The notes below the pieces were generated by a model. That model was given only the letters and a program-made list of their open reading frames with translations, was not told where the DNA came from and ran no database searches. This document shows positions 1 through 64,000 of a stretch of 64,000 nucleotides of DNA, one piece after another. The stretch lies in NCBI GenBank assembly GCA_001692895.1, contig KV748218.1:620001-684000 (forward strand), read 5' to 3'. The translations under genes and the position numbers were made by a program. How positions within the stretch are numbered: the first letter of the stretch is position 1; every line of letters begins with the position of its first letter. Source of the stretch: Cenococcum geophilum 1.58. Lineage: Eukaryota > Ascomycota > Dothideomycetes > Gloniales > Gloniaceae.

Positions 1-59
1 AGTTTAGTTTTATTATTAGGTGATTATAGTTATAACGGGTATCCCGTACTTTATTTAGG

Positions 60-870
60 TTAACATAAATAGCTGCTAGGTGCCGTATTATCTTATTAAC
101 AGATATAAATCGGACAGGGGAGTTGTCCTTAAACTTGGCTTAAAGGTGCCGTTAGGCGTCCCTAGTGGTTCGACCAAAGAGGTAAAGCATTTTAGCTTTC
201 TTAGAAAGGAAATAGTTATAGTTAACGCGGAGCTTTCCTTATACTTAAATCCTCCAATTCTTAAAGGTAGGGTTTATCCTATTAGATAGTGGTAGGGGGT
301 TAGGGAGCTTAACGGACTTTAATTACTTCATTATTATATCCGTACTCCCTAGTATATTATATTTAGTAGAGTAAATAGGTTGGCTAGGGCTTTAAAAAGG
401 AAAAGCCGGGCTATTTTATAGGGCCGTAAGGCTTTCTAGGATCTCTTATAGGGTCTTTTATATATTTCTTGCTTTAAGACAATTGGCTTCCTAGCTAGCT
501 ACAAGGGCGCGAATCTGCTCGCGTATATCTATAATATTATTATTATCTTCAATTTCTAATCCTAATTGGATCTTAGGTTCCTCTTAAGTAAAGGCAGCTC
601 TCTTAAATAAGCTTGCTTTAGGTGCCATTATTAGCTTCCTAAGGTTCGTCGGTATTATACGCTTTAGTTTTAATTCTGGGGGTATAGGTCTAGTCCTATC
701 TAGCTTATAAGGTGGGATATTATCTAGGCCTTCCCAGGCAATATAGAGTTATTTTGGTGTCTAAGTATAGCGTGTTAATATATTATTGCAGACGAAGTTT
801 CTTTAGGGTGGGATATTATTAAGGCCTTCCTAGGCAAGGTAGGGAGAGCTTAGTATAATGTTACGGCTTA
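60..870 (+). pseudogene. RIP-degraded reading frame, unrecognised
   Basis: One plus-strand frame stays readable for roughly 270 codons from about position 60 to 870, broken almost only by TAG/TAA codons of the kind RIP makes from CAG/CAA. The first 70 codons (from 80) are open and rich in Lys, Leu and Val. I recognise no domain. It probably belongs to a multicopy element, because RIP acts on duplicated DNA, but no terminal repeats were found around it. It could also be a chance frame in AT-rich DNA; the regular spacing of stop types argues mildly against that. Confidence 0.3.
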
Positions 871-1009
871 AATAAATGCCTCTAAACCAAAGCTTAAACG
901 AATACTGTATTACGAAGATACTAAGCTAAAGAGAAGAAAAAGGGGTTGCTAGGACCGATGTAAATAAATATATAGGGTGAGCCGCCAAGGCGCTAGCTTT
1001 AGGCGGGCC

Positions 1010-1236
1010 AATTACAGGTCGGTAGAATATGGCAGAATTTGGCAGGTAACGTGCGATAGCGCCGTTATAAATAGTTACCGTCACGTAACCAGAGGATCGT
1101 ATATAACGTTAAGCGGCGCCGCCCTCTATCTCCTTTTCTTTCTTTAGCTTTAGATCTTCGTTTATAGACTACTAATCGTATAGGCTTACGCGTCCCTCTT
1201 ACTGTGCTCGTGCCTCGATTAATTGAGTCGCTAACA
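1010..1236 (+). mobile_element. LTR fragment related to the solo LTR at 17983-18207
   Basis: This stretch shares the middle and 3' part of the 225-bp solo LTR at 17983-18207: the GGCAGAAYTTGGCAG block, the CTCCTTTTCTTTCT pyrimidine tract, TCGTTTATAGAC, and the same terminus GAGTCGCTAACA. The 5' end with TGTTA is not clear and no target duplication is visible, so it is a truncated or more diverged copy. The short arginine-rich minus-strand frame over it (1065-1274) is a by-product of the LTR. Confidence 0.6.
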
Positions 1237-1689
1237 AGTCCTAGCGTTATCTTAGGAAGCGACTTAGACGGCATAGGCAGAGCTTAAGGCGTACTTACTA
1301 ATACTAAAGTGTTACTAGTCTGTCTAAGAAAACGCTACTGTTTTTTAACCAATTATCTGTCTACTAGCCTTAAGTCTACTTTGCCGTTTAAGGTTTCTGT
1401 TCTTTACTTAGCTATACCACTTATTTTCTTTACTTAATATAGCGATAATAATATTTTTAGCTTATACCCGTAATTCGCCTTAAATAGTAATATACCTATT
1501 TCTTTCTATAGTGTTATATTATACGCAAACTATATAACTAGTAATAATAATACCTAATTACTTTATACGTAATTAATATAATATTCTAAGTACTATTCTA
1601 ATATCTAGTCTAGCCTTTCTATTTACCCGTCTATCTATAAGTTATATACTATTAATATTACTACGTAAGTATCTTATTCCGCTAGAAAT

Positions 1690-1795
1690 ATAAGGTAAGG
1701 ATATAAATAGAAAGTCCAATTAATAGAATAATAGGGTATATTATATAGACAGACAAATCCTTAAGGGAAAGGAGGAGTCTATATACAAGGTAAGG
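1690..1795 (+). repeat. Direct repeat copy A (partner 6312-6410)
   Basis: About 105 bp matches 6312-6410 in the same orientation. Shared blocks include TTAATAGAATAATAG, GTATATTATAT, GACAAATCCT and AAGGGAAAGGAGGAGTCT. Differences are mainly transitions. The two copies are 4.6 kb apart and could be terminal parts of one degraded element, but I could not fix boundaries or a target duplication. Confidence 0.55.
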
Positions 1796-2154
1796 AAGGG
1801 CTTTCCCTAAGCAGGTGCAGCGTATATGCCTTATAGGCAAGTTGTATATAAGTCGCCTATACCTCGCAGCTATATAACTATTTGCTTAGGTCCCATCCAA
1901 TAATGCCCCCCCCCCTTTAAAAAGGGTTGTCCCTAATTCTTTATATACTTAGGCCTTAATAAAATCCTATAAAAAACTTTAATAAGGAAAAAATTAGAAG
2001 GGAAAAAGTGTCCTAGTTTTGCGTATAGAAAGATAGGTATATATATAGAGACTCCGCTAAATTCTACCAAATTCTGTTATCTTTATCGATTTTATTAAAT
2101 TCTACCAATCGCGTATAGAGAGATAGGTAGTATATATACGCGGCGCGAAGATGT

Positions 2155-2275
2155 TAAGGAACTTTAATCGCCGGTTAAAGTTATTTAATTAGTTAGATTT
2201 GCCTTACTAAGACCTCCCTATATTTAACCGAGCTAATAGCGATTTTCTATGCCTAGTATAGAAAATCCTAACTAG
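2155..2275 (+). repeat. Two hairpin motifs shared with chromovirus 3' regions
   Basis: Hairpin M (about 2160-2183) is AACTTTAA / TTAAAGTT around a GC-rich loop, followed by TTAATTAGTTAGATT. Hairpin N (about 2240-2268) is GATTTTCTAT / ATAGAAAATC. M recurs at 19665-19710 in chromovirus 1 and 32262-32300 in chromovirus 2, each a few hundred bases upstream of the 3' LTR. N recurs, inverted, at 32363-32418. This copy probably marks the remains of a third related retroelement. Confidence 0.5.
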
Positions 2276-5159
2276 TCTATTTAGGGTTTACCTAAATTTA
2301 GTAGACTATAAGAAATATTTTAAATCTTGCTTATATAAGCAGGTCGCTAATACCTTAAAGGTAGGTTATAGGTTACTTATATATATCCAAACTTATAATA
2401 ATAAGATAGTATACCCATTAAATCCACACTAACTCTATATTTTAGCCTTATATTATTTACGTAATATATATATAAAATAGTATATAAGCTGCTAATATAG
2501 GTTACTACTAATAGGTTACTAGTAGGTTAAAGGACCCTAGTTATAACTAGATATAGAATAATATATAAGTTATTAGTAGGTTATAGACCCTAATTAAAGG
2601 ACTTTAGTTATAAATAGGCCTATTACCTAATATATAAATAGTTTACTAAGATAGTATAGAGTAACGGACTAGGTCTAAGGAGAGTACTTTTAATTACTCT
2701 AAAGTTACTAGTTATACGCCATAGCCCTACTTATAAGTCGCTAGTATAGCTAGGTTGCGTTATGGTATGGCTTATATAGAATATTAATAAATTAAGCTTT
2801 GTCCTATATATACCGCAACTCTTATTATAAACATTAGCTTATTTCTTAATCCCTTAAAACGTCCTCTACCTTTCTTTAGTATAGGCTATATCTTAGTACT
2901 AGCGCTTACCTTTTGCTTACGCTTTAGCTATAAGGCTAGGTTATAGTATACTAGCTTTATAAAACGGCTTATTAGAATAAGAAGGTATTTTAGACTTAGG
3001 GAGATCTGTAATAAAGTTAAGTAGATAATGCTACTAGGCTTAAGTAGGGGCCGTAAAATACTGCAGCTTACTATAAAGTATATAGCAGCGTAATTTAAAG
3101 CGTTAGTAAGTACTATAGTTACTTAGGTATTTATAGAGATCCTTAATAAGGCCAAACCTTATTATTTTACCTTAGAAGTTCTTAATTATATTTTACTAGT
3201 AGGAATTTCCCCCTAGGTTAGCTAATAATATATAGAGTATAAGGCGCCCCTTATACTCTATAGATGGAATTAACTAGTAACTTAAGAGGTACTTCTTAAA
3301 AGCCGTTTTGGCTAAAGTAGCTATTATTACTACTTACTATAGTATAAGACTCTATATAAAGCTAGTACTAGTAAGGTAATATATAATATATAGGTTACTT
3401 ATAGAGTTATTATAGGAGACTATTACCTAGGCTAAGGGATCTTCCCTAGGGTTTAGTACTATTAGGCTAGTTAAAGTCTTAATAAAAATAGTAGAATACT
3501 CTAGTCCACTAGTGCTAGGTTTTAGTATAGTAGCACTAAAACCTCCTATAAAGTCTATAACTTATAACTTTTACTATAATATAGGTATAGATATAGTTAG
3601 GTCGTAATACGTCTATATAAGGTATATGTTTAGGGGTATATAGTATCTAAGTCTTTTATCTATCTAATATTGGGTCGCGATATACCTATATAAGGTATAT
3701 ATTTAGGGTATATAGTATTTTAGTCTTCTTTTTCTTTAATATTAGGTCGCGATATACCTACGCATAATTTACGTTTAGGGGTATACGGTATTCTAGTCTT
3801 AGGTGGCTTACTACTAGTAATCTTTACTATAGCTATCTGTATTCCTTATATAAATTATATATATAACACTAGGCCGTCAAAAACGGACTCTGCACCTATA
3901 CGTGGTGACGGCTACAAACCTAAGTCTTTGAAGTTCAGACTTAGAGCCAACGTAGAGACGTTGCACAGCGTGCGATACGACCTAGTGGTGGTAGTAGGTA
4001 TTGTGGGCGGTGGTAAAAGGTTTTTATATAGGATGGTAAGATCTTAAAAACTACTACTAAGTGCCCCTTACGAACAACAGCAACACTATTCTCCTATTAA
4101 GGCACCTATACGATCCAACATGGATACACAGCATTTAATAACATCCCCCGACCCCTAGTAGAGAGCATTAACGACCTCTTATGTTAATGAATAAGTGATT
4201 ACGAATAAACGAGTAACAAGTAAATATACGGCCCCTCCTAACCCCTAGGGCGATCGCCCGCGGAGCATACGGTCACTCGCTATTAACTATTAAATACTAC
4301 CTAGCAGTTTAGATAATACTATACGGTTTTCCTATCTCCTTTTAAGGAGTGGTAACCCTTAGCGAGGGCCTAGTAACTAGGGCCTAGGCATAAAAGATAC
4401 TTAGGCATATACGTCCCGCTCGCCTTTTAGTATAGTAGTAGTTTATAGATAAATCCCCCTTACACCTTTAATAGGCCTTAAGGGGGGGAAGGTATAGCGT
4501 ATATAGCAATAGTTAATAAAAGATAGTATATAGGGGGTAGTTAAAATACGGAACACAACTATAAGTGTATAGTAATTGAACGGCAAGGCCTAGCTAGGAT
4601 ATAGTGAACCCTAGCTAGGATAAGCTAAAGAAGGAAGTAGTAGTTCCTAAGGAGTTTAAATATCTAAGGAGGATAGGACGTAGCCGTAGGCCTATAGGGC
4701 CGCCGCTATAGACGGACATGGCAAACCGGGGTTTTTTATCCTACTGAGGTGGCTTATAGGGTTTTTCCTCCCCCAAACTGNAGGGTTTTCTTCCTGTAAA
4801 TTATAAGTTTTCCCCCTATGACGGAGTAGTCTGCGTGGGCCTAGATAGGATCCGTATTAGACGTTAATTAAGAATTACTACTATATATAACACTAGTGTT
4901 TAGGGGGTCCTTAGAGCTATCTAGCTATTAAACTATCTCCTTAGGAGTTTATTTAGAAAAGCTTTACCATTTTTAGGTTTTGTATAAGAGTATATATATT
5001 AGATCCCGCAAGAAACACTTAAGTTCGCGAGTACTCTCTCTGTCTTTTTGGCCTTATGGCGACGTAGTGCGGGACTCGTTATATTTTGTTTTCTAAACCT
5101 AGCCCTATAGAACCTATATTACGACCGCGCTTTAAGTAAAAAGATTTACCGCTACTAAC

Positions 5160-5317
5160 TGTAAAGGCTCAGTCAAAAAAAACAGAATCTATTGGTAGCC
5201 AGTGAACGAGAATTCCAAGACGAGGTCTGGAAGAAGGTCGAGGAAAGGACACGTCTATATACATGGCGCTAAGGCTCGGTCAGGCCCTCGAACAGGGTCT
5301 GTAACAGTGCCGTAACA
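5160..5317 (-). mobile_element. Solo LTR, 158 bp
   Basis: Read on the minus strand it starts TGTTACGGCACTG and ends GAGCCTTTACA, so it has TG...CA ends. It is flanked by CTAAC (5155-5159) and CCAAC (5318-5322), a 5-bp target duplication with one C-to-T change. The first 13 bases equal the start of the chromovirus 2 LTR, but the remainder differs. It is less RIP-mutated than its surroundings, as expected for a short sequence. It interrupts an otherwise readable minus-strand frame at about 5318-5400. Confidence 0.75.
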
Positions 5318-6480
5318 CCAACTACGCGATCTTCTATAATGGCGTTAAGTAGTTGCTTTTTATAGCGGATTTTAGCGAAGAGGTCTTTAGCGGTTCTTAC
5401 CTATATAATAAAGTCCTAGCGGAAAACCTCTACTTATAGGTAGGTTAGGAGATATAAAAACTAAAAGTCTACCTACTAATTAAAGTTAATAAAAGGGGTA
5501 TATAAGAAGAGGTCCTTTAAGCTTTATATATGGGCTAAAAAGGTATTAAACTTCTAGGTCTCCTTTATTATAGTTATATAGTATATAGTAGTATTATTAA
5601 AGCGTCTTACTATAGGGTCCTTAATCTAGTCTTAGACCATAGTTTTAAATTCATTCTATAGTAAAAGACCTTTATCTTAAGCGCCTAGCTAGCAATATAC
5701 TAGTTAGGCGATTATCTTTACTTTTATAAGACCTTTAATAGCCTAGCTCGTATATTGCTTATAATAATAGTTAGCGTTATTAACCCTAAATTGGTTTTTA
5801 ACCACGGCGATCTACTGGTTAAACTTCCGTTAAGTTATACCGCTAATATTAGGCTGTAACTTCTTAACTAGAGTATTAAGATTCGTTTATTATATATGTT
5901 TACTATATAACTTATAATCTTTATTAAAGGGATAACGGTAGGGCTTTATTAAGTTAATAATACTCTATAAGTTGGCTATTTTCTTAGCCAGCTTATCTAG
6001 CTCCTTTAGGTTAGTAGTATTTAGTAAGATACTAGTAACCTTACCAAGCTTCTATTAAGCCTAGATATATAAGTTAAACTAGTCTCTAGCGTTTATAGAT
6101 ATTTAACTGTCTTAAGATTTAGAAGGTGGCTTAGATTCTACTAGTGTACTTCTAGTGTTTTTATCTACACTAGATCTTAAGGCGTTTTGCCATTATGTCG
6201 TGAGCGTATTACTATTAAGTATAGGCGCCGATCTTATCTTTAAAGGTATTATAGAAAAATTAAACCGGCTATCCTTCTAAGGGGATTAGTAAGGATTTGG
6301 ATATAAGGTGAGGATATAGATAGGGGGTTTAATTAATAGAATAATAGAGTATATTATATTGATAGACAAATCCTCAAGGGAAAGGAGGAGTCTGTATATA
6401 AGGTAAGCAAGTATATACAACCTACTACTCTTTAATTTTATAGAGTAGTATCTATCCTCCAGTTTTATATACTTGCTTTT
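5318..6480. other. RIP-degraded repeat DNA
   Basis: TA-rich DNA. A minus-strand frame is readable for some tens of codons next to the solo LTR but shows no motif I recognise. It ends at the transition to normal composition near 6480. Confidence 0.45.
6312..6410 (+). repeat. Direct repeat copy B (partner 1690-1795)
   Basis: Second copy of the repeat at 1690-1795, with the block AAGGGAAAGGAGGAGTCT conserved. It lies just left of the boundary between RIP-mutated and normal DNA. Confidence 0.55.
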
Positions 6481-6845
6481 ATTAAATAAGACCTGGTTTT
6501 GGTTACTGTAGCAGTGTCTTATCGAACGAGCATATGCGGGGGAGGCTCGCTTAATTTTAGGTAGTAGCAGCGAGGTCCCACAGGCAAATTCGGAGTGTCA
6601 TACATGTGACCGTTCATCAAACAGCTCTACCTCTTCAACGGGAGTCAAGAAAGTATTTTCTATTGTGAATCTTAGGTCCTTAAGTCTTGCTATTCCTAAC
6701 TACAGCCTACGGCATGATTGGGGCGATAACCGCCTACTTTTGACAACACAATTTCATGATTCTAAACCTTCGGGGCGCTGGGCGCTCGCTGTTTCCATTC
6801 CCACCGGTTATGAGAGTACTGAAGGACTAATTCTAGGCTCTCAAG
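6481..6845. other. Upstream region of the HET gene
   Basis: Composition changes here from RIP-like to normal. No clear TATA box was found. An upstream frame from 6665 overlaps the HET start and is read as 5' leader, not a gene. Confidence 0.4.
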
Positions 6846-8910
6846 ATGTCGATCTATCCCTACAAGCCCCTGGATACAGAGACAGAAACTCGAGTTCTGG
6901 AGATTGAACCCGGGAATTACGATGACAAGATCGTTTGTAGTCTCAAACACATCTCTCTTCTGACAAACCCCAAGTTCGAGGCATTGTCGTACTGTTGGGG
7001 TAATTCCATGTCAGGCCCACCGGATGAGGAGACGCTAGACAAAAAGGTTAGGACGGCTGTAGCAGATAGCGAGAAGACGATCACAGAAGAACTTGTGTAC
7101 AGAGACCTAGAAGACCATCCTCAATATCAACGAATATACTACTTCTCAGGAGGGCCGCGAAAGCCCGGGAGAATTCACTGCGATGGCATTGACATGATGG
7201 TCGGGGGCGAGCTCTACTCGGTATTGAAGCGCCTTCGGCCACTACCAGGTTCTGATCTCTTAGTAATTTGGGTAGATGCTGTTTGCATTAACCAATTCGA
7301 TCTAGAGGAGCGCAAATTGCACGTCGGGAATATGAGTAAGATCTACGAGAATGCAGAAATAGTGCGCATATGGTTGGGAGAAGAAGTAGGCAGCGAAACT
7401 CAGGCATTCGAAACATTGAAAGAGGTGGCTGAGAAGATGGTTGGGTTATTCAATGACAAGAAACTCGGTGGTTTTGAGCGGCAAGATCGATTCTTACATG
7501 ACCAGAAAATACGAGGACTTCACTGGGATTCTCTGAGTGAGTTGCTGGGTCGCTCTTGGGTACGTTGGAGAGTGGCACTATAATAGCAGTTGGGCTGGCC
7601 TGATTGCTGACTAGTCGGCATAGTTTGAACGGGTATGGGTAATACAGGAGATCGCTAAAGCAGCGAAGGCCACAATTCACTGTGGTAGGATTGTATGGGA
7701 CTGGGATACATTTGCATTAACCATCAACACTATGCGCATCTGGGACATTGATATCTTCCTTTGGGCTGCCAGCGAACCCAAGGCCATCGAGGAAATCCGC
7801 TTAATGCGCCGTCTAAGAAGTTCAAGGGAAAACTCAGGCTCTACTCCATCTCCGAAACTACTCGAAACCCTGCAGGATTCACGGAAGTTTAAATGTACTT
7901 TCCCAAGCGACAAGATTTATGGTATCCTCGGTCTTGTGTCAGACCCGGAATGTGTTGAAGTAGACTACAGCATAAGCCCCTCAGAGGTTTTCAAAAGATA
8001 TACCATATCATATCTAAAAAATCACAATTCACTCGACATCCTCTACTATTGCGCTAAACCGAAGAAAAAGTCGGAGCTAAATCTACCATCTTGGGTGGCA
8101 GACTGGACCCAGCCATGCCACCATGAGCCGTTTGTACTTCTTAAGCTTCCTTCTCGTGCCGCAGGGAAGTCAAAAATCGATATCCGTTTCAGCCATGATC
8201 ACAAGAGCCTTCACACTCGAGGCAAGGTACTTGACTCGATCGAAGAAGTGGAACCGTTTCGCAAAATCCCGCGGAACTCCAAGATGTTCCACGAAGAAGG
8301 CCAACCATTTTTCCAAAGCCGCCATGTGGCGTGGGTTGAACACAACCACCGCGAAGTCTCCCGTAAATGGGTGTCAAACGTCCTCGAAGTTGCCTTCCCT
8401 AACAGGGTTGCCACGCCACAATCTTTCGAAGCATTGTGGCGAGCTTTTATCTGCAACAGAACCCAGGAAGGCGACATCCCTTCAGCAGACTGGGGCCAAC
8501 ACTTTTATCGTTGGGTCATGTCAATGACTCATGACATGTCAGAGACCGGTGCGCTGAAGAAGAAATGGAAAAGCGAGACTCGTAACGCGTACGATCTGAC
8601 TGAGAAAGCCAGTAGCGAGGACCCCTACGAGAAAAGCGTCCGGATGACGCTGTGCTTTAACAAAGCTTTCGGGACGTGGTGTTACAACCGGAGATTCTTC
8701 AGGTCAAAAGCTGGGAGATTCGGTTGGGCTACAGACACTGCAATGGCTGGAGACGATATCTGCATTTTCTATGGGGGCGATGCTCCCTTTGTACTCAGAC
8801 CCGATGGAAGTGGTCGTCACGAGATTATCGGTGATGGTTATCTTCATGGCTTTATGGACGGTGAAGCAATGGGTGCGGATATCGAGGAACGGGATTTTCA
8901 TCTTATCTAA
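6846..8910 (+). CDS. HET-domain (heterokaryon incompatibility) protein; join(6846..7559,7624..8910)
   Basis: Predicted 666-aa protein. HET proteins act in fungal non-self recognition, where incompatible allele pairs trigger cell death after hyphal fusion. The HET domain fills the N-terminal part: ALSYCWG at residues 46-52, then IWVDAVCINQ at 141-150, followed by ER and a NMSKIYENAEIVRIWLG stretch, and ERVWVIQEI at 240-248. About 60 residues are inserted between the first two motifs. The intron (7560-7623, 64 bp) begins GTACGT, has a CTGAC branch site and ends CATAG; removing it restores SW|FERVWV, the usual motif, and keeps the frame into the second exon. The start is the first Met before YKPLDTETETR, where the family normally begins. 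No NACHT, ankyrin or WD repeats follow; the C-terminal 300 residues are not recognised. CA/TG content is normal, so it is not RIP-damaged and is probably functional. Confidence 0.92.
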
Positions 8911-9036
8911 GATATGAGATTCCAGAAGTGGGGGTGAAAAGGGAACATCTCAAGCCAAAGAAGTGACTCTATACAAGAATTCTACGTAGTTTTGGTTGCT
9001 ACGATAGGTCACTGTCAGTATTTGGCATTTATTATA
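8911..9036. other. Intergenic region between HET gene and MITE
   Basis: Normal composition; no feature seen beyond the 9-bp target duplication TTTATTATA at 9028-9036. Confidence 0.5.
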
Positions 9037-9788
9037 GGGGTTAATACAAAATCCACCTACAAAGTTTCGATTATTTCGACATCCACCTCCTATAAACAGA
9101 ATCCACGTCCTGCTGATTGAAGCTTAATAGCTTTATATAGCCTAGCGCTAATCTAGCCTAGTACAATGCCAATCTAACCTAGTACTGGGTGTGGGCCAAG
9201 TGGGTCGGGTAATTGAGTGGGTCGATAGTAAGCACCCGAAAACCAAGTCACGCGGAAAAAAAAAGGGGGGAATGGTATTATGGTAGATTTTATGGTAGAT
9301 GTAGAGGTTCGGCAGAGCTTTGATAGAGCATTGGTAGTCTATGCGGAGTCTTGGCAGAGCTCCGTGCAGAGCTTTGAGAGGAGCTTCATAGAGAGCCTTT
9401 GACAAAGCTTCGGGTAGAGCTTCTGGCAGCGCTCCGCGTAGAACTCTACCGAAGCTCTGCACGGAGCTCTACCAAAAGCTCTACACGGAGCTCTACCAAA
9501 GCTCTGTACAGAGCTCTGCATCTACTATAACGTCTACCATAAAGCTCTACGCGGAGCTCTACGTCCACCGTAAATTATGTTAACCCAATTTTTACTGGGT
9601 CGGGTCCGTTAATAGGTTTAGACCTACCCGCTAAGAACCCGACCCAACCTAATACCCAGTGGGCATTACCTGACCTATTGTGACGCCTAGTTCCTATATA
9701 GATTGGCGTTATACTAGGCTGGATTGGTGTTAGGCTATATAAAGCTATTAAGCCTCAATCGGCAGGAGGTGGATTTTGTATTAACCCC
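9037..9788. mobile_element. MULE-like MITE, 752 bp, with 9-bp target duplication
   Basis: The left end begins GGGGTTAATACAAAATCC and the right end is its reverse complement. The inverted repeat extends over some 100 bp each side (shared TTAATAGCTTTATATAGCCTA), with an extra piece of about 50 bp in the left arm. It is flanked by TTTATTATA on both sides (9028-9036 and 9789-9797). A 9-bp duplication with long inverted repeats fits Mutator-like elements; an 8-bp hAT reading is less good because the ninth base also matches. There is no transposase, so it is non-autonomous. It sits between the convergent 3' ends of the HET and AAA genes. Minus-strand frames inside it encode only repeat peptides. 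Confidence 0.8.
9300..9560. repeat. GAGCTC-type short repeats inside the MITE
   Basis: Irregular repeats of a unit close to AGAGCTCTACCAAAGCTCTG, many with a palindromic GAGCTC or AAGCTT core. Similar units (AAGCTCTACACGAGGCTCT) fill 21000-21270 in the satellite block, in more TA-rich form. Confidence 0.7.
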
Positions 9789-9925
9789 TTTATTATACCC
9801 TGTAATATCTAATACCACACCCCAAAAGAACGATCTACTCGTCTCTAATAATCTCTGGGACTTTGCTAACACCCCAGAGAAATCTGCGCTGTTCTATATC
9901 TGCCAGCTCAATGCAATACTACCAA

Positions 9926-12110
9926 TTACTCCGCGACCCCCGGTCTTCTCCTCTCGATGGCCAATACTGTGTCCACGAATTCTCTCTTGAGACCGGACTT
10001 CTTTCGCGCTGCCAACAGCTGTGCAGTTTTGAGCACGTTCTTTATCTGTCTTCCATTCAGTTGCATTGTCGCCAGTTCATCGAGATCCTTCTCCGTAAAC
10101 TCATGCGGCTGCTTCAACTGCTCTAGGAAGTTCACCCAGATGTGTCTCCGCGATTCCGTACTCAAATCAGGATACGCCATTGATATGTGGATCCGAGATT
10201 GGAACGCGGGGTCAATGTTATCTACGCGGTTGGTGGTGAGGAACATGATTCCCTCATAGTACTCCAGAACGCGAAGGAAGATAGAGACAAGCTTGTTCCG
10301 CTCAAGGTCGTGCGTAGAACGAGCCTCCAGAAAGACGTCGCATTCGTCCAGCAGGAGAATGGCATTCCATTTGCTTATCATTTCGAGAATGTTTGTCAGT
10401 TTCCGCTCTACCTGGTCAGGGTTGGTGCCGAGATCACCCGCGCTCATCATGTACAGTGGAGTATGCATGTTCTCGGACAAACTCTCCGCTGTGAGGGTTT
10501 TTCCTACGCCCGGCGGGCCTGATAAGAGCATGATTATACCCTTACCTTTACCAGAGATGACGTCGTCGAAGGATTGTCGGTTCTGGACCTGGGATTCGGC
10601 GAACGAGAGGATGAGTTCTTTTTGGTCTTCTGGGAGGACAAGGCTTTGGAAAGCTTTGTCGTTCCATTTAATGTCTTTGATGTAGTCAATGTAAAACAAA
10701 ACTGGTAAAACAATCAGCACAGGGTTCAAAGTACTTAGGTATCTTACTAAAGTGCTGGCAACTTACGCCACTTCTTTGATTTGAGCGAATAGCCTTGCAC
10801 TCTAGAAGTACAAATCAGGTGATGGTCTTCAGTAAGCCGCAAACGCTTCTTTTGCTGGTCCTGGCAATTCGTCCATTCCTTGGCTGAAGCCTCAACCTCC
10901 TTTCCGTTGGTTTCACTTGACTCTAGTGCACCTTCCGAAGCTTTCAAAGGTTGGATATAGGGTGCATAGTGTGGCTGTTGCCGTCTAAAATTGCCTGCAT
11001 CTACAATCATTCGGCCCGCAACCTGTTTGGATAATTAGACTGAAATGCTTTGCCTAAAAATGACGGGAACTCTCTGACATCAACTAATATTTCCTTTCCC
11101 TCTCTATCCCGGTTGACCGCAAATCCTTCGTACCTATATGAAGTCAGCCTTGTTGTCCAAAATTGTTGCAATTACCGTTGCATATACCCTTTGTAATGAT
11201 ACCCAGCAAGCGATTCGAATTTCTTCCCACGCTCTATCAGTAGAGCCTTTACGGCCTTTTTCTCAGGATGAAAAGACAGTGGATAAGAATGCAGAGACTT
11301 TATTGGTCTAGTACCGGAAAATTCCGAGACCTGAAGGCACTGGTTGCTTCGGCCAAAGTCGGTACCATTCCAGTCAATGGATTCGCACGTCAACTGGTAC
11401 GCATTGCCGCAATTCGTCCTGGTGTATTTCCCGTTTCGGAATTCAAGCGCACATGTGGTTCCTTGGTGAGAATCCGAGAACACTATACCGCCGGGTTGGA
11501 AAATCGTCCACAGATGCTGGTATGTGATGACACCATGGCTAACATAATCTTCAAAAGCCTTGATGGTGTCCTTCAGCTCTTCCTTGAGGACCGAAAAGAG
11601 AAGATGAAAGTGTTCTGTTGTCTTCTCATCGTGCATCATTTCCTTAAATCGGAGGATTTGTCCCCAACGATGGATGAAAGGCTCGAATGGCGCGTCGAAC
11701 TCAAGTCTGTCGAGGCTGCAACAGACGCCGGGGTAACCCTTCAGTATCTCCGCCAGAGCTGTCTTCAACCACGGGCTCTGGACAATGATGGAGTGGATTT
11801 CGAATTTCTTCCGGCTATCAAGACACTTCTTGTTGCGGACAATTAGGGCATGCCGTGCCGTTTCATTGTTTTCTGCGGCCTCTTCAACATCCTCAGGGAC
11901 CTTATCGACCCATGTCCGGTTACCCTTGCTGTCTTCCGGGCCTTGGTATAGTGGTACAAAGCTAGCAAGTGAACCGACGGACGCCAGCGCCGGTTTAGAT
12001 TCTTGCTTTGTATCTCCATTTTGTGTAGAAGCGCCATTGGCGTTTTCCACAACCAACCCGAACTTCTTAGCTAGAGAGTCAAGTCCAGGAGAGGAACTGT
12101 CAATCGCCAT
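9926..12110 (-). CDS. Fungal AAA ATPase with DUF7025-type N-terminus; complement(join(9926..10701,10767..11022,11085..11133,11176..12110))
   Basis: About 671 aa. The N-terminal two-fifths resemble DUF7025, with EDYVSHGVITYQHLWTIFQPGG near residues 190-210. The AAA core follows: Walker A GPPGVGKT, Walker B ILLLDECDVFLE, sensor-1 FLTTNRVDNID and arginine finger FQSRIH. The C-terminus matches the fungal AAA lid (LNGRQIKNVLKTAQLLA). Introns, minus strand: 11175-11134 (42 bp, CTGAC branch), 11084-11023 (CTAAT branch; the donor could instead be at 11078, adding two codons), and 10766-10702 (perfect GTAAGT donor). Joining gives GYMQRYEGFAV and KKWLLFYIDYIKDI, as in relatives. The substrate is unknown; this is a large, poorly characterised fungal family. 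The gene has normal composition. A RIP-destroyed relative lies at 52800-54700. Confidence 0.9.
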
Positions 12111-12202
12111 GACGAGAAAATCACCAAGATATCAAATGTAAAAGTATAAGAAAGTCAATGCAGATTTTGTTAAAGAGAATCTTGAGTAGCAGCCTCGGAG
12201 GA

Positions 12203-12213
12203 TTTATATAAAA
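12203..12213 (-). promoter_or_regulatory. TATA-box-like element of the AAA gene
   Basis: TTTTATATAAAT on the minus strand, about 95 bp upstream of the ATG at 12110. This is the expected distance for a fungal core promoter; judged by sequence only. Confidence 0.4.
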
Positions 12214-13010
12214 GGGCTGTTTTTTAGGCAGCACTTAAGCACCTCTGTGGCGAAGATATGGGGGCCACATTGTGTCTCCAGTATCAGGCATAGCAAGGCC
12301 AGTGGGCCAAGGGGCCAAGGGGCCAAGACTCTCGGGGTTTATTCTAGGCACAACCTTCGGAAGTCAATTTGGCGGTGTTCAGGCACAAAGGCGGTCAGTA
12401 AGGCTCTTCGAAGAAAATGTGGAGTGGTATGGAAGTAAGACAGTTGATCAACTTTCTTAATTCAATAATTACTGCCTAACTACGGAGGGGTGAGGGAACG
12501 TTGGGGCAATGCGATTCTGTGGTGCGGATGCCCTAAATGCGGTGTTTTATCGAGACCGCGTGAAGACAACGAAACGCCAGCCTTGAAAGTCTGCCCCACA
12601 GCCACAAAGGATCTTCTCCACTTCACTGCACTTCATGCAATTATACAACCAACGAACGCCACACTCACTCAAGGCTAATTCTGCGTACCTAGTAATGGAT
12701 GAACACAATCCTTGCCAGAATTTGTTCACGCTACGATTAACAAGATTTGTTCCATAAACAAGTAGTCAGGTGGATGTCACGTTATCAACCAGCAGTGCAG
12801 CGCCATCCGCCAGATGGAAGCATTCATTAGCTGAATTTCACTGTACGAAAAAGTTCACTCCATAACATCAGGCTTACTTCAAGCCTCTACTGATCATAAT
12901 TGCCAGAACTAGGTGCACACGTTGAACAGTAGGCATTATCCCATGCGCCGTCGAGAAAGGCGTACGCATAAGCGAACCAACCAGAGTCTCTAGATTGAAT
13001 CGAGTCTTAA
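12214..13010. other. Normal-composition intergenic DNA
   Basis: CA/TG content is normal, unlike the following DNA. Short frames at 12247-12460 have no recognisable content. A short GGCCAAGG tandem lies at 12302-12326. RIP-like composition begins at about 13010. Confidence 0.45.
12547..12729 (-). CDS. Small Cys-rich frame, doubtful
   Basis: A 60-codon minus-strand frame with six cysteines in a CxxC...CGCG arrangement (NCMKC, ILCGCG), weakly like a zinc-binding remnant. No signal peptide, intron or promoter was recognised. It may be the end of a decayed gene or chance. Confidence 0.2.
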   Translation of the reverse strand: MNKFWQGLCSSITRYAELALSECGVRWLYNCMKCSEVEKILCGCGADFQGWRFVVFTRSR

Positions 13011-13123
13011 CAAAATAAAGCCGTGTATTTGATTAACAAATTAAGGCTCAAATTATTATAATAAAGCTTAATCTTAATATATAATTGATTTTATTATGTC
13101 CTAATTAGGCTAAGATGTTCCTA

Positions 13124-13471
13124 CTAGCAAGGTCCTTCTTTATAGAGAGGTATATTATATAGAGCACAGCTAAATTGGGTCCTTGGAGGACGACGTTATC
13201 TTACCCACTCTTTGCTACCATGAGGTTTCTATATTGTATTTACTAAAAGCTCTAAAAGAGGCTTCCTTTTTGCTTACTTATTTATACCTCTTCTACCCAC
13301 AGATATATAAGCTGCATAGCTTGGCTTCTTAGGAAATAGCTGAACGGGTTCTTACCTATGTTCCTCCGCAGGCGCCTTATAAATATCCTTATCCTCCATT
13401 ATAGCAGATAGGCTAGGTAGTTTAGTAAAACGTTCGCCATATTTAAATAAGGCGCTAATAAGGTCTTCATA
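13124..13471 (-). pseudogene. piggyBac-like transposase, piece 4 (C-terminus)
   Basis: Last piece of a minus-strand transposase gene (DDE_Tnp_1_7 type) that starts at 33186 and is split by three insertions. Read from the chromovirus 1 junction, the frame gives a CDS end with FKYGERFTKLPSL, KRKPLLELL and a Cys-containing tail (CALY...EGPC), ending at a TAG at 13126-13124. Tyr codons in the tail are in places where relatives have Cys, as RIP of TGC would give. The four pieces total about 1.98 kb or 660 codons, close to the usual piggyBac-type length. The frame resumes across the TCATA duplication left by chromovirus 1. Confidence 0.8.
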
Positions 13472-13664
13472 TGTCACGAAACCCCACCGCAGGGGCCTCC
13501 ATAGGAGAGCCCCGTGCTCTCGCGTACACCTCGCGTACAGCTTATGTCAGCTACGCGTAGGTATATCACCTCCTTACGCCCTCGACCCTTACGATCGATC
13601 GCGCAACGTCTTGTAGACTCCTCGAATATATACGTCTTGTAGCCACTGCCCCCGTCCCATGACA
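13472..13664 (+). repeat. 5' LTR of chromovirus 1
   Basis: 193 bp, starts TGTCACGAAACC and ends CCCATGACA, so the ends are inverted TGTCA/TGACA. It is the less mutated of the two LTRs. The short minus-strand frame over it (to 13692) is not a gene. Confidence 0.95.
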
Positions 13665-13699
13665 TTACGTTGCGCCTTTTTACCACCGACACCTAGCCT

Positions 13700-16600
13700 A
13701 CGACCAATTCTACGTCTCTGCAATACTATAGGCGCTGCTAGAAGCAGCGTGCCTACGAGTTACCTTACTTTATACTTCTAAGGAACCTATAATAGTAAGA
13801 CGATATTCCTTACTAGCTATTATATTAAACCTAAAGAACAATCTAATACCTATACTTAACCTACAACGCCAATTAATCCTAGGAGAATTTAATTTATTAG
13901 CCCTAGCCTTAACCCCTAAGAAGATAGACACTAATAATATCTTATCTTTTATTAACTATATAACTACGGACAAGTAAGTAAAAGGGCTACTACCTATTAA
14001 AATTAAAATACGAGACGCCGAGACGTTTATAAAAATAGTAGTATAAGAACCTAATAAATACTACTACTTTTTATAGAATTACTACCTAAAGCTTATATAA
14101 GCTAAGATACGTACTACCTAAGATTATAATATTATCTAAGACCTATAAGCTCGCGAGGCGCTCGCCGATAACACGCGTTAAGAAACTAAAGATAACCTCC
14201 GCGTGTCTAAACGCGACGTCCAATAGTTAAAGAAGGCTAAGATTGCACTTATTGCTATAGTTACTAAAAAAGAAGGCATAATTAAATACCTATAATCTTA
14301 GCTTAATAAGCACATTTATAATAACGCTAGATACCTCTCTACTATATATAACGCTACTTAAGTCTTTACGCCCCCGGCAACTTTACCTACTTAATACTTA
14401 ACGAAGGGTTAGCGCCGAGCAGCCTTATCTAATAGAAACCCCTACTAAAGTAATAATAAAAGCTATAATAACTAAACCTAAGCTGCTACCGTAGGGTCTA
14501 ATATATATTATCTTAGTCCCCTAGTTTTTTAGGGAAACTGTAAAGAATATAGCCACTAGAAGATATAAATCCGTAAAAAACTAACTTAGAGCGCCTACTT
14601 TTTTCCTATAGAAGACACTAAGATTAGCTACATTATTAGGCGAATAAAGGGTACACTATTTAATAGACTCTTTGCCTAATAGGAGACCAATAGCCCCTAG
14701 AAGTGGCAGTCCTACTAAAAAGTCCTTAATAATCTTAACTTAATATACCGCGACTACAACCTACTAGCCACTAACCAAGTTAAACTATATGCCCTAAAGA
14801 TAAGCCCTACTAAATTATTTAATAAGTTCTATGTTAAATTTCAGAAATACACTAGAGCCCTCGCCTAAGACGATACTAAAGACTAAAAAAATCTCCTTAA
14901 AAAAGTCACTTATTGCCTTAGTTACGTAGCCGCTAGCTATAACTATAATAATATTTATAATATAGTAGCAGCTATACGGAAGATTAAACGACGACTAAAT
15001 TAGATTGCTACTGCAAACCCCTGCCCAAAAACCTCCCTATAGAAGCCCTCTGGACCTACTAAACCACTAACGCTTACTACCCTAAGCAACACTACTAATC
15101 CTAATATTAACCTTTCTATACCAACCTTCCCGTAGAAGCTACTAGATAGAGAACGTGAGCTACTTTAGAAGCTAAAGCGTTACTATAGATATTATTAAGA
15201 AGGCTATTATAGCTATAGCCTAAACTGCCTAATAGCTAGGTTTAGTAGCCGCCGCCTAATACCTAACCTAGTACCTTAAATACTAAATACGTTACTATAT
15301 ACCACTACCGTATAAGACAAAGACGTAGTAATAGCGGTAGAGTCGGATATAGAAACGGAAAACGCTAAGTTCTAGCCCTAAGTCGTAGGTTAGGACGCCC
15401 TAATAATAAGGGGATTTATATATTAGCCTGCTTAATAAATAACTTAGTAAAGATAAATAGACGGAAATAGATAGTTTTACCTGTAATAGGAACTACTGCT
15501 AAAAAATAATATAAAAGCCGTTCTATAATTAATTACGGAGCTACTAATAAATTTATAGATATCTAATTTATGCGTACTTATAACCTACCTACCTTACCCC
15601 TTACTAAAGCCCGCGCCCTATAACTCGCTAATAGTAGTTATACCGTATAGAAGATTACCTATATAGTATAACTCTACCTAGATATAAATAGGCACTAAGA
15701 AGAACTTTAGGCTTATATTATACCACTTACTAACTACCCTATTATCCTTAGAATGAACTAGCTTAAATAATACAACCCTACCATTAACTAGAAAAAGAGA
15801 GAAGTAACCTTTAACTTTAAATACTATGGAGAGACCTGCCTAGGATATGGCCTAGCCGCCTTTATCTACTCCCCAGGATACCAACCTAAGAAACCCCTTA
15901 TTACCCTACCTACGACTAACTACTATTACGTAAGCGCCGCGGCCTTTTACCGTATAACACGTAAAAAAGGCTAGACCATTACTGCAGCCTCCTAATTATA
16001 ACTATATAAGCTTAATAAAGAATAGGACCATGTCCTCTACAGTAATAGGATAGATATAGTTAACCTCCTAAAAAACGATACCCCTATAGAACTCTACGGA
16101 CTTTTATCTTTAGACTTTAAGAAGTTTATAAAGCTTAAAAAAGGACTTACTAACAAGAAACTCCGTAAGCTCCTCCCTAAGAGGTACTATAACTTTATTA
16201 ACGTATACTTACAAAAAAACGTAAATATACTCCCCCTATATTAACCTAATAACTATACCATTAATATTAAATAAGGAAAAACGCCACCCTATAAGAGACC
16301 CTACCTAATATTAAAAGACAAACTTCTAGTTGTTAAAAAGTATATTAACAAGCACCTTAATAAAGGGTTTATTCGCCCCAGTATATCTCTAGCAGCCGCC
16401 CCTATTCTCCTTACTAAGAAGCTAGAAGGAGGTATTTAATTCTATGTTAACTATAGAGGACTTAACACTATTATAATTAAGAACTAATACCCCGTACCGC
16501 TTATACGTAAAACTTTTAAGCGGCTTAACTAAGCCAAAATCTATACTAAGCTTAATATTATTGCCGCCTTTAACCGCCTCTAAATACGAGAAGGTAACAA

Positions 16601-19560
16601 ATAGAAAGCCATATTCGCATCGCGCTTTAGCCAATTTAAATATACCGTTATACTCTTTAGCGTATATAACGGCCTAGGCAGCTTCTAAAGCTATATTAAT
16701 AACGCCTTACGGGACTACCTTAACGACTTCTGCTCTGCATACCTGGATAATATACTTATTTATAATAATAACCCTTTTAAGCATACCGAGCACGTTTAAA
16801 AGGTCCTATAGCGCCTTAGGGATATAGGACTTTATATTAATTTAAAGAAGTGCGAATTCTTAGTTATAGAAGTAAAATACCTTAAACTAATTATTACTAC
16901 TAAGGGTGTCCGTATAGACCCTAAGAAGGTATATATAATTACCAAATAGTAAACCCCTAACTGTATTAAAGACGTATAAGCTTTCCTTAGTTTTGCTAAC
17001 TTCTATTAAAAATTTATATATAACTTCTTAGGTGTTATAGCACTACTTATAGCAATAATGCAAATAAAGGGCCTTTCCGTAAAAGGAAGAAAAACATATT
17101 TACATTTTATCTAGACGCCTAAATACAAGAAGGCGTTCTAAGACCTCAAAGATGCTTTTACTAAAGCACCTATCCTAGCTTACTTTATACTAGGACGACA
17201 ACTCTATCTTAAGACTAACTNCTTAGACTACGTTAANGCAGGCNTCCTNTNNTAGATAGGTNANAACGGTCTCCTNTACNTAGTCGCATTCTATTNNTCT
17301 AAGCTTATACTATAAGAATATAACTATAAGATCTATAATAAGGAACTTCTTGCAATTATATAAGCGTTTAAGGAATTCTAACTAGAACTCTCCTTAGTAA
17401 AACCTAACTAGCTAACTAAAGTCCTTACGGATTATTGTAACCTTAAGTACTTTATAACTATAAAATAGCTAAACTAATGCTAAGCACGCTGGAACGAGTT
17501 CCTCTCTAGTTTTAACTTTAAAATTATATATAGGCTAGAAGTATAAGGTACTAAGCCTAATAGCCTAATACGCCGCTTATAAGACCTTCCTTAGTCTAAA
17601 GATAACCCTTATAACTAGTTCTAATAACAGACAATCCTAAAAGCACGGAATTTGGCCCTAGGTATACTACCTATAATAGAGCTAACTATACCTTAGCTCC
17701 ACACTATAGAACTAAAATTACCTCCCGAAATTAATAAGCTTATTATTACGGCATATAACACCTCTGTTAACCTATTACTATATTAACTTATTACCGCAAA
17801 GACCGCTAGCGCCCGTATGCTACTAACTAAACTCTAAAGCTTAGGCTAGATTAATATAGCAGCCTTAGAAGTAAAAAAAAATAGGCTCTATTATAAAGGC
17901 CGTCTATTTATCCCTAACTCAAAAAATCTATAACAGTAACTAATTTAAATGGCTTACGACCTTTAATTAAGCAGCTACCTAGTGTTATAGCACTGGCAGA
18001 AAACGGCAGAACTTGGTGGCAGAACTTGGCAGAACTTTGCGGTCACGTGACTAAAGGACCACATAAAAGAACCCTACTTCGACCGGCGCTGCTTTTCTTC
18101 TCCTTTTCTTTCTCTAGCTTTAGATTCTCGTTTATAGACAATCCAATTGTACAGGCTTGCGCGACCCCCGTGCCGTGCTTATGTCTTGATTGACTGAGTC
18201 GCTAACACCTAGGCAGAGGAGAAACCTATAAGCTTTTTAGCCGATACTACTTCTGGCCTAAAATAATAGACTTAGTTAAACGCTTTATAGGCGCCTGCTA
18301 TGGTTATAAGCGCGCTAAGGCCTTTAATATAAAGTACTAAGGATTACTACACCCTCTACTAATACCTATACGATAATGGGCAGATATTGCTATAGATTTC
18401 GTTATTAACCTACCACCCTATAAGCGACATAGCTATACCTATAAGAACATCCTTATAATAATATGCCAACTTATAAAAGAGCGCCACTACGTCCCAACTA
18501 AAGGCGTAGCCGTTAGCGACGTCACTAACGCCTTCCTCTGCGAAATTTACTAATTATATAGGTTACCTAACTTAATTATATCCGACTGAGGCATATAGTT
18601 CGGCTCTAATATATAGAGACGAATCTACTAACGCCTTAGTATCTCCGTTAAGATATCTATATTCTTTTACTATAAAACTACTAGGCAACCGGAAAACGCT
18701 AATGCTAGTATAAAAGCGTACCTATAACAGGTAGTCGCCTATAGTTAAGATAACTAGGTAGATTACCTCCTACTAGGTAAATTCGCAGCGAATAATTACG
18801 TCTTAACTACTATAGGACTTACCCTGTTCTTTACGAATAAGGAATATTACCCCTAATCTAGTATAAAACCACCAGAACCTATTAATAAGAAACTGCTATA
18901 TAGAAAACGCCTTAAGATATTATTTACTAACTAGCATACAGACCATATAAAAAATCTACTTAACTACTATAAGGGAGAAATGGCCTAGGCTTAAGCAAAG
19001 TAGGCCTACTTCGCCGACTATTATAGAACGCCACCACCAGAAATGCGTGTTGGCGACTAGGTATGGCTAGATATACGCAATATCTCTACGTAAAGGCCTA
19101 TAAAGTCACTTAATTATAAGAACCTTAGCCCCTACCTAATTAAATAAGTTATTAATAGGGGAGCCGTATATAAGCTAGAGCTCTTACCTACCCTAGCCAC
19201 TCGCGGAATATAGCCTATATTTTACCTATAGCTACTATACCTTTACTAGCCTAACCTCTTACTAGGGCAGATATAGCCTAAACCCCCACTAGTACTAATC
19301 CGAGACGAGAATAAAGATAAGAACCATAAGGAGTAAACCATTAAACGAATTATTAACTCTAAATACTTTAGCAAAGGTAGAGGACAACGGCTCTACTATA
19401 GAGCTATATATATAGGATTTAATATAGATTAGCTAAAATAGCAACTATAGGAAGACTTTAAAAATATAAAGGATCTAATTAGCGACTTTTACTACGCGAA
19501 CCTATAAAAACTAGGCCTAAGTAGAGATTTTATACCTAATCCTTTATAGGAGCCCTTATA
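13700..19560 (+). pseudogene. gag-pol of chromovirus 1 (PR-RT-RH-INT-chromodomain)
   Basis: Gag lies at about 13700-15400, with a possible RIP-altered zinc knuckle near 15180. The protease has GATNKFID at about 15540 and RMNWLK at 15750. RT runs at about 16300-16900, with NYRGLN at 16450 and YLDNILIYN at 16740 (usually YVDD). RNase H follows at about 17150-17600. The integrase core begins near 18370 (WADIAIDFV) and runs to about 18950. A chromodomain lies at about 19340-19510: IINSKYFSKGRGQRLYY then WEDFKN-like residues. Many TAA/TAG stops replace Gln and Trp codons. This domain order is that of Metaviridae chromoviruses; their chromodomain guides integration to methylated-histone chromatin. 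Confidence 0.9.
17983..18207 (+). mobile_element. Solo LTR, 225 bp, inside chromovirus 1 pol
   Basis: Begins TGTTATAGCACTGG and ends GAGTCGCTAACA, with TGTTA/TAACA inverted ends. The 5-bp target duplication CCTAG is exact (17978-17982 and 18208-18212). The pol frame continues on both sides. The LTR keeps many CA/TG dinucleotides (for example GGTCACGTGAC) while the flanking pol is heavily mutated. That fits insertion after RIP, or a length too short to be recognised by RIP. A relative lies at about 1010-1236. Confidence 0.92.
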
Positions 19561-19664
19561 GAGTTAAACCGTTATATATTACCACGTAGGGGCAAATTAC
19601 CGTTAAATTACCGTTAGATTGCGGTAAAGTGCGATTATATAACTGGAATATCGTTAAAATGTCT

Positions 19665-19710
19665 AGGAACTTTAACTGGCGGTTAAAGTTATCTAATTAG
19701 TTAGATTCTT
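19665..19710 (+). repeat. Hairpin motif M, chromovirus 1 copy
   Basis: AACTTTAAC / GTTAAAGTT around TGGC, followed by TAATTAGTTAGATT. It lies about 150-190 bp before the 3' LTR. The equivalent copy in chromovirus 2 is at 32262-32300. Confidence 0.6.
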
Positions 19711-19839
19711 AGATACCAAGCCTTATTATATAATATTATTTTAAGCCTTTAGTAATACCCCCCTTTCTTCTTTTCTATACCCTAAGTGTCCCTTCTATAT
19801 ATATATAGTAACCACAGCGTCGCCGGAGCTCCGCCTCTA

Positions 19840-19854
19840 TAGGAGGGGGGGTAG
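19840..19854 (+). promoter_or_regulatory. Polypurine tract of chromovirus 1
   Basis: AGGAGGGGGGGTAG lies directly before the 3' LTR, the expected plus-strand DNA priming site. Confidence 0.75.
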
Positions 19855-20047
19855 TGTTACAAAACCCCACCGCAGGGGCCTCCATAGGAGAGCCCCGTGC
19901 TCTTGCGTACACCTCGCGTATAGCTTATATCAGCTACGCGTAGGTATATCACCTCCTTACGCCCTCGACCCTTACGATCGATCGCGCAACGTCTTATAGA
20001 CTCCTCGAATACATACGTCTTGTAGCCACTACCCCTGTCCCGTAATA
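19855..20047 (+). repeat. 3' LTR of chromovirus 1
   Basis: 193 bp, from TGTTACAAAACC to CCCGTAATA. Relative to the 5' LTR most differences are CA to TA or TG to TA, the RIP direction. Confidence 0.95.
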
Positions 20048-20052
20048 TCATA

Positions 20053-20731
20053 GAAGGCTTTATAAGCGCTGTGGGTGGGCTAATAGCCAGGAACTAATTT
20101 AGCAGAGAGTTTATAGCAATTAGCAATAGTTATATTAAAAAGGAAGTAATAGAGAGGCTTCTATAACTTTAAGTGCGTCCTCTATATATTATAATAAGAC
20201 CTTAGTTAATCGGCTTAATTAACGCCGCCTATAAAGTAGTTATATATATTAATGAACTGTAGTATTAAGAGTTCCTTTATAGCGTTATTTCCAAAGACTT
20301 TACGCGTTTATTAGGCTCTAGACGCTATAGCAGCAGGACGTCGTCGCATTTGTTAAACCTTGACTCTACCTAGTAATATATAACGTCACCATCCATAAAG
20401 CTTTATTTTTGGGTGGCAAACATACCTAAATTAACTATACTTATAAAAAGTACTACATTAGCGTCCTTTTAGGCAAACTCTATAACAGAGCCGTCTTTTA
20501 AAAGTCTCCTATACAACTTCCCCTATTTAATCTGCCCTAAATATACCAACTTGAGATCTGCGAGCGACCAATCAATATACTTAGGAGGGTCCTTTTTTAG
20601 GTATAGAGCTAGCTTTGTTTATTCGGCTTCCCATTTATTAACTACTTTACGTCTTATTTTAGTCGTTTGTACGGTTCCTATAGCTCTAATTCCTTCCTTA
20701 TAAAGCTGACGAAGTACATTAGGAAAATATT
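20053..20731 (-). pseudogene. piggyBac-like transposase, piece 3
   Basis: Minus-strand frame with KEGIRAIGTVQT, then NKWEAE, ADLKLVYLGQI, and a VVLFIS segment (typically the third catalytic region), followed by the MDGDVIYYQ-like and RFNKC parts that correspond to the NGVDxADQxRSYY and hydrophobic C-terminal helices of piggyBac-type transposases. Stops are at Gln/Trp positions. The piece is bounded on the right by the satellite-rich insertion at 20732 and on the left by chromovirus 1. Confidence 0.85.
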
Positions 20732-20769
20732 CGCAGGCTGGGTTTTAAGTTGACTTTGTTAAGCGCGTT

Positions 20770-20945
20770 TCGCGTAATTAACATACAGTTAACTAACTTA
20801 ACATATTTAAAAGTTAAATAACACGTAGTTAACCAACTTAATATATTTAAAAGTTAAATAACACGTAATTAACCTATAATTAACCTATAATTAACCAACT
20901 TAATATATTTAAAAGTTAAATAATATATAGTTAACTAACTTATAT
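20770..20945. repeat. Tandem repeat around TTAACTAACTTAACATATTT
   Basis: Three to four copies of a roughly 50-bp unit, AGTTAAYYAACTTAAYATATTTAAAAGTTAAATAA, with internal shorter duplications. AT-rich, without coding content. Confidence 0.7.
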
Positions 20946-20999
20946 ATTCCTTAATATATAATTAAGGTAATATAATATATTATTTTTAAGTTATATACT

Positions 21000-21270
21000 T
21001 AAGAGGCTCTACACGAAGCTCTATACAAAGCTTTACGACAGAGGCTCTGCATAAGGCTCTGCACGAAGCTCTATATAAAGCTCTACGATAGAGGCTCTAT
21101 ATAAAGCTTTGCAACAAAGGCTTTACACAAAGCTCTACGTATAGATACTCTGCACGAGGCTCTATACGAAGCTCTACACAAAGCTCTATACAAACCTCTA
21201 TGTATAAAGGCTCTATATAAGGCTTTACGCGAAGCTTTACGTATAGAGGCTCTATATAAAGCTCTATATT
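21000..21270. repeat. GAGGCTCTACACGAAGCTCT repeats
   Basis: Irregular array of 12-24-bp units with AAGCTCTA and GAGGCTCTA cores. Related to the array in the MITE at 9300-9560, so the two loci share a repeat family. Confidence 0.75.
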
Positions 21271-21361
21271 AGGTCCCCGCACATACCTCTACTAAGTTAC
21301 CCCCTTTACAGCTACCTTATTTTTTATCCTTCTTTATATCCTCCCTACCTTAGGAGGTACT

Positions 21362-21510
21362 AGAACGGCAGCTAGTAGAGGACCGTCGCTAGAACTAGAT
21401 AACCATCGCTAGAACTAAATAACTATTACTAAAACTAGATAACTATCGCTAGAACTAAATAACTGTTGCTAGGACTAGATAACCGTCGCTAAAACTAGAT
21501 AATAACCGTT
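21362..21510 (+). repeat. 20-bp tandem array, block 1
   Basis: Units close to CGCTAGAACTAGATAACYRT. This is the first part of a larger composite unit that is repeated at 21836-22380. Confidence 0.8.
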
Positions 21511-21736
21511 TAAATAACCAGCTAGCAAACACCACAAATAATTTAATTAATTAATCGATTAAATTAAACTAGAGCTTTAATATTAGCCCATTACTAAATT
21601 AAATTAAAACTTCTTAAGGAGGCACCCTAGATAACTACTATTTAAATATATAGCTAGTAAATGGCTATAGAGAATAATTCAAATTAATAAGAGCCTTTAA
21701 TTAGGCCAACTCCTCCCTTAAATTAAACTAGATACT

Positions 21737-21835
21737 AACGCAGGTAGGCAGGCAGGTAGGTAAGCAGGTAGGTAGGTAAATAAATAAGTAGGTAGGCAGA
21801 TAAGTAGGTAGGTAGGTAGGTAGGCAGGTAAGAGA
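21737..21835 (+). repeat. GGTA/GGCA tetranucleotide microsatellite
   Basis: Run of GGTAGGCAGGCAGGTA-type units, ending the first composite copy. Confidence 0.85.
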
Positions 21836-22160
21836 GAACTATTGCTAGAACTAGACGACCGTCGCTAGAACTAGACGATTGTTGCTAGAACTAGATAACC
21901 GTCGCCAGAACCACAACCGTCGCCAGAACTAGATAACCGTCGCTAGAACTAGACGACTGTCGCCAGAACTAGACAACCGTCGCCAGAACCACGACCGTCG
22001 CCAGAACTAGACGAACGTCGCCAGAACTAGATAACCGTCGCCAGAATTAGATAACCGTCGCTAGAACCAGATAACCGTCGCCAAAACTAGATAACTGTCG
22101 CTAGAACTAGACGACCGTCGCTAGAACTAGTAGATAACCGTTACTAGAACCAGATGACGA
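21836..22160 (+). repeat. 20-bp tandem array, block 2
   Basis: About 15 units of CGYCRGAACTAGAYRACCGT. More C/G-rich than block 1, and therefore less RIP-altered. After it, about 220 bp match the spacer at 21510-21736. Confidence 0.85.
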
Positions 22161-22380
22161 CCGTTTAAATAACTAGCCAGTAAACACTATAAATAATTTA
22201 ATTAATTAATTAAATTAATCTAGAGCCTATTACCGAATTAAATTAAATTAAGGCCTCTTAGGGAGGTACCTTAGATAACTACTATTTAAATATATAGCTA
22301 GCGAACAGCTATAGAGAACGGTTTGAATTAATTAGAGCCTTTAATTAGGCTAACCTCTCCCCTAAATTAAATTAGACACT

Positions 22381-22990
22381 ATAGGTAGATATAAATAGGT
22401 AGGCGATATAGATAGGTAGACAATGTAGATAGGTAGATAATGTAAATAGGTAGGCGATGCAGATAGGTAGGTAATATAGATAGGTAGGTAATATAAATAG
22501 GTAGGTAATATAAATAGGTAGGTAATATAAATAGGTAGGTAATATAAATAATAGGTAGGTAATATAAATAGGTAGGTAATATAAATAGGTAGGTAATATA
22601 AATAGGTAGGTAATATAAATAGGTAAACGATATAGACCGGTAGATAATGCAGATAGGTAGGCAATATAGATAGATAGATAATGTAAATAGGTAGGTAATA
22701 TAAATAGGTAGGTAATGTAGACAGGTAGGTAATGCAGATAGGTAAGTAATATAGATAGGTAGACAATGCAGACAGGTAGACGATATAGATAGGTAGGTAA
22801 TGCAGATAGGTAGGTAATATAGATAGGTAGGTAATATAAATAGGTAGNTAATATANATAGGTAGATAATATAGATAGGTAGGCAATATAGATAGGTAGGC
22901 AATATAGATAGGTAGGTAATACAAATAGGTAGGTAATGTAGATAGGTAGGTAATATAGATAGGTAGATAATATAGATAGGTAACAGATAT
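22381..22990 (+). repeat. 17-bp satellite, about 35 copies
   Basis: Unit AATATAAATAGGTAGGT (17 bp) with variants such as AATGCAGATAGGTAGG. Because 17 is not divisible by 3, each frame reads the same 17-residue peptide with Tyr, Leu, Pro, Ile and Thr; the three overlapping minus-strand frames here are therefore not genes. Ns lie at 22848 and 22856. Confidence 0.9.
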
Positions 22991-23240
22991 AGACATAATA
23001 GATTATATAAAGAAGTATATATAATTTATCTTGCTAGCTTTATAAACGGCTTTAAAGTAGCCTTTATTATCTAAAATTATAAGTTATATAGGTTGCGTAG
23101 GTTATATAGGCTATACGTAGGCTACGCGTAGGCTACGTGTTAAATAAACTCGACATAGGCTGGTTTGTTAAGTTAGTTAATGCCCTTAATAGCCCGCCAA
23201 CAACGCCAACTTTTAGCAGCTAAGGTCATTTATAAGGGAC

Positions 23241-23758
23241 AATATTTTACCAATATAGCTTAACGCTTATAAAAAGGTTATCCAGCTATACAATATATTT
23301 GTTCTTATTAAAATATTATTTACCGTTAAGTTCCTGTAGTAGAAGGTCTAGTACTACCGCCTACGTCTTAGAAAAGCCCTTATCCTTTATCTAATATTTA
23401 TCTAAATTAATAGGTCCCTTTTTATTACCTTTTATATACTAAAGCCAATCTAATATATAGCCCTAATTAGCTATAACCTATACTTTAAAGCCTTCTAGTA
23501 TTAGTTTGCTTAGAATATTAACTATTTCAAAAGCTTAGCCAGTAAATTAAATAATTATCTTATTAACGGTAAGGTAGGTTTTAGGCTTCTAATAGAGCCG
23601 AAAACGATTATATAGGGTATTACTAAGTGTAGCAATCTTATTAAATAGAGACTCCTTTGTCTTATTACCGGGAAGCTTTAGTATTAATATATAAAGCTTT
23701 AAATTAATCTACTACCACTAATTCTTACTTATATTCTCCCTTACTATAAAATAGTTAA
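23241..23758 (-). pseudogene. piggyBac-like transposase, piece 2 (catalytic core)
   Basis: Minus-strand frame with KTYLTVNKIII, corresponding to the first catalytic Asp region (VDE; here GAT has become AAT), then QFTG, EGFKV, NQGYILDWL, GFSKTQAVV, and DNLFISVKL, which holds the second Asp. Former Trp and Gln codons are stops. Its right edge is the GTTAA target duplication of chromovirus 2 (23754-23758); the frame resumes at 32748. Confidence 0.9.
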
Positions 23759-23945
23759 TGTTACGGCACTGACCTATCGTATACTGTTTTTATACTGTCT
23801 CGTACTATTTCTTACCGTTAGCTGGCCTACTACTAGCACCTTGGCGGCTAGCCCTATTATTTATACACGATACCCCTTTCTACCTCCCTCTCCTCTTTAT
23901 ATTATAACGTAGTTATTTAGTCTACTTCATTGCAGCACTATAATA
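23759..23945 (+). repeat. 5' LTR of chromovirus 2
   Basis: 187 bp, starts TGTTACGGCACTGACC and ends GCACTATAATA, where the 3' LTR has GCACTGTAACA. A TGGTATCTC stretch six bases downstream might be the primer binding site. Confidence 0.95.
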
Positions 23946-24186
23946 GTTTGTGGTATCTCTAATTGCGCCCTATTACGATCTCTGTTTTTCCTAATCCACT
24001 GTCTCTGTTTTCCTAGTATAATCGCGACCTAGCGTGACCGATAACACCATACCATAGTCCTAGACAACCTTAGTATAATCTTAGACAATCTTAGTACAAT
24101 CCTAGACAATCTTAGTATAATCCCAGACAATCTTAGTATTATAGCTAGCCTTATAGATTTTAATTACTTTACCTAGACCCTTTGGA

Positions 24187-25310
24187 ATGGGCGACTATAA
24201 TATAGAAAACACCCCATCGGTGAATATACGCGAAGCACTCGCCTGCCTCTTTAATACCTCCTATAACTACATTGCCTAGGCAATTAAGAGTGGTTTGGAG
24301 TACCTTAAGGACCTTAATATAGCAGGAACCTTCTAGCACCTCTTTATATGCATAACCTTTTTAACTAGCGTTAAGAGCGGCCTCTAAGCCGTCTATAATA
24401 AAGGATAAGCCGTAAAGTCCTAATTTGAAGAAGCCCAGTATAGGATTAATTCCCTTACGACGCTTAAACTATGTATATAATAATACAAACAGTAAGCTTT
24501 AATATATACTACAACTATACAAAACCTAAGCTTTTAGATTTCTACACTTACCTAAATTATTGCCAATAAGAATATAGCTGCTAGCTTCTATTCTCCTGCT
24601 AAGTCCCGTAAGAAAAAGCGTGAAGTAAAAGATCCAACCCCGTTTAATGGTAAGGGATCACTAACTAAAAAGTAAGAAAAATTCGAAATATGGGAAACGA
24701 AGGTCTAAGGCGTCTTTTAGGGGGATGCAAAATGCTTTAAAACCCTAATAGACGAAGTCCTCTATATATCAGACATGCTAATAGATAAGGCTTATAACTA
24801 TGTTAAGTATGGCCTTAATACGCTATATATATACCTAAACGACTTAAGTAAATAGATCTTCTCTAACCGAGAGTCTATGCTTATATATATAAGGAAGCAC
24901 TATAAGACTATAGATATAACCTAAGTAGCAAAAAATAAGTTGGATACCCTAAACTAGGGCGAGCGTAACTACTGGTCCTGGAAAGTAGAGCTTAACGAGT
25001 TAATAATTAAAGTAAATAAGACTGAGGAACAAAAAGTGGATTTGCTTAAGAAGAATATTTCCTTAAAGATAAAGGACCTAGCCTTAACCCTTAGCCGTAA
25101 GATCGGCGATGCTGATTACGTAGGATAGAGTAAGCAGATAGATGTATTCGCTTATAACTTACAGAACCACGCTTACCATACTAAGCTAAATACTACTAAA
25201 CTAAGCACCGCTAGCGGCTATTAACCTATATTACCGCAGAATGATCTAATAGACCTTAACGCCGCTAAATTCGGTAGCGGTAGCGGTAGTCTTTTTGACG
25301 ACGTCTAAAG
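24187..25310 (+). pseudogene. gag of chromovirus 2, 5' part
   Basis: Frame starts at an ATG (24187) with MGDYNIEN and reads on with few stops to the nested insertion at 25315. It has a basic stretch (KSRKKKREVKDPTPFNGKG), then a retrotransposon-gag-like helical region. The PTPFNGKGSLTK motif is typical of fungal gypsy gag. The frame picks up again after 27052. Confidence 0.75.
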
Positions 25311-25314
25311 ATAT

Positions 25315-25563
25315 TGTCACGGGACTCACACGCTCTCACGTCCCTGCGCGTTTTAACGTTCTTGACCCGTGCTCACGTTCGTCCCAAGACACCTACGCAC
25401 GTTCCCCTACAACCCCTATTTATACCCGACCTGGCACACAAAGAATCTTCTTCTTTATCCAAATGTCTTTATATCAACCACGCATAGTTACGCATACGTA
25501 GCCTTCCTTAATTACTACCCTGTTTAGTACATTGTATTCCAGCTTGTGCCCACTTCCGTAACA
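25315..25563 (+). repeat. 5' LTR of the nested element
   Basis: TGTCACGGGACTC...CTTCCGTAACA, CA/TG-rich. Ancestral-looking relative to its partner. Confidence 0.95.
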
Positions 25564-25699
25564 CTATATTTAGATCCCTTTTTAACGTACCTGGCGGGCC
25601 TGTAGGCTACTGGTCGCGAAGCATACCTTTCTACGCCTACGGGGTAGATACAGGAGCTGCTGGCTGCGGGTAGACTAGGACGCTAGGGTTCTAAACTAG

Positions 25700-26350
25700 T
25701 ACGACAAGTCTCCGCGCCGATTTGCATACGGACCCAACAATAAGACACCACGCCAATACGCCTGTGGAATCACAACCTACCGACAAGACATCGCGCCAAT
25801 ACGCCTGCGACCTCAATGGCTTGCATCCTACTACTATTACAAACAGGCACGTTACTGCCCCTCAGTTTAACCTAATGGCTTGCATCCTACTGCTACACGA
25901 ACATAAACACAAACACGGAAGCTAGTACCTTACTACTATCCTACCGACCTATACGCACTGCCCTACATACCGACAAGACCTCACGCCGCTACGCCTACGA
26001 AACGAACCCAATAACCTATTATGCCGATAAGCCTATAACCTGACCCAAATACAACTAGGTAGAGCCTCGCTCCCTAGACCCCTAAACCCGTTGCTTATAT
26101 TATACTGCTGCCTAAACCAACAAGCCTTATGCCGATACGCCTACGAGATACCCCGTCGCTAGCACCGTACTGCTACCACATGAACTAATAAGCTCCGTGC
26201 CGATTCGCCTACGGAACCTAAACACGTTGCTAGCACTATACTACTACCCGAATCTAATAAGATCCCGTGCTAATATGCCTATGGAACCTACGCTAGCACC
26301 ATACTACTACTAATAAGAACCTGCCTATAATACGAATACTATACCGCACT
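25700..26350 (+). repeat. Internal degenerate repeats of the nested element
   Basis: Recurring unit near GCGCCGATACGCCTACGGAACC, interspersed with ACTACTAC-type stretches. RIP damage increases from left to right across the array. Confidence 0.7.
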
Positions 26351-26797
26351 AATAAGAACCTACTAAGAATATGCCTTACCACAACCACAAACACCGTACT
26401 AACCGTACTATACTACTATTTAGGCCAATAAATACTGCCTAAAACGCCCATTTTAGACCAAAAATTGGGGTAATTTTTTAGGGGGACCTAGAGTATAGAA
26501 AGGGAAGGCTATAGAGCTGCTAGAAGCGAGAAAGGGACTATATAAGCTTTAGCAATACATCTTTAAGCGGTAAGGATAGGAGTATAGCTGGCGACGGAAG
26601 CTAGGCTATACTTTAGGCCTAACAAGTTAGTAGCCTAATAATTAAACATAGAAGGACTAAACTAGAGGAGCCTATGTAATAGAGGACGTAAAAGGGCGGA
26701 GAAGGCTAACAAATTTTTTTTTTCCCGTATTAGGTTTTTTTTCTAGTATATATAACATGATACGCCTCGCAGGAGCTCGGAAGTAAGGGGGGGGTAC

Positions 26798-27046
26798 TAT
26801 TACGGGACTCACACGCTCTTACGTCCCTGCGCGTTTTAACGTTCTTAACCCATGCTTACGTTTGTCCTAAGACACCTACGCACGTTCCCCTATAACCCCT
26901 ATTTATACCCAACCTGGCATATAAAGAATCTTCTTCTTTATCTAAATATCTTTGTATTAACCACGTATAGTTACGCGTACGTAGCCTTCCTTAATTACTA
27001 CCCTGTTTAGTACATTGTATTCCAGCTCATGCCCACTTCCATAATA
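26798..27046 (+). repeat. 3' LTR of the nested element
   Basis: TATTACGGGACTC...CTTCCATAATA. It differs from the 5' LTR mainly by CA to TA and TG to TA changes. Confidence 0.95.
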
Positions 27047-27051
27047 GATAT

Positions 27052-30000
27052 CGTATAGATAATAGACTCTATATAGTATATGGTCAACCTAGCCACTAAA
27101 AAGACACTTATAACCCTAGCAAGAACCTAAATCCCCTCTTAATACTATAGCGCTAACCCCTTTCTAGTCGCGGCGGATTCTTTAATAAAGGGGATAGTAA
27201 CTAAGGCGGTAACTATAGACGGGAACGTGGGTCCGGACACAGAGACCTACCCCTACGATTTCCTTCCCTAATATAGCCCTAGTTGATAGCCCTATATGGG
27301 AACTATAGATAAATACTCTATGCTAGTATAAACCGTAAGACCGGCTATATTTTTAGTGAAGTACCCCCTAGTATATATACACCATTAGAGACCAACACGT
27401 TAGGATATACTAGCTAAGACTATAGCTATTAGCCAAGCCCCACGATCTAGTTATTAAAAGGCTAACCCTTAGACTAAGTTGCCTCTAAGGGTCAGAACCA
27501 TATAGGGAGGAGGATAAAAGGATTAGATCTATACTACTAGATTAGTTAGACCTTATTTTAAGCCAGCGGCCACTTAACCTTAGAACAGCAAATAATGATA
27601 GAAATGCTATCCTTATTTAGACCTATCTCTCCTTACTACGCAACCTACTCCTAGAAGTTTTTATTAAAATAGTAAGCCTTATTAACAGTAGTAGTATAAT
27701 ACTAGCGTTTATAGATAAAGACTCGCTTATAAAAAAGCACAATGTTATAATAAAAAGACTTCTAGTCCTAAAACCACTCCGCCTTACTAATAGACTCCCA
27801 TCTAGCTTTATTACCCATTACTTTATAGCAAAAATAATAATTGGCTACTATATAGAATCTATGCTTTTCTATGTTATAAAGTTATTACCCTTAATACTAG
27901 TAATCCTTGGAATGCCCTAGCTTAAAAAGTATAACCTAAGTATAGACTTCCCCGCCCTAGAGCTTAAGTTTAACTCTAATTACTATACCTATAACTGTCT
28001 CCTATAGCATATTCCTAACTATAACCGAGCAGTACTATACAGACGCATTATACAGCTAACGCTTAGATACCGTTAACTAATAGTAGAAGAGGTGCCTAAT
28101 ACTAGTAAACTAATATATATAATAAACGAGGCGGAGATCCTAGAAGACTGGACCACTGCCTCGTCTCTAAGAAAATAAATTCTACTAAATTCCACTATAA
28201 CTGTCTACTAAGTCCCACTATAACTTTCTACTAAGTTCTACCGTAAATGTCTACTAAGCTCCACCGTAAATGTTCACTAAGCCCCACTGTAACTTTCTAC
28301 TAAGTCCTACTATAACTATCTACCAAATTCTACCGTAACTGTCCACTAAGTTCCACTATAGCTATCTACTAAGTCCTACCGCAATCTACTATCTCTTACC
28401 CGTATTATAACACTACTAAAACTATAAGTCCCCTATATACACCCTCTTAACCTAAGTTAGGTAATAAGATACCTAACTTTAAGACATTTGCTATACGCAT
28501 ATGCGACTATATATGTAATAGTTAAGGGCGTTACAGCCAAGGCCGAAACCAAAGTAATTGAGACCTCTCCTTCGCAACGCCTAACCTTATACCTATCTCC
28601 CACGCGTACTATATAGGGCCACCGCCTCGTTTCCATCCCCCTAGGTAAACTAAGTTATACTAGCCTAGCCGTAATACTGGAGAACTAGATACGCCCTAAC
28701 CTAGACAATATTAAATACACTTATGCCGTTAATTTTACCCAGTTCTGTAAATAAAAAGGCGTAAAGGTAATAAGGATTTATATAGCGGAGCTAGTAGAAC
28801 TAGTTAAATAAGAAGAACACCGACAGCTGCTTAAAGAGCTGCCTATAGGCCTAATAAAAGTACCGAACCTATTAAAAAGGTCTTTCCGCCGGCTAGTAGA
28901 AGGCGACTATATAATAGAGGAAGCCTGTAAAGCGCTACCCCCTTATTTCTATAACTTCCTTAAGATAAACCTAAAAACTAAGTCCGAGTTTCTACGCCGG
29001 AAGATAGTTAATACTAATGTTAAGAAATTCCTAAAAAGTAAATTAGGATTAACCTATAAAGATATTTTATAACGCTTATTAAAGGAGCTTCGCGAATATA
29101 TTAAATACTTCCTCCCTAAGAACGTAAATAAGCTACCCCCTTACTAACCATAGGACCATAAAATTGAGATTATACCCGGAAAGCAGGCCCTATATTATAA
29201 AAATAGACCACTCTTACCTACTAAACTTAGTTGTGTAAAAAAGTGGATTAATAAGATGCTGGATAAGGGCTTTATCCGCGAATTAACCTCACCAGCTACC
29301 GTACCACTCCTCCTTACTACGAAACCTGGCGGTAGTATATAAATCTACTATAACTACTAAGGTCTAAATATAGTTACTATTAAGAATTGGTACCTATTAC
29401 CACTAGTCCGCGAGACACTTAATATACTCTGTAGTGTTAAGTACTTTACTAAGCTTAATATAATTGCTATGTTTAACTAGATCCGGATCGCGGAAGGCCA
29501 TAAGTAGCTTATAGCATTTATTACCTAGTTTAGACTCTACGAGATATTAGTTATACTATTTAGTCTCTATAACGCACCCGCTATATTTTAGAACTATATT
29601 AATTATGTTTTATATAACGCCCTTAACGACTACTATACTATATACCTTAATAATATCCTTATCTTCTTAAAAACACGCGCTAAATATATAAAATATATAA
29701 ATAAAGTTATTTAGAGACTTGGTAATGCTAGACTCTAAATTAATATTAATAAGTCTGAGTTTTATGCCACTAAAACAAAATACCTCGGCTTAATTATCTT
29801 AACTAAAGGCATAACTATGGACCCTAAAAAGGTGCAAGCCTTATAGGAATAGAAGGACCTAATATTAGTTAAGGAACTATAGTAATTCCTTAGCTTTGCG
29901 AATTTCTACCAACAATTTATCTAAGGCTACTTTAAGGTAGTTAAGCCTATAACTAGGCTACTAAAGAAGAGCACTAGCTAGTTATAGGGCCCTAATTAAG

Positions 30001-32230
30001 TATAGGCGTTCTAGACCCTAAAAATAGCGTTTACTATAGTACCAGTTTTAGTATACTATGACTATATAAAGAAGACTATAGTAGAGATAGACGCCTTAAA
30101 CTAGGCTTTAGGAGGAGTACTTTACTAAGCTGATAAAGACGGTAAACTTAAGCCAGTTGTATTCTTCTCTGCTAAGCACTCCGCCCCTAAATGTAACTAT
30201 AAGATATATAATAAGGAGCTCTTAGTAATTATAAAGGCACTAGAAGAATGGCGCCCTAAACTATAAGAAACTAAGCAACTATTTAAGATTATTATAGACT
30301 ATAAGAACCTCTAGACCTTTATAACAACGAAATAACTAAACTAACGCTAAGTCCGCTAGGCCGAGTTCCTCTCCTAGTTTAACTTTATTATTACCTATAG
30401 GCCTAGCACTAAAGCTACAATCCTAGACGCTCTTAGCTGCCTCTTAGGCGTTGCGCCTACTAATACTAATAACAAACGCCTATAATACCGAGACCGCGTT
30501 ATCTTACCACTAAAGAAAATTGACCCTACTATCCTAAAAGAGCTACTAAGTAAATCCCAAGATTAAAGCATTAAAGACTTTATTATAGTAATGGACCTAA
30601 AACCTAAGAAAAAACCCCTTAAGGAGCTTATTAAGAATGCCTATAAAAAAAACGAACTCGCTAGGGATATATTAGCTGCGCTATATAAACAGGACGGCCC
30701 TAAAGCACGCCGTTGGCCTAAGCAGATTAGGAAGCTGCTCCGCTATAACAAATTCGAATACTTAATTATTAACGGCCTGATCTACTATAGGAATTAAGTA
30801 TTTATCCTTAATTCACCTAAACTTAGACTGGAAGTTGTATACCGTATATATAGTTTAGGCCCTATAGGCTACCCAGGCTATATAAAGACCCTAGACCTCC
30901 TTAATTAAACCTATTAGTGGCTAGGCATTTTACAGTTTACGGCTACCTTTGTAAAAGATTACGCTCTCTACTTCCGTATAAAAACTCTACGCTTAATACC
31001 GCCTGGTTTCCTAAAACTACTAGAACTACTAATCCGCCCATAGACCGATATCTCCGTTAACCACGTTATTAACCTACCTAAGTGCCTTCGCAATGGTAAA
31101 ATATATAGATATATCTTTATTATCGTTAACCGCCTAATAAAGATAAGATATTTTATTCCTATTACTAGCCTAGATACTAAGGAACTTATTAAAACATTTA
31201 CCTACACTGTCTATAAGTTATATAGTGCTCTAAGTACTATTATTTTTAATAGAGGCTCTTTATTTATTTCTAACCTCTAGCGCCGCCTAAACTAGCGCCT
31301 AAAGGTAACCCTAAGCCCTAGTTCCGCATAGCACCCTAAAATAGATAGTTAGACTAAGATCGTTAATGCAGCAATAAATAAGTACCTACGCGCCTTTATA
31401 AGCTTCACCTAAGATAACTAGGTAGATTGGCTCCCCCTAGCTAAGTTTGCTATAAATAACTAAGTTAATAAGACTATAGGAATCTCACTATTCTTTACCA
31501 ACTATAGCTATAACCTACGTCTAGGCGTCAAACTAGCAAGCCCCTAGCCATCAGCCCTATCCATATATATAAAAAAGGAGTACCTATAAGCTAATGCTAT
31601 TACTAACCGCTTTAAGCGTATCTTAACTTAGCTTAAGGCCCTAGCTTATATCTCCTAATAACACTATAAAGATAATGCTAACATAAAGCGGGACGAAGGT
31701 ATAATATTTAAAAAGGATAATATAGTTATGGTTAGCCTTAAAAATATAAAGACTAACCGACCTAAGAGGAAATAGAATAATAACTAGGACGGACCCTGGC
31801 CCGTCTTAGCTGCATATAGAGGAGCAGTTATAGTGGACCTCCTAGACTATATTTGTATTAATAAGTCTTTCTATACTTTAAAAGTCCGCCTCTAGTTCCT
31901 TAAAGAGATCCCTAGCCAAGTATATATTAATAAAGAGGAACGTTATAATATTATAGGCAGAATAGCCGAAAGGGATAATAACGGTAATATTATAGATAAG
32001 TGAGAATTTAAGAAGATTCTTAATGTATACGATAAACAAATGGACAAGCATGGCCTAACATACTATATTAAGTAGAAGTATTATAATAAGGAAACCTAGG
32101 AACCTAAAAAAATCTCTAAAAGGGTGCGAGTATATACTACTAAAGTTTTATAAGCAATACCCTAAGAAGCTAGAACCCTTAGACTGGGCATAAGATAAGG
32201 GAGAGTTATTATATTAAGGCCGTGGCTAAA
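27052..32230 (+). pseudogene. Remaining gag-pol of chromovirus 2
   Basis: RT lies at about 29240-29760 (DKGFIRELTSPA, YYNYQGLN-like, YLNNILIF at 29641), RNase H at about 30080-30450 ([26 protein letters not shown]), an HHCC-like region and integrase core at about 30830-31620 (SLGPIGYPGY, TDISVNHVINLP, VDWLPLAKFAINN), and a chromodomain near 31990-32110 (KILNVYDKQMDKHGLTYYIK then KYYNKETWEP-like). The open frame at 30591-30797 is a preserved linker between RNase H and integrase. Stops fall at Gln/Trp codons. Confidence 0.9.
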
Positions 32231-32261
32231 TATATAACAGTTAAGATATTATAGATCTTCG

Positions 32262-32418
32262 ACCGCCAGTTAAAGTTGTTTAATTAGTTAGATTCTTACT
32301 AAAGGCGCAGCGCTAGATTAATTTAGGTGGCGGTATAGAATCCTGCCGACTCTATTTATTAAACTAACTAATTAGGATTTTCTATCCCCGGGATAAAAAA
32401 TTGCCATTAGCTCGGCTA
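32262..32418 (+). repeat. Hairpin motifs M and N, chromovirus 2 copy
   Basis: Motif M (32262-32300) carries CCAGTTAAAGTT followed by TTAATTAGTTAGATT. Motif N (32363-32418) contains GGATTTTCTATCC...GGATAAAAAAT. They lie 140-290 bp upstream of the 3' LTR. Confidence 0.55.
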
Positions 32419-32542
32419 AGGGCGGTAAGCGGAACTAACATATTCGCGACGAAAATCAGACTACCCCTACGTATTACCTATTTTTGGAGTCACCTATTTA
32501 GTATAGGAGTTAGTTGCTTGGTTTAGGGACTAAACCTTTTTT

Positions 32543-32552
32543 AGGAGAGAAG
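32543..32552 (+). promoter_or_regulatory. Polypurine tract of chromovirus 2
   Basis: AGGAGAGAAG, three bases before the 3' LTR. Confidence 0.6.
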
Positions 32553-32555
32553 TAC

Positions 32556-32742
32556 TGTTACGGTACTGACCTGTCGCATACTGTTTTTATACTATCTCGT
32601 ACTGTTTCCTACCGTTAGCTGGCCTACTACTAGCACCTTGGCGGCTAGCCCTACTATCTATACACGATACCCCTTTCTACCTCCCTCTCCTCTTTATACC
32701 ACAACGTAGTTATTTAGTCTACTTTATTGCAGCACTGTAACA
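32556..32742 (+). repeat. 3' LTR of chromovirus 2
   Basis: 187 bp, TGTTACGGTACTG...GCACTGTAACA, followed by GTTAA. Confidence 0.95.
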
Positions 32743-32747
32743 GTTAA

Positions 32748-33186
32748 CTCCCTTCTTATAGGTAGTCGTCCAATATTCCTTAATGTCTTTTTCCGGTAAT
32801 AGGCCTATATAAATTGTCACCGCTAAGAATATAAGAAGCTCCCTTAGAGAGGTAGGCTTCCATTTTTAAGGCCTTATAACCTTCCTACTTTCGTCCTTAT
32901 ATTCTCAGTAGGGGTAAAGCCTTACATTCTCATTTATATGTGCGGCAAGCTCTTTAAGTAAGTCATCCATCCATATAAGCCTAAATAGTGCAAAAGGATC
33001 GGTAGAATCAACGTATAGTAGTAGATTTGGTGTGCCATCGGTATACAGAAAGTCAATAGAAAAGGGTTTAAAATCGGGCAGTGGCCAGGGCTTAGGTAGT
33101 AGAATTTTGGCCTTCTTATGCTTTAGAACAATATATTAATCAGGCTTAACAAAGTCTACATCATTAGAAGTACGTTTACGGCCCAT
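32748..33186 (-). pseudogene. piggyBac-like transposase, piece 1 (N-terminus)
   Basis: Starts at an ATG (33186) with MGRKRTSNDVDF and reads leftwards to the chromovirus 2 target duplication. FLAVTIYIGLLPE and EYWTTTYKKGVN match the N-terminal DDE_Tnp_1_7 segment. Only a few RIP stops occur. Beyond the start the sequence returns to normal composition by about 33240. Terminal inverted repeats of the original piggyBac element were not identified; TTAA sites exist at 13007-13010 and 33193-33200 but are unproven as its ends. Confidence 0.88.
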
Positions 33187-33600
33187 TGTAGTGGTTTAAT
33201 TAATATACAAAGCTATATTGATACTACGGCAGAGACGCGTGTTGATGTTTTGGTGTTCGCGCACGGGCCTCTTTTAGCGTACGCCTCAGCGGCGCATGGG
33301 ATAGTGCCAACACGAAAACTGATCATATGTTCAAGCATATCGCGTGTCGCTTGAATTCAGGCCCATTACAACTCATGCCCTAACTCGCATAGAATGGGTT
33401 GTTAAGTGACCACGGTATCTCGTCTTAGAGATTTACGTTTGATTTTATCCCTTCCCCTGGTATGTAAAATGGGTCCCATGGTTATCGATAAGGGCCAGCC
33501 AATAGAACCAATAGGATCAAGGCTTCGTGAATACGCGGACCCTACCAGGGGAAGGCATACTGCACATATATGTCATGCCCTTGCATCTACCGAAAACGCC
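33187..33600. other. Low-RIP island, left part
   Basis: Normal CA/TG content. The frame at 33406-33672 has no recognisable motif and overlaps, on the opposite strand, the end of the pseudogene that follows. Treated as non-coding. Confidence 0.4.
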
Positions 33601-34010
33601 AAACGGGAACCTCTGTTTTCCCTTTTGGGCTTGTCAAACTCATGCGTGCAGGCGACGCTAGCAGGCATCTGAGCAACCAGGGGCTGTTGGGGACAAGCGA
33701 TTAGCATCGGAGTTTTTTTTAGAGTGTTTCTCAGGGATAGGAATCCTACGGAATCCCGGTTTGCTGCATTGCTCTTCCCGTTTGTACCAGGAACGTTGTG
33801 ATAGTCACGGCCTAGAACGAAGCACCCTTAGCTGTGGCATCAATGCTGCATTTCATTGAGCCTGCGCCTTCGACGTTGACTTGGTGGAGTGTTATCGTCA
33901 TAAGTTAGTGCCGCCGGAAGATACCTGTGGAGGTGTTGCGCCAATGTTCTTGAGTACGGCTGCTAGGTCGGCAGCCGGACTGATGGCACCGCCCTGTATT
34001 GGAATCGGGA
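33600..34010 (-). pseudogene. Egh16/GAS1-like secreted protein pseudogene
   Basis: On the minus strand the translated pieces are GGAISPAADLAAVL, TITLHQVNVEGAG, CSIDATAKGASF, NVPGTNGKSNAAN and PLVAQMPASVACT. This is the order seen in the Egh16-like (GAS1/MAS) family, fungal secreted proteins linked in some pathogens to host penetration. At least two frame changes separate the pieces, between GGTNL and the HQVN segment and again before NVPG. An intron-like stretch (GTAGGA donor, GCTAATC branch, CAACAG acceptor) lies between NRDS and PLVAQ. The N-terminal part and signal peptide upstream to about 34300 are not recognisable. It is not RIP-mutated, so it decayed by indels. Confidence 0.65.
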
Positions 34011-34428
34011 AATGTCAGCTTGGAGCCATATCTTGCCTGAGATGGTGAAGCAGAATTAGACGTTAAACACATATGGCCTGTGTGGCTCCGAAAGCAGTGT
34101 TGCTACTGAAGAGAGTAACATCGCTCCGTGAATTCGCATCGGCGGCAGCAGCGGAGATGCCGAAAGCTTCGCCCTTTCCACCCAGATTTCCACTGATCTT
34201 GTTGATTCTCGACACGCCTCCACTCTTCTTTTGTCAGTCCTTCAGGTTCAACCTTCTTGTCTAATTTCTTTTTTCTTTTTCTTTTTCAATTCGTACTACC
34301 GCTGGGCAGCTTTATTTTTTATTTATTCCTTCTTTCACCCATCGTGCATTCGCTATTTTCCACCCTTATCTTCTTTCTAGCTCCCTCCACTCCGCTAGTC
34401 TTCACCCACTACAGCCGAGAAGCACATG
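34011..34428. other. Low-RIP island, right part
   Basis: Normal-composition DNA up to the copia LTR. Frames at 34073-34505 are pyrimidine-rich plus-strand readings with no motif and run into the LTR. The N-terminal part of the Egh16-like gene may once have lain here. Confidence 0.4.
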
Positions 34429-34688
34429 TGTTGAACGGACGATCAGGAATAAGAACTCTGTTTATTAAAGAGGGCTCTAGAAGCTCTCTTATATACATCA
34501 GGTAGGTCCAAATATAATGACAACGACGTCGTCATGTAGTAGGTCATAGTTAAGAGAAATAGGTAATGAGACGTTTGATAAGACATATGAGCTTAAGATA
34601 CGAGACAACTGAGACATAGTTCGTATAGACGATCTAGGTCGTCAGATAGTATTACGATGGTAGTAAGGAACTTCGATTTAGGTTAACA
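34429..34688 (-). repeat. Left (3') LTR of the copia-like element
   Basis: On the minus strand starts TGTTAACCTAAATC and ends CCGTTCAACA. Less mutated than the right copy. Confidence 0.85.
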
Positions 34689-34699
34689 CACCCCCCTAG

Positions 34700-37600
34700 C
34701 TGCATAGAGCCTTCTAGGCTGCTGTAGAAATACTAAAAAGTTATAATAGCAATTTGGTGTTAAGTTAAAGGAAATTCTCTATATATTTACCTTACCTAAA
34801 TATTATTTAAATTAAATTAAATTAGATCCTTAATATTAATAAGGTTTAATTACTAAACAAACGTCTTATACTTTTAACGAGGCAGAGCCTTTATTATGCC
34901 GTCTATTGTTATATCCGTAGTAGGCACCTATTTAATATTAATACTTCCTTTATAAACTTCCTAGCGGAGCTAGTGGTTATAAATATTAACGTGTTAAAGC
35001 TTAGTATTAAGCTCCGCGTTACTTTTAGTTAGTAGTTAAATAGTTTATAGATTATTGTAATATATTATTTGCTTCTTATTAGGGTTAAATCCGATTTCTT
35101 TAAAGAATTACTGCTACTAAATTAACTTAGTAGCTGTATGTGATAGGGCTAGGAGCTCTACTTTTATGCTTAATTTTATTACTAACTTTTGCTTTATAGA
35201 TTGCTAGTTAATTAGTCCCCTAAATAAGGTAAATAGGTAGCCTTCTATACTCTTCCTACTTACTAGATTATTATTAAATAATACGTCGCTTGCCCTTACG
35301 AAGATCTGGTTCATTATATTCTCCTTTAAGTACTTAATTATAAGAGTCTTGGTTTAATTAAGGTAGGTAATTACCCTTATAGCAGCTGCGTTGTGAACTG
35401 GTAATAGATTTTATAAGAATTCTAATAGCTTACTTACTGTTTTTGCTATATCTAGATAAGTAATATTAGCTATATAGAGTATAGATCCGACTTTCCTCTA
35501 ATAGGCGTAGGTATCCTACTTAGAGGCTTACTCTAGATTAGGCTTAAGTTCCTTAATACCTATTAGTATATATATCTTGCGATAATCTTTAATTTTAAAG
35601 CTTATCGTAATTTTATTAATATAGGAATCCTAGCTAAGCCAGAGCTTCCTATTCTTTCTATTGCGGATAATTTAAAATTTTAAGAACTAGGTAAGGTTAC
35701 CTAGGTCCTTTATCTTATACTTTCTTATAAGGTTCTCCTTAAAGGTTTAGAGCTTAAGTAGGTCTTTTTTCCTAAATGCAGCTATAATATTATTAACGTA
35801 GAAGAAGACTATTAGCTAATCGTTGTGATATAGGCAAGGCTCCTCCGCCACTGGCTTTAAGCCTTCCTTTTTTAGCGTTATTGTTAAGTTACCGTGCTAT
35901 AGCAGAGGTGATCGTTATAATCCATAGAGCGCTCTTTAAAGTAGTAGGCATTTGCCCTTAATTAAAAATCTATTTAAATACTTAATGTAAACAACTTTGT
36001 TAATTAGGCTGTTTGCGAATACATTAATAGCGTTACCTTGCTAGCAGTCTAGGTTAAATATTACGACGATAGCTATTAAGGCTCTAAATAATCTTACTGC
36101 TAAAGTTATAGTATAGGTGTTCTTATAAACTAACTTTTGTAGATTACCTTATATATAAAGACGAGCTTTAAACCTTATTAGATATCCGTTAATATTAGTC
36201 TTATATATAAATACCCAGATAATAGGCACTGTTTTGGTATAAATTGTCTTATTAATGACTTAAAACGTTTCTTAATTTTAAAGGTCCGTATATTTCTTTT
36301 AGGTAATAGCTACAAACTCTTTCTTATATTAATGTCTTTAAAGCTCCTTCTAATTCCTAGGCGGCGGTAGGAGCTAATTACGGTATAGCTTTTTATAAAA
36401 TATAAGCCCTATATTAAAGGCTGATCTTTAAGCTGGAAGGCTCTAGTTGGTAATATTAGTAAGAAAGCCTATATAGATCTTTAATCGTCCTTTAAGTCTC
36501 TTTCCTTTAACTACGTTTTACTCTCCTATATCGCCATTAATCTTCTTCTTTCGCTTAGCTTTATTAGTCGGAACTAGGATATAGTACGGCTTCTTTACTA
36601 AGGTATTTAAGGATAGTGGTGGAGGCTCCGGTAAGTTAGGTTCTAGTATATTAGGTTTTAGTGTCTTATTTAGGATAAAAAGCCCTAGAGCTAAGTTATC
36701 TTTAGAGCTTAAATCTTATTACTTACTACTCTTAATATTAGGCTCTTCCTTATTTCCACTAGATTCCACCTATTATCTCCCTTTGGTATTAACTTAAATC
36801 TTATCTTAAGTCTTATCGCTTTTATTAGATAACGATTCCAATTTATCTTAGAAATCCTATATTTAATAGACATTAATAATTTCTAATATTTAGTTAGTTC
36901 TAACTTAGAGTATATTTACTAGATCTGGCTATAAGTTATTATAAAGTAACTACTTATTAAACTTTACGTCTCTAGTTCTTATAACCTTCTTTTAACTAGG
37001 AATATAGATTTAAAATATATTTGTTAAATTATATCCTACTAGATATCCTATATAGGCCCTTAGCGCGAGCTTATTTAGGCGTAGAATATTATATTTAAGA
37101 GGGTAGGCCCTATAGCCGTAGACTTATAGGTGGCCTATATTTAGTTTTAGTGGTAATATACCTATAGCTAACTAGATTCTTTTAAAAGGTATTTACTACC
37201 TAAGTCTTTTACTAGGCGTTTAATTAAGTAAATAGGCAGCTACTTTATAGACTTTAGGATATAGCTCCTCTAGTAAATAGGCCTTAATTCTTATATACCA
37301 AGCCTTCTATATAATTACCCCCCCAGATTATTCTACTGGACCGTTCTATAATTAAGTATTAGGTGCTAATCTTTTAAAACTAATTCCCTATTTAGCTGCC
37401 TATTTCTTAAATTCGCCTATAAGAGATATTTCTCTATTTATATGGATAATGGCTACCTTAAAGCCATATTATTATTTAATAATATTATAATATTTAATAA
37501 CAATTTGGGTAAGGGACGACTTCTTAGCCATCGTCTCTATCTTATTTATTCGCGTTGTGTTATTAAGGAAGTATACCGCGTACTTATCGCCATTAAATGC

Positions 37601-39500
37601 GACTATTCTAGGTATTAAATTAAGGTGGATTTTATAGAAAGGAACTAGCGACTAAGTTAATAGTTTTCTTGATATCACCTTATAAGCTTTGCTTACTCTA
37701 TATAATTTACATTCTACTATCGTTAGGCCTTTTATAATCGCGCCTATTACTAACTAAGGTAGTTATTTAATTGCGTTTTTTCCTGTATGGCCTAATCACT
37801 AGTGCTATATATAGCCTTCCGCCTGATTTAGTAGAGGCTTTAATAAATGCTTTACTGGCTTTAATTAAGTTATAAATAAAGCCTCTCGTAAGTCCTTTAG
37901 CTTATTATATTTAACCGTTTTCTAACTATAGTAGTAGCTATAGTGAAAGTACGTCTCGTTGTCACTAGAGAAAATAGTGTTCTCTTTATTATTCTAATAG
38001 ACTCCCTTATTATTAAGCTTTTAGAGGCATACTAGGTTAGTATAAAAGCTTAATATATAGGCTGCTCGTAAAAGCTGCATCTATGTTTTGCCTATTGGTT
38101 GGTTAATTATAACTATAGCTGTGCTATAGCCCACGATCTCTTCTGTATTTAATTCTACGTAGAGCCAATCTAACGTAGGCTTAATATCGCTGATGAATCT
38201 AGCTTAATCGTTGATGATATATATAGTGGTTCCTAAGTTAAGGATAAAGCTATCACGAAGCTTATAATTGGAGGTTATATTATAGGCTCCTACTTAATAA
38301 ATAGTAAAGGCTCCTCTACTAGGCTCTTAAGAGCTCTGCTTATTGCTATTCTTTAGCTTCTTATTAGCTTAATTGTCCTTTTTAATTTGCTTAATATAAG
38401 CCTTAATTTCGGGTATTGTATTAGTGATCTTCTTATCTACCTTTTTCTAAATTTTGTTATTTGGTTTAAACCATAATGGGCAAGGAATCAACTCTACGAT
38501 GTACTAGTATTTATTAAAGTAGTGATGTTTTCCGTATAGGTACTCTAGCGGCGGTTGCCTTTCCTTCTTCTACTTATCTGCTAACGATTAAGGTTTTAAT
38601 TTAGGCTTTAAATTCGGTAACTTATCTTTAAAGGTAACTCTAAATAATCCTTCCTGTGGGTTTTTGCCCTTCTAGGCGAGGTCTATATAATAGTAGTTTT
38701 GGTATATTTCGACTAGTTTAAAGAAGGTAGGAAGCATCTTTTTCTCCTACTTACGCTTATTAAGCTCGTTCTTCTAATATTCTAACTAGCTTAGTATAAT
38801 TAATTTAACTATATATGCAAAGTCTTTTACCAAATAATTACTATCTACCTTAGGTAGAGCTTACTCCTTATACTTAGTATACACCTTCTCCTACTTTTAT
38901 AACTAGACCTTAAAGTTCTAGTTCTAAGGCGCCTTCTTAAGCTTTATATATTGAGTAGCTATTTAAAGCTTTCGGGTATAGTTAGTTGGAGTAATTCTCT
39001 TCTTAAGAGATACTAAAACGTTATAGGTGGTGGTATATTTAAACGTATAAATAAGATAGGTACGTGAGATGGAGCTTAGAATATAGCTACGCAACGTATT
39101 AAGAGCTAATAGCTATTTTCTGTATAGCTTTATATTGTCCCTATAGTCGGCTTTAAGCGTACGGAGCTCCTCCTTCTCCTCCTTATCTAGGTCCGCGAGC
39201 TTCATCTTCCCCCGGCTATTGGTATCCTTAGGTAAGGCTTAAATAGGTTCTTTAAGCTATAGCAGATTAGTCTTAGGTATTAATAGGTTAACATACTTCT
39301 AGAGACGATTATTATTCGCTTTTAACTTAATAACCTTAATCTATTTATCCTAATTGTTTGGGCTTGTAAGGATAACGGATGATATAATAACGGAAGGGAT
39401 TTTTTGTTAAGAAGTTATTATAGGTGGTTATCTATAATTAAGATAATAATTAGAATTAATGGGAATAAAGGCTTTGGAATTAAAGATAATGCAGTAAACG
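34700..39500 (-). pseudogene. gag-pol of the copia-like element
   Basis: The RT catalytic block on the minus strand at about 35845-35780 reads EPCLYHND*LIVFFYVNNII, matching the copia YVDDI motif with Asp-to-Asn RIP changes. The integrase C-terminal catalytic region at about 37470-37310 gives AIIHINREISLIGEF and LAPNT, then NGPVE and SGGVI, corresponding to the QNGxxER-SGG motif. RNase H should lie left of RT, and gag right of 38500; both are too degraded for me to delimit. Confidence 0.82.
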
Positions 39501-39515
39501 GCCTAGGCTTATAAC
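39501..39515 (-). promoter_or_regulatory. Primer binding site resembling half-tRNA-iMet type
   Basis: The minus strand directly after the 5' LTR reads GTTATAAGCCTAGG. Drosophila copia uses a similar site (GGTTATGGGCCCAG) complementary to the anticodon-stem part of initiator tRNA. The differences are G-to-A or C-to-T changes. Confidence 0.5.
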
Positions 39516-39751
39516 TGTTAAATGGACGATTAGGAATAAGAACTCTGTTTATTAAAGAGGGCTTTAAAAGCTCTCTTATATATATTAGGTAGGTCTAAAT
39601 ACAATAATAACGACGTCGTTATATAGTAGGTCATAGTTAAGAGAAACAGGTAATGAGACATTTAATAAGATATACGAGCTTAAGATATAAAACAACTGAG
39701 ATATAGTTTATATAGACGATCTAGGTCGTTAGATAGTATTACGATAGTAGT
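39516..39751 (-). repeat. Right (5') LTR of the copia-like element, truncated
   Basis: Matches the left LTR up to GTAGT at 39747-39751. The next bases (TATAGACC) have no counterpart. Confidence 0.85.
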
Positions 39752-39805
39752 TATAGACCAAAACTCCCCTTGGCAGAATCCGACTCGGTTAGTTAGCATC
39801 GCCGC

Positions 39806-39892
39806 TATACTTAGGCGCTAAGCACCCTCAACTCACCCGCTGCTTAGGCCGCTTACCCTCCCGCTTAGGTTATACTTAGGCTGCTTAGTCAC
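39806..39892 (+). repeat. Cluster of CTTAGG motifs at the left edge of the DUF3435 block
   Basis: Five CTTAG(G) motifs in about 80 bp, plus a CTTAGGCGCTAAGC palindrome at the left. They lie 50-140 bp inside the point where the copia LTR stops. They could be recombinase-binding repeats or simply a local short repeat. Confidence 0.45.
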
Positions 39893-40190
39893 GTTATTAC
39901 TCCTCCATCTTATTAACCAATCATGCCTTAAAAGTGCTACGTCCTTACCGATGTAAATTATTAACTCTATATAACAATCTTAAGGGCCGCGTTTTGGGCC
40001 TATAGGGTTCCTAAAACTAGGTCCCCCTTAAAATAGAGCATTCGCCTATCCTAAGCTGCGCCTATATATAACATAGCGTCCCCAAAGGTATTAGTTAAAG
40101 AGGAGGTACCTTATCTCTTACTATAAGATCTCCTCTAGTTGCGTCCGTTCGCTCCATTCTACCTACCTACCGCTTAATTTCTATCCCATC

Positions 40191-40220
40191 TTCTCTCTCT
40201 CTCTCTCTCTTTTTTTTTTA
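40191..40220 (+). repeat. CT microsatellite upstream of the DUF3435 gene
   Basis: (TC)n followed by a T run, about 110-140 bp before the ATG at 40329. CT tracts are common just upstream of fungal genes. Confidence 0.7.
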
Positions 40221-40328
40221 CCTACTACTTTGTAGCTCGCCCGTCCGTTCCTATAAGCTTATCTCTATATTCCTCTTCCCTTCCTTCTTTATATTAGCTT
40301 CTGCTTACCTTATCTATTTCTTTATAAA

Positions 40329-43300
40329 ATGCTAAAAAAGAAGGACCCTTATAAGTTCCTTGCCGTAGCAAAGGTAAAGGGCTCTAACTAAAGTAGGGAG
40401 GGTATAAACGGCACTAAAGTTCAAAAGCGTCTTAAGCTAAAGATAGAGAAAGCTTATTTTAGAAAGGTAGAGCTATGGTACTAGTAAGTTATAATTAGCG
40501 TACCGTGGCGGTTGGATTCCATCCCGCTCTAACCCTTTACTAAATAGATTTACTAAAGAATATTCTAGTTCTTCTCTATATAACCTAGCATCCTTAAAAG
40601 ATTTCGTTAAAAATATAGTATATAGTATTAATGGCGTTAAGGATAATCTAACGGCAGCCTTAAATACCATTAGCCAGTACTAGAAAGATTTTATAGCTAG
40701 CTAGCGTTATATTAATACCGTAATACCTATAAATATAACCCTCTCTATTATAAATATATATTCTGTTTATATTTCCTTATTTTCTCCTTATTAGAGTTCT
40801 AATTTTATTTAGTTTATTAAAGGCCCGCTAGCTAATAAACTAAAAATGCCTAGGAAAAAAAGGCTAAGAAGGTTTACGACTAAGAACCACTTTATTTATT
40901 TAGGAAGGCAGCTATAAATAGTAGATTGGGTTGCGTATAAATGACTAGCAATAAGAGTAAATAATTAGGCGGACCTTATGGCCATTATTTATTCTTCCGC
41001 GCGAGTTGGCGAGTATATTAAGTCTAGCTGTTAAGCGGGTTCCGGCTGGGGTTTGTACTATAAGGTAAGGAAACCCCCCCCTCCTCCCTAATATATATAC
41101 ATATATAGCGTAGTAGGTAAATAAATTAACTTAGTTATAATATAGGATATAACTTTCGCAGTATTTCGCAATAAGTACGGAAATATAGAGTTTGCTATTT
41201 AAATTGTTTAAGATGCTAAAAACATAACCACAATACCAGATAAGAGGTGAGCGCTAGGTTACTTAGCCTATTAAGTTAAGCAGTAGTTTTAATTCTTATA
41301 TTAGTAGGCCAAAACACTCTCTATATAAGGGCATAGTAGAAATGCCTCTTATTTGCAGCTCTATACTCCTAATACTAGCTATACTTATTATAATAAAGGC
41401 GTTTAGAGATTATAATACTATTAAAGAGCTCCTTAATATAGTACCACCGGAGGGGGAGATGCTTTATTTATAATAGAAAGAAAGTGTGCTTAATATACCT
41501 TTCTTTAAGAGTATGTCCGTAAGATAGAAAATTAAAAAGGTGAACGCATTTAGCTTCCGCCTTAGAGCGCTAGGCATCCGTATAGAATACCCTTAACCGT
41601 CTATAATTTACGACTTTAGGGCGGAGGGCTTATACTAAATTGGTATGTATATAGTCGTTCCTTCTATCTTTAGGCTACTTACTAATTAATTTCTAGCAAA
41701 GATAAGCTGTATTTAGCCGCTTAAAGAATAAAGTATACTAGGTAGAGAGATTTAAATACGTTTAATAATTACTATATACCTAATAATAGTGGCACAGATG
41801 GCTAAGCGAGCTATTTCGGCACTAAGCTACGCAGTATTATTAATAACCTCTTCCGCGGTTTATCTCTCCCTTATAACCTAGAACTATAGTAATCTCTCCT
41901 AGCAGAGAAGTAGTATAAATTTAAGAATAGCTCAAAATATATTAATATAGAGGAGGAGATTGCTGCTTTAAAAGGGAAGAAGGATATAAACTCTATAACC
42001 CGTTAAAAGGAGCTTTATATATAAAAACGTAAGCTAACTACTAAAGAACTCTATAAGTAGTAAAAGGTACAGCTGTATAGACCGGATATTAATAATAAGG
42101 ATAATACCTTACTATACTATTACCAGACTATATTCAACCAAACCCGATTTTTTATACCTAAATGAGACCGCCTTACATCTATCCTTTTTAAGGTCGCTAC
42201 CTTGCGGAGCCCTATAGGTCTTAGCGCTCTCTATAATATAGTTACGCTATATTAAAAGAATACTGAAGTAGAGTTTTAACTGGGCTTAAAGCTAAAGAAG
42301 TGCTATTACTCTAACTTAGTAGGCTAGCGGAAGATAGCTTAATCTTTGCTTAGCAATATAAAGACGAAGACTACTTATAATTAGAGGCATATATATAACT
42401 GCTATAAGAAGAGTTATAATGGCTTTTTTAAGCTATACTTCTAATGTAACTAGTAGATTTTCGGAGAGGTATAATAGAGCGACCACTACTAAGCGTATCT
42501 AGACGACTGTAAAACACTTTCTATTTAATATAACCCTCTTATATACAATAGGGTGCTCGCCACTACTGGCTACTATCCCTTCTACCTTAGTAGTACTGCG
42601 CCAGCTATAGTATGGATATATTAATTCCTAAAACGGGCTATATAGAAAGAGCATATCTATAGGTATATAGAAACCCTAAATAAGAGTAAACTGCTAAATT
42701 GCCCTTACCTAGGTTTATAATGCAGGGCGATATTTAATTTAGTTAAGAAGCTAAAATTCCATCTTTAGGATATTTATTACCTCGACTTTATTAAGGAACT
42801 AAAATTACTAAAAAGATTAAAAGAAGACTATGAGGTAGAAATGCAGCCGGCTAAAGTTAAGAAGCAGAGGTCCGGCTATAAAAAGGAATTAAGTATAGGT
42901 AATAAAGCTCTAGCTAAAGTAGAATACGGTTTTATTAATAAGATAATAGAAAGTATTAGCTAATACCTATTTAACAAATCTATAACACCCTTAAGCTGTT
43001 TAATATTAGATTTTAGCAGTTATATAAGTAGTGGCTAGACTAAGAACGGAAGCTTTCCTAGTACTAATACCCCGCCGCCATCTATATGTAGTGGGATACT
43101 TAAGATAATTAACCCTAGACTTTTCCCTTAAGTGGCTACCCGGAGTAGCATAATGTCTAAGTATAATATAATTAATATAGTAAACCTTATAAACCCTAAT
43201 AAAGATAGAACGCTTACTTTAAATCAAAAAGATTCTAATACAACTTTAACTTTGCGTATGTATTAATAACTAACGGCTAAGATTATCGCGTCTAACTAGG

Positions 43301-43906
43301 GTATAGATTGTCTTATATACGTAAGAGATATAGAGGACTATTTGACTATTAAAGCCTTATTTTACGGTGTGAAACTAGAGGACTTAACTAATGCTACTCT
43401 AAGCTCAGGATATATGGAGATTAGGAAGCAGGAGTATAGTGCTCTAAACGCTTTAGTCGTTCTTAATAGTACTAATCTACTTAGCCCTAGGTATATTAAT
43501 TCTAGTATAACCCCTTATAATGTGTATTTAGGACACACCTCTACTTCCAATCTACGGATTAATAGCCTATTATTACCAGCTAAATACACTAAGGGTAATA
43601 TCGGAGAATTAACCTCTATATAAGCTATTTGAGATATTAGCCTACTTGCCCCTATAGACGTGGAGGATAACTAGTTTACTATTAAATGGCTAGTTAAAAA
43701 GCGCGTTTGCTAAGTTAGTAAATGTAGGAAAGTCTAGTATCTAGTTAAGTAGAAAGAGTATACTGATAGCGAAAATACTTAGGAAGATAAGATAGATATA
43801 TATAATAATCTAATTAAGGCCTTTAAAGCCTGGAAGCGCCTTAGTGTCTTAAAATAACCGTAGCTAAAGTCTAAGAGATTATTATCTAATTACTACTCTT
43901 ACTCCC
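40329..43906 (+). pseudogene. DUF3435 tyrosine recombinase with C2H2-like region and C-terminal chromodomain, RIP-inactivated
   Basis: Starts near an ATG at 40329. Recognisable DUF3435 blocks: SSARVGEYIKSS at about 40995 (first catalytic Arg), FRNKYGNIEFAI at about 41165, FFKSMSVR and NAFSFRLRALGIRI at 41500-41585, IYDFRAEGLY at about 41600 (HxxR with CAC changed to TAC), DKLYLAA, and TFNNYYIPNNSGTDG at about 41760 (nucleophilic Tyr). FRGLSLPYNLEL and a basic helical region follow, then a C2H2-like segment at 42000-42800 with several Cys/His codons lost. At 43684-43850, in the same frame as the preceding 43342-43623 stretch, lies WLVKKRV...KCRKV, YLVK, EYTDSENT and IKAFKAW, a chromodomain. 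An intron of about 59 bp (41643-41701) and another after YYK (about 41060) fit the frame changes. DUF3435 proteins mobilise Starship and related elements. Confidence 0.85.
43684..43850 (+). pseudogene. Chromodomain-coding part of the DUF3435 gene
   Basis: Spacing of W-L-V-K, R-K-V-(stop)-Y-L-V-K-(stop)-K-x-Y and S-E-N-T-(stop)-E matches the chromodomain consensus, with stops at the conserved Trp positions (TGG to TAG). It is in frame with the stretch ending at 43620 through four codon-sized interruptions only. A separate gene starting here is unlikely because there is no Met or promoter between them. Confidence 0.8.
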
Positions 43907-44499
43907 TGCTAGGTTTAAGGTCGAGCCTATAACTCCATAATTAGACGGACACATTAGGCACTATTTTCTATTATAATTTTTTTCCCTTTTCCTTTAACTT
44001 TTAACTTTATTAAGGATACTTTAAAAATGCCTTTAATAGTTATAGTTATAGTTTACTAATAGAGATTTACGCCCCTAACTATATCCCCACTATATAGACC
44101 AGAGTTCTTAAATTCTAAGTAATAAGAATTAATATAGTAGCATAGACCTACGCTAATTTTGGTATAGGGTTAATCCGTGACTTTTAGACGCCTGAAGAAC
44201 CCTATTATTTAATAGTTAAGGGCCCTCTAGCTCCAAAAGCGCTATAGGTATTAAATAATGTATATAGAGCAGTTTATTAATAAAATAGGTTAATTGATTA
44301 ATAATCTTAATTAAGTCCTGTCTTAAAGCTTAATTAACCTTAACCCTTAGGGCTTTAAACTATAAAGAGATTTTATAATATATATACCCCGTATATATAA
44401 CTTATATACGTCCTACGCCACCAAGAATATAGATTATCTAACAGCAGGAGACTGCTTTAGACTTTTGCTTCTAACTTTTACAACCGTTAACGCTAGAAA

Positions 44500-45050
44500 C
44501 TCTTTAGTATACTAGTATGGATTTTATAAAATAAAGCCCTTTATCTTGTCCTTAAGGACACCCTTTTCTTTTAGTAAGGCTTGGAGTCTATAACACTCTT
44601 CTAATTTATAGTGCAGAGCTGTTTCTACAGATTTAAAGTATTATTTTTACCTCTTATAATAGCGCGCTAATTGCTCTTTATGCTTTATTAAAGACTTCTA
44701 TAGGCAGAGTTACCTTTAAGTTATAGAAATTGTATAATAGAATATCTAAGGTTTACCTCTCTCGTGCTTTTTTTTTTACCGTTTCTTGGTGTTTTTGGCA
44801 TACTGATATTAAATACCTATAGAGACTAAAAGCAGACGGCTTAGTATAAATAGTATTATTAGAGAAGGTAGGAATAACAGAAATATAGGGGAGTAAAGAT
44901 ATAAATGGCCTAAGAGGGCGGACGGGATATTTTAAATATAAAGCTTTAATGCGGTAATATAGCGTTAACACTAACACCACAAGTGGAATAATCTCCAATG
45001 CTTATATTAGTAAGTAATATAATAATATAAGCAAATTCCTAATATACAGC
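44500..45050 (-). pseudogene. Unrecognised frame with a coiled-coil-like segment
   Basis: A minus-strand frame with an open part at 44998-44753 (81 codons) continues to about 44500 through RIP stops. The N-terminal part is hydrophobic (IIPLVVLVLTLYY); the later part is rich in Lys, Glu, Gln and Leu with heptad-like spacing (KEQLARYYKR, ALHYKLEECYRLQALL). No family recognised. It is convergent with the DUF3435 gene. Confidence 0.4.
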
Positions 45051-45189
45051 CATAGACCACTATATTTAAAGCGCTAGCCTTTCTATATTTCTTATCCTAG
45101 TTCTACTTTGTATATCTATAGTAAGGACAGTAGTATTATATCTTAAGTAAAAGGCTAATAAGGTTCTCTTAGTTCTAGCTAGAGAGATA

Positions 45190-46830
45190 GGAGTTATAGG
45201 AGATTTACTTTACCCTTTATTACTTTAATGTAAACGAAGCTTAACAGCCGGTCTTAAAGAGGTTAGTAAGCCTTAAAAGAAGATAGAAGTTTCTAAAGAT
45301 ACTATTACTGAGCCTATTACTATCGCGGATACCCTTATTATTGCAGAAGCTATTATAAAAGACGCCTCTGACGCCGCCATAAAAGTCAGCAATAAAGTCG
45401 TAGAAACCTTCCCAAAATCCATTATAGAGTCCGCCTAGGATGCCGCTATGAATACCCTAAATACCATTTTAGATATAAATACCGTTACAGGCTTTGTAGA
45501 TACCTAAGTAGCCGTAAAGGACACTATAGATAGCACTGTAGATACTATAGGCATTACTATAGAGGTAGATACCGGATTAACAGATGATAAATTTAAACGC
45601 CAATTTAAATGCGATTTTAAAGCCATAATAGTAGGGATAAAAAGCTATAGAATTAATAAGAATAAGAATATTAAGGATGTTAATATAGAATTAGGAGTAA
45701 AGTAGGTAAATAGATCCTAGAGAATAAGGCGTAGATAGTCTACTTTGGTTCTTAGTAAATACTTAAATAGGGGATGGATAATAGAAATAGAGAAGATGTC
45801 TATATATTATTTAAAAATCTCAAAATATAAATAAAAGAAAAGATAGCTAAAGGATAATTAGTAAAATGGTATAAACTACTTAGATACTAGACTCCCTAGG
45901 GGTATAAGAGGCTTTTATAGTCGCTTATAACGGGTAAATAGGATTTTATCTTTAACCGTCTCTCCTAAATAAAACATTAGATTTGCCGTCTTTAGTTATA
46001 TTAATATCCTATGAGATATAATTTATAATTCTTACGCTGTTTAATAAAACTATTATAACTGCCGCTATAATATACTCTCCCTAGCCTATATTAGCGGATA
46101 TCTTTAGAGGCTATATAATTTACTTACTAAAAGGAAATAATCTGTCTAACGTAAGATAAGAAGGATTATACTTGCCACAGCTAGAAGAATATATAGTATT
46201 CTAGTAAGTAAGGTTATACGTAATAACCTCCAATTCCATACTTATTGTTATGTGCGCGCTTACTATATTTTAAAGACTAAAGTTATAGTAAATAGGATAT
46301 ACACTAAAAAACTTTCTACTGCTACTAAGACACTTACTGGCAGCTAGCGCGATATAAAGAATAATAGCCTAATTCCTAGGACTTAGAGTAAAAAAGCGAG
46401 ACCTATAGCGGTATAGGGAGCCTAGCGATAACCCTCCTTTATAAACTTATTAGTAAAGCCCTATAGAGTTTAAACCTAGCTTTAATTAGTAGGTTCCTTT
46501 AGTATGGCGGCCTTATATACCTTAGCATTTAATACAACTAATAATAAATATCTTAGTAGCACGGTTATTAGTTAGGGTAGACCCTAAGCTAAATAAATAA
46601 TCCGGAGCTTCTTAAGTCTAATTAGGGCTGTAATCACAAGTCTAGGGATAAGGAAAGGAAAGGGTATATTAAAGGCAAGATACCACTAAAGGCGTTATTG
46701 CTTATAATACTATAGAACAAAAGTATGGAAAGGGATAAGATAATAAATAACCCCTATATAAATATACGCAACGGGGGTAGGTAGAGAAGCGTGCATTATA
46801 GTAAAGGAAAGAAGGCAACTAAATTTTTAG
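45190..46830 (+). pseudogene. Unrecognised RIP-degraded frame
   Basis: A plus-strand frame is readable from about 45240 (an Asp/Thr/Ile-rich stretch, SKDTITEPITIADT) to about 46830 with mostly Gln/Trp-type stops. No domain recognised. Confidence 0.3.
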
Positions 46831-47440
46831 CCTAGCTAACTCGCAGGCCTTATAACAGCCTAGAATTTTATATTTAAAAGCACCATTTCGTATTAAAACC
46901 TTAGCTTCTCTTTTTAAGTAGGCGGCATCCCACCTAATAACCCTAACTATGCTAGCTGCGTCGCTTGCGCGTCGCTTATTAATATTTGGGATATAAGACA
47001 CTAATATTATATTATTAAAAGTAATAACGGATATAAGGTTATCGGAGGCGCGGGGGTTACTCTATTATGGCGTTCTTAGTAAAGTACTAGCTTTCTATAC
47101 TAAGCGACTAATAAAACCTAGATTTTAAAAATCCGGGATTTATTAGCTCCTCTTTCTTTAACTACTACTTAACTAATGCTAATGAGGCAGTAGTACAGCT
47201 AGATAGTAATATTTACTCTTAATACTGTTATTACCTTATACTATCTATAAATTGACTTTAAACCGCACTCTGCAATTATTAAAGTTATAGCTACTCCGTT
47301 TATAGTACCGTCTTTTCCAAACTAGATATTTTACTCTTTTTACTATAAATATTAGCTTTATTATTAGCGGATAGATAAGGCAAAGGCAATACAGTAGGTT
47401 AAAAAAGCCGTATATAACTATATCCTTAAATAGTTGCATT
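46819..47440 (-). other. Short minus-strand frames, unassigned
   Basis: Open stretches at 47001-46819 (60 codons) and 47439-47245 (64 codons). The first is basic and Ala-rich, the second hydrophobic. Neither shows a motif; they may be pieces of one decayed gene or chance. Confidence 0.2.
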
Positions 47441-48239
47441 ATAATTAAAACTTCTTGTAGTAATGCTAGTAGGACTCCTAAAAAGTACAGAATAATAATT
47501 AACTGCTAAAACTTAAGAAACTAGTTGCATACTTACAGATCCTCTATCCTTATTAGAGTTAAATATCTCCTACCCTAAAGTAACTTAGTTATAACTTAGA
47601 GAGCTTACCTAATTAGCAGATTAACCGGAATCTATTGATAACCTTTAAAAAAAACGCCTTGGGAACGGTTTATAGCGAAGCTCTCCCTAAGATTAATACT
47701 ATCTAGGCACTAATACGCCACGGACTTTAGATAGAGGGTAATAATTTAATATCACAGATGGCTCCTAATTAGATATTAACGTAGTAAATCCTTATAAACT
47801 CCTAAGAGCTTCTAAGCACCTAGAAGAGCCTATTACTTATACTAACCTTAGCACTAAATCTAATACCTATATTGACGCGCCGGGACGTGAAAAAGAGCTT
47901 TTAGACCGCTCCTTAAAATAGAAAAAGGATACCGACTCGCCTAATAATAAAGGGGAGCTTTTTGGAAACCTCTTAAAACGGATAAAGGGGTTAAACGAGC
48001 CGGTTTTTGTAATAAAATAGGACTAGTATATATACAATCTAAGAGTTAAACGTAGGTTAACGTAGAAAGAAACTTTAACAAAATTTAGCGGAAGATTTAA
48101 GAAACTTTTAATTCCAGTACTTTAGATGCGACTAATAAGATCGCGTAGTACTATTTCTCTTGTAAATAATGCGGTAACAGTTTGCGATAAGAGTAGCGTT
48201 AATGTTAAGAAATTAATCCTGGTAGTAGTTTAGAAGATC

Positions 48240-49530
48240 CGCAGCGGATTAAAGGAGAAAGTTAATAGCGTTAGTTAAGTAACCTTTTAGAATTGGCTAT
48301 AGAGGGAAGTTATAGGGGTTAAATATAAGGGCTTACTTAAGGCTTACGCTAAATCCTTAAATAAGGACTAGAAAGCCTTAAATAGGTATTATAAAGAGAG
48401 GATATAGTACGTTAAATTTATTAAAAATTGTTTCTACCTTATACGAAAGTTTAACGGAGGGAAGGTTAGTACTTAATATATTAATGCGCCTCCAGGTCTA
48501 CTACTAACTTTTTTGCTAAACTAGAAACCTAGTTATAACGAGCGCCGTTAAGGATATAAAATAGCTAAGATGGTTAATTAGGTAGTTAATAAACTGGCTA
48601 TAAAATAGGAACGGAAAGCCCTGCTTATCTATATAGCTCTTATAAGTTAGACTATATATAGGTTACCTTATAATGTAATCGCTAATATAGTAATAGGAAA
48701 GCAATACGCCCTTACTAATATAGTAGAGTTAAGATAAGAGATACGCATTTAAATAGCATAGAGAGTAGTAGAGGCGCTAGAATAAGATAAAATTCCTACT
48801 TTAACCTACGCGCTATTTAATCCTACCTATAGGATAAGCTATAACTAGTATAGGGAGTAAGTCTACGCACTTTAAAGTTTATGGTATTTTAAGACTAAGA
48901 TTAGCTGTAGATACTTTAATATTTATAGGGCTTTTAGACTTACTAACTTTATAACCTATAAACTTCTACCTAGAGATCTACTAGAACCTCGTATTTATAA
49001 AATTAATAAAGATAATATAGCTAGCTCCCCTTCGCCTAAGGTTTTATCTATAGCCTAAGAAATCTATATTAATAATAACAGCGCTCTAAGTAATTAACCG
49101 CATAATATTCTAGGTAAGTTAAATTAGAGAGATAAATTTCCATAGAGTTTTAATAATCTATTTAGGATCTCCACTAGGAGGCGCTTCTCCGTATATAACT
49201 GCTTCCTATATAAAGAAGACACTTAATAACGTCAGAGGACGAGATTTTATAATATAGTAAGGATCAGACTTAGGGATAGAGGACGGCTACTAGCGTATAC
49301 CTTCCCTAATAAATATATACTTAATTAAAAATTATACTAGGACACTTTCTATAAGTTTAGATTGGGACTATATATTAGATAAAGATATCTAAATTCTCTT
49401 AAATATAATGCTAAATAAGTTAGTCTTAAAATAGGATGAGGAAGTAGAACTAAGCAACCAGTAGCTCTTAAATGGGCTTTTAAATAGGCCCTTAAACGGG
49501 CTCTTAATAACTAATAACTCTTTTATAATG
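48240..49530 (+). pseudogene. Long unrecognised frame with RIP stops only
   Basis: A single plus-strand frame can be followed for over 400 codons. Nearly all stops are TAG/TAA at positions where Gln or Trp would fit. The protein was basic and helical, with many Arg, Lys, Tyr and Ile (for example KEKVNSV and KAYAKSLNKD near the start, LPRDLLEPRIY near 48960). I do not recognise the family. Possible cargo gene of the element to its left. Confidence 0.45.
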
Positions 49531-52500
49531 CCTAACACGTCCTTAAACTTATAATATTATCCCACCACCTATTATAGGGATAAATTTCCTTGCCGCACTA
49601 GACTATATACTAATGTTATAAATATCCCTCCTCTATCAGGAGGGTAAAGGTATATTAAGTTGCCTCGCCATACTATTATGTCGCCCATATTTAGTCTTAC
49701 TAAAGCTTTTTTCTAAGAGGATGCCGCTAAAGGTAACTGGTTATAAGATCCTTTAACAAAGATATACCAGCCGTTTTTGGGTTTAAGTTTGGTTAGGGCT
49801 ATAGTAACATATACTACTTCCTTCTCTCTACTATAACCTTTAGTAGTTAGGGCTGATTTGTGAAAAACTCCGTTATAAAAGGATTGAAACTAAGGAATAG
49901 GTTTACGTATAAGGAACTTAGCAAAAAAGGGTTTACTACTTCTCTTCTACTATATATTAGTAAACGTTAAGTAAATAATACGCCTAACTTACTTTAATAA
50001 ACTTATCCCGTATGTCGTAACAGACCGGGGGTACCTTATACTCTATATACTTATCCATTTCTCTCTTAACTTTTATATCCTTTATCGCTAATAGCGCTTA
50101 TTAAATAAGGGATAGAGAAATCGCTCCCTAGATAACTGCATAGCCTACGCTATTTACTATTATTAATTAAATGCTTCTATAATGGGTGGTTAAGTATAGA
50201 TATAAGGGAGCCTATAGGGCTATTACACGCTAGCGCGTAATACTTAGCATAAAAATTGTCGGCTTATATAGGACGTAAAACTTCTACCTTCTATAAAAAT
50301 GCTATACCGCATTTATTTATATCTTCTACCGCTATTAGTGCCTATATATTTCTTCTATTTAGGTTAGGCAGCAAACTCTCCGCTAAGTATAGTAAAAATC
50401 ACCAGTGCTATATTTAGACTGGCCTACATTAGCTTTAAGTATAAATTTACAACCTAAAATATTAACAATTCCTATATTTACCCCCTTATTTTAAAAACCA
50501 ACCTAAAGAGTTTATATGCATTCTAAGAAATATATAAGTTATTATTTCTTAGCATAATGGCATTTTTCTATAGTTCCGCAAAATATACGATTATACTTAA
50601 GTTTACTATAAATATACTCATCTTTAATATATAGTAAAAGCCTAGTATATAAAATATTAGGAGATGTAAAAGAGGTGCCCTATAAATATAGTTACAATAT
50701 AAAATTAGAATTATTTTCTATATAGCTAGATATATCTAACGCGCTATATAGAGAATATCGCCTTAACAAAAACTATGGTTTGTTTTCGCTACTTACTTAG
50801 AAGTTATTACTAAACTAATACTGGTTTAGAAACTTAGGCGATTATAAAGATATATTTACAAGCTTAAAGAATACAGGAGGCAGGGCAGGAACCTGGGGGC
50901 TAAGTAAATAAAAAGAAACAGAGCCAGCTTTTATACGCGTCCTCAGCACCAGCAGCTGCCTTATGTCTGCGCAAAGGCAAATACTAAAAGGGCTTACCGG
51001 TTTTCTTAGCCTAGATTACTTATAGGAAGCTACTAAATATGAATATTAACTACGTTTTATATACAGCGGTCTTTATCTAAAACTTACTAGCTAAGGCAAA
51101 CTTTATAAAGCCTCCATCTTTATTAAATGCCGCACTAAATATGTTTAGTACCTTATAGGATATAATTATAGAATAAGGCTCTATAGGAAGCTAAATATAT
51201 AAGACCCTGGAGTTGGAAGTAAATATATAGCCGAATGTGTAGGACCGACTACCTTAATATAAGGTAAATAAAGCTAAATATTTTTAAGCCTTAGCTAATT
51301 ATTTATTTAATCTAGTTCCAATTTAAAAGATAATTAAACTTATAAATACATTTAACCTTAGTGCTTACGGCTTTATATATCTTAAGCGCACCTACTATTT
51401 TATAGGCTGTGGCTGTGCGGATTAGGACATCTAGAAGGAAACAAATGGCTACAGTGGATAATGCATGGGTAATAATGTTATATAGACCAGAGGAGCACTA
51501 GATTGGGTAAGAAGTTATTATAAATATACCTACCCTACTCTAGAGTTGTAAGACCTCCTTAAACACACCTATAGCTTTAACTATCGCACGCATGACATAA
51601 TCTACTATATCGCCCCTAATTCGAGTTCTTATTACCACTTACCTAGCTTTACTTAACTCTTATAAATTGGATACTAATTGCGCGGATATAGAGTTAATCC
51701 ATATATTCTTAAAGTAAACGCTTAGTTTTATTAACACCGCGGTAAATATAAAGCCTATATAGTATTTAATTACAAAAGTAGTAAAACATATTTAGATTAT
51801 CTTTAACTATAGACTTCCTAAGAATAATTATAAACCTCCTGTAGCCGCGTTTTGGGTATTAAATAGATCTACCTTTTTAACTGCTAGATTTTACCATCTA
51901 AGATTAAAGAAAGAGGTAAATAATACGGTGGATATATCGCGGGGTTATAGCGTGAGATTTCCCACTTAAACAGACCTTTAGAAGAATTAAGATACTTAAG
52001 AAAATATAAAGCAATAAATTTTGTCTTTAAACTCTCTATATAAGTCTATCTACAGCCCTATAAATTGCGTATTAAGCGCTAAGAAGGGGACTATTAATAG
52101 TATCCTCTTTTATTATTTTAAGTATAATATTAGGAATATTATACGTTAATGTCATTGCCTATAAGGGAGACGGCAGGCTTACTGCAATATAGTGTATAAA
52201 TATAACTAAAGCAGAAGAAAAAGCAGACACTATAACTATATAGGTGCTACCTATTAATATAATGGCCTAGTGAACCTAGTTTCGTTTTATCTTTTAGCGT
52301 ATAAAGGTAGTATTGCTAATTATTATATGCACTAATACCTACTATACGTGGAATCTAAACCTATAATGTTGGCCGCGACCGCTGCTTATTGCTGGCTTAG
52401 TATGGGCTATAGGGCAAGGTAGTTATAGAAGCTAGGTAACTATATGAGCTAGGTAACTAGTAGGTCTCTCCCTTTATTAATTTACGGAATGTTAACTAAT

Positions 52501-52790
52501 TTTAAGGGAAATTTCTATCCTCTATTAATTAATAAGCCGGCGTGGCGGAGTTATAAGCGATATATAATACCTCGGATTAACTAACTAATAATATATTTAT
52601 TGGAAGCCAGAACTATATTAGAACTATTAAATATTAATATCTAAAATTACACCCGCGTTAAGGAAGAGAACCATTATATAACTACTAGAAGGTAGGAAAT
52701 ATTCGCATAAAAGAGTCTATGCCGTATCTTAGCTGGGACCTTTTATCTCCTTATTAAACTCCTTAATAAATTCCAGAACTACTTTAAGAT
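49531..52790. other. RIP-degraded DNA, nothing recognised
   Basis: TA-rich with stops in all frames. A small stretch at about 50875-50990 keeps more CA/TG. No LTR pair, transposase motif or long frame identified. Confidence 0.4.
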
Positions 52791-52799
52791 AAAAATAGG

Positions 52800-54700
52800 A
52801 CACTAGAACTCTATCCTTAATCGCTAAAGCAATAGCTATTTTAATAGCATTTTTAATCTATAATAAATAAGCAATTAGCACAACAGTTCTCTATTAGGAG
52901 GTTAAGGTGGTATACCTATTAACTATTAAGCTCCTTTTCTACTAATCTCTTTAACTCGTTAGGACTATATCTAGCTTCTCCTTTAGTTATAACTGCCTTT
53001 TTTAGGAAACTTTCCTAAAGTTCCGTCCGCGTCTTAGTTATTAAAGTATTATATAATATAGTAATATGGATTCTGCTTTATATTATGTTATTAAATTCAT
53101 TTATATAATTAGTAGTAAGGAATATAATTTCTTTATAGTATTTAAGCATACGTAAGAAAATTGTAATAAGGCTGTTACTTATATAATCCAGTAATCGTTT
53201 CCGTATAAATATGTCGGCTTTATTTAAGAGAAGTATAGCTTCCTAGTAGGCAGCCAGCTAGAAAATGCAAGAAAGCTTATCTTTAACATCCTTTGGGTTA
53301 GTGCCTAGTTCCCCACTAGATAACTAAAAGAGTTAGGTAATAGTAATAATATAAATAAGCGGGAGCGTACCGTATATAGTGGTTTTTAAAGCGTTTCTAA
53401 AAGTCCTTTGGCGGTTAAAGTCTTACTAACACTAGCAGGGCCACTAATTTATATATTAGGTTTCTCAAAAAATAAAGGAATAAGGAGAATATTATACTAT
53501 AGCAGCATTATTAGACCTTATCCCTTGCCTACTATAAAATCATTAAACTAAGTATAAGTCGCGCTTATTAAGTAAGAAGCTATAAGAGCCTTTATAAGCT
53601 TCTTTTATTTCTCTAGAATTATAAGGTGTTTAAAAGATTAAGGGTCCTAGTAAATGTCGCTAATATTATTAATAGCAAACTCCACTGTAGGGCATTAAAT
53701 CAGCTTTACGCTCTTCCCTAATCTATAAATCTAGGAGATATAAGACTTATACTAGCATTTTTTACCTAAACTAAACCCCTATACGGTTGGGCTGTATATA
53801 AAAAAGTGTTCGTTTAGTAAACCCTTTATGCTATTACTTTTAACTTTATTAAGTTTCTTCTCTAGAGGATTGTTAAATTGTATCCAAATACCACTTAAAA
53901 ATTGGCGCCTTTGTAGCTCATTAATACTGGGTTTACTATAGTTTAAATTATACTCCTAGAATAGTGCCGTATTAATTATAATACGGCTATTAATAAACAC
54001 CTTAACGAGATGTCCATTGTCTATATAAAACGCATTACCCCTATATTGCTGATAATACTTCCCTTTTAAGAAAGTAAACTTCTAACCGCGCTTAGTAAGT
54101 TTACGCTTCTCGTTTTCTACGTTAGGGTAGTATTTAAAAGGAAAGTATTTAAGGCTATATATTGGCTTCGACCCCTAGAACTTCTAAATAGGAACTACTA
54201 TTACAGCTTCACTAAATTCTTTACTATTGTTATCTATATACCAGCCTTTAATGCGAAAGAACTCTTCCCCTTTATAACTAGTTCTCTCCTCGCTAAAATT
54301 AAATTTAATACATCTAGGCTTCCTAGTACTAAGGCATTTCCTATATATAAGATCATTTAGCTTAAAGAGAGCCTAGAGTATATTATATATAATTTCTCCG
54401 CTACATTTTAATAAGTTAAAGCGTTGTTTTATAGAGGCGTATATAGTTTTAATATAGGTTACTAATAAATTAAAATATTAAAGGGCTAAAGGATTATAAA
54501 GGGTTTTATTTATTAGAGCGTTACTAAAAGCATCTAATATAGGGATAAAGTAGTATAATAGGTTCTGCTCTACCTAGTTAAACTATTAGTTAATCTAAGG
54601 TATTAAAAGCCCTACTTATAGAGGTTGGCATACTATAGGCTTATCTTCTTTAAGGGAAGTTCCCTTTACGTATTAAAGGACGGACCTAAGTATATCCCGC
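52800..54700 (-). pseudogene. DUF7025/AAA ATPase pseudogene, relative of the gene at 9926-12110
   Basis: Minus-strand order matches the intact gene. GEIIYNILWALFK-like residues lie at about 54405, FFRIKGWYID at about 54230, YPNVENEKRKL and KFTFLKGKYYQQYRGNAFY at about 54120-54040, and NPLEK at about 53860. The AAA core follows: Walker A as GPASVSKT at about 53445 (GPPGVGKT with Gly-to-Ser changes), LSSGELGTNPKDV at about 53320, AILLLNKADIF (Walker B, Asp to Asn), FLTTNY at about 53125, then RIHITI-like. Stops stand at Trp/Gln sites. The presence of a related intact copy 42 kb away in the same window is notable. Confidence 0.88.
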
Positions 54701-55606
54701 AGGCCTTTAGAATTAATATCAATATAATATATTGCCTTGCCAATCTTCTTACCTAGTGTTTTACTATTAGCAACGGAAACCCAGTAGCTACCTTATACTT
54801 ACCTCCCTGCCTATAAATAACGAATATATACTCATTAAATTCATCTACCTCTAAAGTTAGCGCTAATTTAACTTTTATATATTTAAAGGTTATAGGATCC
54901 CAGCTGTGTATAGTTGCTTAGCTAGGCTATACTTATAGTTTATTAGGGATATATATTTTATTAACCGTCCTATAACCTAATATCAAAGCTTAGGCTCCTA
55001 GTTAGGAATCTATAGGTTAGATTTAAGAAGATAGCGGTAAATTTAAGCTACTTAAGGGTGTGACCGTAGAGCTTAAACGCGCTACCTCTAATACTTCTAG
55101 CATTTTTGCTTAGTAGATAGCGTAGTAATAATCTAAAGTGCGAAATTAGGGTAGAGTTTTTAAGAGAAGCTCAACAGGGTTACTTCTTAAAAAGCTCCCT
55201 ACTTTATACTATTAATAGATATAAGCTATAGCGGTGTCGCAAATGTTTACAGCACTACTCTTTTAGCTACGCTATCTCTTATCTATATTAGAGGATGCTA
55301 GATAGTATATGTTAATATAAATCCGACATAGAGTAGAGCTCAATTAAGCGAACCTATAGAGTTTATTCTTGTCAGAGCCGCGGAGACTTATAGCTTGTAT
55401 TAGGGATTATAGTCCTAACTACTAGTCCTAGCTGCTAGCTAGCTAATACGTTAGAGCAAAGGTAAACGTAGTAAATTAAAGAGAAGAGAGATGTGGTTGC
55501 AGGATAAGCAGCTATACTATCCTAAGCAAGCTAGAATTGTCGTGTAGCTAGGTCTAAGCTCGACTAGGATTTGTCCTAACCCCGCCTATAAAACCTATAT
55601 ATAGTA

Positions 55607-55770
55607 GTCCCATTCCCATTTCCTACTTCCTACTTCTCACTTCCTATTTCCCATTTCCTATTTCCCACTTCCTACTTCTTACTTCTTACTTCCCACTTCT
55701 TACTTCCCATTTCCTATTTCCCATTTCCTATTTCCCATTTCCTATTTCCCATTTCCCATTCTTATTCCCA
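55607..55770 (+). repeat. Pyrimidine tandem repeat TTTCCCAYTTCCTA
   Basis: About 165 bp made of CCCAYTTCCTATTT-type units, pure pyrimidine apart from A. It ends about 40 bp before the ATG at 55813 and could be a promoter-region CT tract that expanded. Confidence 0.85.
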
Positions 55771-55812
55771 ACTTAGTCTACTATTCCTATACCGTCTACC
55801 TTTATATGCGCT

Positions 55813-57290
55813 ATGTCTTAACAAGCCAAAATAGCTAAAATAGCCACTTTATCAAACCATTGGCTTATTGGGAAACTTAAGGCAGTAAGAGCGATATTTG
55901 AAAATAATACCTATAAACCACTCCTACCATATAAATCCCTAAAGAAGTATTATAATTTACTATTTGAGAAAAAGGCAATCTTAGAGGGGTAAACGAAGTT
56001 AAAGTGTAGTAGAAGGTAATAAGTGCGCAATATTTTTATAGAAGTCTTTAGATCGATTAGCTCTAAAGTATTCGTATTATATATCTTAGCAGCACCTATT
56101 ACTAAGCTTAGTGAAATAAAACTTAAGGATATCTTGGTAGATATTTAAACATAGTAAAACACTGCTAAATACCTATAAGAACTAACGGTGGCTGCTAAGC
56201 AATTCTATATAGATAATTTAATTAGCGCTTTAATTCTACCGTCCCGTAAGCGTTCGCTCTTATAGGTAACTATTACCACTAGTAAAAAAGCCTTATTAGT
56301 CCTAAATAAACTTATTACTAATTCCTAATAGAGCAAGACCGATTTTAAAGCACACCCGCCCGTTTAACAGAGAGTCACTTATTAGGGTTTAATCTACGGC
56401 CTTATGACACGGATTTGGACCTAGGACGTACTCTACCTATACGGACTTTGCGGACAATATATACCCCGGTTATAAATAAGATACTTAGTATACAAGATTC
56501 TAAAGTCCTATTACTACTTACTTATTCGCTATAAAGTATGGCCCGCTATAAGAAGGTAATATCTTACCGGGCATACAGAATACACAAGGTCTGTATAGCC
56601 CGCCCTAGAGAATCCAATAAAACCTAATATTTATTAGAAATAGATGCCTTATTTACCCCCCTTTTCGGGCGCCTAGCTTACTAGCCTAAAAAATCCTTTC
56701 TAAACTTTAACTTTATAGATCTCCTTAGCTTTTTCTAATGATACTAAGCTAAACGTCCGAAATTACAAATAGTGTGCCTATAGGAAGGGGAACCGTCTAT
56801 TAATATTAATTTGGATTCGTCCCCTAAATAGAGTATAATAATTAAGTTCTCTTATAGTTTAAGTATAGTATTTATTTATTATATTATAAGCGGCGACGAA
56901 AGTACCGCACTAAAGGACTTCTAAAGAATATACAATCCTAACTACTCTTTATAACAATGATAACAACTCCACTATAACTCGGACCTATAATAATATTTAG
57001 CACTTCCTTTAGTATACTAAGGCCAGTTACCCTAATAGCCCCACTAGCGCTAGTCTTTTAGACAAGGATTATAGGAATTAAGGGATCTACGGTTTAAAAG
57101 TCTATTCTAATCGTCTCTATAGCGTCTAGAATTATATCCTAACCGGTCTATATAGCTTTAATTTAATTTACTTTAAGCATTTAAGCAGGTATACCAATTT
57201 TCGGGCCTCCTCCTTAAGCAATTAGTCGCTATATACGATGTCATTAACCAGCGTTATCTAACTCTCCCTAGCTATACCCATAGGGGTTAT
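55813..57290 (+). pseudogene. Unrecognised long gene with RIP stops only
   Basis: From ATG 55813 one frame reads on for about 340 codons to 56840, and less clearly to about 57290. Stops are at Gln/Trp-type positions (for example TAA in the third codon). Readable parts: NHWLIGKLKAVRAIFE, KPLLPYKSLKKYYNLLFEKK, VFRSISSKVFVLYILAAP, LPSRKRSLL, LMTRIWTQDVLYLYGLCGQY. It looks like a real, formerly functional protein of a multicopy gene family. I do not recognise it. The upstream pyrimidine repeat supports the start. Confidence 0.5.
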
Positions 57291-57539
57291 ATACGACTAA
57301 GAGTGTGGCAGAAAATGCGTTTAGAGGGTGGCGCTCTAACGTACTAATATAGTCTAGGGATAAATTATAGTCTCTATTAATAGTATTACATACAGAAGGC
57401 GATGGCGAAGGGCCGTTAAGTATAGGGTTAGTAGTATCCTACTATTAGTTATTAAGGCTATAGTTATATAATCCGGTTAAGGGTTAGGAGGACTTAGTAC
57501 TTTAGAAGTACTTCCCATAGAATTAGTAAGGATTTGGGT

Positions 57540-57989
57540 TGCTTATATATAAGTCGCCCTAAAAGTTATAAGTTTTTTAGCAAGATAAGATGGTAGATAG
57601 AAGAGGGACTATATACGCAAAAGCCTAAAAAGCCAAAAGATTAAACTGGACGGGCGTTTTATACTATATAGTAAACCATAAAGCGCGTGCGGTATCTAGA
57701 AGGGTGTATAAGTAGAAGCACGCAGTATAAATAGGCGAAAGTGGGCTTTATTTAAAGTGATGCCAGCTATAAACGTTAATGCCCGACCTTAGATAACGGT
57801 CGCCTCTTTACTTCTAGTAGGGCGGATATTACGTATAGAGGGGTTAATACGGCTCTTATAACCTTAGCTTTTTAGCCTTATATCCATCTCAGCCTATATA
57901 GCTTGCAGTTAGGTAATATAAGTGGCTTTTTATTCACCGGCCTAAAAAATAGCTTCCTACTTAGCCCTATTAACTCTTCCCGCGGACAT
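57540..57989 (-). pseudogene. Unrecognised minus-strand gene fragment
   Basis: ATG at 57989 with a good A-rich context, then MSAGRVNRAK, Q/A/E-rich helical residues (AIFQAGEQK, TQLQAIQAEMDI) and SINPSIRNIRP-like residues; the frame is readable for about 150 codons with RIP stops. Convergent with the gene before it. Family unknown. Confidence 0.35.
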
Positions 57990-59280
57990 TTTGGAGACTT
58001 ATATAATTATAGCCAATTCTCATTTAATTAGACAGACTAGTAGGCGATAAGAGCCTACCTATGGGCAGTTTAAAACTATCCTAATTATAATTTTAGGAAA
58101 GGATAAACTCCTAGTAATCTTTAAACGATTTCCTCTATACATCTAACACTTATAAACGATTTCCCCCCTTTATAAAGAGGCACAATTTCTAAATATAAAA
58201 TGTTTGGTAATTGGCTAGAGACGGGATCAGGGGTAATATAGGGCGCCGTTATGCGAATATAGTTGCAGAGAATGGAAGAATCGCATTTAACCTAGTTATA
58301 GTACTCTTCCGGCTAAGCGAGCGGCGCAGAATATATATTAAGTAAGAGTAAGAATTACGGTTAGATAGTGTTGGCATTTAAATAAAACAAATCTTAATAA
58401 AGGCTATAGGTTTAATGAGTAAGAGCTAAGATAAGATAACGCTAATGCCCAAATTTCTAGATTAAGGACGAAGGGAAATAGATCTATCCTAGTAATAAGC
58501 TGTGTTCTATAGGCCAAGTCGTAATAAGTTAGACTAGCTAGTAAAGATTTATATGTATTAGACACAGTTATAACCTTTTAATTAGACACTACTAGCCGTT
58601 CTTAGGCATTGTAAGAAGACTTATATAGCAAAGGGTGGCAAGACTAAATTGCTCGTATATTAATGCCAGCGGGGAGCGAATAAAGGCGCTAGGTATACAT
58701 AAGGTCTAGTAAAATTAGGTTAAGAGGAGGAAGACTAGGTTAGGCTATATACCGTCATCTACAAGGGCCCTTTATACCAACCATAGTGACCTTGGAGGTT
58801 AATTAGGTGGGCGGAGTTTATATAAATAGCTAGAGAAGACGAGCTTGGATTAGATTAGATACTAATGCTTATAATAGGTAAAAATCTATAGGTAAGGCCT
58901 AGACAACTTTTCCCATTATAAGATGGATTGTTAAAGAATAACGCTTAGTAGAATAGGGCTTGCGAATCCGGAGGGTAAGAGTTTATAGGGGGGCAATTAG
59001 TATTATCTAGATAGGATCCCCCTTAAAGGAGGGTTGTAACTCTTTAAATACGATACTCTTATAACTATATAATTATTCGCCCTCTTACGCGCTTACCATA
59101 GCAGTGGTTTCTAAGTTATAGCTATAGCTACGTTATACCAGTGCTAATACTCTGCCCTATAGAGATTAGTTACTAAATACTAAGACCACTAAAGAAAACG
59201 CACCTTCCTAAATAGACCCTAACCCTTAGTTTTAAACATTAGTAACAATATAAGCCTATCTTCTACCCCTCTCTCTGCCA
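57990..59280. other. RIP-degraded DNA, nothing recognised
   Basis: No motif or repeat pair identified. Confidence 0.4.
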
Positions 59281-59283
59281 ACT

Positions 59284-60345
59284 AATATGGCCTATAATTG
59301 CCAATAGATAACCAAGAAGTATAGGCGGCAAAAACTGGCGGTAAAGAGTGAGATTGTATCCTTTTTATCACAATCTACTACGCTAATAATCTATAGGGAA
59401 AAGTCCTTAAGGTATTAAAAAAGGAGGAATGTAAACGCCTCTTTGTAAAAGCGTACGCTTGAGAAGCATAGCAACTCTTAAGGAATTATATAATCACAGT
59501 CTAGTGAGCCCTATAACTAGCAAAACCCAAAGCAAAGTATGCCACTGCTATTCCGTTAGAATCCCTCTTACTATATTATAAAACTTACCCTAGTCTAGCT
59601 ACACGGACGGAAGCAATTGTATAAGCCTAAAGATTCACTTCTAGCAGAACACCTTTAAAAGCGATTATAATAATCCTCTATACACCCCCCCTTGAAGTAT
59701 ATACTTAGTAAAGAAGTGGCTGCTAGGTATAGCCTAACCTAATCTAACTTAAAAAAGTTTGATAAACTATCTGCTTAGTTGGCGCAAGAGAAGATAGACA
59801 CTAGATTAGTTGCTTATTTAAGGGGAATAGGCAGTAAAAGGCCGCCATAGATATTTGGTAAAAGGCCGTTACAAAGTTAGTCGCGCTATTTAAAAAGGAG
59901 CACTACCGCCGAGTTTAATCTAGAGATATTGACATAAAGGTCTTAGAAAACGTCTTACACCGCTACTAATTATTGCTTTATTAATCTAGAGAGCGTAAGG
60001 ATATATATTAAAGCTGGATTACTACTAGAAGAAGTTTAAAAATATATTAAGGCTGTTATTTAGAGTGAAATCTCTCTAGTGAAGAAGGAAGAGCTAAAAA
60101 AGCTCGCTAATAATTTCTATTGTAACTTCTTAATGATTCTACGTGGGGCGGCTAGGGAAGATAACTGCGTAGAAGTTCTCTATAAGACACTTTCCTATAT
60201 ATTTCCTAGGGATAAGTTTATACACTTAAGAAATGTAGGTATAGTATTCAATTTCTCCGTAATTCTTAGCAAAACTACTACACCTTTAACTGGAATGCTA
60301 ACTCGTGACATACATCTAATCCATAGACTGGTGACTAGTCCTTAA
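59284..60345 (+). pseudogene. Unrecognised frame with an 88-codon open C-terminus
   Basis: A plus-strand frame starting around the ATG at 59288 (MAYNCQQ) stays readable in parts and ends in an open stretch, 60079-60345 (KKEELKKLANNFYCNFLMILRG... IFPRDKFIHLRNV), with a stop at 60343. The open region still holds CA/TG. No family recognised. Confidence 0.35.
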
Positions 60346-60699
60346 GCCTCGTACCTATTCCTTCTAGGATTTTAGTTTTCTAGATAAGGCTGGTAATAAG
60401 CCTAATAATAATGCACTCCCGGGGGAAGCGACTAAGGAAGTCCCTAATAAAACCGTCTCTTAGGTTATCCCAAGAAAATAAGCGCAGGCAGCTATTAAGT
60501 ACCTTTCCCCACAACAATCCTCCGAATCTGTTATTATAGGTAAACTAGGTATCGCGGATAAAGTAAGTCTCTTATAGTAGCTTTCTATAACCTTTTAAAT
60601 TAAGGATAGCGGTTGCTAGAGCTAGGCTAAATGCTAATTATTATAAGGCACTAGCAGTAAATAAAGCTATACTACTACCTCTACTGCCTACCTAGTCCC

Positions 60700-61990
60700 A
60701 AACGGAAATAGATAACTCTCCTATTAAGATACCTTATCCAAATATTACTATCGGAATCTCCCAAAATATATTAGTATAAGAATTATATCGTATATAGGGT
60801 CTTAACCGTATTTAGGCAAAGTATTTTCTAAAAGATCTCTAGCAGAAGACTATATATTGAGATAGTAGGAGATAAAGAGAACCTATACTTTACAGTAAAC
60901 CAACTTAAAGAGCGCTCTAAATTCGCTTCCCATTTTTGGTTATAGAGGGTAAATCGTATACAACTAGCAAGTATATCTTTAATATAGAGAATTAAGCCGT
61001 AGCCTTAGGGGCATATATACTTAAAATTTAATATAATCTCAATTATCTAGTCTAACGAGCCTCTCCTTCTAAAGACGCCCTATTATAAAGACCTTACTTA
61101 CTAGCAAAAATCCCTCTAGTTTTCTCTATCTATACCTAAGGGCCCTTTTACGAGCTCTAGGCTCATTATACTATTATAAAAGGGAATATCCGCGAATTTT
61201 ATATAGCACCAATTAAGACTTATCGTGCGCCTATATTGGACAAAGTTCTATAGTAGCTAATGTAAGTAGATAATATCATAACATAGGGGGCTAGGGAATT
61301 TCTGGAAGGCGTGGTAAAGCGGCTAAAAATAGTAGCTAAATAGGCTAAAAGCGGAGGAGCTTAGTTACTCCTTAAGCAGAATCGTAATAGAAGAATTCGC
61401 ATCAAATGCTATTAGCCTAGCAATCTGGCAAAATGCTAAAACGTGCCTCAGTTATTTAAAACAAAAAATTTTCTTATATTATAATCCAGCCATCTATCTT
61501 AAATGCGGCTGTTAGAGAGATTGCCTAATCCCTATGCCTTGCCCAGGCCATCTAAGAATGCACCTTAATTAGAAACCGCTATTAAACCCTACCTCTAGCT
61601 CTAACTCTAATAAAGCGATACTAGGAGCTACCTTAAATAATTTAAAAGAATTATTAATCTAAGCTAGTTATAAGCGCTAAGAAGACGGGTTATATATAAT
61701 AGATATACTTCCTTAATAATTCTACTTACTAGTTAACCTAGTCGAGCAACCTTAAGAGCTAAAACCCCTAGAATTAAAGCCCTAAAAGCTAAAGTCTAGA
61801 GTGAAATTTATAGAAGAGGAAGACGCGCTGCTTACTAATCTAAAAAAGAAATAAAATCTTTTATAGAAACAGATTAAAGATAGCTTTTTAAAAAGAAGTC
61901 TTGGATCACTATAGGGGCATTACTGTTTAAAATTAAAGGCTTAGCCTATTATATAGAAGGAAAGGGAGCGGCCTGCCAGGCGGAAGAATT
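60700..61990 (+). pseudogene. SANT/Myb-like protein, RIP-inactivated
   Basis: The last 60 codons (about 61800-61975) read KFIEEEDALLTNLKKK, then QI, RSLGSL and HYCLKLKA, with stops at the sites of conserved Trp/Gln. This matches the fungal SANT/Myb-like pattern EEDxLLxxLKE...WKxI...FPGRS.GxLQVHY. The upstream part, with KQNRNRRIRIK at about 61380, is readable in pieces but not assigned. Such C-terminal Myb-like domains occur in many fungal proteins of unknown role, some repeat-derived. Confidence 0.55.
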
Positions 61991-62059
61991 GGCGGTAATA
62001 GTAGTGCTATTCTTTTCTGCTTAAAGTTCTATTTCTAGCTTAAGCTCTATTTATGGCGC

Positions 62060-63100
62060 ATTCCTATAGGAAAACGAATATACACTATATAGCTAGATTA
62101 GTATAAATATCCCATCTATAAGCATATGATTCTTAATGGCTTTAAGGACTTCTTTACACCGCTTACCCCCTTTATAACCAATAAACGCGAAACTATATCC
62201 TAGTGACTACCTATTTCTTTTGGCCTCATCCAACGCATATATAATAACCACATTTGGCGATAGATACTAGACTATCCTTATCTCCTCTTAGCCCTTATTT
62301 ATTTTAATCTATACCGCGAATATAGAAGAATGCTAGCGCTTTAGAGAATTATTATAAGATCTATCCACTACTCTGTTAAGCGTAAATACTAGCCTATCTT
62401 TATCCTTAGAAATTCCCGTTAGTATCCACTTATTAGTAGGGCCACGGATTATACTAATATACTTTAGGAGTTTAGGATCGTCTAATGACTAGCGGACGAT
62501 CTTTATACTGTAATATTTATATCCCAATACCGCTTTAAGCCTAAACGTTTAATAATTATTAAGATAAAGTTTTACTATTGCAAGAAATATACTAACAAAA
62601 TCCTTATAGCGGTTAGTTTTCTTCTATAAGAATGTAAACTAGTTACTTATATAAACTTTTAGATGCCTAGATGCCCCAGCTAAACTAAAAGTAGTTGGCT
62701 AAAGAATGTTATCCCTAACTAGTGCTCTTACGGTTAAACCAAAAACGGTTGGCTGAAGGACGTAGTCCCTAACTAGTGCCACTAGAGTAGGGCAAGGTAA
62801 TATCTCAGTCTTATTATCCTTATCCGTTGTAGATTTAAGAGATAATAATTGCGTAGGGGTTAAGGGTGCGCTTAGTTCCTTCTTAAAGTGGCTTTAAGTA
62901 AGCCTACCCTCCACTCTAGGGTATATAGAGGGGGTATTAATATTACCAAGGTAGGTCGGGTCCTTATTAGGATTCGCAGAAGAGGGAAAGGGCTAGCTCG
63001 GCGTGCTAATACTAGAAGGAGTTACCGTCGCTTTAACACCGCTGGGAGAGTTAAGCTTAGGAAGTATTAGCCTCTTATTAATACTTACCGGAGGGCAGGA
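62060..63100 (-). pseudogene. Unrecognised minus-strand gene with peptide repeat
   Basis: A minus-strand frame is readable over about 250 codons. The upstream part (about 63000-62700) is rich in Pro, Ser and Leu; it then has two copies of an LVRDxxLQPTxF motif, followed by VSIFLAIVKLYLNN, IIRGPTNKWILTGISKD, FTLNRVVDRSYNN, YLSPNVVIIYALDEAKRNR and GYKGGKRCKEVLKAI. Stops are RIP-type. The family is unknown to me. The Arg-rich plus-strand frame at 62888-63070 is its shadow. Confidence 0.4.
62683..62791. repeat. Tandem duplication of about 55 bp
   Basis: Two diverged copies of a unit ending TCCCTAACTAGTGC, each with AGTTGGCT/CGGTTGGCT and ATGTTATCC/ACGTAGTCC. They encode the LVRDxxLQPTxF repeat on the minus strand. 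Confidence 0.7.
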
Positions 63101-64000
63101 AAGATAGGGCTAAACGCTTATCATTATATTGTTAACACTAGATATTATTAACGCAAGAGTTAGTAGTATTCTTATCAGCCTTATCTAATAATAAGTCTCT
63201 AGTATATATAATTCGCCTTTAGTTACTTATAGAGCTAGCAGCCTAATAGCTTAGAGTTGCTATAAAAAGTTACTAATAGATTTTCGTTGCCGGCTATAAA
63301 AGGAAAGTATTTATAGGAAATAGAAATAGAATATACTAAGTAAACATTTATATAAGGGAAGCACGGCAGAGCTACTGGCACTAAGCGGCTTCCTATATAT
63401 AGGGCTGCCTAAATCCTTCGCAAGCTAAAGCGCGTTAGCGTACACGCCTATAGCTAAATCAAAACACGGTAACAACTTAAAAATACTGCAGAAGTTCGTA
63501 TGTAAGGTTTATTATTAGTTACACTTATATCTAAATACCTTATTATATCCTAGGGGAACGGCTTAGCGTTTAAATATAATAAGGTCAAATAGAAGCAAAT
63601 AGTAAGGCCTACTCCTATAGTTCTCAAAGCTTAGAGAATTACGCTAAGACGGTCGGCCTATATAGGACATTCTACTCTTAATTTCGTGGTAGGGACTTAG
63701 CGACTAGAAGAGCAAATGCCCTATATTTTTAGGTACTACTTATATAGGCATTAGCATTATAGGGCATAAATTTGCATAAGGCATAGCTGCGTTAATTAGG
63801 GTACAATACGCTACTAATTTCGTGAGGCAAGATAGGCACTACTTGCATTAGGCTTTAATTCAAGCGCCTATCTTTAATAATCCGACAGCTACACCCCTAC
63901 ACGCACTACCCGCCACTTATTTTTATATATTATCTTATATAGGATCCCACGGGAGCTTCTAAATAGGTTCATCAGTTAATTCCCCTTAGGATTTCTTATT
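63101..64000. other. RIP-degraded DNA to the window end
   Basis: TA-rich, with somewhat more CA/TG after about 63840. No gene, terminal repeat or telomere repeat seen. Confidence 0.4.

What the first reader, a model, noticed from the sequence alone, without database searches (positions are those of the whole stretch)
40329..43906. Tyrosine recombinase (DUF3435) carrying a C-terminal chromodomain
Seen: DUF3435 blocks including R (ARVGEY), HxxR (IYDFR, His codon CAC changed to TAC) and Tyr (NNYYIPNNSGTDG), then a C2H2-like segment, then in the same frame a chromodomain with RIP stops at its conserved Trp codons. Known: DUF3435 recombinases drive Starship mobility; chromodomains on chromovirus integrases direct insertion to heterochromatin. 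Inference: the mobile element used histone-mark recognition to choose integration sites, a convergent solution to that of the two chromoviruses in this window. I do not know of this fusion being described.
Basis: partly seen in the sequence, partly recalled or inferred. Interest (0 to 1): 0.85.

Follow-up and report, generated by a model that had tools for sequence, protein, structure and literature searches.

The report
Giant-transposon recombinase fused to a chromodomain
A broken gene in a repeat-rich fungal genome encodes the DNA-cutting enzyme of a giant mobile element, and this enzyme family can carry a histone-mark-reading domain at its end, which may help the element choose where in the genome to land.

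Summary
Window 40329-43857 is a heavily RIP-mutated DUF3435 tyrosine recombinase (YR) gene that ends in a chromodomain (43672-43833). Intact proteins of this architecture exist: 7 of 67 homologues, five genera. In the window's own genome (177 Mb) the gene is repeated; the chromodomain passes Pfam's cut-off in 10 further copies. A lichen YR's chromodomain as query finds 12 copies of this element among its 13 best hits, so the domain travels with the recombinase. The element's 5' end lies at about 39747, 582 bp before the gene. Four of nine copies with a readable 5' end sit at the same nucleotide of an LTR. Repeated DNA, sampled in pieces, is collinear over 46-53 kb in three copies. This is captain-like placement in a giant, Starship-like element; the right end was not found. 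That the chromodomain steers insertion is plausible (aromatic cage kept in 7 of 7 intact proteins, nearest solved structures HP1-type) but untested, and insertion is also DNA-sequence-specific. No paper found describes the fusion; one describes a separate chromodomain gene at the far end of a Starship.

The parts
39747..39760 (+). 5' end of the mobile element (GTAGTTATAGACC...), inside the 3' LTR of a retrotransposon
   Evidence: Common start of homology in nine copies; LTRs without the element run straight through this point
34429..39751 (+). LTR retrotransposon that served as target; 5' LTR 34429-34683 (255 bp), 3' LTR 39516-39751 cut after 236 bp by the element
   Evidence: 40 places with this repeat, window included, 40 of 649 candidates scored; LTR match; uninterrupted LTR ends in L047 and L048; the two LTRs agree at 210 of 236 bases. 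Coding domains not scanned
40329..43857 (+). RIP-broken DUF3435 tyrosine recombinase gene with C-terminal chromodomain (introns in the 5' half)
   Evidence: tblastn with six intact homologues; homologue searches; Pfam
40993..41016 (+). first catalytic Arg block (SSARVGEY)
   Evidence: Arg in 55 of 55 homologues that cover the column
41603..41629 (+). HxxR block with His codon read as Tyr (IIYDFRAEG)
   Evidence: His 54 of 57, Arg 54 of 57 homologues covering the columns
41764..41802 (+). nucleophile Tyr block (NNYYIPNNSGTDG)
   Evidence: Tyr in 62 of 62 homologues covering the column
42380..42777 (+). zinc-finger-like C-terminal region of the recombinase (approximate limits)
   Evidence: alignment A1; weak zf-C2H2_jaz matches below cut-off in P0003 and P0004
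42985..43671 (+). linker in the same frame
   Evidence: stop depletion; one indel in 1427 aligned bases of the diverged subfamily, against 17 in 875 of the 3' noncoding stretch
43672..43833 (+). chromodomain
   Evidence: profile of seven intact fusions, E 1.3e-9; Pfam 19 bits here, over the cut-off in ten other copies; Candelina chromodomain query, E 4.8e-11 here
44166..64000 (+). repeated DNA downstream of the recombinase (cargo), continuing beyond the window
   Evidence: matches C18 and C39 in order at 44.4-49.0, 50.0-57.0 and 59.5-64.5 kb; absent at this point in nine of twelve copies whose right junction was read, whose own downstream body, where followed, reappears on this contig at C43:698719-706709

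Best explanation
This is a decayed copy of the lead recombinase ('captain'-like) of a giant, Starship-like element. Shown: a DUF3435 YR family whose intact members keep the R-H-R-Y tetrad; the gene lies 582 bp inside the 5' end and reads inward; long variable cargo behind it; insertion at a GTAGT core, repeatedly at one point of an abundant LTR; and a C-terminal chromodomain that belongs to the same protein and has travelled with the recombinase. Inferred: the YR cuts and joins at the sequence core, while the chromodomain binds methylated histone H3 (most likely H3K9me) and tethers the recombinase to silent, repeat-rich chromatin, where such target sites are plentiful and insertion does little harm. 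The copies were then inactivated by RIP.
Confidence: 0.55

Rival explanations
1. The fusion is real, but the chromodomain does not choose insertion sites: it keeps the recombinase on, or regulates it at, the element's own silenced copies, or serves as a protein-protein module.
For: Copies are themselves RIP-hit repeats, the domain is absent from most relatives with a long tail (14 of 19), and insertion already has a DNA-sequence core.
Against: The aromatic cage is kept in 7 of 7 intact proteins, which favours histone binding; that alone does not tell targeting from tethering.
Confidence: 0.33
2. The chromodomain belongs to a separate gene just downstream, as in the Starship Sanctuary, where a chromodomain gene is the last gene of the element.
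For: A separate chromodomain gene at the far end of Sanctuary and Frontier is in print; an in-frame ATG exists in the linker; this genome holds a standalone chromodomain gene of the same subtype on C86.
Against: Same frame with depleted stops; one linker indel against 17 downstream; intact single proteins of five genera with the same domain order; a linker stretch TPPxxxCSxxLxxIxPRL shared with P0034 (read by eye).
Confidence: 0.06
3. The chromodomain is a fragment of a chromovirus integrase inserted by chance behind the recombinase in this copy.
For: The genome holds many chromodomains (150 matches, 150 of 740 candidates scored).
Against: It lies at the same spot in at least 11 further copies, and the copies are closer to the YR-linked chromodomain of a lichen than any other locus of the genome found except C86.
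Confidence: 0.02
4. The unit is not a Starship but a smaller YR transposon (Crypton-like) with accidental passengers; the stretch behind 44165 is another element inserted before amplification.
For: Nine of twelve copies lack the stretch that begins at 44166; no Pfam domain was recognised in 43.9-53.9 kb on either strand; right end not found.
Against: Copies without that stretch still share about 9-10 kb more behind the gene; three copies keep the same order over 46-53 kb; diverged recombinases (about 77-82% alike) carry parts of the same cargo at 87-92%.
Confidence: 0.25

Closest known systems
Starship captains (DUF3435 / PF11917 tyrosine recombinases)
   Same: DUF3435 YR with R-H-R-Y tetrad, at the 5' end, reading inward, in front of a large variable cargo, sequence-specific insertion core
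   Different: C-terminal chromodomain; right end and direct repeats not shown here
Sanctuary and Frontier Starships (PMC12506042, PMC11857905; passages seen)
   Same: element carries both a DUF3435 captain and a chromodomain; heterochromatin targeting was offered for Sanctuary as speculation
   Different: there the chromodomain is a separate gene at the opposite end; here it is part of the recombinase
Chromovirus (Ty3/gypsy) integrases with C-terminal chromodomain
   Same: a DNA-joining enzyme of a mobile element that ends in a chromodomain
   Different: integrase of a retroelement against a tyrosine recombinase; the window's chromodomain is nearest to other YR-linked ones
Crypton-type YR transposons and DIRS-1
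   Same: mobile elements with a tyrosine recombinase
   Different: no chromodomain on them in what I saw (PMC3212892: search listing, 0 occurrences; PMC5006619: passages place it on the chromovirus Skipper)

Membership tests
DUF3435 (PF11917) tyrosine recombinase | profile match | tested here: met
   16.3 bits in a window piece, below the cut-off of 25.8; homologues found from the window at E 2.7e-82 to 3e-40; 58 of 67 homologues match PF11917 at E 0.01
DUF3435 (PF11917) tyrosine recombinase | catalytic R, HxxR, Y | tested here: met
   R 55/55, H 54/57, R 54/57, Y 62/62 in the relatives covering the columns; in the window His reads Tyr, so this copy is dead
Chromodomain (PF00385) | profile match over the curated cut-off | tested here: met
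   not reached in the X-masked window copy (19 of 25.1 bits); reached in 10 other copies and in 6 of 7 intact proteins (Periconia 21.9 bits)
Chromodomain (PF00385) | aromatic cage (positions recalled from HP1) | tested here: met
   F/Y, W, Y in 7 of 7 intact proteins; window F, TAG, Y
[quoted passage not shown]
   5' end at about 39747, gene from 40329
Starship | large cargo-carrying element (15 to about 700 kb, passage in PMC12134995) | tested here: met
   same order of sampled pieces over 46-53 kb in three copies; the element is not enclosed at its right end, and C43:685.5-698.7 kb was not compared
Starship | direct repeats and empty site | tested here: inconclusive
   left junction and uninterrupted LTR seen; right junction not found
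Starship | accessory genes (DUF3723, FRE, PLP, NLR) | tested here: inconclusive
   no Pfam hit in six RIP-hit frames of 43.9-53.9 kb; 54-64 kb not scanned
Histone-mark-guided integration | binding to H3K9me and shift of insertion sites | not testable with these tools
   needs binding assays and chromatin maps

The most novel reading that the evidence does not exclude
A branch of the giant-transposon recombinases reads chromatin: target choice has two tiers, a chromodomain that brings the recombinase to H3K9-methylated repeats and a YR that joins at a short core found in LTRs. The C-terminal tail is an exchangeable slot that holds one chromodomain, two chromodomain-like repeats (Fusarium, Monosporascus) or an RTC4-like domain (Exophiala xenobiotica, Rhinocladiella similis) in different lineages.
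Probability: 0.4. Interest if true: 0.85.

Novelty: new variant of a known kind. Interest (0 to 1): 0.7.

Why it matters
[quoted passage not shown] A chromodomain on the recombinase itself gives a concrete, testable cause, and relatives with and without the domain allow a comparison within one protein family. It would be the first case known to me (recall, plus the searches listed) of a tyrosine recombinase with a built-in histone reader, parallel to chromovirus integrases.

Tried and rejected
A protein search with the X-masked tail and chromodomain alone gave nothing at E 10 (3298 candidates): too decayed a query, so uninformative. The first homologue search gave six DUF3435 proteins, none with a chromodomain; the alignment search showed the fusions. 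Both searches scored only the nearly 8000 candidates sharing most words, so 7 of 67 is a sample. No solved structure matches the recombinase by sequence (one row, E 0.4). The model of P0034 is poor (mean pLDDT 56); the Cre matches are support only. The right end was looked for by the LTR remainder in the window and in fetched loci, by genome pattern (234 matches, only the first 100 places listed) and by following the shared body: not found. The idea that C2 and C36 share a right end at L049:3261 was dropped because C36 resumes after an insert. Segmental duplication as the cause of the shared LTR position was considered: sequence upstream differs between window, C39 and C18, and the window's LTR element is as close to uninterrupted ones as to those of C39 and C18 (last 900 bp); nested inserts could still hide a shared flank. 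The 5' ends of other matches (34 listed, ten cut out as loci, nine with the anchor) were not read. Codon-position counts were first made with two places counted twice and redone: linker 31, 13, 42 (p 0.0006), but the 3' noncoding stretch is uneven too (8, 22, 23; p 0.019) and the recombinase part is not clearly so (38, 52, 60; p 0.08; 17 indels in 6387 bases), so the linker's lack of indels is the better sign. An LTR identity (81 of 255) used a wrong offset; one search gives 210 of 236. Paper searches (listings); of 52 papers and 35, 20 each were listed. Passages were seen in PMC12506042, PMC11857905, PMC9426589, PMC10799480, PMC12134995, PMC5816826, PMC5006619 and PMC13066641; no paper was read whole. 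The tree is a quick one without bootstraps; it needs at least six gains or losses of the domain and cannot tell which. Of the 67 homologues, 21 do not reach the C-terminal block in the alignment, two of which (P0046, P0065) nevertheless have a chromodomain.

Full report
What was checked. The finding names a DUF3435 tyrosine recombinase with a C-terminal chromodomain at 40329-43906. The stretch is strongly RIP-like (CA 0.32, TG 0.41, TA 1.55 observed over expected; CA 1.06, TG 1.02, TA 0.79 in 7001-13000). With X at every stop, Pfam finds the chromodomain at E 0.0013, 19 bits, and a piece of DUF3435 at E 0.0048, both below the curated cut-offs. That alone would be suggestive only.

Chromodomain. 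Seven of 67 homologues match PF00385 at E 0.01: Fusarium oxysporum P0024, F. coicis P0026, F. nematophilum P0046, Monosporascus P0035, Candelina P0034, Cudoniella P0065 and, below the curated cut-off, Periconia P0027 (there DUF3435 is just below its own cut-off in P0035 and P0046). In all it is at the C-terminal end. Four of them (P0024, P0026, P0035, P0046) have a second chromodomain-like repeat. A profile of these seven finds 43672-43833 as the only match below E 1 in the six-frame window (E 1.3e-9). Cage aromatics are kept in 7 of 7. The nearest solved structures are HP1, CBX1 and MPP8, with Swi6 further down the list; that these read H3K9me is recalled.

One protein. Between recombinase and chromodomain the frame has 12 stops in 284 codons (expected 30.0 +/- 5.1). 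A diverged subfamily (about 80% alike) shows one indel in 1427 aligned linker bases against 17 in 875 bases of the 3' noncoding stretch; its linker transversions avoid codon position 2 (31, 13, 42; p 0.0006), but the 3' stretch is uneven too (p 0.019) and the recombinase part is not clearly uneven (p 0.08).

Own genome. The window is C43:620001-684000 of a 177,193,698-base genome with 165 DUF3435 matches, counted exon by exon (100 of 346 candidates scored). The tail plus chromodomain has ten copies over its full length, window included, and two split ones, at 86-91%. In six other copies gene start and tail end are 3576-3585 bp apart (window 3578). PF00385 passes its cut-off in ten of the eleven other copies that hold this part, best 44.9 bits. 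The Candelina chromodomain as query gives 18 hits; the best 13 are 12 copies of this element (the window at E 4.8e-11) and one standalone gene on C86, with no DUF3435 match in the 4.5 kb fetched around it; the next is at E 3e-4. Most of the genome's other chromodomains did not reach this list; their nature (chromovirus or host) was not examined. The domain is therefore inherited with the recombinase and was not picked up by this copy from a neighbour. Whether its patchy spread in the family is loss or repeated gain is open: a quick tree needs at least six changes.

Element. Nine copies have a readable 5' end, all starting GTAGTTAYAGACY; a tenth locus lacked the anchor, and further matches were not read. 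The gene begins 582 bp inside. In four (window, C39, C36, C18) the flank is the same LTR, cut after TATTACGATR|GTAGT; LTRs without the element continue GTAGTAAGGAACTTCGATTYAGGT (L047, L048). In the other five the flanks differ; C stands five bases before GTAGT in nine of nine. Flanks further upstream are unrelated between window, C39 and C18, which argues for separate insertions at one nucleotide. Nine of nine flanks are RIP-like (TA/AT 1.45-2.0; window genes 0.83), but the genome background was not measured.

Cargo. Behind 44165 the copies fall into two kinds. Window, C39 and C18 share a stretch that I estimate at 32-39 kb from the positions; it was compared in pieces up to C43:684.5 kb. The other nine of twelve copies read lack it and go straight to a body that, where followed (C2, C61, C36, C28, C11), reappears in the window's contig at 698719-706709. 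Window, C18 and C39 copies thus span at least 47.0, 45.6 and 52.7 kb. Diverged relatives (about 77-82% in the recombinase) carry parts of the same cargo at 87-92% (C45, C55, C19), as if cargo moved between recombinase lineages. No domain was recognised in 43.9-53.9 kb. Differences among five recombinase copies are nearly all transitions (non-transitions 0-0.27%): the copies were near-identical when RIP struck.

Tail as a slot. Of the 46 homologues that reach the C-terminal block, 19 have 250 or more residues behind it; 5 of these hold a chromodomain. Two others hold an RTC4-like domain at the very end (P0029 1104-1192, E 6.6e-24; P0030 1073-1167, E 1.3e-23).

Source. The genome size, the nearest recombinase rows (P0042, P0016, Glonium stellatum P0048) and passages on Cenococcum geophilum (Glonium stellatum as a close relative, 75% TEs) suggest C. 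geophilum, an ectomycorrhizal fungus; its size of about 178 Mb is recalled. This is inference.

Known and new. [quoted passage not shown] heterochromatin targeting was offered for Sanctuary as speculation. None of the papers found by the searches under Tried and rejected describes the domain on the recombinase, as far as titles, listings and passages show. Source names of three of the proteins (P0024, P0027, P0065) say 'Chromo domain-'. So the architecture sits in databases, not discussed as far as these searches reach.

Mechanism. Shown: architecture, conservation, repeated insertion at one sequence. Inferred: cut-and-paste by the YR at the GTAGT core, chromodomain binding to H3K9me, tethering to silent repeats. 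The main rival keeps the fusion but gives the domain another role.

Noticed in passing
window 6975-7457: HET domain (PF06985, E 5.9e-18) in the GC-normal island at 7-13 kb, outside the RIP-hit repeats.
   Followed up: no
P0029 1104-1192, P0030 1073-1167 (Exophiala xenobiotica, Rhinocladiella similis): Two DUF3435 relatives end in an RTC4-like domain (PF14474, E about 1e-23) where others have a chromodomain; their close relative P0028 has neither.
   Followed up: partly
L064 (C86:388300-392799), match 3474-3689: A standalone, stop-free chromodomain reading frame (224 aa) in GC-normal DNA, close in sequence to the recombinase's chromodomain: a possible donor or remnant.
   Followed up: partly
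window 34429-39751: An abundant LTR retrotransposon (40 places found, 40 of 649 candidates scored) whose LTR is a repeated landing site of the recombinase element.
   Followed up: yes
L050 from 3322 (C36:774421-786339): A stretch of about 12 kb, GC-rich at its start and not RIP-like there, interrupts the C36 copy; content not examined.
   Followed up: no
P0026 (Fusarium coicis): A DUF3435-chromodomain protein is named 'carbonic anhydrase 2' in the source record, an evident misnomer.
   Followed up: no
P0006, P0007, P0033, P0034 tails: A VVDLT motif, like a SUMO-interaction motif (recalled), recurs in the tails of relatives.
   Followed up: no
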